Of a stretch of DNA of 46,278 nucleotides, positions 1 through 46,278 are shown one piece after another. Below the pieces are notes generated by a model, which had not been told where the DNA came from, did no database searches, and saw only the letters and a program-made list of their open reading frames with translations. The first letter of the stretch is position 1, and each line of letters begins with the position of its first letter. The stretch comes from Candidatus Woesearchaeota archaeon (GTDB taxonomy: Archaea; Nanobdellota; Nanobdellia; Woesearchaeales; UBA10216), in contig JACPBS010000011.1 in the NCBI GenBank assembly GCA_016180195.1, positions 1-46,278 on the forward strand, read 5' to 3'. Made by a program: the position numbers and the translations under genes.

Positions 1-18
1 AGGCCGCATAGCAGCCTG

Positions 19-93
19 GCAGGTAAAACACCTGCAAGTGTTTATTTTAGCTTTTCACAACTTTTTTAGGGCTAGTGACATATGTCATAGCCC
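19..93. repeat. two hairpins upstream of the THUMP gene
   Basis: GCAGGT/ACCTGC (19-24 with 30-35) forms a 6-bp hairpin. GGGCTA-G-TGACA / TGTCATAGCCC (69-93) forms an 11-bp hairpin with a single extra G in the left arm. The second has the one-base-bulge design seen in hairpins near 5224-5318 and 6904-6933. The function is unknown; it may be the terminator or tail of a gene to the left, or a dispersed palindromic element. Confidence 0.5.
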
Positions 94-118
94 AGCACAA
101 ACTATTAAGAAAACGAAA

Positions 119-131
119 CTATTAAATACTT
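119..131 (+). promoter_or_regulatory. TATA-like promoter of the THUMP gene
   Basis: The AT-rich stretch CTATTAAATAC lies about 35 nt upstream of the ATG at 161, followed by a GGTGA ribosome site at 151-155. The spacing fits an archaeal promoter with a short leader. Confidence 0.45.
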
Positions 132-160
132 GAAATTGCCGAAAATAAAAGGTGAGGATC

Positions 161-877
161 ATGGCCAAAGCGAAAAAAAATGCTAAAAAGGCAAGGCCAG
201 CAAAAAAAACTGCAAAGAAACAGCTGAAAAAGCCTAAAAAAGCACCAGTCAGGCAACCAAAAAGGCAGTTTAAAAAACAGGCTAAACAAGTCAAGAAGGC
301 TGCAAGAAAGCCTTCGAAAACCTCAATCTCAAAGCAGGCTTCAAAGCCTGTAATGGCAAAAGTCATTACGGGAAAGCCAAACCTTCTCGTAACATACGAC
401 CCCAACCATAAAGGCATTGCAGCAGCAGAGATAAAGGAGGCAATGGCAAGGATAGGGGAAAGATATGAGCTGGAAAAAACAATAGTTGATGGGCTTTTCA
501 AGATAAAAACACAGGATGCCAGAAGGGTGGTGAAAAAGCTAGCAGAACTTTACCGGAGAGAAATACAGCTGCTCAATACAACACACAGGTTTATACCAAT
601 CGATGCATGGTGCAGATCTGAAGTTCCTGAAATGCAGAAAGTCATAAAAGGGCTTGTTCCAAACATTGGCCAGAATGAGAGATGGAAAATGAACATAGGA
701 AAAAGGCACTGGGAAAAGATGCATGGAACTGAGCTGATAATAAAGCTAACCGAAGTCATAGACCGGGCAAAGGTTGACCTTGAAAAGCCTGAAAAGATAG
801 TCCAGGTTGAAATAATAGGCAATGAGGCAGGAATCTCACTAATAAGGCCGGATGAGATGCTTGAAGTTACTTCTTAA
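161..877 (+). CDS. THUMP-domain RNA-binding protein (TAN1-like)
   Basis: The first ~65 residues are extremely rich in Lys, Ala and Pro, a disordered nucleic-acid-binding tail. The remainder reads as a THUMP domain (about residues 70-235) with the typical opening NLLVTYDPN and a late segment like archaeal TAN1 homologues, which assist Kae1/Tan1-type tRNA acetylation. No methyltransferase or other catalytic domain is fused, so the protein is probably an RNA-binding adaptor. The ATG at 161 is preferred over an in-frame GTG at 152 because that GTG lies inside the GGTGA ribosome site at 151-155. The stop codon overlaps the stop of the convergent nreA-like gene by two bases. THUMP assignment is good; the exact tRNA target is inference. 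Confidence 0.75.
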   Translation: MAKAKKNAKKARPAKKTAKKQLKKPKKAPVRQPKRQFKKQAKQVKKAARKPSKTSISKQASKPVMAKVITGKPNLLVTYDPNHKGIAAAEIKEAMARIGERYELEKTIVDGLFKIKTQDARRVVKKLAELYRREIQLLNTTHRFIPIDAWCRSEVPEMQKVIKGLVPNIGQNERWKMNIGKRHWEKMHGTELIIKLTEVIDRAKVDLEKPEKIVQVEIIGNEAGISLIRPDEMLEVTS

Positions 878-2094
878 AAGAACGAATTTAGCTTAGACTG
901 CCGCTGAAGCTGGAGAAGCCGACTAGAATTCAATATTTTCGAAATATCAAAGCTGAATTTCCTCCTAAAGACTGCAGAAGCATACTTAAGGAGGAGTTCT
1001 TTTGAAGCAAAAGAAAGCGGAGGATTTGAAATAGCTTTTCTTACAGCCTCACGGCAAACCCAGACCCCCAAGGGAAGAAGGTACTCGGATGTAATGACCC
1101 TGATAACAAGAACAGAAGCCTGCCTGCGCATAGAATTAAGCTTCTCAAGTATCGGAAGCCTTGCAGCATAATACCCGCCCGCGCATTCCTGAGCATAGGA
1201 CTTCCTGCCGAAATAAGACTCGAAATCGGTTGAAAAGTCATCACCCTTTTCATAAGATTCGAACAGCTCATAACCCCAAACATCTGGGAAGAAAAGCACA
1301 AGGTAATAGTTGCCAAGGTAGCCGCCAAAGAAAGCCATGAAATCATTAACCTGGCTGAAACCCTTCACCCCATCAATGAGCCTCTTTCCAACAATGTCAT
1401 CAACAGCAGTTATAGAAAATCTGGTTGGAACAAGCCGCCTGCCAGATTTCAAGCCCAAAGCGCCAACAGACAGAACCCTGCTCAAAAAATCAACATTAAA
1501 CCCTGAGCTGAACAGGTAGTCGACAGCATCCACAGATTTCCAGCCAGAGTCTGAAAAAACCCTCTCAACTTTATGATGAATTTTCGGGTTAGAAGCTAAC
1601 TGTGCCTTTTTCAGGGATACTGCAGGCCCGACAGGGGCGTTAAACTGGCTGAAGCCTAACGAAAAGACCGGGCTGGAGAAAGAGACATCAAGGTCAACAG
1701 GAACCGATGACAAGGCAACTTCCTGTGCAATGCCTATAATCCGGTCATTTCCTCTCACGGACGCCTTCGACCTAGAATTCACCAAACCGCTCCTATAATC
1801 CACCACTTCAGAAATGCCGAGATTCCGATCAGCCCAAAAAGAAGGAGAATCATAAGCCCAGGCATCATCAGATACAAATCCGGGGCTTAAAAGGCCAACA
1901 TTAACATCTGGATACCCAAACCTGCCTATAAAAGGAGCGGGAAAAGAACCAAAAAAGGATTCCTTAGAAAGGCGTTCCTTCAGCTTCCCAAACATAGCTT
2001 TCCTTGAACATACAGGACAGATAAACTCTGCAAAATATGATGAAGGGAATGAATTATTGCAGGACTTGCAGACAGCAAACTTGAATATGCGCAT
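874..2094 (-). CDS. nreA: NreA-type archaeal DNA repair protein with PCNA-binding tail
   Basis: The 406-aa protein opens with a zinc-ribbon pattern (CKSC near residue 9 and CPVC near 27), followed by the family signature RFGYPDVNVG. It ends in QSKLNSFF, an almost perfect PCNA-interacting (PIP) box Q-x-x-L-x-x-F-F. Archaeal Nre proteins are known to bind PCNA through this tail and protect cells against mitomycin-type damage; the enzymatic activity is unknown. The ATG start sits next to an AT-rich promoter (about 2110-2125) that is back-to-back with the tRNA promoter. It converges on the THUMP gene with overlapping stop codons. Confidence 0.85.
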   Translation of the reverse strand: MRIFKFAVCKSCNNSFPSSYFAEFICPVCSRKAMFGKLKERLSKESFFGSFPAPFIGRFGYPDVNVGLLSPGFVSDDAWAYDSPSFWADRNLGISEVVDYRSGLVNSRSKASVRGNDRIIGIAQEVALSSVPVDLDVSFSSPVFSLGFSQFNAPVGPAVSLKKAQLASNPKIHHKVERVFSDSGWKSVDAVDYLFSSGFNVDFLSRVLSVGALGLKSGRRLVPTRFSITAVDDIVGKRLIDGVKGFSQVNDFMAFFGGYLGNYYLVLFFPDVWGYELFESYEKGDDFSTDFESYFGRKSYAQECAGGYYAARLPILEKLNSMRRQASVLVIRVITSEYLLPLGVWVCREAVRKAISNPPLSFASKELLLKYASAVFRRKFSFDISKILNSSRLLQLQRQSKLNSFF

Positions 2095-2133
2095 CAGCTG
2101 AAAGAGTCCTGGAATAATAAAAAATTAGTGGTA

Positions 2134-2146
2134 ACATTTAAATAAG
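2134..2146 (+). promoter_or_regulatory. TATA box of tRNA-Gln
   Basis: ACATTTAAATAAG lies about 25-30 nt upstream of the first base of the tRNA (2170), the standard archaeal spacing. Confidence 0.6.
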
Positions 2147-2207
2147 TTCTACAGAAACAATACCCTTGTAGCCCCGTAGTGTAGCGGCCAATCATCCCGG
2201 CCTTTGG

Positions 2208-2224
2208 AAGCCAAAGCTGAAGAG
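2208..2224 (+). other. tRNA intron at position 37/38
   Basis: The canonical archaeal intron position is after base 37. The intron contains CCAAAG, which pairs with CTTTGG spanning the anticodon, as expected for a bulge-helix-type splicing substrate. Removing the 17 nt gives a normal seven-base anticodon loop. Confidence 0.8.
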
Positions 2225-2245
2225 AGCCGGGGACGGCGGTTCGAA

Positions 2246-2259
2246 TCCGCCCGGGGCTA
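2246..2259 (+). repeat. attL-like 14-bp repeat
   Basis: This is the first copy of TCCGCCCGGGGCTA, inside the tRNA gene. Confidence 0.7.
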
Positions 2260-2270
2260 TTTCTAAAGAG

Positions 2271-2439
2271 TTCATTCTAAGGTTCGAAAGAAGCCAAATC
2301 AAGGCAACGGCTAAAAAGGCATTAGGAACAGCAGTAACACCACACATTGATAAGACACACATCTGCAGGCCGCCGATTTCGGATGGAGATTGTATCTGAC
2401 ATTCAAGACCATATGTTGACTGGCAAAGATATCTGAGAA
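2271..2439 (+). pseudogene. possible tyrosine-recombinase remnant
   Basis: Read through a stop and at least one frame change, this stretch gives AKKALGTAVTPH, similar in feel to the segment just before the catalytic HxLRH motif of archaeal/phage integrases, and later YVDWQRYLRRKQQK, which resembles an integrase C-terminus. The position right beside attL fits. No catalytic R-H-R-Y set is preserved. The similarity is weak and judged by eye; the stretch could be non-coding. Confidence 0.28.
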
Positions 2440-2655
2440 GAAAACAACAGAAATAATCAAAGGCGACGACATGACTGAACTTAGAAAGCAAAATAAGAAA
2501 CTAGGGGAAGAAATGGCAAGCCTGCGAGAAAACTATCAGCAATTGCAAGAAGACATCAAAAAAGAGAACTGCCAGAATGGTATGTCGATCTGGTTAAAGC
2601 CTATATATGTTGTTATCGGGAGATCAAAAAAGGCTAGCACTGGACATGAAGGCAC

Positions 2656-2668
2656 AACATATTTAATT
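2656..2668 (+). promoter_or_regulatory. TATA-like promoter of dinD
   Basis: CATATTTAATTAA lies about 27-30 nt upstream of the dinD ATG (2692), consistent with a near-leaderless transcript. It falls inside the ORF at 2471-2719, an argument against that ORF being a gene. Confidence 0.45.
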
Positions 2669-2691
2669 AAGAAGAAACATGGTCAAGAAAA

Positions 2692-3537
2692 ATGGACAAG
2701 GAAGTTATTGAAAAATTAAAAAAAACCTTTGAAGACTTTGCCAACGAAAAAGACGGAATCGAATTTTGGTTTGCGAGAGACCTACAAAACCTGCTTGAAT
2801 ATGATGAATGGAGAAACTTCTTGAATGTTATAGAGAAGGCAAAAATAGCTTGCAAAAATTCTGATCAAAATGTAACCGATCATTTTTTTGATGTCAACAA
2901 AACGATACAGATGCCAAAAGAGGCAAGTAAAGACATCCCAGATATAATGCTCACAAGATATGCTTGTTATCTAATAGCCCAGAATGGAGACTCAAGAAAA
3001 GAACCCGTTGCATTTGCCCAAAGCTACTTTGCAGTCCAGACAAGAAAACAAGAGCTAATAGAACAAAGGATAAACCTGATTGAAAGAATAAACGCCAGAA
3101 AGAAGCTAATAGCATCGGAAACAGAACTATCCAAACTTATCTACGAAAGAGGCGTTGACGAAGAAGGACTCGCCAGAATAAGAAGCAAAGGCGACAAAGC
3201 TCTATTTGGAGGCAAACAACAGCAATGATGAAAAAAAGGCTTAACCTGCCTTCAAACCAGCCCCTTGCAGACTACCTGCCAACCATCACAATAACAGCAA
3301 AAAACCTGGCAACAGAAATAACAAACTTCAACGTAAAAAAAAGACAGCCTAGAAGGAGAGCCAAGTATAACCAAAGAACACGTAAGAAATAACACCGATG
3401 TAAGAAGGCTGCTATCAAACAGGGGAATAAAACCCGAAAACCTTTCACCAGAGGAAGACCTGAAGAAGCTTGGACGAAAAATAAAAAAAGGAGAAAAAGA
3501 GATAGCGGAAAAATCCAGAACAGTTACAAAACCATAG
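2692..3537 (+). pseudogene. dinD: DinD-like DNA-damage-inducible protein, two frameshifts
   Basis: Residues 1-178 (2692-3228) match DinD/BRO-type proteins (EFWFARDLQNLLEYDEWRNF, then LTRYACYLIAQNGD, the fold-defining part). Homology continues without a gap in the next frame from the ATG at 3225 (LADYLPTITITAKNLATEIT, to about 3330). It then returns to the original frame after an eight-A run, ending at 3535-3537 (SITKEHV, RGIKPENL). Adding one base near 3225 and removing one A at the A8 run would restore an uninterrupted ~281-residue protein. Either a young pseudogene or two homopolymer sequencing errors. DinD is SOS-linked in bacteria; its activity is unknown. It is cargo of the tRNA-Gln element. 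Confidence 0.8.
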
Positions 3538-3541
3538 CCTG

Positions 3542-3555
3542 TCCGCCCGGGGCTA
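3542..3555 (+). repeat. attR-like 14-bp repeat
   Basis: This is an exact second copy of the tRNA-Gln 3' segment, immediately after the dinD stop. It marks the right border of the integrated element. Confidence 0.7.
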
Positions 3556-3680
3556 CTATTGTTTCTTTAACCAAACCGGGGCGCGTAGAAACTTCGTTGA
3601 TTAGATTCTTTGCCTTTACAAATAAATTTTCTTTTTGAAAAATCGGCCTATCCCCCAGCCTATTTCATATATTAAAGCCA

Positions 3681-3695
3681 ACTTTATATTTATAA
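3681..3695 (+). promoter_or_regulatory. TATA box of the candidate ncRNA
   Basis: CTTTATATTTATAAA is a strong archaeal TATA element. It would place transcription start near 3712-3717, where the long closing helix of the candidate RNA begins. Confidence 0.5.
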
Positions 3696-3716
3696 ACATT
3701 GTTGCGTATTTATATC

Positions 3717-3835
3717 TTGCGGTTGAGGTGAAAAAGTCTGAATAGCATAACCTTTAGGTTATGTAGTATTATTCTAGCGGCGACTTCTGAGTGTTTGGTT
3801 TAACTTTTTCTAAAAGACTTTCATCTCAGCTGCAA
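3717..3835 (+). ncRNA. candidate structured RNA with a 21-bp closing helix
   Basis: No ORF occupies this gap. Bases 3717-3739 pair with 3815-3835 through about 21 base pairs (three G-U), interrupted only by two unpaired As (3731-3732). Inside lies a perfect hairpin CATAACC-TTTA-GGTTATG (3746-3763), extended by AATA/TATT. A strong TATA box sits one promoter length upstream. A T-run (3845-3850) and a separate mscS promoter follow, so the RNA appears to be its own unit rather than an mscS leader. It is close to 5S rRNA in size but lacks 5S sequence motifs. Unknown family. Confidence 0.5.
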
Positions 3836-3845
3836 CACAGCATAA

Positions 3846-3857
3846 TTTTTTATATTA
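3846..3857 (+). promoter_or_regulatory. TATA box of mscS
   Basis: TTTTTATATTA is centred about 24 nt upstream of the ATG at 3876, predicting a leaderless mRNA starting at that ATG. Confidence 0.5.
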
Positions 3858-3875
3858 GTGCTTTTTTAAGTGAAT

Positions 3876-4979
3876 ATGCAATTCCAGGCATTGATCGAAA
3901 AATTTTTGGCATCCACATACTACGGCAATACCGGGGATAAGATTGCCTACTTCTTCGCCCTTGTATTGGGCGTTACTGTAATCCTGAAAGTTTTCAAGCT
4001 TTACTTTCTTTCCCATCTTAAAAGGCTGGCGAAAAAAAGCAAAACGAAATTAGATGATGCAATTGTTGAATTTATTGATGAAATCGATTGGAGAATAATG
4101 CTTCTTGTTGCTTTAATATTTTCTTCTAGGATTCTTGTCCTGCAGGAGTGGGTTTCGAAATGGCTTTGGTACTTCCTCCTTGCCCTGCTTTCGTATTTGA
4201 TTGTTAAGTTTGTGTCAAAGATCATAGATCATTTGATTAAGGACGAGATTGATAAAAGGCTGGAAGCAGATAACGCAGATGACACCACTGCAATTTCTGT
4301 TCTTGGAAGCATCCTTAAGGTTTGCCTCTGGGCAATAGCCTTGCTGTTCATACTGTCAAATCTCGGTGTGAACATAACTTCTCTGATTGCAGGTATCGGG
4401 ATTGGCGGCATTGCCATAGCATTTGCACTACAGAAGATCTTAGAGGACCTCTTCAGCTCCTTCACCATTTATTTCGACAAGCCTTTTAAGAAAGGGGATT
4501 TTATAATAGTTGGGACTGACATGGGCACTGTAAAGCACATAGGCATAAAGACAACAAGAATCCAGACCCTGGAAGGTCAAGAGTTGATCATCTCCAACAG
4601 GGAGCTGACCACCGCAAGAGTCAACAACTACAAGAAGATGGAGGAAAGACGTGTATTATTTAGCATAGGAGTTGTTTATGATTCAACTGTTGCAAAGCTG
4701 AAGGAGGCAAAGGAGATCATCAGCGAAGTTGTCAGGGGCATCGAATCAGTGAGGCTGGACAGGGTGAATTTCAAGAAGTTCAATGATTATTCTCTTGACT
4801 TTGAGATAGTTTATTACTTGAACACCAATGACTACAACAAGTACATGGAGGTCCAGGAGAAGATAAATTGGGCTATCAAGGACCTTTTTGATAGGGCAGG
4901 CATCGAATTTGCATTCCCAACAAGAACCCTGCATCTAAGCAATGTTCCTCAAAAAAGAAGCCAATCAATATCGGGGTAA
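3876..4979 (+). CDS. mscS: MscS-family mechanosensitive channel
   Basis: An inner-membrane channel that opens under membrane tension to release solutes after osmotic downshock. The 367-aa protein has four to five hydrophobic segments in the first half. The pore helix (about residues 170-190) is recognisable from SLIAGIGIGGIAIAFALQ, a Gly/Ala-rich motif, followed by the MscS beta-domain with FDKPFKKGDFI and an alpha/beta C-terminal vestibule. The ATG at 3876 is preferred to an in-frame GTG at 3870 because it sits at leaderless distance from a TATA box. The gene is monocistronic. Confidence 0.93.
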   Translation: MQFQALIEKFLASTYYGNTGDKIAYFFALVLGVTVILKVFKLYFLSHLKRLAKKSKTKLDDAIVEFIDEIDWRIMLLVALIFSSRILVLQEWVSKWLWYFLLALLSYLIVKFVSKIIDHLIKDEIDKRLEADNADDTTAISVLGSILKVCLWAIALLFILSNLGVNITSLIAGIGIGGIAIAFALQKILEDLFSSFTIYFDKPFKKGDFIIVGTDMGTVKHIGIKTTRIQTLEGQELIISNRELTTARVNNYKKMEERRVLFSIGVVYDSTVAKLKEAKEIISEVVRGIESVRLDRVNFKKFNDYSLDFEIVYYLNTNDYNKYMEVQEKINWAIKDLFDRAGIEFAFPTRTLHLSNVPQKRSQSISG

Positions 4980-5206
4980 GAAGCTGATTGTTATGAGAAA
5001 TTTCTGACATTTCAATCAGAAGAATTCTGAGTGGTATGGAGCGTAGCGGAAGACCTGCAAGATATGTGTTTTTCTTAGCAGACAGTTAAATCCTGGAGAT
5101 GATTAATATGGAAGATTAGTCAAGAAATCATAATTGAAAAACTCCATTTGGTCGTTTTTCAAAGTTCTCAACCTTACAAATAAATTTCGCCTCGGGTTCA
5201 AAGCCC

Positions 5207-5358
5207 CGCCCTTTATGGCGAAACCCAAATTGTTTTGACAATTGGGCACAAGAATGCAATTCTTTGTGTTCCCAAATCGTTTTGCGATTGGGCCCATTTG
5301 AACTCTGTTCAAATTGGGATCCGCCATTGAAGTGAGAGGATAGCTCCGAGCGGCGGAT
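5207..5358. repeat. array of six consecutive hairpins
   Basis: In order: CGCC/GGCG (5207-5220); CCCAAATTGT/ACAATTGGG (5224-5246); CACAAGAAT/ATTCTTTGTG (5247-5268); CCCAAATCG/CGATTGGG (5271-5292); CCCATTTGAAC/GTTCAAATTGGG (5293-5318); ATCCGCC/GGCGGAT (5319-5358). The four middle stems each have exactly one unpaired base, at the same relative place (next to the A/T pairs), while inner stem sequences differ and co-vary. Stems abut with zero to two bases between them. The similarity to the insertion at 6842-7014 suggests a dispersed hairpin element; a structured RNA is the alternative. Confidence 0.6.
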
Positions 5359-5374
5359 TTTTGTTACCATAATC

Positions 5375-5382
5375 TTTATATA
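5375..5382 (+). promoter_or_regulatory. TATA box of the toxin-antitoxin operon
   Basis: TTTATATA is 23-30 nt upstream of the antitoxin ATG (5405), predicting a leaderless transcript. Confidence 0.5.
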
Positions 5383-5404
5383 CTCCATAATCTCCATAGG
5401 CTTC

Positions 5405-5611
5405 ATGGCAACTACAATATCTTTAAGCACGGAGATGAAAGAGAAGCTCAAGTACCTTGGAAGGACAGGAGACACATATGATGACATAATTAGAAGGATG
5501 TATGAGGCAACAAAAAAGACCATCTTGCTTCAATATATCTACGACCAGTCTGATTCTGTTGAAATTGATGAAGCAATTTCGGATGCGCACAAAAGATGGC
5601 CAAGGTCCTGA
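5405..5611 (+). CDS. antitoxin of a RelBE-like pair
   Basis: A 68-aa protein starting MATTISLSTEMKEKLKYLG, typical of archaeal small antitoxins of the ribbon-helix-helix/DUF7557-like type: a short beta strand, then a helix with KxxxxxTYDDIIRRM. The acidic C-terminal part would cover the toxin. It overlaps the downstream toxin gene by 16 nt, the usual antitoxin-first order, and has its own TATA box. The role is assigned mainly from position and the N-terminal pattern. Confidence 0.7.
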   Translation: MATTISLSTEMKEKLKYLGRTGDTYDDIIRRMYEATKKTILLQYIYDQSDSVEIDEAISDAHKRWPRS

Positions 5612-5934
5612 TAACCAACCTTCTCAGGGATGAAATATTCTCAAAATTTAAATCAAAATCAGAGGATATTTTCAAGAGAATGAAGCGGCTGGAGACCAAC
5701 CCAAATCAGGGAAGGATTATTGGAAATGTAGGTGGTGTCGCCATCAAGGAACTAAAATATGAAAAGTTCAGATTTTACTGCATAACTGATGGTCACGTCC
5801 TCAAGTTTGGCTCTGATGACGAGCTTGCAGGCCTTCTCATCAAATTCGTAAGGATGTCAGAAAAGAAAGACCAAAAAATCATCATAAACAAAATAAAAAA
5901 CATTCTGAAATCTTTTGGATTTGATGGATTCTAG
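5596..5934 (+). CDS. RelE/ParE-superfamily toxin
   Basis: A 112-aa basic protein with RelE-like order: N-terminal helix pair (FKSKSEDIFKRMKRLETNPNQG), then a beta sheet carrying GGVAIKELKYEKFRFYCITDG and LIKFVRMSEKKDQ. RelE toxins cleave mRNA on the ribosome; other members of the superfamily poison gyrase. The gene overlaps the antitoxin by 16 nt and is translationally coupled. The C-terminus, ending near GFDGF, is longer than in minimal RelE. Family is likely; target is inference. Confidence 0.75.
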   Translation: MAKVLITNLLRDEIFSKFKSKSEDIFKRMKRLETNPNQGRIIGNVGGVAIKELKYEKFRFYCITDGHVLKFGSDDELAGLLIKFVRMSEKKDQKIIINKIKNILKSFGFDGF

Positions 5935-6052
5935 CCCAGTTGACCAGGCGGTTAATGCTGTTTTATCTGCCTCTGGGCGATATGTTGCCGAGGTTGGCAA
6001 GGCTGGCTTTGGGGCTGATGTTCGCGAGGCTTTGAAGCCGCTTTACAAGTGA
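5924..6052 (+). CDS. small unrecognised ORF or gene remnant (42 aa)
   Basis: ATG at 5924 overlaps the end of the toxin gene by 11 nt and the frame runs to TGA at 6050-6052, followed at once by a T8 tract. The peptide (SSPVDQAVNAVLSASGRYVA, then EVGKAGFGADVREALKPLYK) looks like ordinary folded-protein sequence, and it uses GCT/GTT-type codons unlike the AT-rich toxin. It could be the tail of a lost gene or a real small protein. Function unknown. Confidence 0.35.
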   Translation: MDSSPVDQAVNAVLSASGRYVAEVGKAGFGADVREALKPLYK

Positions 6053-6075
6053 TTTTTTTTCACATAAGGATTTTC

Positions 6076-6690
6076 TCATTGCCTGATGCTCACCTCCATT
6101 CCATCTTCGCCGAACCTATGGAATGTGCTCCTGTACCTGCTTGAATTCCTGACATATGAAAGGTAGTCTTTCATGTCCTCACCGCAAATCCAGGCATTAT
6201 CAGCAACAATAACGCATCCCCTGCCAATATTCCCGTTTTTTTCGAGCAGCTGCAAGTACGCAAAGTACTGGTCCTTCGCTGCATCCAGGAACACAAGTTC
6301 GAATTCCACTCCGAGATTTGGGATAACATTCAAAGCATCGCCAACTACAACCCGGACTTTCTTTTCAAACCCAGCCTTCCTTATGTTCTGCCTCGCAATC
6401 CGTGCAGAATCATCTGATATCTCGATGCATGTCAGCATTCCTTCAGCAAGGTTCCGCGCTATACGAATGGCAGAATAGCCAACAAGGGTCCCGATCTCAA
6501 GAACTTTTTCAGGGTTTCGCTTCCTGACGACATCCTCCAAAAACCTGCCCTTCTCCCTTCCGACAATCGGCAAAAAAACTGATTCGGAAAGCGTTTCTAT
6601 GGATTTCAAAACTTCCTCATCCTTTCTCATCAAAATAGGTAAAGAATGCGGGAATTTAAGGCTTTTCAAATCATTGCCTGAAGCCTGCAA
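6076..6690 (-). CDS. SAM-dependent O-methyltransferase (COG4122 type)
   Basis: A Rossmann methyltransferase of the catechol-O-methyltransferase-like family. The SAM loop VLEIGTLVGYSAIRIA lies near residue 63, an acidic loop (CIEISDDSARIARQN) follows, and the metal/substrate motif FLDAAKDQYFAYL and ADNAW come later, all in the expected order. The length of 204 aa is normal. The substrate cannot be told. Start is uncertain: TTG at 6690 gives the listed gene, TTG at 6669 (just after the upstream stop at 6671) and ATG at 6630 are alternatives. Last gene of the thrB operon. Confidence 0.85.
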   Translation of the reverse strand: MQASGNDLKSLKFPHSLPILMRKDEEVLKSIETLSESVFLPIVGREKGRFLEDVVRKRNPEKVLEIGTLVGYSAIRIARNLAEGMLTCIEISDDSARIARQNIRKAGFEKKVRVVVGDALNVIPNLGVEFELVFLDAAKDQYFAYLQLLEKNGNIGRGCVIVADNAWICGEDMKDYLSYVRNSSRYRSTFHRFGEDGMEVSIRQ

Positions 6691-7284
6691 TCAGGAAGCC
6701 CTGCTCATTAATTCTGGCGGATTCGCAAGCTTCAATGACCTTATGAGGAAGAATGGTGGAATCCGTGAAATCCATGCGAACAAGGCCGAATCCCGCTTCC
6801 CTAACCAGACTTTCCATAAGCCTGGGGTCATTCCCCGGGTTTAGCGGCCCGTTATAAGAAAAGTTGAAATGTCAGAAATTGCAAATGAACCTAAAAGTTT
6901 ATTGCACAATAAACGCCAAGCGTTTATTTGTGCTCTCGACGCAATCTGTGGCACTTTAGTGCGCAGTAAGGACGAGCAATTTCTGAGACCCAATTTGGGC
7001 TTAAGCCCGGGGTTCTTGACATAACCCCTGTTTGGCATCCTGGAAGTGTTCCTGTAAATATCCGCGACAATCACAAGCGCGCATTCCCCTCCAGACATCA
7101 GCCTATACCTGTTATCACTGAACCATCTGGTAAGCTCATTAAAAAAAGGCGCAAAACTGGTGCTGTAAAGAAATAAAACATCCCCGCCATGATTTTCCTG
7201 GAATCGGGCGTTTGCAAAATTTATATGACAAATTTGCTCAAGAATGTCCAATTCTCGCAATTCTTCAGGGGATAAACACGCCAT
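6671..7284 (-). pseudogene. unknown gene interrupted by a 173-bp insertion
   Basis: ATG at 7284 lies one base after the thrB stop, so it is translationally coupled. The frame reads well from ACLSPEELRELDILEQI to ...NRGYVKNPG, then runs into a hairpin-rich stretch with a stop (6841). The same protein clearly resumes at 6841-6833 as NPGNDPRLMESLVREAGFG and ends AGFRQ at TGA 6673-6671. Taking out exactly 173 nt rejoins the frame into a continuous 146-aa protein (441 nt including the stop). I do not recognise the family; motifs such as NHGGDVLFLYSTS and MSGGECALVIVAD are visible. The operon position suggests metabolism. Confidence 0.7.
6842..7014. mobile_element. 173-bp hairpin-rich insertion
   Basis: It is flanked by CCCCGGGTT (6833-6841) and CCCGGGGTT (7006-7014), a 9-bp duplication with one mismatch that is also an inverted repeat because of its palindromic core. 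Inside are an 11-bp inverted pair TCAGAAATTGC (6872-6882) and GCAATTTCTGA (6976-6986), a 13-bp hairpin GCACAATAAACGC/GCGTTTATTTGTGC with a single bulged T (6904-6933), GCACTTTAGTGC (6951-6962), CCCAATTTGGG (6989-6999) and GGGCTTAAGCCC (6997-7008). No ORF. It resembles a MITE-like or palindromic-repeat element. Confidence 0.65.
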
Positions 7285-7285
7285 C

Positions 7286-8359
7286 TTAATCCATAAGATA
7301 AGCGCCCAGGTTATTAACCTTGGATACCAGAGCACTCGAATTAATCCCCATGCTGAGGAAAGCACTGACTCCTGCATTCGCTACTGCTTCAGCATTTTCC
7401 CGCGATACAACAGCAAACATAGAAGGACCAGACCCGGAAATGCTGTAACCAAAAGCACCAGCATTCATGAAAGACTCGCCCACCTTTTCGTAGCCCCTGA
7501 TGAACCTTGCCCTTACCGGAGTCACTATTCCATCCATCATCACGCCTTCACCAAGAAGAACAGGATCTCCTTTTACAATTCCATCATAAACCTTTTTGGC
7601 TCCCAAGAAATAATTCTTCACCGTGTTTTCCTGACCGCCTTCCATAACTACCTGGGAATTCGCAAATTCAAGATTACTGCAATAAGCCTGAAACTCCCTT
7701 TCAGATCCAAGAAATCTAGCTCCCTTTACAAAAGCAGCAGAGTATGCAACAAGCATACCAATATCATAAGGAGCTGCCTTCAGTGCCTCCCTTGCCATCC
7801 CAGTATCAACCCTCAAATCAGGGGATACAACAACAAAATTAATTGAATCATGAACCTCATGCCTTTCATAGTAGAAATTTGCGAAATCGTAAATGAAAAC
7901 AAACCCTCCAAGCAACGAGGGCCACACATTATCCGGGTGTCCTGTTTCTTTTTTGATCGCGACAGCTTCCCCATGGACCACAGCCTCCAGCATTGCCCGG
8001 TCTGACTTTTCCATCGGTCGGTCAAGAAGCGCATTTGTGGCCCAGGCTGCTGCAACGCCGCTTGACGAGCTGCTCCCCAGTCCCGTTCCAATGCCCATGT
8101 TCTTATATAAGCTCAGACTTAAACCCTTTCCTTCCTCTTCTTTTTCCAGAAGAAACTGGGAGACTGCCTGAACTACATTTTCAGGACCCCAGGGAAGGCC
8201 TGCTGTTTCAGGCCAAATGCGATCAAGACTCGCGCCTTTCCAGAAGGATTCCTTTGTTTCAGCCTCAACAATATCGCCCAAACCATTCAAAGCCACGCCG
8301 TACATGTCAAAACCCGGCCCGAGGTTCGCTATTGTTGCAGGAGCAAAAGCCCTTACCAT
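7286..8359 (-). CDS. thrB: homoserine kinase
   Basis: A GHMP-family kinase that phosphorylates homoserine in threonine synthesis. The N-terminal family mark PATIANLGPGFD is at residues 7-18. The phosphate loop GIGTGLGSSSSSGVAAA lies near residue 90, and the C-terminal GHMP motif SGSGPSMFAV near residue 310. The 357-aa length is slightly above the usual ~300. The ATG sits ~25 nt downstream of a TATA-like TTTTTTAAAAAATT (8380-8391 region), so it is probably leaderless. First gene of a three-gene operon with the interrupted ORF and the O-methyltransferase; no other threonine gene is in the window. Confidence 0.92.
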   Translation of the reverse strand: MVRAFAPATIANLGPGFDMYGVALNGLGDIVEAETKESFWKGASLDRIWPETAGLPWGPENVVQAVSQFLLEKEEEGKGLSLSLYKNMGIGTGLGSSSSSGVAAAWATNALLDRPMEKSDRAMLEAVVHGEAVAIKKETGHPDNVWPSLLGGFVFIYDFANFYYERHEVHDSINFVVVSPDLRVDTGMAREALKAAPYDIGMLVAYSAAFVKGARFLGSEREFQAYCSNLEFANSQVVMEGGQENTVKNYFLGAKKVYDGIVKGDPVLLGEGVMMDGIVTPVRARFIRGYEKVGESFMNAGAFGYSISGSGPSMFAVVSRENAEAVANAGVSAFLSMGINSSALVSKVNNLGAYLMD

Positions 8360-8414
8360 GAAAATGCAGGAATCAAGAATTTTTTAAAAAATTTGTGCAA
8401 AGCTCAAATCCGCC

Positions 8415-8450
8415 TGGCGCAATACTTGACAAGCAGCGTTGCTCGCGCCG
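8415..8450. repeat. GC-rich hairpin between divergent genes
   Basis: GGCGC (8416-8420) pairs with GCGCC (8445-8449), with a smaller AGCA/TGCT stem inside. It lies between the thrB promoter and the 8524 gene. Function unknown. Confidence 0.35.
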
Positions 8451-8523
8451 AAAACGATGAATTGGCACATGGAAATCGGGAAACGGCTAAAATTTAAAAA
8501 GATTCCTGCAATATCAACGTGAA

Positions 8524-9240
8524 ATGAAGGCATTTACAATTGCCATAATTCTGCTGGTAACTGCAGGGGTGGCCGCAGCGCAGGAAACATATTATGCAGA
8601 TGTAACAATCAGCATTGACGACACAGGAAATGCCATCATAAGAGGAATAACAAACCACGAAACCCTGAAGGAGAGGAGCGCGCAGGAATTAACATCAAAA
8701 AAAGGGCCTTACTGGCTATTCAACCTATCCATCAACGAGACATTCTCCGATTTTGTCTATGAAATCCGACTGCCTGAAGGAAGCGTTGTGAACTTCGTAA
8801 AAAGCACAACTCCTGTCCGCATAGGCAGCGACAAGGGCACATTTGTAAAGGCAATAGGGAAAAATGAGAAGCTTCAAATAGCAATCCAATACGGCATAGA
8901 AAAAAAAGGAAATGGACCTGATGTTTTTTACATAATTGCTGGCTTGCTAATAACCGGCACAGCGGCATTTTTCATTTTCAGGAAGAAAAAACCGTCGATC
9001 CATGCCATAAAGCCGTGGTATAACAAGGACATGCTTGCGGACCGGCAAAAAGAGATAGTGAGCATACTTGAGAAAGAAACAGGCCCTATGACACAAAAAC
9101 AGCTTGAAGACCGGATGAACATACCGAAATCCTCACTTTCAAGGAACATAGATTCACTGGTCCAGAAAGGAATCCTGGCAAAGGAGGAAAAGGGCATGAC
9201 AAACGCACTACAGCTAAACCAAAAAAAGCCCCAGCCATAG
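8524..9240 (+). CDS. membrane-anchored protein with cytoplasmic winged-helix domain
   Basis: A signal peptide (residues 1-19, cut after VAAAQ) leads to a ~115-residue beta-rich extracellular part, one membrane helix (about 139-156, IIAGLLITGTAAFFIF), and a cytoplasmic winged-helix DNA-binding domain (about 175-230) with REIV-like ADRQKEIVSILEKETGPMTQ and KSSLSRNIDSLVQKGIL. The layout sense-outside/bind-DNA-inside suggests a one-component membrane regulator, a type common in archaea. An AT-rich AAATTTAAAAAG about 30 nt upstream is the promoter. The signal and target genes are unknown; the next two secreted-protein genes are candidates. Confidence 0.8.
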   Translation: MKAFTIAIILLVTAGVAAAQETYYADVTISIDDTGNAIIRGITNHETLKERSAQELTSKKGPYWLFNLSINETFSDFVYEIRLPEGSVVNFVKSTTPVRIGSDKGTFVKAIGKNEKLQIAIQYGIEKKGNGPDVFYIIAGLLITGTAAFFIFRKKKPSIHAIKPWYNKDMLADRQKEIVSILEKETGPMTQKQLEDRMNIPKSSLSRNIDSLVQKGILAKEEKGMTNALQLNQKKPQP

Positions 9241-9331
9241 GCTTGTTCCGGGTAATTCCGCTTATTTCCGGAAAAAATTGATATCCTGTTCCGCCCCATT
9301 AAATACCATGGCGATCATGGAGGTGAGCCAA

Positions 9332-10375
9332 ATGAAAATGCATGTATTTGCAGTTGTTTTTATGATGCTGATAGCAGTTATTCCAGCCGCTATCGCGCAT
9401 GAAAATGAAACTGAACTTGAGATAGAAGTGGAAAATGAAACTGAACTTGAAGTGGAAGACCAGGGACATGAAACAGAGATAGAGAATGAGATTGAGATAG
9501 AAGATGAAACCCTCGAATTGGGAAACAGGACAATAATAGAAGTGGAGTCAATGTCCCACAAGCACGGGGCACAAGTCAGGCTTCTACAGCTGCAGAAAGC
9601 AATCGAAAGGAACATACTGCTTGGAAATGCCACGATAGAGGCAATAAGGCAGGCAAACAGCACTGCCAACCTGACTGAGCTTGAATCAATAATCGCAGAA
9701 ATGGAAGCGCTCAAAATCCAGGTATCCCAAGTAAACCCTGACGGGAACTCAAGTGAAGCGGCAAAGCGCTTCGTAGAGCTGAAGCACGATGCGATAGAGC
9801 TTACAAAACAATTCAGGACAAAGGCAAGGATGATCCTGAAGGAAAATGCAGACAGGATAAGGCTCAAAATCAAGGTTAGGGTCGGCGATGAAATCAGGGA
9901 GCTTGACGAACAGATCAGAAAGGAAAAAAGGGAATTCAATGCTGAAAGGCTGAATGGAATACTGAGCAAGATGAAAGCAAGGAACAAGGAACTTGAAGAA
10001 AAAATCCTCTCAGGAAATGCAACAATTGGGGAAATAAGAAGCACCCTGATGAGGCACATGAACGAGCTAAGGAAGGAAATGCGCACAGAAGCACTGGAAG
10101 AGTTAAGGGAAGAACGCTCGAAAATGAAAATACTGAGGCAGTCAATTATCCAGGAGGCAAATGATAACTTCACAATCCGCAAAATAGAGCGGATGGAACA
10201 AAGAATAGAAGGTGTCAAAGATGGCAGGGTAAGGGAAAAAATAGAGGAAAGGCTTGAAAAGCTGGAAAACAACACGAGAACCAAGATTGAGAAAAGAATC
10301 GAGAAAAGTGAAGATGGAACAAGGGTAAGGATAAAAGAGAAGACTGAAACAAGGCAAAAGGAGGTGAAAGGATGA
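9332..10375 (+). CDS. secreted Glu/Lys-rich helical protein
   Basis: The ATG at 9332 is chosen because a full-strength ribosome site GGAGGTGA (9319-9326) precedes it; a longer frame opens at 9278. The signal peptide (FAVVFMMLIAVIPAAIA) is followed by a tract of near-repeats around ENETELEIEVENETELEVE and then ~280 residues of strongly charged predicted coiled-coil, with two near-repeats of the form ILxGNATIxEIR (near 9620 and 10010). No known domain is recognised. It is coupled to the lipoprotein by an ATGA overlap. Similar secreted charged proteins exist in other archaea, but no function is known to me. Confidence 0.75.
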   Translation: MKMHVFAVVFMMLIAVIPAAIAHENETELEIEVENETELEVEDQGHETEIENEIEIEDETLELGNRTIIEVESMSHKHGAQVRLLQLQKAIERNILLGNATIEAIRQANSTANLTELESIIAEMEALKIQVSQVNPDGNSSEAAKRFVELKHDAIELTKQFRTKARMILKENADRIRLKIKVRVGDEIRELDEQIRKEKREFNAERLNGILSKMKARNKELEEKILSGNATIGEIRSTLMRHMNELRKEMRTEALEELREERSKMKILRQSIIQEANDNFTIRKIERMEQRIEGVKDGRVREKIEERLEKLENNTRTKIEKRIEKSEDGTRVRIKEKTETRQKEVKG

Positions 10376-10569
10376 ACGCACCAGCAATAATTGCTGCCCT
10401 GCTTTCAGTCCTGGTTATTGCCGCAGGATGCGCACAACAAAACCCGGAATCTGCAAATATCGTCTCTCCAGAAGAGGCAGCAGCAACAGATTCCCAGGAA
10501 GCGCTAAACAGCATCGACCAGACATTCATCAATGAGAGCGACGAGGTTCGTATAGGCGAGATGATTTAG
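10372..10569 (+). CDS. small lipoprotein
   Basis: A 65-aa protein with a hydrophobic leader and a lipobox (VIAAGC, Cys at residue 20), so it is probably lipid-anchored outside the membrane. The mature part is acidic and short. It starts inside the stop of the preceding gene (ATGA) and has GGAGGTGA 5 nt upstream, so both genes are co-translated. No domain recognised. Confidence 0.7.
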   Translation: MNAPAIIAALLSVLVIAAGCAQQNPESANIVSPEEAAATDSQEALNSIDQTFINESDEVRIGEMI

Positions 10570-10575
10570 CAAGGA

Positions 10576-10616
10576 CAACCCGAATGGCCAAAACACCCCC
10601 CGGCCATTCGGGGTTT
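10576..10616 (+). terminator. strong hairpin after the lipoprotein gene
   Basis: CCCGAATGGCC (10579-10589) pairs with GGCCATTCGGG (10602-10612), extended by AA/TT outside. It starts ten bases after the lipoprotein stop and separates this operon from the uS15 promoter. Archaea usually terminate on T-runs, which are absent, so it may instead protect the mRNA 3' end. Confidence 0.5.
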
Positions 10617-10628
10617 GCCCACAAAAAA

Positions 10629-10638
10629 CTTTATATAT
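10629..10638 (+). promoter_or_regulatory. TATA box of rps15
   Basis: CTTTATATAT is 23-32 nt upstream of the uS15 ATG (10661). There is no ribosome site, so the transcript is predicted to be leaderless. Confidence 0.6.
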
Positions 10639-10660
10639 CAACCCGGAATGCTCTTTCCCA

Positions 10661-11116
10661 ATGGCAAGGATGCACTCAAGAAAGAAGGGAAAAGCAGGCT
10701 CTAAAAAGCCGCTGTCAAAAACCAAGCCTTCATGGGGAAGATACAAAGAAAAGGAGATAGAACTTCTGGTAGTCAAGCTGGCCAAGGAAGGCAGCACGTC
10801 AAGCCACATAGGCATGCTTCTGAGAGACACATACGGCATACCCGGGGTAAAGATGGTATCCGGCAAAAGCATAACCAAGATACTGAAGGAAAGAAAGGTG
10901 AGTTCAGCAATCCCTGAAGACCTGATGAGCCTTATCAAGAAAAACATAGCTGAGAAGAGACATCTGGAAACAAAGCGCACAGACATGACAGCAAAAAGAG
11001 GCCTCCAGCTTACCGAGTCCAAGATAAGAAGGCTCGTCAAGTACTACAAGAGAACAGGCAGGCTCGCCCATACTTGGGAATACGACCCGGATAAAGTAAG
11101 GCTCCTCATAGAGTAA
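10661..11116 (+). CDS. rps15: small ribosomal subunit protein uS15
   Basis: The archaeal/eukaryal form (151 aa) opens MARMHSRKKGKAGSKKP, with the archaeal N-terminal extension, then the S15 core with SKIRRLVKYYKRTGRL and a C-terminal WEYDP in place of the bacterial end. It binds 16S rRNA helices 20-22 early in 30S assembly. A leaderless start is set by the TATA box. The RecJ/GAN gene follows after 52 nt, a neighbour order conserved across many archaea. Confidence 0.97.
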   Translation: MARMHSRKKGKAGSKKPLSKTKPSWGRYKEKEIELLVVKLAKEGSTSSHIGMLLRDTYGIPGVKMVSGKSITKILKERKVSSAIPEDLMSLIKKNIAEKRHLETKRTDMTAKRGLQLTESKIRRLVKYYKRTGRLAHTWEYDPDKVRLLIE

Positions 11117-11168
11117 GTTCTGACGCAACAATTTTAAACAGGCAAATCTGAAGCCGGACTGATCAAAA

Positions 11169-12590
11169 GTGGACAAATACAGCAAGTTCTATGACCACCT
11201 ACAAGACGCAGCAAACGAGTTCAGAAAAATAGGACCTGGCAAAACAATAAGGGTAGTGTCACACCTCGATGCAGACGGAATAAGCTCCTGCTCGATACTC
11301 ATCAGGGCACTAACACGCCAAAACATGCAGTTCGTGGTTTCGATAGTGCAGAACATAGATGAGAACCTGGCAAAAGCACTTAAGGCGGAAAGCCATGAAC
11401 ACGTAGCATTCACAGACCTTGGATCAGGCCAATTCTCGATACTCAAGGAATACCTTCAAGGAAAAAAAGTCTTCATCTTTGACCACCACGAGCTTGACTC
11501 GGAACAGGAAGCCGAAGGATTCGTGCACGTGAACCCCCACATATTCGGGATAGACGGATCAAAAGAGATAGCCGGAGCAGGAGTAACATACCTCTTCGCA
11601 AAATCGCTTGACAGCAGAAACACAGAAATGGCGCACATCGCGATAATAGGCGCAATTGGGGATGTGCAGGAAAACAGCGGCTTCGGAAGGCTCAACAACG
11701 AAATATTAGCGGATGCCGTGGCTGCAGGGAAGATAAAGGTTGTTCCGGGACTAAAAATATTCGGAACACAGACAAAGCCGCTGTACAAGCTTCTCGCACA
11801 CAGCTCCCAATACAGGATAAGCCAGATAACAGGAAGCGAAAGCAGGGCAATACAATTCCTGCTCCAAACAGGCATAAACCCCAAAGAAGGAGAAAAGTGG
11901 AGAAAGCTCGGGGACCTCACTGAAGATGAGATGAAAAGCCTTGTAACGGGCATCCTCCTAAGAAGGCTCAACGAAAAGGAGCCAGAAGCCATAATAGGGC
12001 CAACCTACATACTATGCGAGGAATCAAGGCAATCGCTTCTCAGGGACGCAAAGGAATTCTCAACCCTGCTAAACGCATGCGGAAGAATGGACAAGGCATC
12101 GCTTGGAATAGGGGTCTGCCTCAACGACAAGAAGCAGAAAGCAAAGGCAATAGAGCACATGGCAACGTACAGGAAAGAGATAGTCAAGGCAATGAACTGG
12201 TTTGAAGAAAGCTACAACGCGAACAAGATAATAAGGGGAAAGAACTACGTCATAATAAACGCAGAGGACAAAATACTGCACACAATGATCGGCACCCTTG
12301 CCTCAATCATATCAAAGTCCAACCTGATCGAGAACGACATGTTCATCATGTCACTTGCAAGGATGGGTGACGGGAACACAAAGGTGAGCCTGAGAGCCAG
12401 CAGCAGCAACAACCCCGACCTGAAGGAGCTGATCTCAAAGATGGCTGAAGCAGTAAAGGGCACATCAGGCGGGCACATGGGAGCAGCAGGGGCGATAATA
12501 AGGAGCGAGGTTGAACAGGAATTCATAGAGACTGCGAAAAACACGTTTGAATCCATGAACACGAATCTCCTGATAGATCCAGAACGATAA
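11169..12590 (+). CDS. recJ: DHH-family nuclease of the archaeal RecJ/GAN type
   Basis: A single-strand-specific exonuclease or nano-RNase that associates with the archaeal replisome (GINS/CMG) in other species. Motif I is VVSHLDADGISS (near residue 30), then FTDLGSG, the DHH motif FDHHELD (near 106) and GAIGD. The DHHA1 domain ends with SGGHMGAAGA (near 440). At 473 aa it is the usual archaeal length. The GTG start at 11169 is the only sensible one. It lies downstream of rps15 in the conserved archaeal arrangement. The choice between true RecJ exonuclease and GINS-associated role cannot be made from sequence alone. Confidence 0.92.
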   Translation: MDKYSKFYDHLQDAANEFRKIGPGKTIRVVSHLDADGISSCSILIRALTRQNMQFVVSIVQNIDENLAKALKAESHEHVAFTDLGSGQFSILKEYLQGKKVFIFDHHELDSEQEAEGFVHVNPHIFGIDGSKEIAGAGVTYLFAKSLDSRNTEMAHIAIIGAIGDVQENSGFGRLNNEILADAVAAGKIKVVPGLKIFGTQTKPLYKLLAHSSQYRISQITGSESRAIQFLLQTGINPKEGEKWRKLGDLTEDEMKSLVTGILLRRLNEKEPEAIIGPTYILCEESRQSLLRDAKEFSTLLNACGRMDKASLGIGVCLNDKKQKAKAIEHMATYRKEIVKAMNWFEESYNANKIIRGKNYVIINAEDKILHTMIGTLASIISKSNLIENDMFIMSLARMGDGNTKVSLRASSSNNPDLKELISKMAEAVKGTSGGHMGAAGAIIRSEVEQEFIETAKNTFESMNTNLLIDPER

Positions 12591-12659
12591 ACAAACTTTT
12601 CACCTGCACTCGTCTCTGACCGGTGGTTTTTTCCAGGTATATATTAAATATCCAGAATA

Positions 12660-12789
12660 TACAAAACTTTAAAAGCGAAAACAAATCCCCCAAAAAATAT
12701 TTTTGCTGAGATCTTCGTTCGCTTAGTGAATGATGAAATTCGAATGATTCGCTCATTTGACTCAGAATGATTTTTGGAGGGGATTTTGA
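12660..12789 (+). promoter_or_regulatory. promoter and structured leader of the prkA operon
   Basis: A TATA-like CTTTAAAAG (about 12667-12675) would start a ~95-nt leader. The leader contains GAATGAT three times (12728, 12742, 12765) and can form an outer CTGAG/CTCAG stem (12706-12710 with 12761-12765) with an inner AATGA/TCATT hairpin. It ends with GGAGG (12776-12780) 9 nt before the GTG start. The repeats could bind a regulator; this is inference. Confidence 0.45.
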
Positions 12790-14898
12790 GTGGGGGGACC
12801 GAACGGAAACATCAGAACTTTAGAGCATCACATACAGCAGGTTGCCTCCGGCAACAGGGTCTTTGAAAATGTCTTCCAATCGCTTTCTCGAATGATCCTT
12901 GGGGATCCTGATATGGTTGAAAAGGTGGATCCTGATATGGTTGAAAAGGTGAACGTTTGCGGCCAGACAACATATAACTACAAAGCTCTAAGACGAGGTG
13001 GAAAACCAGTTGTTGGAATGTATTTTGAAATCAACAGCCTAGTGAATTTCATAAAAGATGCTGCGGATGGCGGCTCCTCGAAAGAAATGGCCTTTGTTCT
13101 TGTTGGAGAGCCTGGAAACGGAAAAACATTCCTTGTGGAAACACTCTGCTCCATTTATAGGGATTTCCTTTCAGAAGAAAGAAACCGAATATACACTTTT
13201 AGATTCAATGGCCTTGATGAAGCGCTTGGGTATTCCCAAAAGGTTGCAACGATAGAGAGCCAAACTTATGAAGATCCAATGATACTTGCAATGAACCTCT
13301 TTAGTCGTCAGGCAAGCATTGAGTTCCTTGAATCACAGGGAATAAGCGAAAAGCAACTGGACCTTTTTTTGAGGAATTATAGGCCTTTAGGAGCCTGTAC
13401 CGATTATATAATGAACCAGCTCCAAGAAAGATTTAACGGAGATGTCAATGAACTGCTGAGACATGTAGAAGTGATTCCGGTTCCCCTAAGTCCTGCTTTA
13501 GGAACTGTTACAGGCAAATATACTGCTAAGGATAAAATTACCTCGTCATCAGTAGACCTTCTTGGCGAGGAAGACGTCGGCCGCCTTCTTTTTGTAACTG
13601 ATGCAAATCATCCCTATCGGCTGAACCTAAGGAGAGGAGCTCTTGCCAGGGTTGCAGCCCGAGGCATTCATTTTGCGGACGAATTATTCAAGAACAAACC
13701 GGACTTGATTCAAGTTTACTTGGGCGTTATACAAAACAGATCCATTGAGATAGATGGCTTCAGATGGCCGATGGATACCTTCATCATTGCCACCAGCAAT
13801 AATGATGAATACGCTGAATTCGCCAACCAGCAGAAGCAGGCTCCGATTATCGACAGGTGCAGAAGGTGTGATGTTGCACATAATACGGATTATAATCTAC
13901 AGGGACAACTCACTGCATACGTTTTAGGTTCTGATACAAAGCAAACAGTTACCTTGGCGCCATTGCATGAGGATCCCAACCTCAATTATGCTGCTTCAGT
14001 TGCGGTAGTGCTGACCAGACTTCCACATAATGCTGACATTGCCAAAGACAAGCTAACACCTGTTGAGATGATGAAACTTGCTGCTGGTGAAGTGGCGGGA
14101 GATAAAAGCATAAAAACTCTCGCAGAAGTGATAGATGGGCTAAATCATGACCCGGATATTACCAAAAGATTCGGACAAAAAGGCGTGGGCCAGAGAGGAG
14201 AAGGCAAAGCGGTACAAATTCTAGGAGAAAGTTCAGGGACCAATGAAGGGCAATGCATGTTTGCGGGCGATTTTTTCAGGGCACTCGAACAAGTTGTACT
14301 TGACACTGTACTCGACGAAAGAGAGAGGGCAAAATATTTGGGCGACATAGAATTAGCAAGAGGCCTTTACAGGGAAAAGGTAGTAACTGCACTTTTCAAT
14401 GCCTACATGGATGATCCAGAAGGAATAACAAAGGATGTGTTGAATTATGTCAATATGGTTGTGGGAACTGCATCGGAGACACTTGGAAAGGAGCGCATTT
14501 GGAGATGGACTGATCCACAAACAAAAAAGATGAAAGCAATCAAGATAGATGATACTTTCATAAACAGTGTTGAGAGCCGTTTGGGACTCACCACGGCAGA
14601 AAAAAGGGAATCATTCAGGACATCCATAAGAAAGATACATGGACAAAAAATGGTTACAGATCCGAACTACAACTTCATGGACAATAATGATCTGGTCCGA
14701 GCAGTTACAGATGTCAGGCTTAACTCGGATATAGGCACAGCAGGGAGCCTATCCGGTGCGTTGGCAAACAGGACAAACGAGACAAACCAAAAACTGTATG
14801 ACAGGATCATGAGTACCATGGTCAACAAGCTCGGCTACTGTGCGACGTGCGCAGAAAAGACCATTGAAATGTACTGCAGCAAAGACAATACCAATTAA
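12790..14898 (+). CDS. prkA: PrkA-like AAA+ serine kinase, first copy
   Basis: A PrkA-family protein: AAA+ ATPase with Walker A GEPGNGKTF near residue 107, ASP-box-like FADELFKNKPDLIQVYLGVIQN near 295, and a helical C-terminal half as in bacterial PrkA, where a kinase-like domain was described; recent work on bacteria treats it also as an AAA+ protease. The GTG start follows GGAGG. First gene of a four-gene operon with yeaH, spoVR and a second prkA, a stress- and starvation-linked set in bacteria and haloarchaea. Oddity: residues 39-54 hold an exact duplication of DPDMVEKV. Several Cys (CRRC and CATC) are present in the second half. Confidence 0.85.
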   Translation: MGGPNGNIRTLEHHIQQVASGNRVFENVFQSLSRMILGDPDMVEKVDPDMVEKVNVCGQTTYNYKALRRGGKPVVGMYFEINSLVNFIKDAADGGSSKEMAFVLVGEPGNGKTFLVETLCSIYRDFLSEERNRIYTFRFNGLDEALGYSQKVATIESQTYEDPMILAMNLFSRQASIEFLESQGISEKQLDLFLRNYRPLGACTDYIMNQLQERFNGDVNELLRHVEVIPVPLSPALGTVTGKYTAKDKITSSSVDLLGEEDVGRLLFVTDANHPYRLNLRRGALARVAARGIHFADELFKNKPDLIQVYLGVIQNRSIEIDGFRWPMDTFIIATSNNDEYAEFANQQKQAPIIDRCRRCDVAHNTDYNLQGQLTAYVLGSDTKQTVTLAPLHEDPNLNYAASVAVVLTRLPHNADIAKDKLTPVEMMKLAAGEVAGDKSIKTLAEVIDGLNHDPDITKRFGQKGVGQRGEGKAVQILGESSGTNEGQCMFAGDFFRALEQVVLDTVLDERERAKYLGDIELARGLYREKVVTALFNAYMDDPEGITKDVLNYVNMVVGTASETLGKERIWRWTDPQTKKMKAIKIDDTFINSVESRLGLTTAEKRESFRTSIRKIHGQKMVTDPNYNFMDNNDLVRAVTDVRLNSDIGTAGSLSGALANRTNETNQKLYDRIMSTMVNKLGYCATCAEKTIEMYCSKDNTN
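12904..12951 (+). repeat. 24-bp perfect tandem duplication in prkA
   Basis: The 24-nt unit beginning GATCCTGATATG at 12904-12927 is repeated exactly at 12928-12951, adding eight residues in frame. Zero divergence means it is recent or an assembly artefact. Confidence 0.95.
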
Positions 14899-14914
14899 AA
14901 CCTAGTCAGGCATA

Positions 14915-16057
14915 ATGAGAACAATATATCATCCATTGCTAACTCTAGACGAACTATTAAAGATGGATGAGCGAAGAAAAAATGATGGATTCTATCCAAG
15001 AATAAAAATCGGCAGAATTATACGCCCTGGCGAAAGGGGAAAAGTAGTTATATTTCCGACAACAATCGAGGAGAAATTTTACCATGATAACAGAGATCTC
15101 TCGAACGAAGAAGACCAAACATCCGGCGGCTCTGGTGAAGGTGAGGAAGGTGATGTGGTTGGTTACATTCCTGAGGAAGGCCAGGGGGGCCAAGGGAGAG
15201 GGAGCGGGAGTGAGGATCATGGAGAAGGGACAGACGCGTATGAGCTTGGAAAAATCCTTGCAGAAAGGCTCAAGCTGCCCAACCTTAAGGACAAGGGAAG
15301 AAAACACTTGGCACAGCCAAAGTATGATCTTACTGATAGAAACAAGGGTTCAGGCCAGATTCTTGACAAGAAAGCTACACTGAAAAATGTAATCAGGACA
15401 AATATTGCGCTCGGAAGATTAACTGATCCCGCTACTGCAGATATGAGTGAACTGATAATAAACCCGAGGGATAAGGAATACCGAATTCTTTCAAGAGAAC
15501 AACAATATGAGGCTCAGGCATTGGTTTTCTTCGGGAGAGACTACTCAGGATCAATGGTTGGCCAGCCCTCTAAAGCGGTTGTGTCACAGCACTTATGGAT
15601 ATATTGCTGGCTCATGTACCAGTATGAGAGAAGAGTTGACACCCGATTCGTCCTCCACGATGATGCTGCAAAGGAAGTATCCACTTTTGAGGATTACTAT
15701 AGGCGAGCTGCATCAGGCGGTACAACTATTTTATCCCTTTTCAAATATATCAACGATGTTGTTAATAATGAGAATCTTGCGCGCGACAACAACATATATG
15801 TTTTTTATGGAACTGATGGTGATGATGTTGGAGGCAATGATTACTCAAAAGTCCTTGCCAGTGAGATAGAAAAAATGCTGGGATATTCGAACAGGCTTGG
15901 AATAACCATAGTCAATCACAGAACAACTTCCTTCGGAACAAATCTCGAATCATCAGGTCTATTAACAAAATACGATCAGTTAATCAAAGTTGACTCCTTT
16001 GATAATACTGTGACAGAAGAACGTCTAAGGGAAGGGGTACGAAAACTAGTTTCGTAA
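14915..16057 (+). CDS. yeaH: YeaH/DUF444 family VWA-like protein
   Basis: A 380-aa member of the DUF444 family that always travels with PrkA and SpoVR. A Gly/Glu-rich linker (about residues 68-108, SGGSGEGEEG) separates an N-terminal arm from a von Willebrand A-like half. The metal site appears as RDYSGSM near residue 208 (D-x-S-x-S pattern), followed by ASGGTTI and GTDGDD further on. It starts 17 nt after prkA and ends 2 nt before spoVR. Function in the complex is unknown; VWA domains typically bind partners through Mg2+. Confidence 0.88.
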   Translation: MRTIYHPLLTLDELLKMDERRKNDGFYPRIKIGRIIRPGERGKVVIFPTTIEEKFYHDNRDLSNEEDQTSGGSGEGEEGDVVGYIPEEGQGGQGRGSGSEDHGEGTDAYELGKILAERLKLPNLKDKGRKHLAQPKYDLTDRNKGSGQILDKKATLKNVIRTNIALGRLTDPATADMSELIINPRDKEYRILSREQQYEAQALVFFGRDYSGSMVGQPSKAVVSQHLWIYCWLMYQYERRVDTRFVLHDDAAKEVSTFEDYYRRAASGGTTILSLFKYINDVVNNENLARDNNIYVFYGTDGDDVGGNDYSKVLASEIEKMLGYSNRLGITIVNHRTTSFGTNLESSGLLTKYDQLIKVDSFDNTVTEERLREGVRKLVS

Positions 16058-16059
16058 AA

Positions 16060-17679
16060 ATGCAACTTATAAACCAGCATGCAAAACGAATAATGGAAGA
16101 GTGCAAGGTAAAGGCCAGGGCTGCGGGGCTGAGATTTGGTGACGAAACGCTGGAATACATAGTAACAAACAGGCAAATGGTTGACCTGAAGCCAAGGATA
16201 TTTATTCCCACGCTTTATGATTACTGGGTCCATGATGTTGAGACGCTAAAAGCAAGGGGGTCATATCAAGTGTTTCCTCATAATGCTTATGAAACAGTTG
16301 TAAACACAAGACCTACAATGTCATTTTACAATGACAATAACCCTGACTGGTTAAATGTTATGATTTTTTATCATGTACTGGGACACATTGATTTTTTCCA
16401 AAATAATGTCATGTACAGGCATACATGGAGCGATGATTTTTCCGGGCAAGCCCTTGCCGACAAAAGGGTCATTGCAGGCCTCAGAAGCGAGCATGGAAGA
16501 TGGCTTGATTATGTGATTGAGTTTTCAAGAGGAATTGATAATCTAGTCGGATATTATGAAACACTTGCCGAGCTAAATGAAGAAAGATCAGGCCACCCCA
16601 CAAAAACTGATTTTTTCTTTGATACCTTTCTGCAAAACATAAAAAAAGTCCGGCAAAGCGAATACCTTCGATACCTTGACCTTTATAACGAATTAATATC
16701 TGGTGAACAGGGAGAGCAGTCATTCTTCCGAGAGGTTACTGAAAAATATCCCGAGCTTGGTGCGGAATTTGAAAGGTACATCAAAGAAAGAAGGGCAAGG
16801 CCTTCAGACCTACTTGAATTCATAATGGAGAACTCAACATTCCTCAACAGAAGGGAAAATGAATGGATGAAAGAAGCCATTGTAATAGTGAGAAGAACTT
16901 CCCTTTACTTCCAGCCCCAGATCAGGGATCATATATTAAATGAGGGATGGGCAACATATTGGCATGAAAGGCTGTTCATCGAAGATGACAGAGTCAGGGG
17001 AAACGAGGTAAAATATGCAAAGATCCATGCAGATGTAACTGCATTAAATCGAATGGGCATCAACCCTTACGCAATAGGAATGAGGCTACTCCAGCACATA
17101 GAAGACATGGCTGAAAAAGGAAGGTATTCGTACGATTACCAAAGAACTAGAAGCATGGAAGAAAGGGAAAAATATGACCTACATACAGGAAACGGGACTG
17201 CATTCTTATTCAAAATGAGGGAAGAACTTAATGACTTTTCTCTAATCAGCAGATTTGTCGACCAGGAATTTGTGGACAGACATAAGCTATTTGTAGCCGG
17301 AAAGAGATTCAATAGCGATGAATTGAGATGGGAGTGGTACATAAAAAGCAGAAAAGCTGAAGACTACAAGCAAATGCTGATAGGCCAGCTCTACCATCCT
17401 CCACACATAACAGTCGATGAAGCCGAAACCGGCGAAACCTTAAGCCTGGTGCATCATTTTGAAGGAAAAAGGCTTGTTCCAGAATATATCCCGGCAACAA
17501 TGATAGGGATCGAGTACCTATGGGGCAGGCCTGTAAAACTCAAAACGCACGAAAACTACCTGGAAGGAAATGAGGAAAGATGGAGGCATGTAATCTACAC
17601 ATCAAAGGACAGAAAAGTCACAAAGGATATCGGCAAACATGTAAGCCCTGAAGTTGAATCATGGTTCAAATCGAATTGA
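16060..17679 (+). CDS. spoVR: SpoVR/YcgB family protein
   Basis: A 539-aa SpoVR-family protein. It has the family N-terminal region with HNAYETVVNTRPTMSFYND and YHVLGHIDFFQNN, and the conserved ILNEGWATYWHERL near residue 295, a His/Glu cluster that looks metal-binding. SpoVR is needed for spore cortex in Bacillus; in archaea its role is unknown but it is genetically tied to PrkA and YeaH. The gene lies two bases after yeaH and five bases before the second prkA, so it is clearly co-transcribed. Confidence 0.93.
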   Translation: MQLINQHAKRIMEECKVKARAAGLRFGDETLEYIVTNRQMVDLKPRIFIPTLYDYWVHDVETLKARGSYQVFPHNAYETVVNTRPTMSFYNDNNPDWLNVMIFYHVLGHIDFFQNNVMYRHTWSDDFSGQALADKRVIAGLRSEHGRWLDYVIEFSRGIDNLVGYYETLAELNEERSGHPTKTDFFFDTFLQNIKKVRQSEYLRYLDLYNELISGEQGEQSFFREVTEKYPELGAEFERYIKERRARPSDLLEFIMENSTFLNRRENEWMKEAIVIVRRTSLYFQPQIRDHILNEGWATYWHERLFIEDDRVRGNEVKYAKIHADVTALNRMGINPYAIGMRLLQHIEDMAEKGRYSYDYQRTRSMEEREKYDLHTGNGTAFLFKMREELNDFSLISRFVDQEFVDRHKLFVAGKRFNSDELRWEWYIKSRKAEDYKQMLIGQLYHPPHITVDEAETGETLSLVHHFEGKRLVPEYIPATMIGIEYLWGRPVKLKTHENYLEGNEERWRHVIYTSKDRKVTKDIGKHVSPEVESWFKSN

Positions 17680-17683
17680 AAAA

Positions 17684-19888
17684 ATGACTAAGAAAGATTT
17701 AAAACAACTTTATGAAAGCCTGGATGGGCGAAGCAAAAGGACGTTAATCCCCTTTTCTGTGCTCCTTCAGGAAGAAGTTCAAATGCATCCTGAAAGGGTC
17801 TTCAGGGACATCTTCCATCTGTTCAGAGACATGGTTTACCATTACGTTCCTCCGGGTGTGGATGAATACCCTGACGATCCCGAAAGCATAGGTTACGTTA
17901 ACTACGACCTGGGCCAATTATTGGTAAACGGAACAAATTCTCCTTTTTTTGCAGACAGGCCGTTTGCAAACAGATTCATGAAGTTGGTAAGATCGCTTGG
18001 AAGCCAGCAAAGAAAAATTTACCTTTTCGATGGCCCGCCAGGTAGCGGGAAAAGCACACTCATCAATAACCTGCTTCAAAAATTCGAACAATACACAGGT
18101 ACGCCAGAAGGGACTGTTTATGAGACTGTTTGGAAAGTCGATGTAAGCAAATTCAACCTTGAAACTCTCATAGTTAATGAAGCCAATGGCGCACGAAAAG
18201 CTGACTTCCCAAACGATTTTCTTGTAGTTCCATGCCCAAGCCATGACAACCCGATCGTTCACATTCCTAAGGCAAGACGAAAAGAATTCCTTGATGGGCT
18301 AATAGAAGACGCGGAATTCAAGCAAAGGCTTTTCCACGAGAAAAAGTACGAATGGGTATTTACAGCAGATCCATGCACGATCTGCACATCACTATACCAG
18401 ACCCTTATCGATAAGGATGAAGTGGGCTCTGCAATAGCCGTATTCGATATGCTTTTTGCAAGGAGATACAGGTTCAGCAGAGTTCTCGGTGAGGGTGTAA
18501 GCGTTTACAATCCAGGAGACGAAATAAGCAAAAAGCCCATCACAAACGAGACCCTCCAGGCCTTCCTAAACGCTCTTTTCAGGGACAGCAACGCAGTGAT
18601 ATACCTGTTTTCAGAATATGCACGAACAAATAATGGGATTTATGTTGTCTCCGATGTCAAAGGTGAGAATAGAAGACGAATTTCGGAACTGCATGGAATT
18701 ATTAGCGATAGTGTTCATAAAGTTGGACCGCTTGAAGAACATACAACATCGTTATTCATGGGGCTGATAAACCCGGATGACAAAGAAGAAATAGTGAAGG
18801 ACCCGGCGCTAAAAGACAGGATTGTCGATATAGCCGTCCCATACGTTCTTGACTATCATACAGAAGCAAGTATTTACGAGCACGTATTTGGTGAAGGCAT
18901 TAATGCAGCCTTTTTGCCAAGAGTGCTGGAAAACTTTGCAAAAGTTGTAGTTTCATCAAGGCTAAACACAGAATCCCCAAACATGGAAACATGGATAAAA
19001 AATCCGGAGAAATACAAAAGATATTGCGATGAAACCCTTATGCTCTTAAAAATGGACATCTATGTAGGCTATATTCCGGAATGGCTTAGCGAAGAAGACA
19101 AAAGGGCTTTTGATGCGAAAGTGAGAAGGGGGGTAATAGGCGAGGCAGAGAGCGAAGGCAACAGAGGATTTACAGGGAGGGAATCTATTGCTTATTTTGG
19201 CGAGTTCATTGCAAGATATGCCAGGCCAGACAGACTCATAACAATGGAACACCTTACGGGCTTTTTCAGAAGACAAAATGGCAGCCTTTCAGACCAATTG
19301 CCGTCAAACTTTCTTGAAGCTTTAGAGAGATCGTACAACTTTTCGGTTCTGCAGGAAGTAAAGGCATCAATGATATGCTATAATGACCAGGTTATTGAGA
19401 GGGACATACTTAATTACTTATGGGCGATAAACCTTAACCCGGGAACCAAAACCAAGTGTCCATTCACAGGCGAAACCCTTGAAGTTGACGAGCAATACTT
19501 TAGCGATATGACTGCAAGGGTCTTTGGATCAGTATCTAAAGAAGCACAAACAAGGATAAGAGAAGAAGTTCAGAAGAAATACTCGGTGACAATTGCACAG
19601 GCAGGTCCCGGAAATTTAACAGCCACTGAATTATTCAGGTCCATGCGCGAACGCTATGAAAAAACACTCAAAGAAAACGTGCTTGAGCCCTTTGTGAAAA
19701 GCGAGAGCTTCAAAAGAGCAATCGGGGAATACGGCACGCCGGCTTTTAGCAGCTGCGATCCGAGGGTTAGGCAGGATGTCACACACTTGATAGGAAACCT
19801 TCAGCAACAGTATGGATACACAGAAAAAGGAGCACAGGAAATCTGCCAATACGTAATTGAAAAGAAACTGGTTGAAACTTTCAAGTAG
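17684..19888 (+). CDS. PrkA-like AAA+ protein, second copy
   Basis: A 734-aa second PrkA-type protein, diverged from the first. Walker A is FDGPPGSGKSTL near residue 115. The arrangement of N-terminal VFRDIFHLFRDMVYHYVPPG, central AAA+ core and helical C-terminal half follows PrkA. A Cys-His patch (DPCTICTSLY near 228) and CPFTGETLEVDEQYF (near 590) could bind metal. Start chosen at ATG 17684, five bases after the spoVR stop; a longer frame from 17654 would overlap spoVR. Haloarchaea also carry two prkA genes beside yeaH and spoVR, so a hetero-oligomer is plausible. Confidence 0.85.
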   Translation: MTKKDLKQLYESLDGRSKRTLIPFSVLLQEEVQMHPERVFRDIFHLFRDMVYHYVPPGVDEYPDDPESIGYVNYDLGQLLVNGTNSPFFADRPFANRFMKLVRSLGSQQRKIYLFDGPPGSGKSTLINNLLQKFEQYTGTPEGTVYETVWKVDVSKFNLETLIVNEANGARKADFPNDFLVVPCPSHDNPIVHIPKARRKEFLDGLIEDAEFKQRLFHEKKYEWVFTADPCTICTSLYQTLIDKDEVGSAIAVFDMLFARRYRFSRVLGEGVSVYNPGDEISKKPITNETLQAFLNALFRDSNAVIYLFSEYARTNNGIYVVSDVKGENRRRISELHGIISDSVHKVGPLEEHTTSLFMGLINPDDKEEIVKDPALKDRIVDIAVPYVLDYHTEASIYEHVFGEGINAAFLPRVLENFAKVVVSSRLNTESPNMETWIKNPEKYKRYCDETLMLLKMDIYVGYIPEWLSEEDKRAFDAKVRRGVIGEAESEGNRGFTGRESIAYFGEFIARYARPDRLITMEHLTGFFRRQNGSLSDQLPSNFLEALERSYNFSVLQEVKASMICYNDQVIERDILNYLWAINLNPGTKTKCPFTGETLEVDEQYFSDMTARVFGSVSKEAQTRIREEVQKKYSVTIAQAGPGNLTATELFRSMRERYEKTLKENVLEPFVKSESFKRAIGEYGTPAFSSCDPRVRQDVTHLIGNLQQQYGYTEKGAQEICQYVIEKKLVETFK

Positions 19889-19890
19889 AA

Positions 19891-20190
19891 CTAAAGCAGC
19901 CCCATAACACCGTTAATGTGGTCAGCAACCTCATGGCCTGTCTTGGTCAGGGTGAGGATCTTGAGCCTGCCTTGCTTCTCAAAGTTAACAAGCCCGGCCT
20001 TCTGCATCTCCTGAAGTATCTTGACAACATGGGAATAAGTGCAGTCAACCGACTTGGCTAGGCTGGAAGCATATATCTCGCTCTTCCCGTTCTTCAGGTT
20101 AATGAGCATCATAGTAGGCTTTTCCCTGAAAAAGACATTGAAGATTTCCTTGTTCTGCACACCCACCACCCCACCACATATCGTATGCAA
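19891..20190 (-). CDS. winged-helix transcriptional regulator
   Basis: A ~90-99-aa stand-alone winged-helix protein: recognition region SSLAKSVDCTYSHVVKILQEMQKAGLV, then the wing KQGRLKILTLTKTGHEVADHI. It resembles archaeal MarR/PadR-like small regulators. The start is uncertain: TTG at 20190 opens the frame, GTG codons at 20169, 20166 or 20160 are equally good. A TATA-like TTTATATA lies at about 20205-20215. It converges on the prkA operon with only 2 nt between stops. Target unknown. Confidence 0.75.
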   Translation of the reverse strand: MHTICGGVVGVQNKEIFNVFFREKPTMMLINLKNGKSEIYASSLAKSVDCTYSHVVKILQEMQKAGLVNFEKQGRLKILTLTKTGHEVADHINGVMGLL

Positions 20191-20221
20191 AATCTATTTT
20201 AAAACAGATATATAAATATTG

Positions 20222-20977
20222 TCATTTCCATGAAGAAAGCGCCTCTTCCTCTATGAAATGAAGCTCGCCCGGCACAATGAGGCAGTGAGGGGCAGGTCCG
20301 AAATCAAAGGATAAGAGGTCTTTTGCATTGCCTGCCTTGACGCAGAAATCAGGCCTCCCGATCCTTGCACACCCCACACACAATGTGTCGTGTGTGAACA
20401 AGTTTTCCTTTCTTTTCGATTCGATATCAAGCAGGATCCTGATGGCCTGGTTTACTGTCATGAACCTGTTCTCATCAGGATTAAGGTCAAGGATGAGCAT
20501 CGTATGCAGCCCAAGTATCCTGTTCTGCTTCACGACCTCATAAGCGGTAACAGGCTGGAAATTCGTCTGCGGGAAAGGCACGCTTGAGGTCTTCCCGAAC
20601 TTGTAGATCTGAAGGCCTGTAATTCCAACAGAAGTCATTATTGAAGCGTTATTGATGATCGTGAACTTTATTCCCCTTCTCTTGGCACGAAGCATAAGAT
20701 CAATATGGGTTGTGGCAGCAAAAGGATCGCCAATAACAAGCAAAGCAACGTTTGAATAAGCTGCATTATCAATAATATCCTCTGACTGCTCCACAAGCTG
20801 ACGCCCAGCAGGAATAATCTTCTTACCATAAAACCTCTCAAGGTCTTTTATGCTGCACGCCAACACGCTGCTGTATGTTTCGAGGTATACGTAATCGCAA
20901 CTCTTAACTATCTCAAAGCCCCTTATAGTTATGTCCTTCTCGTAATTGAGCCCGATACCAACGAAATATAACGCCAT
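20222..20977 (-). CDS. dphB: diphthine synthase
   Basis: Adds methyl groups to the 2-(3-carboxy-3-aminopropyl)histidine on elongation factor 2 during diphthamide synthesis. The SAM-dependent tetrapyrrole-methylase-like fold opens with ALYFVGIGLNYEKDITIRG, then YLETYSSVL, ALLVIGDPFAATTH and SIMTSVGITGLQIYKFGK, all family marks. The ATG at 20977 is chosen because homology begins there; the frame stays open to 21103 through a dead HEPN gene. A TATA-like CTTTTAAA at about 21000-21007 gives a leaderless start. The gene is specific to Archaea and Eukarya. 251 aa, normal. Confidence 0.95.
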   Translation of the reverse strand: MALYFVGIGLNYEKDITIRGFEIVKSCDYVYLETYSSVLACSIKDLERFYGKKIIPAGRQLVEQSEDIIDNAAYSNVALLVIGDPFAATTHIDLMLRAKRRGIKFTIINNASIMTSVGITGLQIYKFGKTSSVPFPQTNFQPVTAYEVVKQNRILGLHTMLILDLNPDENRFMTVNQAIRILLDIESKRKENLFTHDTLCVGCARIGRPDFCVKAGNAKDLLSFDFGPAPHCLIVPGELHFIEEEALSSWK

Positions 20978-21008
20978 GCAATAAAGAATCTGGTCAGGGT
21001 TTAAAAGC

Positions 21009-21152
21009 TTAATCAAAGGAAAATAATATGTGACATCCCGAATGCTCATCTGCAAGTTTTTGGACAGGCTTGATTTTTCGCAAACCTTGATGGCGTTCTC
21101 CACCCTTTACGCCTTCGTCAAGACATTTCTTTAGCTTGTCATTGATGGACAT
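21009..21152 (-). pseudogene. truncated HEPN protein of an MNT-HEPN pair
   Basis: ATG at 21152 lies within the end of the nucleotidyltransferase gene (14-nt overlap). The 47-aa product begins SINDKLKKCLDEGVKGGERH and QGLRKIKPVQKLADEH, like the N-terminus of archaeal HEPN proteins paired with MNT enzymes. Then the frame loses similarity and stops at 21011-21009. The catalytic R-x4-6-H RNase motif expected ~60 residues later is missing, so the toxin is dead. The dphB promoter lies in its 3' portion. Confidence 0.5.
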
Positions 21153-21726
21153 TTTTAATCACCTGTACGAGAACGTCAAATCCCCAGAGAACGATACCAT
21201 TTCTCAATATGCTGACGATGACCGGATCGCCTTTTTTGAGATTTTGTTCCAGATCTTCGGTTGCTTGGATGACGTCTTGAATTTTGATTGGAATGAGGTC
21301 TTTAGCTTTGGATAATGCTTGTTTGTATGCTTCAAAGTTCGTCTTTTCAAGAACGAACAAAACATCGAGGTCTCCTGGTTTTTCTTTGGTCGTGATATAT
21401 GAACCGAAGAGGATGCAGACGTGGGTTGTCTCTTTGAGTGGTCTGAGGTCTTGCGAGCGAAGTTTAATTCGTCCTTCAAGTTCGCTTGGCACAAATGCAA
21501 TGTGAAGAACGCTTTCCGTATTGTCTCCTTTGAAGTCAAGCTTGTAGGAGATGATGTTGGCAATGTTTTTGGCTTTTACCACACCTTCTTTTTCCAACTT
21601 TTTCAAAACCTTATGCGCGCCACTTGGAGCGAGATTACAGGCCTTAGCAAGGTCGTTGATTGATAAATCTTGCATGCTTATCGCCAAAAACCTCAACACA
21701 CGTTTTTCTTTAGTTGTTAAAATCAT
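21139..21726 (-). CDS. winged-helix plus nucleotidyltransferase (MNT) antitoxin
   Basis: An N-terminal winged-helix domain (about 60 residues, INDLAKACNLAPSGAHKVLKK) is joined to a minimal nucleotidyltransferase domain with LFGSYITTKEKPGDLDVLFV, the GS-x(n)-DxD active site. MNT partners of HEPN toxins act as antitoxins by AMPylating them. Its own partner (21009-21152) is truncated. The start is uncertain: ATG at 21726 is listed, and an upstream GTG at 21756 lies inside a palindromic operator. The fused DNA-binding domain and the operator suggest self-repression. Confidence 0.75.
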   Translation of the reverse strand: MILTTKEKRVLRFLAISMQDLSINDLAKACNLAPSGAHKVLKKLEKEGVVKAKNIANIISYKLDFKGDNTESVLHIAFVPSELEGRIKLRSQDLRPLKETTHVCILFGSYITTKEKPGDLDVLFVLEKTNFEAYKQALSKAKDLIPIKIQDVIQATEDLEQNLKKGDPVIVSILRNGIVLWGFDVLVQVIKNVHQ

Positions 21727-21739
21727 CTTATACACCTTT

Positions 21740-21757
21740 GGTGAATAATCATTCACC
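21740..21757. promoter_or_regulatory. palindromic operator before the MNT gene
   Basis: GGTGAATAATCATTCACC is a perfect 7-bp inverted repeat with a 4-base spacer. A TATA element (TATATAC on the minus strand, about 21763-21770) abuts it, so bound protein would cover the transcription start. It is the likely target of the winged-helix domain of the MNT protein. Confidence 0.6.
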
Positions 21758-21949
21758 TTTAGTATATAAATGTTTCGGCGAAGAAAAACAAGACAACCCT
21801 GATGAGCCTATATCGAGAATGTGGGAGATTTATCTAAACAACTTATAGATATTTGTAAAAAGAAGAAATTGTCCGTTTTCACGACGTGGTAATAGATTGG
21901 ACGGGTTACGTTTTTTCCATAAATGCCACTTCTAAGTAGTAACTTTCGA

Positions 21950-21990
21950 AAAGCTTAAATACATGGATGATTAAGAACCATAAAGGGGGT
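21950..21990 (+). promoter_or_regulatory. promoter and ribosome site of the GH15-like gene
   Basis: GCTTAAATA (about 21953-21961) serves as TATA element and GGGGGT (21985-21990) as ribosome site, 4 nt before the TTG start at 21995. The remaining 21758-21949 region shows nothing I can name. Confidence 0.45.
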
Positions 21991-21994
21991 CAAA

Positions 21995-22996
21995 TTGAGA
22001 AAAATCATACAAATACTCCAGAGAATGCAACACAAGACAGGGCTCTTTTCAGCAGCCGCAAGAGATGTAAAGACCGGTTACAACAAGGCATGGATAAGAG
22101 ACAATGTTTACGCTGCCTTAGGGCTTGAAGCTGCGAGGAATAAAAAAGCAACTATCAAAACATATAGGGCCCTGCTGCAGATATTCCTTAAACATGAGTA
22201 TAAGATAGACTGGATGATCAAGCAGCCCCATCCCAAAGCATCCTTCAGATACATACATGCCAGATATGATCCGGCCACAATGGGAGAAATCTACGAGGAA
22301 TGGGGCAACAAGCAGAATGATGCAATCGGGGCAGTCCTTTTCAAGATTGGGGACCTAGAGAAAAAAGGCTTCAAAATAATAAGGAATGACAGCGATAAAA
22401 GAATACTGCAAAAACTTGTAGATTACCTTGCAGCAATAGAGTACTGGCAGGATAAAGACAACGGGATATGGGAAGAGAACGAGGAAATACATGCATCCTC
22501 GGTAGGAGCATGTGTAGCTGGGCTGAAAATGATCAGCTCAATAGTTGATGTCCCGCAGCAACTGATAAAAAAAGGGCAGCTTGCATTGAATACCCTGCTT
22601 CCAAGGGAATCCGAAACAAAAGAAACTGACCTGGCATTGCTTTCACTAATATACCCCTATGATGTGGCTGATAAAAAACAAAAAAGGGAAATACTGGAAA
22701 ACATTGAAAAGAAACTTGTTAGAAAAAAAGGGGCAATAAGATACATTGGGGACAAGTATTACAGCAACGGGAAGGAAGCTGAATGGACATTTGCATTCCC
22801 ATGGCTTGCAATCATATACAAGCAGTTGAATTGCCCTGAAAAATATGCACATTACATGAAAAAGGCATACCAGTCAATGAACAAGAAAGGGGAGATGCCT
22901 GAGCTTTATTACTCAGGAACAAACAAACACAACGAGAATACTCCTCTAGCCTGGGGGCAGGCCATGGTTATTGTTGCAGGAGAAAATAATAGTTAG
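21995..22996 (+). CDS. GH15-like glucoamylase/phosphorylase-kinase-type glycosidase
   Basis: A 333-aa (alpha/alpha)6-barrel protein. Family marks are KAWIRDNVYAALGL near residue 30, IWEENEEIHASSVGACVAGL near 163, EAEWTFAFPWLAIIY near 265 and NTPLAWGQAMVIV at the end. It resembles the catalytic part of GH15 glucoamylases and the related phosphorylase kinase alpha/beta domain, lacking the beta-sandwich of secreted archaeal glucoamylases and any signal peptide. Intracellular hydrolysis of alpha-1,4-glucan ends is inferred and fits the nearby glycogen operon. Start is TTG at 21995 with a good ribosome site. Confidence 0.8.
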   Translation: MRKIIQILQRMQHKTGLFSAAARDVKTGYNKAWIRDNVYAALGLEAARNKKATIKTYRALLQIFLKHEYKIDWMIKQPHPKASFRYIHARYDPATMGEIYEEWGNKQNDAIGAVLFKIGDLEKKGFKIIRNDSDKRILQKLVDYLAAIEYWQDKDNGIWEENEEIHASSVGACVAGLKMISSIVDVPQQLIKKGQLALNTLLPRESETKETDLALLSLIYPYDVADKKQKREILENIEKKLVRKKGAIRYIGDKYYSNGKEAEWTFAFPWLAIIYKQLNCPEKYAHYMKKAYQSMNKKGEMPELYYSGTNKHNENTPLAWGQAMVIVAGENNS

Positions 22997-23060
22997 CCAC
23001 TTCCTGATTGTAACAAACTTTTTTAAAGGCATAAAATTTGGCCATAACGGGGTGGTAAAT

Positions 23061-23171
23061 GTGAGAATAAACTTCAACAAGCCAATGCTAGTCATAAATG
23101 CGGACAGCTTCAAGTGCTACTGCAAGAAAAGATCGATGAAGGAAGTGTTCAGCACCCTAAGAGGGGCTTAA
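23061..23171 (+). CDS. small conserved-looking ORF (36 aa)
   Basis: GTG at 23061 has GGGGTGG just upstream and a TATA-like TTTTTTAAAGG at about 23018-23027. The product (RINFNKPMLVINADSFKCYC, then KKRSMKEVFSTLRGA) is basic with a C-x-C pair that could hold metal. It stands alone between two convergent genes. I do not recognise it. The combination of ribosome site, promoter and balanced composition argues for a real microprotein. Confidence 0.45.
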   Translation: MRINFNKPMLVINADSFKCYCKKRSMKEVFSTLRGA

Positions 23172-23185
23172 TTTTATTTTTTTTT

Positions 23186-24334
23186 CTATACATCCATAAC
23201 CTTACAATCAATAAGATAAGGAGAATTAAAGGAAGTCATTTGGCCTGCTTTTTTTCCAGGAACCGGGAAAAGGCGCGCTGATAATGGCTTATTGAGCTTT
23301 ATTGACAACGATGCTACATCCAGAAGCAAAGCTTCAATCTTTTCTGGAGATACATCTCCCGGTATAGGCACTGTGTCAAGCCCGCAGCCGCAAACTGCTG
23401 AATTTAACAACAAGTCCTTTACACTGTAAGTTCCCTCGCTTGCCCTTCTGGCCAACCCGAAATCCTCGCAAACAGGAAACATGAGTCCTGAATAGCCGCA
23501 TGTTTTTAACGGAAGCTCTTTGAGAATTTTTGTTATCATGGCTGAAATGGACAGCGTTCCAGCCTCCCCGAATTTTCCAAATCCCAATTTCTCATATGCA
23601 AAAGCAACGCTTTCAGCTTCTGAAAGAGAAGGAGCGATTGAGGCATCAATTCCATCATAGGCCGTTTTCAGCTTTCTTGAGATTTTTTCTGCTGCTTTTT
23701 CAACTTTTTTTAACTCGAATGAAAACGTCTTTTTGAAATTAGCCTGTGCTTGTGAAAGATTCTTAGATTTAGAAAAAGCAGCCATGAGCAAATCACCGCA
23801 TTCAAGCCCAATGGCAAACGAAGCCTTTTTTCCTTCATGGTAACTTGCAGGGAAGAAAGGAATTCCGGGCCCGCAGTTTGCAGATGCGCAGAACCTAAAA
23901 TTTCCGTAGCCATTTTCGGTTTCTTCAGAAATCCGTTTTATTGCCTGTGCTGCGGCCTTAACATTCTCAAACATAATCCCCTTTTTCGGATCAGCGATTT
24001 TTGCAGAACAAAACACAAACGAAGTATTTCTTATAATAAAAGGGCTTGTTGAGATATCTCTGTAACCTGATGCAAATCCGATATTAAAAAAAGAAACATT
24101 AATGTTTTTGCATAACTCGTCCAGTTTTCTGATCTCAGTTAAAATCCCTTTTTCAGACAGGCCTTTAAGCCAGTGCTTCCATGAATTGGTTGAGATCCTT
24201 GAAGTTTGGACCTCGTAACCTTCTTTTTCTAAGCTTTCTTTGATTTTCTGATTGAGTTTGGCTGCTTCCCTGATCTTAACGGTGTCTTTGTAAGAATTAA
24301 GGTTTATTCCGGTTGTTATTGTTCGGATTATCAC
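23186..24334 (-). CDS. DUF711 (UPF0210) family protein
   Basis: A 382-aa DUF711 family member, related in fold to the glycyl-radical enzyme superfamily. It opens IIRTITTGINL and carries FRFCASANCGPGIPFFPASYH (near residue 150), conserved in the family, then GAEGTLSIS-type GEAGTLSISAM, GYSGLMFPVCEDFGLA and SAVCGCGLDTVPIPGD. The family usually runs 400-450 aa, so this one is slightly short. The biochemical role is unknown. It is the gene downstream of the glycogen operon with 51 nt between, possibly with its own promoter. Confidence 0.85.
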   Translation of the reverse strand: MIIRTITTGINLNSYKDTVKIREAAKLNQKIKESLEKEGYEVQTSRISTNSWKHWLKGLSEKGILTEIRKLDELCKNINVSFFNIGFASGYRDISTSPFIIRNTSFVFCSAKIADPKKGIMFENVKAAAQAIKRISEETENGYGNFRFCASANCGPGIPFFPASYHEGKKASFAIGLECGDLLMAAFSKSKNLSQAQANFKKTFSFELKKVEKAAEKISRKLKTAYDGIDASIAPSLSEAESVAFAYEKLGFGKFGEAGTLSISAMITKILKELPLKTCGYSGLMFPVCEDFGLARRASEGTYSVKDLLLNSAVCGCGLDTVPIPGDVSPEKIEALLLDVASLSIKLNKPLSARLFPVPGKKAGQMTSFNSPYLIDCKVMDV

Positions 24335-24385
24335 TTTTATATCCCCGGAGGAAAAAACCGCTAAAAAATAAAATATAATAGCGAT

Positions 24386-26137
24386 CTATTCCAATTGTCT
24401 CTTTTTCAGTTCATCACAGAGTTCAATAAACATTGCGCTGCTCCATGCCTGATTAAGGCAGCCTTCGGCTCTCTGCTCCCTTGCCGAGCTAAGCTCGGAA
24501 TGGTTTCCTATAGACCCATTCCACAGAATGTCATTTGTGCTGGCCTCATGTATCTTTTTGATCTGCCATGAGAAAGCCTTACGGTCAACCCTGCTCATCA
24601 CCAACGCAGCCAAATTGTTTATCCAGAACCATGAATCCCCGCGATGGTAGCTTTCCGGGGGTTCCCCAGAATACTCCTCATGGAACAGGGCGCTCTTCTT
24701 GTCAATGCTTGAAATTCCACCCCACTCCAGCCAAAGCCCCTGAAGCTGGTTTCTGAAGCACAATGACCACTCATCCCTGCCCAGAAGCTGAGGGTAAGCA
24801 TAAGCTGCAATGAAAGCATTCGGCCTCACTGTAAAGTCATCAAGCCCGTCTGCAAGAATCTTCCCGTTCCAGAAAGAAGACCTGACTTTTGCAGCCATCC
24901 TGGTCTCCAGTTCAGTGTACTCATCCTTGCCAGTCAGCTTTCCAAGAGCGTTATACATTGCGAGCTGCATGGCCTGGATCTCTATCCTGAAGCCCTCCCT
25001 GGTATCGTTTCCAACAGATGTATCCATCCATGTTTCAAGAGGGCTATTAAAGATAAGCAAGTCCCTTTCATAGGCTTTCCTCAGGCATTTAACGGAATCC
25101 TCCAGCTTATCGGCAACAAATTTCTTTTCAGCAGGCGAAAGCTTCAGTTCCATTACCCTCAGCGCAAGCCATCCAATCCCATCAGCACAACCGATCTTAA
25201 CCTTCCCGCCAAACTGGCAAGTCCTGCCGTCAGGAAGAAGCTGGTTGAGCCTGCCAAGTAGAAGATTTTTGACACTTTTCTCCCCGATAGCCTTTGACAG
25301 GGCCTTGGCAGAAACAGCCTCATCCCTGGCCCAAGGCTGAAAGAACCACGGAAAGCCAGCAAAAAGGCCATCAACGGCAAATAAACCGCGAAGGGATTTA
25401 ATGGCGCACTCATATGCGACATCATCACCTGATAATCGGTATGGTTCAGCATTCTTGCCTGAAAAAACGCTGGCAGCCTCCCTCATTGCAGACTCTTTCC
25501 TTTCCGAAACAGAAAAGACGACCTTACCTGCAACGCCCTCAAGAGCCTCAAATACATGCATTGAATCAGGCATGCTTTTCCTTTTTCTGTCAAAAGAATA
25601 ATCCCTTCGCACCCACCTGTTGGAAGGAACCAGGGATCCGTCATGCTTTATCGCCACATAAAGGGAATATTCAGGAACATTGCTGCTTGAATCCTCATAA
25701 TGATGAGTGCTCTTTGAAAAATGCACAATAATCATGTCCTTCTCGTTAAAAACCTCATAGTTCCTACCCCACTGCCTGAAATCGTTCGCATCCCTTATGT
25801 CGAAATCCAGCTTCATGAGAAAAGGGCTGCTCAGCTCATAAACAAGTGAATTGGTGTTTGAAGGAACTGAAAAGCGCTCAACAATGCCCTGCCTTTTCCT
25901 TTCAAAGCATCCAAACCTGTTAATGACCTCTGAAGGGCCCGGTGAATTTATGAGGGATACATTTTCAAGCACCTTGAACATCCTTTTCCCATTGTAAAAA
26001 AACCACCCGTTATACCTGCTTTCAGGCACACTTCCAATATTAAGGAAGCTGCCCAGGCCATTTGCCAGAATAAAAGTTGAGCTGTCAGGAACCTCCCCTG
26101 ACACCTGGCCCCTATCCAAAACATGGCTTGCTTTCAT
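24386..26137 (-). CDS. glycogen debranching enzyme (amylo-alpha-1,6-glucosidase type)
   Basis: A two-part protein: N-terminal beta-sandwich (from NGLGSFLNIGSVPESRYNG, the GDE_N signature) and an (alpha/alpha)6 C-terminal catalytic domain with FPWFFQPWARDEAVSAKAL (near residue 265), ETWMD (near 370), GDSWFWINNLA and the ending GCLNQAWSSAMFIELCDEL. This domain removes alpha-1,6-linked glucose from limit-dextrin branches. At 583 aa it is the archaeal short form, lacking a separate transferase domain. It overlaps galT by 4 nt and forms the third gene of the glgA operon. Confidence 0.9.
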   Translation of the reverse strand: MKASHVLDRGQVSGEVPDSSTFILANGLGSFLNIGSVPESRYNGWFFYNGKRMFKVLENVSLINSPGPSEVINRFGCFERKRQGIVERFSVPSNTNSLVYELSSPFLMKLDFDIRDANDFRQWGRNYEVFNEKDMIIVHFSKSTHHYEDSSSNVPEYSLYVAIKHDGSLVPSNRWVRRDYSFDRKRKSMPDSMHVFEALEGVAGKVVFSVSERKESAMREAASVFSGKNAEPYRLSGDDVAYECAIKSLRGLFAVDGLFAGFPWFFQPWARDEAVSAKALSKAIGEKSVKNLLLGRLNQLLPDGRTCQFGGKVKIGCADGIGWLALRVMELKLSPAEKKFVADKLEDSVKCLRKAYERDLLIFNSPLETWMDTSVGNDTREGFRIEIQAMQLAMYNALGKLTGKDEYTELETRMAAKVRSSFWNGKILADGLDDFTVRPNAFIAAYAYPQLLGRDEWSLCFRNQLQGLWLEWGGISSIDKKSALFHEEYSGEPPESYHRGDSWFWINNLAALVMSRVDRKAFSWQIKKIHEASTNDILWNGSIGNHSELSSAREQRAEGCLNQAWSSAMFIELCDELKKRQLE

Positions 26138-27084
26138 TTCTGATTTTCACCTCTGTAAAAAGCTGCTGCATCCTCAGGCAGCACCGAGTTTATCGTGGCG
26201 CCTGTTGAGAACTCAAAGCCTGCCCACACGGCAAGCCTAGGCATAACCTCGATATGAGCATGAAGATCAAGCTTGCCTGAATAATGGAGGACAAAATTAT
26301 AAGAGGCATTAATCGACTTAAGCTTGCCAAGCACAGAAACAAGAATCCCTGACAAGTCAGACACCTCGCCATTGCTCAATTCCAAAAAGCTCGAAACATG
26401 CCTCTTGGGAAATATCCAAACCTCATAATTGAACCTGGACGCGTAAGGAGCAAAAGCAACGAAGGATGAATTCTCAAAGCACCTGCGAAGGCTGCTCTTC
26501 TCGATATTCAAAATCCTGCAATACGGGCAAGACCCAAATCTTCTGCATGCAGAAGCCTCGTCCAGGATTGCCTTTGGAAACATGGAAATGGCAGTGATTT
26601 GGGTATGGGAATGTATCAGGGAAGCTCCGGCCTCAAGGCCATGGTTCTTGAAAACCGAAACAAAGCTGACAAAAGGAAGTTTTGACAGCTCACCAATCCG
26701 GGCGAAGTAAACCTTCATTAACCCGGCCACCCGGTCCTGATCAAGGTCCCAAAGCTGCTCATCATGCCTTGGAGTTTCTGATATGATTTCATGCCTCCCA
26801 TAAGCAGACGAGTAAGTGAAAAAAGTATTATCAGTAAAGACATCAGCACTCTGATCAATGTCAACAGCGGGAAACTTGTTATGAAACCACCTGAAAAGCC
26901 ATCCGTTTTTGCCCTCAACCCGGCCTATCTCCGGGGGAGTTAACGACTCATTCCCTGGGCAGAATGTGCAGGCCTTCTCTACTTTGATGCCTGCCTTGGC
27001 AGGCAATTCCTTTGGCCTTGATTTCCTTCCCACTGCGAAATAAACCCAGCTGTCCAAGATATAATCCTTCCTTAACTCCATCAT
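26134..27084 (-). CDS. galT: galactose-1-phosphate uridylyltransferase family
   Basis: A HIT-superfamily nucleotidyltransferase. The zinc site shows as CTFC (near residue 40) and CPYC (near 190); the active-site region is NHGLEAGASLIHSHTQITA with H-x-H-x-Q. It transfers UMP between hexose 1-phosphates. Its place between glycogen synthase and debranching enzyme suggests it makes or recycles NDP-glucose for glycogen rather than serving galactose use, but this is inference. ATG 27084 is preferred over 27093; it overlaps the glgA stop and has GGGGGT before it. Confidence 0.88.
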   Translation of the reverse strand: MMELRKDYILDSWVYFAVGRKSRPKELPAKAGIKVEKACTFCPGNESLTPPEIGRVEGKNGWLFRWFHNKFPAVDIDQSADVFTDNTFFTYSSAYGRHEIISETPRHDEQLWDLDQDRVAGLMKVYFARIGELSKLPFVSFVSVFKNHGLEAGASLIHSHTQITAISMFPKAILDEASACRRFGSCPYCRILNIEKSSLRRCFENSSFVAFAPYASRFNYEVWIFPKRHVSSFLELSNGEVSDLSGILVSVLGKLKSINASYNFVLHYSGKLDLHAHIEVMPRLAVWAGFEFSTGATINSVLPEDAAAFYRGENQK

Positions 27085-28847
27085 GACCCCCATTTTTTGG
27101 CCATAGCAATCTTGTGGGCCGAAAAGTAATACTTGGCGAAGTTCTTCCAGTCTGCATGGCTGGCAATGCGCTTTGCCTCTATCTTATTCCTTATCCTTTC
27201 TTCCTTGGTCATCCTGGAATAGCTGTAAAGTATATCTGAAAGATCATCAACAACCTTGTTATCATCCTTTCCAAGCCGCCTGATAACGAAAATACCCTCA
27301 TTTTTACTGCTTATCTTTGATATGTACTTGCCAAAGCCCGCCAGGTCTGTAGTAACCGATGCGACACCAAGAGCACCAGCCTCAAGCGGCGTATACCCCC
27401 AAGGCTCATAGAAGCTCGGGAAGACACCCAGATGAGAGCCAGTCATTGCCTCATAATAATTGAGGTCAAGGAGCCTGTCTGCGCCTGTTAGGTATATTGG
27501 GTAAAAAACAACCTTCACCCTATCATCCTCAGAGTTGTTCAGGCCCAGGCTTTTAAACATAGAGATAATGGAGTCATGCTCCTCATTATGGATATCATGG
27601 GTGGAAAGAGGAGGGCTTCCTTTTTTCGAAAGCCTCAAGGACTTTTTCCTGATCTCAAGCCACAAATCCCTGCCAAAAAGCTCATCCTCATTTATTCTTT
27701 TCTGGGTTATGCTCAGGTAAACCAGCCTTTCTATGATCTCGAGCGATGAGTCCCTGATCGATTCCTTGACATCCTCAAAAAAAGCCCGGTTTTCAACAAG
27801 CTCCTGCTTTATGCCCTTCACGTTCCCGGGAACCCAGAAAAAGGCCACTATGGTGTTATCTGACTTTTCCTTCTTCATGCGTTCATTCAGCTTTCCAAGA
27901 GACTGGATAAAGATATCAACACCCTTGTCGTGAAACTCATACCTCCCGCTCAGAAAATATATCAGGGTATTATTAAGGTTGAAATGGTAGTAAGGGAAAA
28001 AATAATATGTTATGAACTCCTTAATCCGGGCCTTATAATGCTTGTGCTTAATGGACGCTTCGTCAAAAGTAGGGAACTTGTCAAGGTTTAATCCGTTGGG
28101 CAGGACAAGGTCAGTCTTCCTTCCAAGCAGGCCCTCTGCTTCAATAGCTGTAACTTCGCTGACTGTTGTGAATACATCTGCATTCCGGGCAGCAGCCCTT
28201 TCAACCTGATGCTTCGGATGAACCCCCAGCCTGTAAGACTCAGCATCAGAATCTATCTTGCCTGCGTTATAAATGTCAATATTGGCAGAGGCCATGCACC
28301 TGCCAAGGACAGTTGCGTGCGTTGTAAAGACAGAAGCAACATTTGCCTTGTTCTTCTTGAGGTAAAGCAGCCCGGCCCCTGAAAGCCACTCGTGAAAATG
28401 AGCCAGGCACCTGCTGGAACCGGAAAGCTCCTCAATTAGTTTTCCGGCAGCATATGACCAGACAACAGGCTCGTCAAAATCATGGAATTCGGTATTAAGG
28501 GAATCAACCTTGAAGTGGTCCCATAGCTCCCTTTTAATCTCATTTGTATGGTAAGTGAATCCTGAATACTCAAGAAGTATGGCATTGGGCTCGCCTTCAA
28601 CAAGCCAGGTGCCGAAATGGCAGACAATTCCCTGCCCCTTGAGCCTGTCAAAAGCAGCCTTCAATAACTGTGATGGCGGCTTCTCCTCAAATTCGCCTAT
28701 GCTTTTTGCCAGGAAATAAGGTCCTACCGCAAAATAGCTGTCCTTATACCTGTCAACCATCTGAGCAGCCTTTGACCTGACCACTGTATAGATCCCTCCG
28801 ACCTTGTTGCAAACCTCCCAAGAAATCTCGAAAATGAGCCCAGGCAT
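27081..28847 (-). CDS. glycogen synthase of the eukaryote-type GT3 family
   Basis: The 588-aa protein opens FEISWEVCNKVGGIYTVVRS, the N-terminal mark of fungal/animal GT3 glycogen synthases, and has the family C-terminal FPSFYEPWGYTPLEAG with the double Glu and TTDLAGFG. Bacterial and most archaeal synthases are GT5/GT4 and look different. GT3 uses UDP-glucose in eukaryotes. ATG 28847 is chosen near a TATA box (about 28869-28882, TTTATAAATAAAG) lying in the tail of the upstream gene; GTG at 28853 is possible. First gene of the glycogen operon. Confidence 0.92.
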   Translation of the reverse strand: MPGLIFEISWEVCNKVGGIYTVVRSKAAQMVDRYKDSYFAVGPYFLAKSIGEFEEKPPSQLLKAAFDRLKGQGIVCHFGTWLVEGEPNAILLEYSGFTYHTNEIKRELWDHFKVDSLNTEFHDFDEPVVWSYAAGKLIEELSGSSRCLAHFHEWLSGAGLLYLKKNKANVASVFTTHATVLGRCMASANIDIYNAGKIDSDAESYRLGVHPKHQVERAAARNADVFTTVSEVTAIEAEGLLGRKTDLVLPNGLNLDKFPTFDEASIKHKHYKARIKEFITYYFFPYYHFNLNNTLIYFLSGRYEFHDKGVDIFIQSLGKLNERMKKEKSDNTIVAFFWVPGNVKGIKQELVENRAFFEDVKESIRDSSLEIIERLVYLSITQKRINEDELFGRDLWLEIRKKSLRLSKKGSPPLSTHDIHNEEHDSIISMFKSLGLNNSEDDRVKVVFYPIYLTGADRLLDLNYYEAMTGSHLGVFPSFYEPWGYTPLEAGALGVASVTTDLAGFGKYISKISSKNEGIFVIRRLGKDDNKVVDDLSDILYSYSRMTKEERIRNKIEAKRIASHADWKNFAKYYFSAHKIAMAKKWGS

Positions 28848-28885
28848 GATCACAAATCGCCAGCTTTATTTATAAAACTTTTACA

Positions 28886-29755
28886 CTACTTAAAAGTAGA
28901 TGACGATCTTTTGTGAAATTTCTGGTGAATGCCATGGATCTGGGAATATACTTTGGATTTGCCTTCCGGATTCAGGTCCCGATAAAGCTTTCTTACGCTT
29001 TCATAAAAAAGAGTGGCATCATCATACCTGCTCTTCGAAATCTCAATCTCAATCTTCCTGATGAGCTCAAGAATATCACTGATCCTCTTCTTGTCGATCT
29101 CACCGGAAAACTTTTTGTCCATCCTTTCCAGCATCGACAGCTTTTTCTCCACCTCAATCAGCCTGGATTCTTTGGTTGAAATATCATCCAGAACACCCTT
29201 AAGCCTGACAGAGCTATGCTTATGCTTCTCATCCAGAAGCCTTGTAGCGTTCAGAAGCGATTCGAATGCTCTCTGCCTTTCAGAAAGCTGCCTGCCCTTC
29301 CTTTCAAGCTCGATTGCGAGATGCTTTTCAGCCTTCATTTTTTCCGCGATCATATGCTGCCTTTTCGCAAGCTCATCCTCTGCATTTTTTTTATCCTGAT
29401 GAGACCTGAGGATCTCATGCCTAGCCCTGATTCTTTCCCTTTCCTGGGCATTTATCCTTTTTGCGAGATCCCTTAACTGCCTGTCAAGCTCGGATTTCTC
29501 CCTTGCAACCTCTGCATTTTTGCTCTCAATCGCCTTTTCCCTTTCCAGAAGCTGGGAAAGCCTTTTCTCATAATTGGCCTTCAGCTCGATAACCTTCTTT
29601 TCATGAACCTCAAGGCTCGCATATTTTTCCTTCACAAGCTCATCCATAACTTTAACGGCTGCCAGCTCCTTCTTGACCTGCTCCTTAAATGAGCGCTCAG
29701 CATTCTTCAGCTCTGCAAGCCTTTTCCTGAAATCATTCTGAAATAGCACAATCAA
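28886..29755 (-). CDS. coiled-coil protein of the surface-ATPase operon
   Basis: A 289-aa protein dominated by heptad-type coiled coil (residues ~5-225) rich in Glu, Lys and Arg. It ends with a compact helical module (about 228-289) containing YDDATLFYESVRKLYRDLNP, which matches the C-terminal module of the large ATPase (LDEALASYSDIQKAYHDLKP) and of the PKD protein. It has no signal peptide or membrane segment, so it is cytoplasmic. Last gene of the operon, overlapping its neighbour by 4 nt. No known family; the shared module suggests physical assembly with the other operon products. Confidence 0.7.
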   Translation of the reverse strand: MIVLFQNDFRKRLAELKNAERSFKEQVKKELAAVKVMDELVKEKYASLEVHEKKVIELKANYEKRLSQLLEREKAIESKNAEVAREKSELDRQLRDLAKRINAQERERIRARHEILRSHQDKKNAEDELAKRQHMIAEKMKAEKHLAIELERKGRQLSERQRAFESLLNATRLLDEKHKHSSVRLKGVLDDISTKESRLIEVEKKLSMLERMDKKFSGEIDKKRISDILELIRKIEIEISKSRYDDATLFYESVRKLYRDLNPEGKSKVYSQIHGIHQKFHKRSSSTFK

Positions 29756-30807
29756 CCACCCCTTTTGAACAGCTTGCCCACAATTCCCTTGCTACCCTGG
29801 TCTGATTCAGGAACTGACACTTCTGACTGGCCCATCTCCTTAAGCTTCTCCACCTTGACGCCGCCTGCCCTACCACCCTCCTCGCTCATCATCCCCAGGA
29901 CCTTTCCAAAATCTGCATTCTTGCCTGCCAAGGACTTGAATCCGGCAAGCAAGGCATTAACTTCCTTTATCCTTGAATCCATGTCAGCAGCCATTTTCCT
30001 CTCAGCAGTATCAATCCTTGAGTTCATCATTTCCACAATGCTGCCAGTCCTTTTCTCAAAAACAGAAAATTTCCCCATAAGCTCAGTAACCTCCTTCTTC
30101 GAGGATAGGGTGTCTATCTTGACTGAAAGGTTGTCTACGTCTGAGCTAAGCTTCTTGAAGGAAGTGTTAAGGTCATTTGTAACGTCCCTAAACCTGTTAA
30201 GCTCGCCAAAATTCTTGCTCATCTCCGCAAAAATAGTCTCGACACGGTCAGAGTGCCGCTGGATAAGAACCTGCATCTTTCTCATCTCAACCAGGTCACC
30301 CTTGACCTGCTCGCTCATCTTCACGACCTCTTCAAGACCCCTCAAAGAAGAAAGCTTGTTCCTCAAATCCTTGAGCTCTGAAAGGATATTATTGATCATG
30401 GCTTCATGGCTGTCAATAGTGGCCCTTACACCCTCAACCTTTGCATCTTCCTTCCTAAGCTCAACCATCAGCTTCTCAGGCTGAACACTTTCAACGATGT
30501 CAATGGCCTGTGTTGCCTTGGCCTCAAGGTGCTGCTTTGCCCGATCCATGTCAATAATCATGGCCCTCAGCTCCCCAATCTGCTCATTGACCCGCGCGAA
30601 CCTTTCACTGACAGCCTTGTTCATCTCATAGAATGACGCAAACTGGTTCTTCAGCTTCTCCAGGTCAAGCCCTAGCCTGTCTACATTTGTTACAGCCTTA
30701 GGGGCTTCAGTGTCAGAATGCGCAATCGGAACATCTTCAATGCTGATGTCCTTATCACTTAATGAGTCCTCCTGGGCTTCCTCTTTTTTTTTCTTGAAAA
30801 GCTGCAT
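29752..30807 (-). CDS. cytoplasmic coiled-coil protein with basic ends
   Basis: 351 aa. The N-terminus MQLFKKKKEE and C-terminus GKLFKRGG are basic and almost mirror each other; between them lies an acidic linker (residues 12-40) and ~250 residues of long-helix sequence (RFARVNEQIGELRAMIIDMD, SVQPEKLMVELRKEDAKVEG). No membrane helix. The basic ends could contact membrane lipid or the ATPase. I know of no function. It starts 23 nt after the 81-aa gene and overlaps the next gene by 4 nt (ATGA). Confidence 0.7.
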   Translation of the reverse strand: MQLFKKKKEEAQEDSLSDKDISIEDVPIAHSDTEAPKAVTNVDRLGLDLEKLKNQFASFYEMNKAVSERFARVNEQIGELRAMIIDMDRAKQHLEAKATQAIDIVESVQPEKLMVELRKEDAKVEGVRATIDSHEAMINNILSELKDLRNKLSSLRGLEEVVKMSEQVKGDLVEMRKMQVLIQRHSDRVETIFAEMSKNFGELNRFRDVTNDLNTSFKKLSSDVDNLSVKIDTLSSKKEVTELMGKFSVFEKRTGSIVEMMNSRIDTAERKMAADMDSRIKEVNALLAGFKSLAGKNADFGKVLGMMSEEGGRAGGVKVEKLKEMGQSEVSVPESDQGSKGIVGKLFKRGG

Positions 30808-30830
30808 ATATTCCTTTTCCGAAACCAGAT

Positions 30831-31076
30831 TTATAAAATTTGCGTGCTTTCAAGTTTTCCAACCTCAGCTTCCAGCTCTGCCATCAGCCTTGCTGCGGAA
30901 TCAATATCCTTTTTCAACATCGTAGCCTCAGCAAACTGTATTCTTGCAGGCACTGAAAGAAGACGGGTGTTAAGGAAAAAAGTATCGACACCCTTTTTCC
31001 TCATGCGGCTCACCCGGTCATACATGTCCTTCAGCCTGAGCCTCAACGCATCTATCTCAGGATTCCTGGCTGTCAT
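30831..31076 (-). CDS. small helical protein of the surface-ATPase operon
   Basis: 81 aa, all-helical, no signal peptide. The segment KGVDTFFLNTRLLSVPARIQ followed by DIDSAARLMAELEAEV parallels the linker in both ATPases just after the motor domain (KIDVFDLKLGLKMVSDKVKS, ADIYVQDLKTNL), suggesting it is a stand-alone version of that linker. It overlaps the large ATPase gene by 4 nt (ATGA), so stoichiometric synthesis is likely. Function unknown. Confidence 0.65.
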   Translation of the reverse strand: MTARNPEIDALRLRLKDMYDRVSRMRKKGVDTFFLNTRLLSVPARIQFAEATMLKKDIDSAARLMAELEAEVGKLESTQIL

Positions 31077-34000
31077 CTTTTAAGCTCCGCTATCCTTCTC
31101 TGGAGGAAAACACACTTTTCAGCTATTAATTTCTTGTCCTCTGGCTTAAGATCATGATAAGCCTTCTGGATATCCGAATAGCTTGCCAAAGCTTCATCCA
31201 AGTTCTTGGCTTCAATGCTGATGAACGTTGCTCCGATTAGCTGCTCAATTTTCCTTAGCAGGTCGTTAGGTGTTTCACTTTCCTGTTTCCTGGCAGCCCT
31301 CTCCTTTTTCCTCGGCTCCTTTCCAGCCTTCTTGAACTGGTTGTCAAGGTTTGTCTTAAGGTCCTGAACATATATGTCTGCCATGCTGAAATTTCCGGAC
31401 TTCACCTTGTCCGAAACCATCTTCAGACCAAGCTTTAGATCGAAGACATCAATCTTAAGCTCCTCCAGCTGGTCAACCTGGAACTCGATGTCATCAATCA
31501 TTTGGTTGTACTTGTTATAGGACGTCAGCTCCTCATCCGAGAGCCTTCCTGTATCATGCACAACTGGCCTGAATGTTATGAAGTAGGGCTTACCCTGGTT
31601 ATAAGCAGCATTCTGTATCATGGCAACGCCAACCTCTGACTTAATAAGCGACTTGAGAGCCTCCTCCCCATATTCCTCCTTGATAAGCTCCATATCCTTC
31701 TCATCCCTCAACCTCAACATGATCTGCGTGTTGATGTTCGCCTTTATCGAGTCGCTGAAATCACTTGTTGTCTGGCTTATAACAATGATGCCTATCCCCC
31801 ATTTCCTGAACTCCCTGACAGCGCGCTCGATCTTCACAAAAACATTTCCAGGCCCCCCAAACTTAGGAAGGAGGTTATGTATGCCGTCAAACACAAGGAG
31901 GTACTTTATCTGCTTCTCCTCAGGCATGTTCTGTGAGAAGATGCTGTCAATCACGTTGGCAAGGAACACGTCAAGCCTGCTTGAATCCAAGTCCTTGGTG
32001 ACAAGAACGTTAATCTCACCTGGCTTCGAGGTCTTCTTGAAGTCAATAGGCTCGTACTCGTCTTCCACATTCTTAATGTTCCCGGCGAAAGCACGCGACA
32101 TCGAAGGCTTCATGCCGAAACTGCTGAAAAGCGCCAGGTTCTTCTTTTCCCTGCAGGGCCTGAGAAATCCAGTCCATTGCGCAGTCTGGTCAAAAACAAA
32201 AACCGAAACACCCCTGGACAGCGCTTCCTCTACAATAACCTGCCCTGCAATGCTCTTACCACTTCCGCTTGCGCCAGCAATCAACGTGTGCATAGGAAGC
32301 TGATCAATGTCCAGAATCGCTTTTGAAGATGACTCAGCTATCTTGCCAACAAACAGGCCACGCGGTCCCTCCTTTGGCAATTGGCCAAGGCTAACCGATA
32401 CCTTGTATCTTTTCTTTTCATATGCACGCTTCCTGTAAAGCACAGTGCCGAAAGTTGCAGTTGAGATAACGCCCACTGCAACCAGCGCAACCCACAAGGG
32501 AATCCCGAAAACCGCGTATTTGTAAAACGGCTGCCTGATGCTGAAGAATGAACTGTAATATGAGGAGGATCCGATGTACTCGGCCTTCACAACAAGGTCG
32601 TAATCCCCTGGCTCCATGTTTTCAGGCAGGGAAGACGACTTAACCAATACAGCGGAAGTTTTCAGCTCAACCTCGTCACTGCCGATTTCCGCGCTGAACC
32701 CATTCCTGTCACTCACGTTATATGAAAGCTTAAGAGCGAACTTTTCCTCCTGGAGAAGGTTCTGAAGCTCGATCCTGTACTTTAGCCTGTCACCGATAGT
32801 AATCATGCTATCAGAGATCCTAAGCTTTAGAAGCAGCGCCTCTACGGGAAGCTTCTCCTCGCTATAAACTACGACCTCGATTGGAATCACCTTGCTTACA
32901 GTCCCATCCACCTTCAGCTTTCCGTTGTATATCCCCTGCTCCTTTCCGAAAATGGAGACCTCGATATCCTCCTGCAAGCCCTGAGCTATGCTGACAGACT
33001 TCTTGTTCAGCTTTACAATTTCTGCCGCATCACCCTCAACCTCCAAAGTGACGTCAATCTTGTTCTTTTTGTGGTTTTTGATGGTGATAGGGATAGTGGA
33101 AAATGTGCCTTTCCTAAGCTTGGCGGTAATCTTCTCGAGGGAAAACTCATACTCGACCTTTGATGTTTCCTTTGTGTCAACGGCCTTCACCACTTTTTTT
33201 GCAGCCGAGCTTCCCTCACCGCCTCCCCCGCCCTGGACGATCTGGACTATCACGCTGGGAACATAAACTGACATTGTTATGTTCTTCCAGGTAGTATCCA
33301 GTACAGTTATGTTGCCGATGTAATTGTTATAGCCTGTCTTGGTTGCGACAATAACATGAGAGCCCTCGCTGACATTGCCAGAATAAAATCCTGAATTGTC
33401 TGTTACGAACACATTTCCAGCGATGCTCACTGAAACCCCTGAAAGCACGATGCCAACCTCATCCCTGACAAATCCCATTAATGTGCCGTTCTCAGCAACA
33501 TTCCCTTCAGGAAGGGAGAGGCTGATGTTATGGGAATTAAGCGTGTCAGGCTCTATGACCGAGAAATTGACATATGAACTGTAGCCTGGAGTGTACGCGA
33601 TTATGGTGTTCGATCCAGCTGAAATCCTGTCAATGATATAGGTGCCATCCTGGCCGCTAATATTTGCCAGCCCTCCTGAAGAAACTATGACGCCGGGTAG
33701 CCTTGATTTGCTAACATCGTCACTAACATTCCCGACAAGGGTCCCGGTCTTCAGGCCTATCACATAATTGGAAAGGTGACTGGACATGAAAACGATTGAG
33801 TTGTCAAGGGGATAAGCGGTTGAATCAAGCCTTTCCCAACCAGATGCAGACTCATTATAATAATACCCTGCCAGGTAGGACTCGTTGAAGAAGTTCGGGA
33901 CTATACTATCAGGGTAAGTTATATTGAACGATATGTTCAAAACCTCGCTGCTGTTGAAGTAATCCGAGCTGAAGTCATAGAACCTGTAAATAACAGGGAA

Positions 34001-36154
34001 ATCAGGAATTGAAATGTCAGGGGAGGACATGATAGTTGCTGTCATAATAACATTAGTCCTGTTCACGTTCAGCAGCACGCCAAGGGTTGCCGAAAAATTA
34101 AGGGACTCATTGAAGAAAGAGAAATACTCAACCTGGTTTGATGTTATGTTTCTAGTGATTGACAGGTTGGATATTATTTTTTTTGAAGCAGGAGTCCCAC
34201 GCTTAACCTTCTGAACCATGGATAGGTTCTCATCAACAACCTCATTGGCAACCACATCAACAATCTTAAAAAAGGTATCGTAGCCTGATTTAGATGCAAT
34301 AAGAACATGCTTCCCCTCAGTCACGTTTAAGGAATATAAGCCGCTGCTGTCAGTAGTTGAGTTTATCCCGTTTATGCTTACCGTGACTCCTGAAACCGTG
34401 AGATTTGTAGAATTGTCAATTGCATATCCCCTGATCGTGCCATTCGAAAAAACAACAAACCTTGACATGTAGATGCTTGCATGAACAGTGCTCCCGGCAC
34501 TAATAGTTATGTTATTCACATAAGGATTATAACCCTGCTTTGTCGCAACAATATTATAAGTGCCTTTCAAGCTGGTGAAATTGAAAAATCCCGAGGAATT
34601 GGTAACAACTGATGACCCGGAAAAGCTGACAGTAACATTTGCAAGCAGATCCATGGAACCATTTTCATACACAAAACCATCCAAGGACCCGTAAAGAAGC
34701 CGCATTGAAATATTCTTATATGTTACATTGCCAGGAACCACGTTAACGGACGAAACATAAGCTTCATACCCCGACCTGTTAGCGATCAGCGTATAATCGC
34801 CTCCACTTATATTCATCGAATAGAACCCTGAGGAAGAGGAAAAAACAGTCTTCCCCCCGACAATCACCGTCGCATTATTAATGAAGACAGAGTAATCCAA
34901 ATCGGAGATGAAACCCTCGATGCTGCCAAAAACCTTGGTCATGGTAATGTTCCTGACAGCTGTCTGATTTGCAATAACTGTGACGTTGGCGATAAAGCTG
35001 CCATAGGATGCCTTTGTTGCGATAATATTGTGGGTGCCCGGGGTGGTGTTAAGCAGGTAATACCCGGATCCGTTGGAATTGACAACGCTTCCCTGGACAC
35101 TGATGCTTGCATTAGAAACAGGAAGGCCGCTTGAGTTATCAAAAACAAAACCCGACAAAGAGCCATTGGCATCCCTGTAACCGGTAAACTGCGTCAGGTT
35201 GAAGTCAACAACAGTAGTCTGGGCCAAAGTGATGTTTATTATCGAACTAATGTGAGTATTATACCCGTCTTTCATGCCAATCACGCTGTAGGACCCGGTT
35301 GCGACTGAGAAATTATATCCGCCAGTGGAATTTGTAGATCCGGAAGAGGCGCCAACAGAAACAGTAACGGCCGACAAGGCCTCGCCCGTCTGGTTGTCCC
35401 TCACAACACCTGCAACGATCCCGTCCCCTGTAAGCCCGATACCAAGGCCTTCAGGGCACGAATCATAAGGATCAGAAAGGAAATAGTAGGTTGTAGTGGC
35501 ATTCGGAAGGCCAACCATCATCTGGTAATTAACGCTTGAATACTTGTAGCTCTTAGAAACAGACGGTGTTTTCTTTGTTACGAAAACAAGATAGTTGGAT
35601 ACATTAAGAATGCCCAAGGGAAAAACAGTGCTTGACTCGTTATTGTACTGCTTCATGTAAGCTGCGGGTGTGGAAACATTGCTGTTCCCTACTTCAAAGG
35701 ATTCTATGTTGGTAAACGTCCTGTTGCCAGAGTCGTCGGCACTTGGGCTTATATTAAGAAAGGAATCCAGCATGCCCGTAGTAGCGGCTCTTGTCGTTGA
35801 CCAGTCAAGAAGCGAAGGATCTGTGGAAGTGGCAAACACCTCATGCGTCCTGCCCGGCTCAAGGCAGTTAAACACAAGGTGCTTCTCATCGACATCACCT
35901 GGCGATGCGTCATCAGTCTGCTGCTCCTCATACCCGGGAAGCATCAGCTCCAGGCCGTAATAGCCCTGCCAATGCCCTGTCGTGAACTTCCGGATTACGG
36001 TCAGCGCTGTTATTGTGCCGCCATCCGTATCCACAACAGCGTAACCTGAAGGGGATCTGGTTTTAAAAAAAAACAACGAGATTGCAAGAGACGAAACCAG
36101 CACAACCATGATTAATGCGAACTGCAACTTCCTGGAAAAAGGAACTGTTGTCAT
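31073..36154 (-). CDS. giant surface protein fused to a membrane FtsK/HerA-type ATPase
   Basis: 1693 aa. N-terminal membrane anchor (ALIMVVLVSSLAISLFFF). Seven carboxypeptidase-regulatory-like beta domains (five at ~240-645, two at ~800-962), each opening GxLxGxVxD and ending near ATKxGYNxY, dense in N-x-S/T sequons. A Gly linker (QGGGGGEG) precedes an Ig-like membrane-proximal part (~990-1205), a membrane helix (~1215-1236), an ATPase with Walker A AGASGSGKS (~1293) and VERAVREFRKWG-type ERAVREFRKWGIGIIVISQ, then a helical tail. Walker B reads LLVFDGIH, lacking the catalytic Glu found in the 36151 paralogue. Probably inactive or slow as an ATPase. Confidence 0.85.
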   Translation of the reverse strand: MTTVPFSRKLQFALIMVVLVSSLAISLFFFKTRSPSGYAVVDTDGGTITALTVIRKFTTGHWQGYYGLELMLPGYEEQQTDDASPGDVDEKHLVFNCLEPGRTHEVFATSTDPSLLDWSTTRAATTGMLDSFLNISPSADDSGNRTFTNIESFEVGNSNVSTPAAYMKQYNNESSTVFPLGILNVSNYLVFVTKKTPSVSKSYKYSSVNYQMMVGLPNATTTYYFLSDPYDSCPEGLGIGLTGDGIVAGVVRDNQTGEALSAVTVSVGASSGSTNSTGGYNFSVATGSYSVIGMKDGYNTHISSIINITLAQTTVVDFNLTQFTGYRDANGSLSGFVFDNSSGLPVSNASISVQGSVVNSNGSGYYLLNTTPGTHNIIATKASYGSFIANVTVIANQTAVRNITMTKVFGSIEGFISDLDYSVFINNATVIVGGKTVFSSSSGFYSMNISGGDYTLIANRSGYEAYVSSVNVVPGNVTYKNISMRLLYGSLDGFVYENGSMDLLANVTVSFSGSSVVTNSSGFFNFTSLKGTYNIVATKQGYNPYVNNITISAGSTVHASIYMSRFVVFSNGTIRGYAIDNSTNLTVSGVTVSINGINSTTDSSGLYSLNVTEGKHVLIASKSGYDTFFKIVDVVANEVVDENLSMVQKVKRGTPASKKIISNLSITRNITSNQVEYFSFFNESLNFSATLGVLLNVNRTNVIMTATIMSSPDISIPDFPVIYRFYDFSSDYFNSSEVLNISFNITYPDSIVPNFFNESYLAGYYYNESASGWERLDSTAYPLDNSIVFMSSHLSNYVIGLKTGTLVGNVSDDVSKSRLPGVIVSSGGLANISGQDGTYIIDRISAGSNTIIAYTPGYSSYVNFSVIEPDTLNSHNISLSLPEGNVAENGTLMGFVRDEVGIVLSGVSVSIAGNVFVTDNSGFYSGNVSEGSHVIVATKTGYNNYIGNITVLDTTWKNITMSVYVPSVIVQIVQGGGGGEGSSAAKKVVKAVDTKETSKVEYEFSLEKITAKLRKGTFSTIPITIKNHKKNKIDVTLEVEGDAAEIVKLNKKSVSIAQGLQEDIEVSIFGKEQGIYNGKLKVDGTVSKVIPIEVVVYSEEKLPVEALLLKLRISDSMITIGDRLKYRIELQNLLQEEKFALKLSYNVSDRNGFSAEIGSDEVELKTSAVLVKSSSLPENMEPGDYDLVVKAEYIGSSSYYSSFFSIRQPFYKYAVFGIPLWVALVAVGVISTATFGTVLYRKRAYEKKRYKVSVSLGQLPKEGPRGLFVGKIAESSSKAILDIDQLPMHTLIAGASGSGKSIAGQVIVEEALSRGVSVFVFDQTAQWTGFLRPCREKKNLALFSSFGMKPSMSRAFAGNIKNVEDEYEPIDFKKTSKPGEINVLVTKDLDSSRLDVFLANVIDSIFSQNMPEEKQIKYLLVFDGIHNLLPKFGGPGNVFVKIERAVREFRKWGIGIIVISQTTSDFSDSIKANINTQIMLRLRDEKDMELIKEEYGEEALKSLIKSEVGVAMIQNAAYNQGKPYFITFRPVVHDTGRLSDEELTSYNKYNQMIDDIEFQVDQLEELKIDVFDLKLGLKMVSDKVKSGNFSMADIYVQDLKTNLDNQFKKAGKEPRKKERAARKQESETPNDLLRKIEQLIGATFISIEAKNLDEALASYSDIQKAYHDLKPEDKKLIAEKCVFLQRRIAELKR

Positions 36155-38190
36155 TTTCCTGCCTTTTTCTCGGCCTTCTCCCTTTCCTTCTGCGCCAGCT
36201 CAAAGTCCCTTTTGAGCTCCTCCTCGCTGATCACCTCAATCTTCCTTTCCTTGGGCTTCATGCCGAGCTTTTCCCATTCTGACTTTATCCTCGGAAGAAG
36301 GCTCTCCAGATAGATCTCAACCATGTTGAAGCTCCCTGCCTTTACCTTGTCAAGCGCCATCTTCAGCTCGAGGCGCATGTCAAAAACATCAACCTTGAGC
36401 TCCTCAAGCTGGTCGATCTGGAACTCCAGGTCGTCAAGAAGATCGTTATATTTCGTGTAATTCGCCAACTCATCGTCACTAAGCCTTGCATGCTCATGGA
36501 GCAGGGGCCTGAATGAAATGAAATAAGGCTCGCCGTTGTTGTAGGAGGAGTTCTGCAACATACCAGTCCCGGTAGAAGCCTTAAGCAGCGACTGGAGCAT
36601 AAAAGTGCCGTACTTGTTCTTGATCCTGTCCAGGTCACCCTGGTCACGCGTCCTCATCTGGATTTCCGTGTTGATATTGGCCTTAATCTCGCCCATAAAA
36701 TCAGTCAGGACCTGGCTAATAAGGACAAGCCCCACGCCCCACTTCCTGAATTCACGAGCGCCCCTCTCAACCTGCACAAAGCCCTGGCCAGAACCCCCGA
36801 ACTTGGGAAGAAGCCTGTGAACCTCATCGAAAAGTATTACCAGCTTAAGCTCCTTGTTCTCGGGAAGGTCTGCCTTGAAAACCTGCTTTACAGTATTCGC
36901 GACAATGATATCTATATCCTTAGGCTCCAGCCTGCTGACAACGAAAATCGTTATTTCCCCGGGCTTCATGAACTTCTTGATGTTTATTATCTGCCTTGGG
37001 TTCGTAATAGTCCTTATGTTGCCGTTGAAAGACCTCGCGTCAGTCTTCTTGAGGCCATAGTTCTCATAGATGGCAAGCATTTTCTTGTCCTGGTTCCTCC
37101 TAAGCATGCCAGACCACTGCGCAGTCGGGTCGAACACTATGACCGAAATACCCTTGATGAGGGCCTCCTCGATTAGCACTTTCGCTGCGACAGTCTTTCC
37201 TCCGCCAGTGGAACCTGCTATGATGGTGTGGGTCTGAAGCTGGTCAATGTCAAAGAAAGCCTTTACTTTCTTCTCCGCAATGAGCCCTGCAAAGGCGCTC
37301 CTGGCACCCTGCTTGGGAAGAAGCGAAAGATTCAGGTTGCTCACATACCTCTTTTTTTTCTGAAGCTTGGTCTTGTAGATGAAGAAGCCTGCGCCGCACA
37401 TCAAAACAAGCCCTAAAAACAGCAGGATAGCCCTGATGGGCAATACACCGAGCACAAGGAAATCAAGCCAAGACTCATAAACAAAGAACCTGGTGCTGGC
37501 AAATGCGGACAATCCCAGGTAATCGGATTTCACATTAAGAACATATTCTCCCGACTTCAAAAAATCAGGAATAGAAATCTCCTTGAGCATCGAAAGCGAG
37601 CTATCAAGCTTTACAGTCTCGGATTCCGAAAAAAAAGACCTGTTCTGCATATATGTATCTGATTTTCCAATCTTGTCAATGCTGTACTCAATCTTCACAT
37701 CGTAACCTTTTTCGCCCAGAAAATTCTGCAAGTCAACCTTGAACTTCAGCTTGTTGCCCATCTGCACCTTATCGGACACAATCTCCACACCAAGGTTGAG
37801 CGCGTTAACAGGAGTCGCACTCTCTGCTACTATAAGGTTCATTGGGATCTTCTCATTTGCATCCCCCTTTAAAACCAGGCTTCCATTATACTTCCCCAGG
37901 TTGTTCCCGAAAAAAGTAAGGGTCACATTGCCGCTTGAAGAGGGGCTCAGCTCAAGCCTTGACTTGTCAAGCTGTGTTATGTTGCTAACATTGCCCTCAA
38001 GGGCGAAAATAATCAATGATTTGCCGCTCTTGTAGTTGCTAATCCTTACCGGAAACTCCTTAAACTCACCGACCTTAATCCTCTTGATTATGCTGTCCTC
38101 AGAAATACCATACAGCTCGTTCTCAATAGCGAAAGCCACAGGAGACAGAGCTACAGCTAAAACCAAAATGAAGACAAAAGCCTTCATCAT
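36151..38190 (-). CDS. membrane-anchored FtsK/HerA-type ATPase
   Basis: 679 aa. Signal peptide (KAFVFILVLAVALSPVAFA), Ig-like extracellular part (~25-240) homologous to the membrane-proximal part of its 1693-aa neighbour, one membrane helix (~245-270), then a DUF87/HerA-type motor: Walker A AGSTGGGKTVAAKV (~330), Walker B LVILFDEVHRLLPKF intact (~455), ERGAREFRKWGVGLVLISQ and NINTEIQMRTRDQGD. A charged helical tail follows. Such ATPases pump DNA or protein through membranes (FtsK, HerA, VirB4/TraG). ATG 38190 is chosen because it overlaps the upstream stop; a frame extends to 38220. Confidence 0.88.
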   Translation of the reverse strand: MMKAFVFILVLAVALSPVAFAIENELYGISEDSIIKRIKVGEFKEFPVRISNYKSGKSLIIFALEGNVSNITQLDKSRLELSPSSSGNVTLTFFGNNLGKYNGSLVLKGDANEKIPMNLIVAESATPVNALNLGVEIVSDKVQMGNKLKFKVDLQNFLGEKGYDVKIEYSIDKIGKSDTYMQNRSFFSESETVKLDSSLSMLKEISIPDFLKSGEYVLNVKSDYLGLSAFASTRFFVYESWLDFLVLGVLPIRAILLFLGLVLMCGAGFFIYKTKLQKKKRYVSNLNLSLLPKQGARSAFAGLIAEKKVKAFFDIDQLQTHTIIAGSTGGGKTVAAKVLIEEALIKGISVIVFDPTAQWSGMLRRNQDKKMLAIYENYGLKKTDARSFNGNIRTITNPRQIINIKKFMKPGEITIFVVSRLEPKDIDIIVANTVKQVFKADLPENKELKLVILFDEVHRLLPKFGGSGQGFVQVERGAREFRKWGVGLVLISQVLTDFMGEIKANINTEIQMRTRDQGDLDRIKNKYGTFMLQSLLKASTGTGMLQNSSYNNGEPYFISFRPLLHEHARLSDDELANYTKYNDLLDDLEFQIDQLEELKVDVFDMRLELKMALDKVKAGSFNMVEIYLESLLPRIKSEWEKLGMKPKERKIEVISEEELKRDFELAQKEREKAEKKAGK

Positions 38191-41100
38191 CTTGACAATA
38201 ATCCGTGTACCTCTGAACATAAAGCGTAAACCTCTTTCTTCCTCTCTGCGGCGATGATCCGGTATACAGATTGCATCTCCGAATATGCATCACGGGCTTC
38301 CTTCGCCTTTCCCTCCCCAATCAGCCTCTTTGCCTGGTCTGCCCGGGCTTTCACAAAGCACACGTTGATGCTGGTGCAAAGCAAAGACAACCTTTGCTTG
38401 ACAGAAGCCCTTGATTTCTCAGGAAGCCCAGCAAAGGCTGACCGTATGCTGCCATAAGCCTTCTTAGCAGCCTCATAATCATTCCTTCCCAAAGACAATT
38501 CCGCCTCCTTAATCAGGTCGTCCAAAGGCCCTTTTGCAGGCCGCCTGCTGTAAACCACAAATATAGCCGCAATAACAAACACAAGGACCAGCTCTGCGAC
38601 AAGCCTTTTCCTTGCGCTTCCGGCAAGCTCATCAATGCCTGAAAAAAGACCTGTTATCCCGCTTGGCTGGCTTTTGATGTATTTCCCAAAAACCAAAACA
38701 GTAGAGGAATCCTTGATTTTCTCAATTTCAGCCTCATTCCCCGAATAATAGGCAATAAAATCGTGCCTGGGCGAAATTGATATTACCGGATCCCGTTCAA
38801 GCACCTCATATTCCAATCCATCAAGGAAATGAATGTCGGTGACATCAGCTGCAAACTCCTTTGGGATCACTTCCAAAAGCTTCACGTTGTCATCGGTGTA
38901 CGAGTTCTTTATCGTTTTCTCAACCAGGCCATATCTCCTTTGCTCACCTGACAGGAAGGCGACCTCAACAATGGAAATCTTGGAAGTGACCGTGACATGC
39001 GATTGAAGCTCCAGATTCTGCTTAACCCATCTTTTCCTTTCATTATCCTTGACCTTGTTTTTCGACATCGCAATGATCCTGGCCGCTGAATCCTCCACTA
39101 ATGATCTCTTTGGATAGCTGACATACTCTTCCTCGGCCACGACAGAAACCGAGAATGGCGTGCTGTTCCTCACACTTTCCAGGGAAAGCATGATCGCGGC
39201 CGTGAAGTTCTCCTGCTCTTCCCTGGTGAATCGCCTCCACTTCATGTCGAACAAGTCCCGCCTCAGCCTTTCAAGAGATGTAATCGATGACTCTATTCTT
39301 TTGTCAAATTCCATTCGCCTGAAATAATCATCTGACTCAGGATCCAAACCAGGCATGATCCCTGAAATCTCACTTATCGCCTGATCTATTCTCTGGGACT
39401 TGCCCAGTGTATCAGTTGACAGGTTTATGGTGAACCTGCCATTGCTCGAATTGCTGACACCTGACTGGTCAGTACAATTTATGACCGCAATGTAATCGCC
39501 CTCAGTCAGGTTAACCATTGAAAACACATTCTCAGTCCCGTTCCTTGCAGGCGTTGTAAGGATTATCCCCGAGGAGTTAAGGGACAGTGAGCAGACCAGG
39601 GGATTTGCGGACACAGGGATGAATCCAGCACTTGCACCGCTACCATTTGAATTAAAAGACACTCCTCCCAGCATTACATACCTGCTGGGTATCCTGTCCA
39701 ACAATATCTCGATGGAAATGTTTGAGCTGACTTCGACTGCTGATGAATATGGCCTGTAATCCTCCGCGCTAACATCAATGCCGTATTTCCCTGCCCTTCT
39801 CTGGGCAGATCCATTTGGATAAGCGACGCCATCCAGCCTGAATGTTGCATTCGGGACAGGGAGCCTGGAAGCATTGTCCACCACCACCCATGTCAGGTTG
39901 TTCAGCCTGTGAACTTGAATTTTCATGGACGCTGACGCGTTTGAGGATGAATCTGTAGCATTAAGGAGAACCATATATGATCCATTCCTGGAGAACGAAA
40001 AGTTAGTTGAGGAAAGATTTGAATCCACATTCCCGTCGCCATTAAAATCCCATCTAAAGGATACTGAGCTGATGTTCCCGGAAATTGCAGCAGAGAAGGA
40101 TATTCCCTGGCCCTCATCAACATCACTGTCGTTGGCAACGATTGAAACCCCGAGGCTGCTTTTCATGGGCCCCACCACCTCAAAAGGCAGCATCATGCTC
40201 CTGTTTATGAGGGACATGTATGAAAAGGAAACATTGGCGCTGTAATTGCCTGGAGAGGAAAGATAAAAGAAATAGGTAACCGGGCCGTAGCTTGGAAAGG
40301 CAGTTGACTGCATGTAGCCTGGGCCGATGACTGTTATGTTATAGGTGGAATTTGCAGGCGACTGGACTGCAATCAGTATCTGCTCGCTGATATTGTAACT
40401 CTGCTTGTCAACAGCCGCGTCAAATTCCCTGCTCATGTTCTGGACAAAGTAAAAACTGTGATATGAAAAGTTTGAGTTGCCGTTCATGTCGCTTACATTA
40501 ACCAGCAAAATGTTTGACCCGTTCAGCATCGAAAGATTTACCGGGCTGCTTCGTGAAAGCCGTGCAGGAGCTGAAAAACCATTCGAGTTCAATGAATATG
40601 ACAAATATGACTCCTCATTTGAAGTCACGTTTACCAGCAGGGATGCGTGTTCTGAGATAATAGTCCCTGACTGCTCAACTACGCCTGCCAAAGGCGGCAA
40701 TGAATCATTGACTTCAAACATGTAAGGAACAGAAAAAAAGGATCCGTTCACGCTGATGTTGATCCAAACAGCATATTCACCGTTCCTAAAAATTCCGGAA
40801 TCAAGCCCTCCCGTGAGCAGCAGGCTGAAAAAGGAATCGTTTCCCGACCTGGAGACTGGAATGATGTAAGACCTGTTCAAAAAAGATGCATTAGCTGTGG
40901 CATTTCCGGCAATGCTGAAGTTAAGATAAACAGGCTCTGCAATGCCCAATGGGGTCATATTCTGTGGGCTGTATATAATGAGCGTAATGAGCGGGCTGCT
41001 GTTAAGGGATATGTTTACGGGAGAAATGAAAACCGCTTCCAGGGTTGACCAACCCCCGAAACGGACTTCTGAAACCGAAAGCCCGTCATCAAGATAGACC

Positions 41101-41486
41101 AGATTTGCGTTGACCTTATTCCTGCTCCCAGACCCATCCTTCCCTAAAAACAAGTAAAAAGAATCATTCCAGGAACTCAATTCCCTGCTTTCAAGGCCGA
41201 TGGATTCGCAACAAAATCCAGGACCGTTGCACGAAGGAATGAAATTCCCCGTTTCCTCATTATATACAGACCACCAAGTACAAACATGGGAAATGTTCGT
41301 GTCCAGAATGCTGTTCTTAACAGTGAAATCTATCACCTGCCTGCTACCTTCAATCCCGTTGTTGTCAACGTCAAAAGGGCCGTGACCATACTCAAGAACA
41401 GTCCTAATACTTGCCTGCTCCAGGCCTGAAACAGAAATTGCAATCAGCCAGGCTATTGCGAATGCAATAAGAAAACGCCTATTCAT
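38187..41486 (-). CDS. PKD-domain surface protein with membrane anchor and helical tail
   Basis: About 1099 aa. Signal peptide (RRFLIAFAIAWLIAISVSG), a Cys-containing N-terminal beta region (CTWWSVYNEE, CNGPGFCC), several Ig-like segments, a PKD domain (~445-530) with FRWDFNGDGNVDS, a beta region ending with IPKEFAADVTDIHFLDGLEY, one membrane helix (~960-980, LVLVFVIAAIFVVYS) and a cytoplasmic tail with two copies of the helical module (NDYEAAKKAYGSIRSAF; AKEARDAYSEMQSVYRI). Rich in glycosylation sequons. ATG 41486 overlaps the stop of the second regulator. It overlaps the ATPase gene by ATGATG. Probably the outer component or adhesin of the system. Confidence 0.8.
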   Translation of the reverse strand: MNRRFLIAFAIAWLIAISVSGLEQASIRTVLEYGHGPFDVDNNGIEGSRQVIDFTVKNSILDTNISHVCTWWSVYNEETGNFIPSCNGPGFCCESIGLESRELSSWNDSFYLFLGKDGSGSRNKVNANLVYLDDGLSVSEVRFGGWSTLEAVFISPVNISLNSSPLITLIIYSPQNMTPLGIAEPVYLNFSIAGNATANASFLNRSYIIPVSRSGNDSFFSLLLTGGLDSGIFRNGEYAVWINISVNGSFFSVPYMFEVNDSLPPLAGVVEQSGTIISEHASLLVNVTSNEESYLSYSLNSNGFSAPARLSRSSPVNLSMLNGSNILLVNVSDMNGNSNFSYHSFYFVQNMSREFDAAVDKQSYNISEQILIAVQSPANSTYNITVIGPGYMQSTAFPSYGPVTYFFYLSSPGNYSANVSFSYMSLINRSMMLPFEVVGPMKSSLGVSIVANDSDVDEGQGISFSAAISGNISSVSFRWDFNGDGNVDSNLSSTNFSFSRNGSYMVLLNATDSSSNASASMKIQVHRLNNLTWVVVDNASRLPVPNATFRLDGVAYPNGSAQRRAGKYGIDVSAEDYRPYSSAVEVSSNISIEILLDRIPSRYVMLGGVSFNSNGSGASAGFIPVSANPLVCSLSLNSSGIILTTPARNGTENVFSMVNLTEGDYIAVINCTDQSGVSNSSNGRFTINLSTDTLGKSQRIDQAISEISGIMPGLDPESDDYFRRMEFDKRIESSITSLERLRRDLFDMKWRRFTREEQENFTAAIMLSLESVRNSTPFSVSVVAEEEYVSYPKRSLVEDSAARIIAMSKNKVKDNERKRWVKQNLELQSHVTVTSKISIVEVAFLSGEQRRYGLVEKTIKNSYTDDNVKLLEVIPKEFAADVTDIHFLDGLEYEVLERDPVISISPRHDFIAYYSGNEAEIEKIKDSSTVLVFGKYIKSQPSGITGLFSGIDELAGSARKRLVAELVLVFVIAAIFVVYSRRPAKGPLDDLIKEAELSLGRNDYEAAKKAYGSIRSAFAGLPEKSRASVKQRLSLLCTSINVCFVKARADQAKRLIGEGKAKEARDAYSEMQSVYRIIAAERKKEVYALCSEVHGLLSR

Positions 41487-41751
41487 CGCCAATCCCCTTC
41501 TTGATCTTTTTAAGCTCCTCTGCGATCATTCCCGCAGCAAGCTTCCTGCTTTTCTCCCTTATCGAGGATGAAATCTCCTGCCTGAGCATTTTTACCTCGA
41601 ACAGGTAAGGATCAGAATAAGCAAGCCAGCTTTTCCTCGTTATGCTCCTGACCAGCTCGCTCACGTCCATGAAGTGATCTTCCTCAGAAGCATGCCTTAC
41701 CTCATCCAGCAAACCCTGCGGGAGCCTCAGCGTAACGATTATGTCACTCAT
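41479..41751 (-). CDS. ribbon-helix-helix regulator 2
   Basis: 90 aa starting SDIIVTLRLPQGLLDEVRHA, the beta strand and first helix of an RHH DNA-binding domain, followed by VSELVRSITRKSW. The C-terminal half (LFEVKMLRQEISSSIREKSR) is a charged helix for dimerisation or partner contact. It overlaps the 49-aa regulator by 4 nt and the PKD gene by 8 nt. The pair of RHH proteins probably controls the operon. Confidence 0.78.
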   Translation of the reverse strand: MSDIIVTLRLPQGLLDEVRHASEEDHFMDVSELVRSITRKSWLAYSDPYLFEVKMLRQEISSSIREKSRKLAAGMIAEELKKIKKGIGDE

Positions 41752-41897
41752 TTCGTTCTTTCCCTCAGGTATTCCCTTATCTGGTCCCTGATCGCCTCGG
41801 ACCTGCTCTTATAAGTCCCCTTTTTCACAAGATAATCCAGCCAACTGACAACCTCCGAAGGCAGCCTGACATTAAGGGAAACTATTTTTTTGTACAA
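41748..41897 (-). CDS. ribbon-helix-helix regulator 1 (CopG-like)
   Basis: 49 aa from TTG at 41897: YKKIVSLNVRLPSEVVSWLD, YLVKKGTYKSRSEAIRDQIR, EYLRERTK. Classic minimal RHH: strand SLNVRLP, helix, turn and second helix with SRSEAIRDQ. AAGGAG precedes the TTG by 5-6 nt, which supports this non-ATG start. It overlaps the second regulator by ATGA. First gene of the surface-ATPase operon. Too short for most ORF filters, but a confident gene. Confidence 0.8.
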   Translation of the reverse strand: MYKKIVSLNVRLPSEVVSWLDYLVKKGTYKSRSEAIRDQIREYLRERTK

Positions 41898-41955
41898 TGT
41901 ATTCTCCTTGTAATTTTATTGTATTCATATCACCCTATAAATCCTTTATTTAAAT
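41898..41955 (-). promoter_or_regulatory. promoter and candidate RHH operator
   Basis: On the minus strand a TATA-like ATTTAAATAAAGG (41943-41955) is followed by a start region holding two direct repeats, TGTATTC on the plus strand at 41898-41904 and 41920-41926, 22 bp apart (two helical turns), as favoured by RHH dimers-of-dimers. The ribosome site AAGGAG lies between them, so binding could block both transcription and translation. Inference from spacing. Confidence 0.4.
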
Positions 41956-42023
41956 TTTACGTTTTTTTTTTAGTAGCTCTGTTATCCCGACTAGAATCAC
42001 GAAACTGCTATATTTTTCAGCAA

Positions 42024-42176
42024 GGCTGGACGGTTCTTCGAGCCTCTCGCCACCCCGGATGGGGCATCCCCCGGCTCGCCAGCCAACTAACGACGTCGTT
42101 GGTTATTGGTGCGCTGGACAGGGGTTGTTCCCTTCGGGATGTCCAGAGCCTTTGCTTAGAGCAAAGGCGTCGCACC
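42024..42176. ncRNA. GC-rich structured block with a three-way junction
   Basis: GGCTGG (42024-42029) and CGAGCC (42039-42044) pair with GGCTCG (42073-42078) and CCAGCC (42079-42084) to make a 12-bp helix with a nine-base bulge, capped by CCCC/GGGG. AACTAACGAC/GTCGTTGGTT (42085-42104) follows. Then GGTGCG/CGCACC (42108-42113 with 42171-42176) closes a junction holding CTGGACA/TGTCCAG and GCCTTTGC/GCAAAGGC. GC content is far above the flanking AT-rich DNA. No ORF. Could be an RNA gene, a 3' structure of the surface operon or a dispersed hairpin element; the strand is undetermined. Confidence 0.5.
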
Positions 42177-42321
42177 ATTTGATTTAATGTGAAAATTTTA
42201 TATTTGTAGTTTTAATGTAATTATCTTGTAGTCTAATTATCATATATAATTTTAATTTTATGAATAAGCCTGAAGAAATAACGCTTTAAGAAGGAAACAT
42301 GACTGGGTTTAACGAAGAACC
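42177..42321. other. AT-rich gap after the lipoprotein gene
   Basis: Very AT-rich sequence with T-runs on both strands (for example TATATAATTTTAATTTTATG); probably terminator of the minus-strand lipoprotein operon. Nothing else seen. Confidence 0.35.
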
Positions 42322-42651
42322 TCACTTCACGGTCAGCCCGTTGAACTTGACCACTTTCCCAGAGCCCTTATCTATCTCTACCCTTACAGACGTTGACTTC
42401 GTGGAATTGCCCACCCTTGACTCAATCCTGATGATGCTTATCCATAATTCTCCCTCTGAAAACGAAGATACATCTCCTATTTTGTATTCGCTTACAACAC
42501 TTATATTTGAAACATTGTCCTTAGTGAAGAACTTGGCCCTTTCCTCCAGAAACCTGACAGACTCGGCCTCGGCGTATGACTGGCTGACCCCACCAGAACA
42601 CCCTACGGCAGCAACAATGAAAAGCATAACAACCAGAATAGCCCATCTCAT
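42322..42651 (-). CDS. small lipoprotein of the second surface operon
   Basis: 109 aa. A hydrophobic leader ends in VAAVGCSGG, a lipobox-like site with Cys at residue 18. The mature part (FLEERAKFFTKDNVSNISVV, GELWISIIRIE, TSVRVEIDKGSGKVV) looks like a small beta-rich domain reminiscent of PepSY/DUF-type inhibitory domains with a conserved-looking VxIDKGSGKVV ending. ATG overlaps the stop of the preceding gene (ATGA). Last gene of the operon containing an M50 protease, so it could regulate the protease; inference. Confidence 0.7.
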   Translation of the reverse strand: MRWAILVVMLFIVAAVGCSGGVSQSYAEAESVRFLEERAKFFTKDNVSNISVVSEYKIGDVSSFSEGELWISIIRIESRVGNSTKSTSVRVEIDKGSGKVVKFNGLTVK

Positions 42652-42866
42652 TTTCCAGACCTCCCAAATGATTTTTTAACCTGCGAATCAATAATTTTAG
42701 AACTCATAATGTTGTATTCATCAATTACCTTTTTCAGTTCCGCCTTGTAAGCATCCTCTGCATCAGCCTTCTTTGCCGCAATGCCTGCCTCCAGCTGTTC
42801 GAGAAGATGCTGCTTCTGCTCCTCAAACCATGATTCCAGCTCGGACTCGTCATTTATCTTTTTCAT
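42648..42866 (-). CDS. small helical protein
   Basis: 72 aa from ATG 42866, which overlaps the stop of the Cys-rich gene (ATGA). Sequence KKINDESELESWFEEQKQHL, EAGIAAKKADAEDAYKAELK is one long charged helix, no signal peptide. A longer frame exists to 42884 but would overlap more. Function unknown; cytoplasmic partner of the operon. Confidence 0.6.
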   Translation of the reverse strand: MKKINDESELESWFEEQKQHLLEQLEAGIAAKKADAEDAYKAELKKVIDEYNIMSSKIIDSQVKKSFGRSGK

Positions 42867-43129
42867 CTGCACATGCACCTGCATGTATTGCAGCCAACAT
42901 CGCTCATGTTGAACTCAAAGCTTTGCATCATCAGGTCAGAAGCAACACATGCTGAACCGCACCTTCCGCTACATTCATCGCTGTCGGCTATGGTATGGAT
43001 CTGCCTGCCAAGAGCGCTTCCGCAGTTATCAACAATCTCGATCTCCTTCAGCCCCCCCCTTGATGAAAAGATGAAAAAAGCCAATGCCAAAGAGGCCAAA
43101 ACAGCCAGAACAAACAATATCCACCTCAT
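42863..43129 (-). CDS. small Cys-rich membrane-anchored protein
   Basis: 88 aa. N-terminal membrane helix or uncleaved signal (RWILFVLAVLASLALAFFIF), then an extracellular part with eight Cys (DNCGSAL, SDECSGRCGSACVA, GCNTCRCMCR), suggesting disulfides or a metal cluster. The ending NTCRCMCR is striking. It overlaps neighbours on both sides by ATGA. No family recognised. Confidence 0.7.
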   Translation of the reverse strand: MRWILFVLAVLASLALAFFIFSSRGGLKEIEIVDNCGSALGRQIHTIADSDECSGRCGSACVASDLMMQSFEFNMSDVGCNTCRCMCR

Positions 43130-44238
43130 TTTTCACCACCTGCAAAAAACTTTCCAGCCTGCTCATGAAGGTACTGAAGAGAAAGCATAATTATCGAAAA
43201 AAGCACGGTCACTACAGAAAATGCGGTGATTATCCAAATCGCGCTTGGCGAAAGCGAGAGCTCAGAAAAGTCCCTGAATGACAGGAAAAGATTAAAGCCC
43301 ATTATTAGGTAGCCCACCCTGACAATGAGCATCTCTCCTGAAATAATGAAGAAAAGGGCGATAACAAAAGGAAGCACGATCCCGGAAGCAGTTATAGCGA
43401 TCTCACTATAGCCTGAAGCGCATGAGAACTCTGTATACGGGTTTTGATCCATTTCATAAAGGACTATCTTCGAATCGCAGCCGTATGCCCTCGCGGCAAA
43501 AGAGTGGCCGAGCTCATGGATCGATAAGGTTCCGAGCAAAGTAAAAGCGCTAAGACCAAGAACAAAAATAAGGTACTTCACGAACAGCGCGGGAATAAAA
43601 ATATCCTTGGGATCAGACAGGGTAATTTTCGACCTTTCAAAGCACTTTCCAAGGAAAAACAGGCTCATGATGAGGGCAGCATTCCTGGCAAAGAAAACTA
43701 TTCCTGAACTATAATTCAAAAAGAAATCAGAAAAGATAAATAACAGCGAAGCTCCTGAATAAGCGATCCCTGAAATTGCCGCCCTCCTGAATGATGCATC
43801 TTTAGAATTGAATACCAGCAGCTCAACGAAGAAAATCAAGACAAGAAGATATGACATGACTGAAGCAATCTTGAAGAAAAGCATCATGTCGATCCTCAAA
43901 GGAATGATGCTAAGAGCAAATATGAGAAGGAGGAAAAGCAACTTGCCTTTCCTGACCAGACTATATACAAGGAAAAGAAGTATGAGGGCAGTTATTACAG
44001 AGAAGACAGAAAAGACAAACAAGGGATCCCCTGATGTCAGCTTAACGCCGCCCAGAGCCCAAAGAACATAGAGAATTCCCTGGACAAAGAAGGTAACAGC
44101 CCCGCCAATCATCAGAAAGGCAGGCGCGACCATCCCGACCCTGATAAGCCTAAAGAAGGCATAAGAAGCAACAAGTCCAGCAAACACCAATACAATGCCT
44201 TCCAAAAAGGAAGAAACAAAAAATATCCCGCTAACCAT
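43126..44238 (-). CDS. M50-like intramembrane metalloprotease
   Basis: 370-aa polytopic membrane protein (about nine hydrophobic segments). The zinc-binding HExxH is in LSIHELGHSFAARAYG (about residue 240), the hallmark of site-2-protease-like M50 enzymes that cut membrane-bound substrates. The second metal ligand may be the Asp in FNLFLSFRDFSEL (about 330), replacing the usual NxxPxxPLDG. A long N-terminal membrane extension (~200 residues) precedes the catalytic core. Substrate unknown; the co-transcribed surface protein and Cys-rich protein are candidates. It starts 5 nt after the surface-protein gene. Confidence 0.8.
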   Translation of the reverse strand: MVSGIFFVSSFLEGIVLVFAGLVASYAFFRLIRVGMVAPAFLMIGGAVTFFVQGILYVLWALGGVKLTSGDPLFVFSVFSVITALILLFLVYSLVRKGKLLFLLLIFALSIIPLRIDMMLFFKIASVMSYLLVLIFFVELLVFNSKDASFRRAAISGIAYSGASLLFIFSDFFLNYSSGIVFFARNAALIMSLFFLGKCFERSKITLSDPKDIFIPALFVKYLIFVLGLSAFTLLGTLSIHELGHSFAARAYGCDSKIVLYEMDQNPYTEFSCASGYSEIAITASGIVLPFVIALFFIISGEMLIVRVGYLIMGFNLFLSFRDFSELSLSPSAIWIITAFSVVTVLFSIIMLSLQYLHEQAGKFFAGGEK

Positions 44239-44243
44239 CGAAA

Positions 44244-45944
44244 TCAGACTTTTCTTTTCTTGATGAACCAGATGAGGGCAATGACAAGGCCTATTATTAT
44301 GGGTATTAGCAGGAAGGAAGCCTGATTCATCATAGCCTCTGCCAGCGATACGACCTTAAGCTCGAACTCACCCTCAAACATCCTTATCAGGGATGATTCC
44401 CTTTCCCCAAAAAAGGCCTTCACCTTCACAATCCCGTTATCCGCAAGATCTATCTCGTCAAGTTCTGCAGCAATAGCAACCTGCCTTCTCTTGCCAGAAT
44501 CTATCCTGGAGTTGCTTTCCGACGCGAAATCCCTCCTTTCGCCTGAAACGATAACGTCCACTACCTCCGCATTCAGATAGCAATCTGCCTCTGATGGGTT
44601 GAAAAGGTCAATGACAAAAGCCCTCTTGCCGGTGTTATAAGAAACCCCCTCCACCTTTAAATCGCAGGCGTCAACTATGTTCACCGATTGAACCTTCCTC
44701 TCGCATGAAGGGCACATCTTCAGATCAATAACCTTCTCAAGCGAATTTTTTGACTCGCCGTAAATGATGTAAATTGTCGCAGAGATATCCTCGCCAAGAG
44801 AGGGAGCGTCGTAAACCATGGTCTTCAAGCCATTCCCATCAATAAACACAGGCTCAAAATCCCCGACAGTCAGCGAAGCATCACCAGACCTTAATGTATA
44901 AGTGCCCTTGAAATAGGATGCCTGGTCAACATTATTCTTGATTGCGACCTCAAGCTTCCCGGTAGCTGAATTGTACTTTACAGACTGAACCCGAAGATCA
45001 AGGCTGTAGGTTGGCAAAAAGAACATGTCAAGCCCCTCAACCTGTGAGATGCTTGAGGGTGAAGCCCTTGCACTCTGTGCGAACTTCACGAAAACACTGA
45101 TCCCAAGGGACCTCCTTATGCTGGTAGCGGTGCCAACAAGGTCGTTTCCGACAAGCACACCTACCTTAATCTCGCTCTCCTTGAAATAATCAACCACGAT
45201 ATCAGGAATGTTGTTCTTCCCGATGAAAACCACGGGCTCAACCCCGTTAATGAGCTCCCTCTCCAAAAACTCCCCATTCGTGAAAAGCGCCTGCTTGGAC
45301 CCCGTCAGCTTCTGGTATTTCCTAACAATCTCTATGTTGTTGGCAAACCTGTCCCCGTTCTTATTAATAACCTCGGGGTTAAACTTTTTCAGGCCTGCAG
45401 AAACCTCTTTGTCAACATGACCATAAATAACAACTGCCTTCACAGAAGGAAGCGACCCAAGAAAGGATGCTACCTTGTTTATGTTCCCTTTATCAGCGAA
45501 AATGACGAACGACCTTGTCGCAACAGCATATGGCGCAACCGAGACAGCATTATAGCCATAAGAATCATCAAGGATAATGAAGCTGTCTGCCTCGGACAGC
45601 TTGGCAAGGTCAAGATTGATGTTGTCAGAGATGAACTCCTCAGAACTATACCCCCTTCCGTCAACAATTGCCTTATAGCCCACTACATAAGGCGCCTTTT
45701 TTGAACTGAATATCCAGATATGGTTTCCTTTGCCAACGCTGTTCAGAAAAACAGACCCATGCCTTTCGCTTACAAGAAAACCTGTAGAGGTCTTGGAAAA
45801 AGAACCGTAAAGCATTACAGAATAAACATCCCTCCAATCCTGGGAATTTGAAATTAACTGACCAGGCTCTGCGCCTGAAGCCAAAACAGCTGAAAAAATT
45901 GCTGCAACTAACACTAATAAAAAACCCCTTTTCAACAAACTCAC
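44244..45944 (-). CDS. cell-surface protein with cell-wall-binding-2-like half
   Basis: About 566 aa. Signal peptide (LLKRGFLLVLVAAIFSAVLASG), an N-terminal alpha/beta half with SRSFVIFADKGN-type RSFVIFADKGNINKVASFLG and SVKAVVIYGHVDKEV that resembles CW_binding_2 repeats, a beta-sandwich C-terminal half with a CPSC pair and an isolated Cys (VDACDL, DCYLN), and a C-terminal membrane helix (SFLLIPIIIGLVIALIWFI) with KKRKV stop-transfer tail. GTG 45944 is chosen; a TTG at 45947 is next to it. First visible gene of the second surface operon. Confidence 0.75.
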   Translation of the reverse strand: MSLLKRGFLLVLVAAIFSAVLASGAEPGQLISNSQDWRDVYSVMLYGSFSKTSTGFLVSERHGSVFLNSVGKGNHIWIFSSKKAPYVVGYKAIVDGRGYSSEEFISDNINLDLAKLSEADSFIILDDSYGYNAVSVAPYAVATRSFVIFADKGNINKVASFLGSLPSVKAVVIYGHVDKEVSAGLKKFNPEVINKNGDRFANNIEIVRKYQKLTGSKQALFTNGEFLERELINGVEPVVFIGKNNIPDIVVDYFKESEIKVGVLVGNDLVGTATSIRRSLGISVFVKFAQSARASPSSISQVEGLDMFFLPTYSLDLRVQSVKYNSATGKLEVAIKNNVDQASYFKGTYTLRSGDASLTVGDFEPVFIDGNGLKTMVYDAPSLGEDISATIYIIYGESKNSLEKVIDLKMCPSCERKVQSVNIVDACDLKVEGVSYNTGKRAFVIDLFNPSEADCYLNAEVVDVIVSGERRDFASESNSRIDSGKRRQVAIAAELDEIDLADNGIVKVKAFFGERESSLIRMFEGEFELKVVSLAEAMMNQASFLLIPIIIGLVIALIWFIKKRKV

Positions 45945-45954
45945 CAAAACTTCC

Positions 45955-46278
45955 TGGCAGAAGGTAATTTTCTTTCACGTACGTAAAGATAATTTGAGTC
46001 TCAAAAAAGACCACGATCAGGAAAAAATAGTTCTAAAATACGGCGATTGGCAAAAGGGAAACCGAAAAGAAATTGAAGTCCTTTTACAAAAGGAACAATT
46101 CCAAAAAGCTCTCTCGCTTCTTAAAGGCTTGGGGTTTAAAAGGGGTTATAAAGTTCCCGCCTATGGCCAAGATTTCCGCTACCAGGGTGTACAGATTTCT
46201 CTAAAAACTAAAGCGGTTATCGACAATCATTTTGAAAGGGAAACCACGGTCAATGATCAAAATATGGCCCAAGGCACG
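45955..46278 (+). CDS. partial CYTH-like (triphosphate tunnel) domain, N-terminus missing
   Basis: An open plus-strand frame runs off the window. It reads KVIFFHVRKDNLSLKK, KIVLKYGDWQKGNRKEIEVL, QFQKALSLLKGLGFKRGYKV, GVQISLKTKAVIDNHFERET: the middle and later strands of a CYTH domain (class IV adenylate cyclase/thiamine triphosphatase family) with RK, EIEV and ALSLLKGLGF at the expected spacing. The first strands with the ExExK motif are absent because the frame upstream is antisense to the signal peptide of the neighbouring gene. No start codon with ribosome site is visible. Truncated gene or assembly join. Confidence 0.5.

Follow-up and report, generated by a model that had tools for sequence, protein, structure and literature searches.

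Which machine is encoded by an eight-gene run on the minus strand of a woesearchaeal genome, at positions 28886 to 41897 of a 46,278-nt window (the whole stretch of DNA that was analysed)? The organism is a tiny archaeon whose group is presumed to live in attachment to other cells, and the run bears on the means by which DPANN archaea fasten to their neighbours and trade material with them. Our best explanation, which we regard as evenly poised between right and wrong, is that the operon encodes a contact-dependent envelope machine of the Woesearchaeales, of the type of the giant SPEARE proteins and with two motor paralogues. It is a concrete candidate for the cell-connecting machinery of such archaea.

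Gene order, neighbourhood and operator

All eight ORFs of the preliminary description were found, and its overlapping junctions with a single gap were borne out: from RHH1 to CC2 the genes are spaced by -4, -14, -34, -4, -4, +23 and -4 nt. A glycogen-synthase-like gene comes next, 32 nt after the run. RHH1 (41748-41897, minus strand, as are all features of the window given here; 49 aa) is a ribbon-helix-helix protein of the CopG type (PF01402, E = 1.9e-7) that heads the operon in relatives, and RHH2 (41479-41751; 90 aa) is ribbon-helix-helix-like, with a profile match to the RHH1 family (E = 1e-11) and only weak similarity to CdrS/Arc. The PKD protein (38187-41492; 1,101 aa), assigned from PF18911/PF00801, its membrane helix, sequons and synteny, comprises a signal segment, an Ig/PKD ectodomain, a conserved membrane-proximal part, a predicted TM helix (38547-38603) and cytoplasmic helical hairpins. 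Downstream of the two ATPase genes lies SMALL (30831-31076), an 81-aa helical protein recognized by synteny and by its fusion to the ATPase C terminus in relatives (L043, L138, L140 and L057). CC1 (29752-30807; 351 aa), a cytoplasmic coiled coil conserved in alignment and synteny and present in a single copy in the genome, accompanied the motor more widely than any other partner in the neighbourhood survey. Its match to the archaellum protein ArlC/FlaC was a chance-level coiled-coil match (E = 0.43) that did not recur in the CC1 family, and this identification was rejected. CC2 (28886-29755) is a lineage-specific coiled coil whose C terminus resembles the tails of ATPase B and the PKD protein (pairwise E = 1e-7 and 3e-4, respectively; profile E = 9e-12), in agreement with the helical modules said earlier to be shared by several products. 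Because CC2 fell outside the conserved set in the neighbourhood comparison, it was rejected as a core component.

The gene order is beyond chance, since it is syntenic in dozens of genomes. The conserved unit consists of six families, RHH1-RHH2-PKD protein-ATPase-SMALL-CC1. Among loci with room on the upstream side, 35 of 48 had the PKD gene and 32 of 48 the RHH pair; on the downstream side, CC1 was present in 43 and SMALL in 38 of 58. Co-occurrence had been set beforehand as the test of the preliminary description, and the set proved to be syntenic, not scattered without a conserved neighbourhood. When genome contigs were scanned for the family, the single-sequence query P0005 gave no matches and an alignment-based query succeeded. 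The motor was found in 65 of the 238 sampled genomes of the order; since about 73% lack it, it is no universal device of the group. A viral or mobile origin is unsupported, as the sole matches in scans of IMG/VR were short ones to motor motifs, with SURF (the secreted family described below) absent.

Upstream of RHH1, a TATA-box-like sequence, TTTAAATA (41947-41954), is followed by a putative operator (41898-41924) of three WTACA direct repeats 11 bp apart (41920-41924, 41909-41913 and 41898-41902). The spacing is exactly 11 bp in the RHH1 promoters of about 30 relatives, and the exact triple occurs only once in the 1.23-Mb genome, at the RHH1 promoter. This confinement to the operon's own promoter fits autoregulation. 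The 11-bp-spaced repeat is, as a predicted operator, new, and together with the RHH domain of RHH1 (PF01402) such repeated putative sites at the gene's own promoter are what a CopG-type RHH regulator would have.

The motor pair and its secreted relatives

ATPase A (36151-38220; 689 aa), identified by its motor motifs and its place in clade A of the tree, has two beta-sandwich domains, a TM helix (37354-37437) and a HerA-class motor with GGGKT, DEVH and REFRKWG. ATPase B (31073-36154; 1,693 aa), assigned from domain profiles, motifs, tree and sequons, reads from the N terminus as signal anchor, surface domain, seven CarboxypepD-like repeats, Ig domains, TM helix (32459-32515), motor and helical tail. 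In both, an N-terminal hydrophobic segment precedes a beta-sandwich ectodomain, and one further TM helix then leads to the HerA/DUF87 motor in the cytoplasm; the arrangement noticed earlier, with Ig-like domains outside, the motor inside and one helix between, thus recurs in A and B, and the sequon pattern agrees with it. Indeed, N-x-S/T sequons reach 9 per 100 aa outside and, in B and the PKD protein, are almost missing past the TM helix, which supports the predicted topology. The AF2 model of A was usable for its topology, but HerA was not among the best 50 Foldseek/PDB matches, which were generic Ig/MSP-type beta domains only, so the HerA class assignment rests on sequence. Of the label "dual HerA/FtsK-type", HerA stands as the closest class by sequence and "FtsK-type" is loose.

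The two ATPases announced by the preliminary description are both there but are unequal. Conservation is strict for Walker A, for the SQ motif, for the region around REFRKWG and, B excepted, for Walker B; A combines intact motifs with a short ectodomain, whereas B keeps the long ectodomain and has a degenerate Walker B (31877-31888) that reads D-G-I-H instead of the D-E-V-H of A. The catalytic glutamate has been lost from B in seven of eight genomes. The pair arose by duplication of the ATPase within this lineage. A and B formed fully supported sister clades with broadly congruent subtrees, and four genomes (G032, G144, G191 and G219) keep both even though they lie on separate contigs. All seven duplications examined gave a long-arm/short-arm pair, and the six further pairs apparently had independent origins.

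The N-terminal outer domain of B (35435-36046) is homologous in alignments to secreted proteins of about 250 aa, termed SURF, of which five standalone copies lie on another contig of the same genome (G000:C19:3134-8992). At least three SURF genes were present in 48 of 65 genomes with the motor versus 6 of 173 without it (Fisher p = 5e-29, uncorrected for phylogeny), and in 10 of 65 loci SURF genes lay close to the operon. We infer that SURF proteins may be physical partners of the outer domain of B, although co-occurrence in genomes does not imply physical assembly. Judged by eye, SURF proteins have Sec-type signals of their own, so their export should not require the motor, which counts against our best explanation. 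Prediction of the SURF fold gave no reliable model (pLDDT 57.5). The 120-bp stretches preceding 51 SURF genes contained no repeat pairs, which leaves the RHH pair unsupported as a general trans-controller of SURF arrays. SURF genes divergent from the operon across the operator were seen in G159 and, via an 81-bp contig overlap, in G109, that is, in just two genomes of one family.

Proposed mechanism and alternatives

In the mechanism that we propose, A and B would form a mixed ring in which A hydrolyses ATP and B binds ATP, hydrolyses it poorly and bears the long arm; with the long arm confined to B, only some ring positions would carry arms. SURF proteins would bind or polymerise on the outer domain of B and build the outer part (a fibre, sheath or conduit) that touches the partner cell, the PKD protein, SMALL and CC1 would serve as collar and cytoplasmic scaffold, and the RHH pair would autoregulate the operon. 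At the contact site the ring would move a polymer, DNA or protein and in either direction, across the membrane. Translocation itself is conjectural and unproven, since none of the operon's genes specifies a substrate, a nuclease, a relaxase or a multi-TM channel, which counts against the explanation. The envelope translocase with two coiled-coil scaffolds that had been suggested keeps its anchored HerA-class motor and a cytoplasmic coiled coil, but only one of the coiled coils is conserved. Taken further, and tentatively, this could be a new class of intercellular transfer machine whose motor subunits themselves carry the fold of the outer subunit: a ring that mixes two kinds of HerA-type subunit, catalytic with a short arm and non-catalytic with a long one, a SURF contact sheath or conduit polymerised on the arms, and an autoregulatory RHH switch, as the gene set behind the cell-to-cell connections of Woesearchaeales.

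A cargo-specific version of the SPEARE-type explanation is DNA uptake or exchange as in Ced, in which the ring imports DNA of neighbours for nucleotides or repair and SURF-type arms capture cells or DNA. Pumping DNA is typical of HerA/FtsK-class motors, and Ced/Ted likewise have a paralogous pair of HerA/VirB4-type ATPases (CedB/CedD, CedD with a TM helix) and a machine protein that shares a domain with its own surface subunit, CedA with CedA1 there and ATPase with SURF here (PMC9905601, PMC11868833). However, neither the operon nor its conserved neighbour families hold a VirB6/CedA-like channel with six to seven TM helices or a two-TM VirB2/CedA1-like pilin, and the ATPase here has a single TM helix and a long ectodomain; membership in Ced or type IV secretion is therefore unsupported. 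For B, CedD leads the NCBIfam matches (partial, E = 1.3e-12), but with 47 bits against the cut-off of 600 bits of NF053655 it is no equivalog, and no nuclease or repair gene is among the conserved neighbours. We consider DNA uptake rather doubtful.

Equally tentative is the "straw" proposed for SPEARE by Reva et al. 2023 (PMC10266531), a ring that exports effector proteins into the partner via an arm complex. Domain order and companion ATPase are as described there, and gap-free relatives with giant arms reach 8,149 aa (G039) and 9,165 aa (G041); in G041:C41 a frame of 15,809 aa spans 16.6 kb of N, and this figure was rejected as a measured length. No effector gene is recognisable near the operon, however, and PF03135, reported in that literature for the nanohaloarchaeal companion ATPase, was not found in the companion ATPases here.

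Could the ATPase simply assemble, remodel or cluster SURF and PKD surface proteins, as an adhesion or surface-layer anchor with no transmembrane cargo? The SURF homology, the multicopy secreted proteins, the dense glycosylation sequons and the missing channel gene would suit this, but the strictly kept motifs of a pumping ATPase argue for processive work on a polymer, and we think it unlikely. An archaeal FtsK substitute for chromosome segregation or cell division, with the RHH proteins as DNA-binding partition factors, is very improbable, because the HerA-class motor, the RHH pair with its periodic DNA sites and a coiled coil of SMC-like composition are set against a patchy distribution within the order, linkage to secreted surface proteins and periodic sites that lie, in this genome, only at the operon's own promoter.

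Comparison with known systems

Clear membership in a named archaellum, pilus or conjugation system would have told against the preliminary description, but the locus is without such genes: no locus protein matched PF00437 or PF00482, and the T2SSE-type (PF00437) ATPases of the genome are on other contigs. HerA-NurA shares the motor class, and the solved structures nearest in sequence come from it (4d2i, E = 1.6e-13), but the present motor is membrane anchored with an ectodomain, has no HAS-barrel match and no NurA neighbour. Anti-phage HerA systems (PADLOC) gave partial, motor-only matches with the partner gene absent. The attachment organelle of the Nanobdellota member YN1 is a large cell-bridging structure of related archaea, whose proteins were stated to be unknown in the 2024 cryo-tomography study (PMC11420986); it is a lead only.

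By analogy, the operon looks like a relative of the SPEARE giant contact proteins of nanohaloarchaea, with which it was compared by description from the passages searched in Hamm et al. 2019 (PMC6642349) and Reva et al. 2023. The motor domain plan was already described there: a signal or anchor, an ectodomain of Ig arrays, a C-proximal TM helix and a HerA/VirB4- or TraG-like cytoplasmic ATPase, with a second ATPase gene adjoining, a helical C terminus and a look-alike match to type III restriction (ResIII). A and B both combine an Ig-rich outside, a TM helix and such an ATPase in one polypeptide, and their genes directly adjoin. A ResIII look-alike match was obtained for the present family as well. 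According to the same passages, relatives of SPEARE occur in Woesearchaeota, Aenigmarchaeota and Altiarchaeales, where the present family is found too, and Hamm et al. reported none resembling SPEARE from Nanoarchaeota. The laminin-G domain stated there for all SPEAREs was absent from A and B in a domain profile search; propeller and laminin-G domains occur in relatives of the motor, the latter in L046 of the same family. SPEARE ectodomains are described as thousands of residues long, whereas those here have about 1,200 aa or less, in proteins of 1,693 and 689 aa. The earlier view that no described system has this gene set must be narrowed, since the motor plan is known from SPEARE, but the six-gene set, the operator and the secreted partner family had no description within the literature searched.

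Proteins of ordinary size make the system expressible and testable, and its sequences offer a route to similar systems in other genomes. SPEARE, the candidates in nanohaloarchaea, have so far been discussed mainly as lone giants. Compared with the SPEARE passages searched, only the present locus has the six-gene operon with the RHH pair, the PKD protein, SMALL and CC1, an operator of its own, the SURF domain and a partner ATPase minus the Walker B glutamate; beside the giant proteins there now stands a defined gene set with its secreted partner family, its putative regulatory sequence and two paired motors, one presumably catalytic and the other not.

The operon and its conserved neighbourhood

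The window corresponds to contig C16 in a 1.23-Mb genome, and all eight open reading frames of the minus-strand operon at 28886-41897, as well as every junction between them, agree with the preliminary description. Pfam searches detected an RHH_1 domain in the first product (RHH1), a PKD domain in the 1,101-aa protein, HerA/DUF87 in ATPase A (36151-38220) and seven CarboxypepD_reg-like stretches together with HerA/DUF87 in ATPase B (31073-36154). Among proteins with solved structures, HerA (4d2i and others) is nearest by sequence, with FtsK reached only at an E value of 0.002. The AlphaFold2 model of ATPase A (mean pLDDT, 69.9) has, from the N to the C terminus, a helix, two beta-sandwiches (residues 37-132 and 141-248), a long transmembrane helix (262-289), the ATPase core and C-terminal helices. 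Sequon density drops steeply at the membrane in ATPase B and in the PKD protein, and a C-terminal helical module is common to these two and the coiled-coil protein CC2.

A profile search found the motor in 65 of the 238 genomes of the order, and nine further genomes of the same class came from a phylum sample. Iterated profiles were used to score the genes surrounding the motor at about 60 loci; many genomes are fragmented, which affects presence/absence calls. The usual order was RHH1-RHH2-PKD-ATPase-SMALL-CC1, with overlapping or short junctions, and CC2 was not conserved across these loci. In four relatives, the ATPase C terminus carries a fused SMALL (the 81-aa protein of the operon), which suggests that SMALL and the ATPase are in contact. 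Since the coiled-coil protein CC1 also lies downstream of motors whose ectodomains differ widely (propeller, laminin-G, giant arrays), the motor and CC1 form the widest core.

Upstream of RHH1, in the window (41898-41924) and in relatives, WTACA repeats on the same strand are spaced by 11 bp in 46 pairs, followed by 22 bp (21 pairs) and 33 bp (7 pairs), and no pair was spaced by 9, 10, 12 or 13 bp. RHH1 promoters contain 4.2 sites per 120 bp, compared to 1.1 in shuffles, and 69% of them have a pair at 9 to 12 bp, whereas only 3% of 223 other upstream regions do. Scanning 1.23 Mb of loci with a matrix gave about fifty matches above 13 bits, near RHH1 starts with one exception (L163); because the matrix was trained on these RHH1 promoters, circularity affects the number of matches there but not their near-absence elsewhere. 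In the window's own genome, the exact triple occurs once, at the operon promoter. The motif also located the missing operon start of genome G144, where a triple at the end of contig C10 precedes an RHH1 gene and RHH2 begins contig C11.

Elsewhere in the window, inspection by eye indicated a PrkA-type serine kinase/YeaH/SpoVR-like cluster (12790-19888) with two P-loop proteins flanking two others, which is unusual for an archaeon.

Duplication of the motor

In a maximum-likelihood tree, in which L052 and G189 are identical, the 9 rows of ATPase A and the 8 rows of ATPase B form sister clades, each with a support of 100/100 or 100/99. Most other genomes have a single motor that combines the surface domain with intact catalytic motifs. 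After the duplication, the surface domain was lost from A, which kept DE[VI]H, and was retained in B; the B motif reads DG[IM]H or DSVH in 7 of 8 genomes, the exception being the earliest branch of the B clade (G219), which retains DEFH. Because the Walker A lysine, the REFRKWG region and the SQ motif are still present in B, the simple prediction is that B would bind ATP and hydrolyze it weakly.

Six more motor pairs (two in G041 and one each in G039, G034, G133 and G129) consist of one long and one short ectodomain, the motor profile starting at residues 28 to 121 in the short member and beyond residue 540 in its long counterpart. In the tree, most of the pairs group as sisters and thus arose separately; the node between G034 and G133 is weak. 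Mixed rings, with arms on some subunits only, may best explain why the long/short outcome recurs.

Secreted relatives of the outer domain

The outer domain of ATPase B aligns with proteins of about 250 aa (SURF) that have no Pfam match and whose N termini look like signal peptides by eye. Five are encoded in the window's own genome (C19:3134-8992), and 10 of 65 loci have standalone copies close to the operon; the operator region separates the operon from a divergently oriented SURF gene in G159 and, as judged by contig overlap, in G109. At least three SURF matches were found in 48 of 65 motor genomes versus 6 of the 173 others (P = 5e-29, which overstates the certainty because related genomes are not independent). 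Ten motor genomes had no SURF match (G006, G009, G039, G041, G057, G064, G069, G082, G093 and G149), and in the four examined (G006, G009, G039 and G041) the motors carry long ectodomains of other types.

SURF array loci also carry winged-helix regulators and additional Ig/PKD secreted proteins, and perhaps their proteins form one larger surface structure. Common to L152, L153, L155 and L158-L163 are an HTH_20/ArsR-like winged-helix regulator and secreted proteins of about 300 and 560 to 590 aa without a Pfam match. A recurrent GTGAACGTAAACG-like motif, distinct from the RHH operator, lies upstream of some SURF genes (L033:1714, L112:7621 and L119:8947). Glycogen synthase-like and glycogen-debranching-like genes (by eye) adjoin the operon (window 21995-28853) and a SURF gene of G004 (L160:12136-15644), a possible common neighbourhood.

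Giant relatives and comparison with SPEARE proteins

Two gap-free single open reading frames ending in this motor encode 9,165 aa (G041:C97:1877-29374; L203, L049) and 8,149 aa (G039:C17:210-24659; L204, L051), among the longest archaeal proteins, with a short-arm motor paralogue downstream of each. A still longer frame of 15,809 aa (G041:C41:15376-62805) is of apparent length only, as it includes about 16.6 kb of N. An in-frame TAG divides the ATPase gene at L037:7831-11805 (G058:C36) into an ectodomain part and a transmembrane-motor part; a pseudogene, an error and a true split are candidates. A SPEARE-like motor lies on a contig binned as Omnitrophota (L058; QNCM01000049.1), for which transfer and misbinning are candidates.

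SPEARE proteins are described as having a signal peptide, Ig arrays, a transmembrane segment and a VirB4/TraG-like ATPase, with a second ATPase adjacent (PMC6642349, PMC10266531). Hamm et al. interpreted the intracellular part as type III restriction-like and reported relatives in Woesearchaeota, Aenigmarchaeota, Micrarchaeota and Altiarchaeales (PMC6642349); Reva et al. corrected this part to an ATPase and suggested that the proteins act as secretion straws (PMC10266531). ATPases A and B have neither the length nor the laminin-G domain of SPEARE proteins, and the comparison was made with published descriptions rather than by direct alignment; therefore, we do not file the operon as SPEARE. 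However, the operon motors give the same ResIII look-alike match (E = 1.5e-5) and their family occurs in overlapping taxonomic groups; moreover, some of their relatives carry propeller or laminin-G domains, and the gap-free giants of 8,149 and 9,165 aa are also among these relatives. Thus, we treat the operon as functioning in the manner of SPEARE and as probably related to it.
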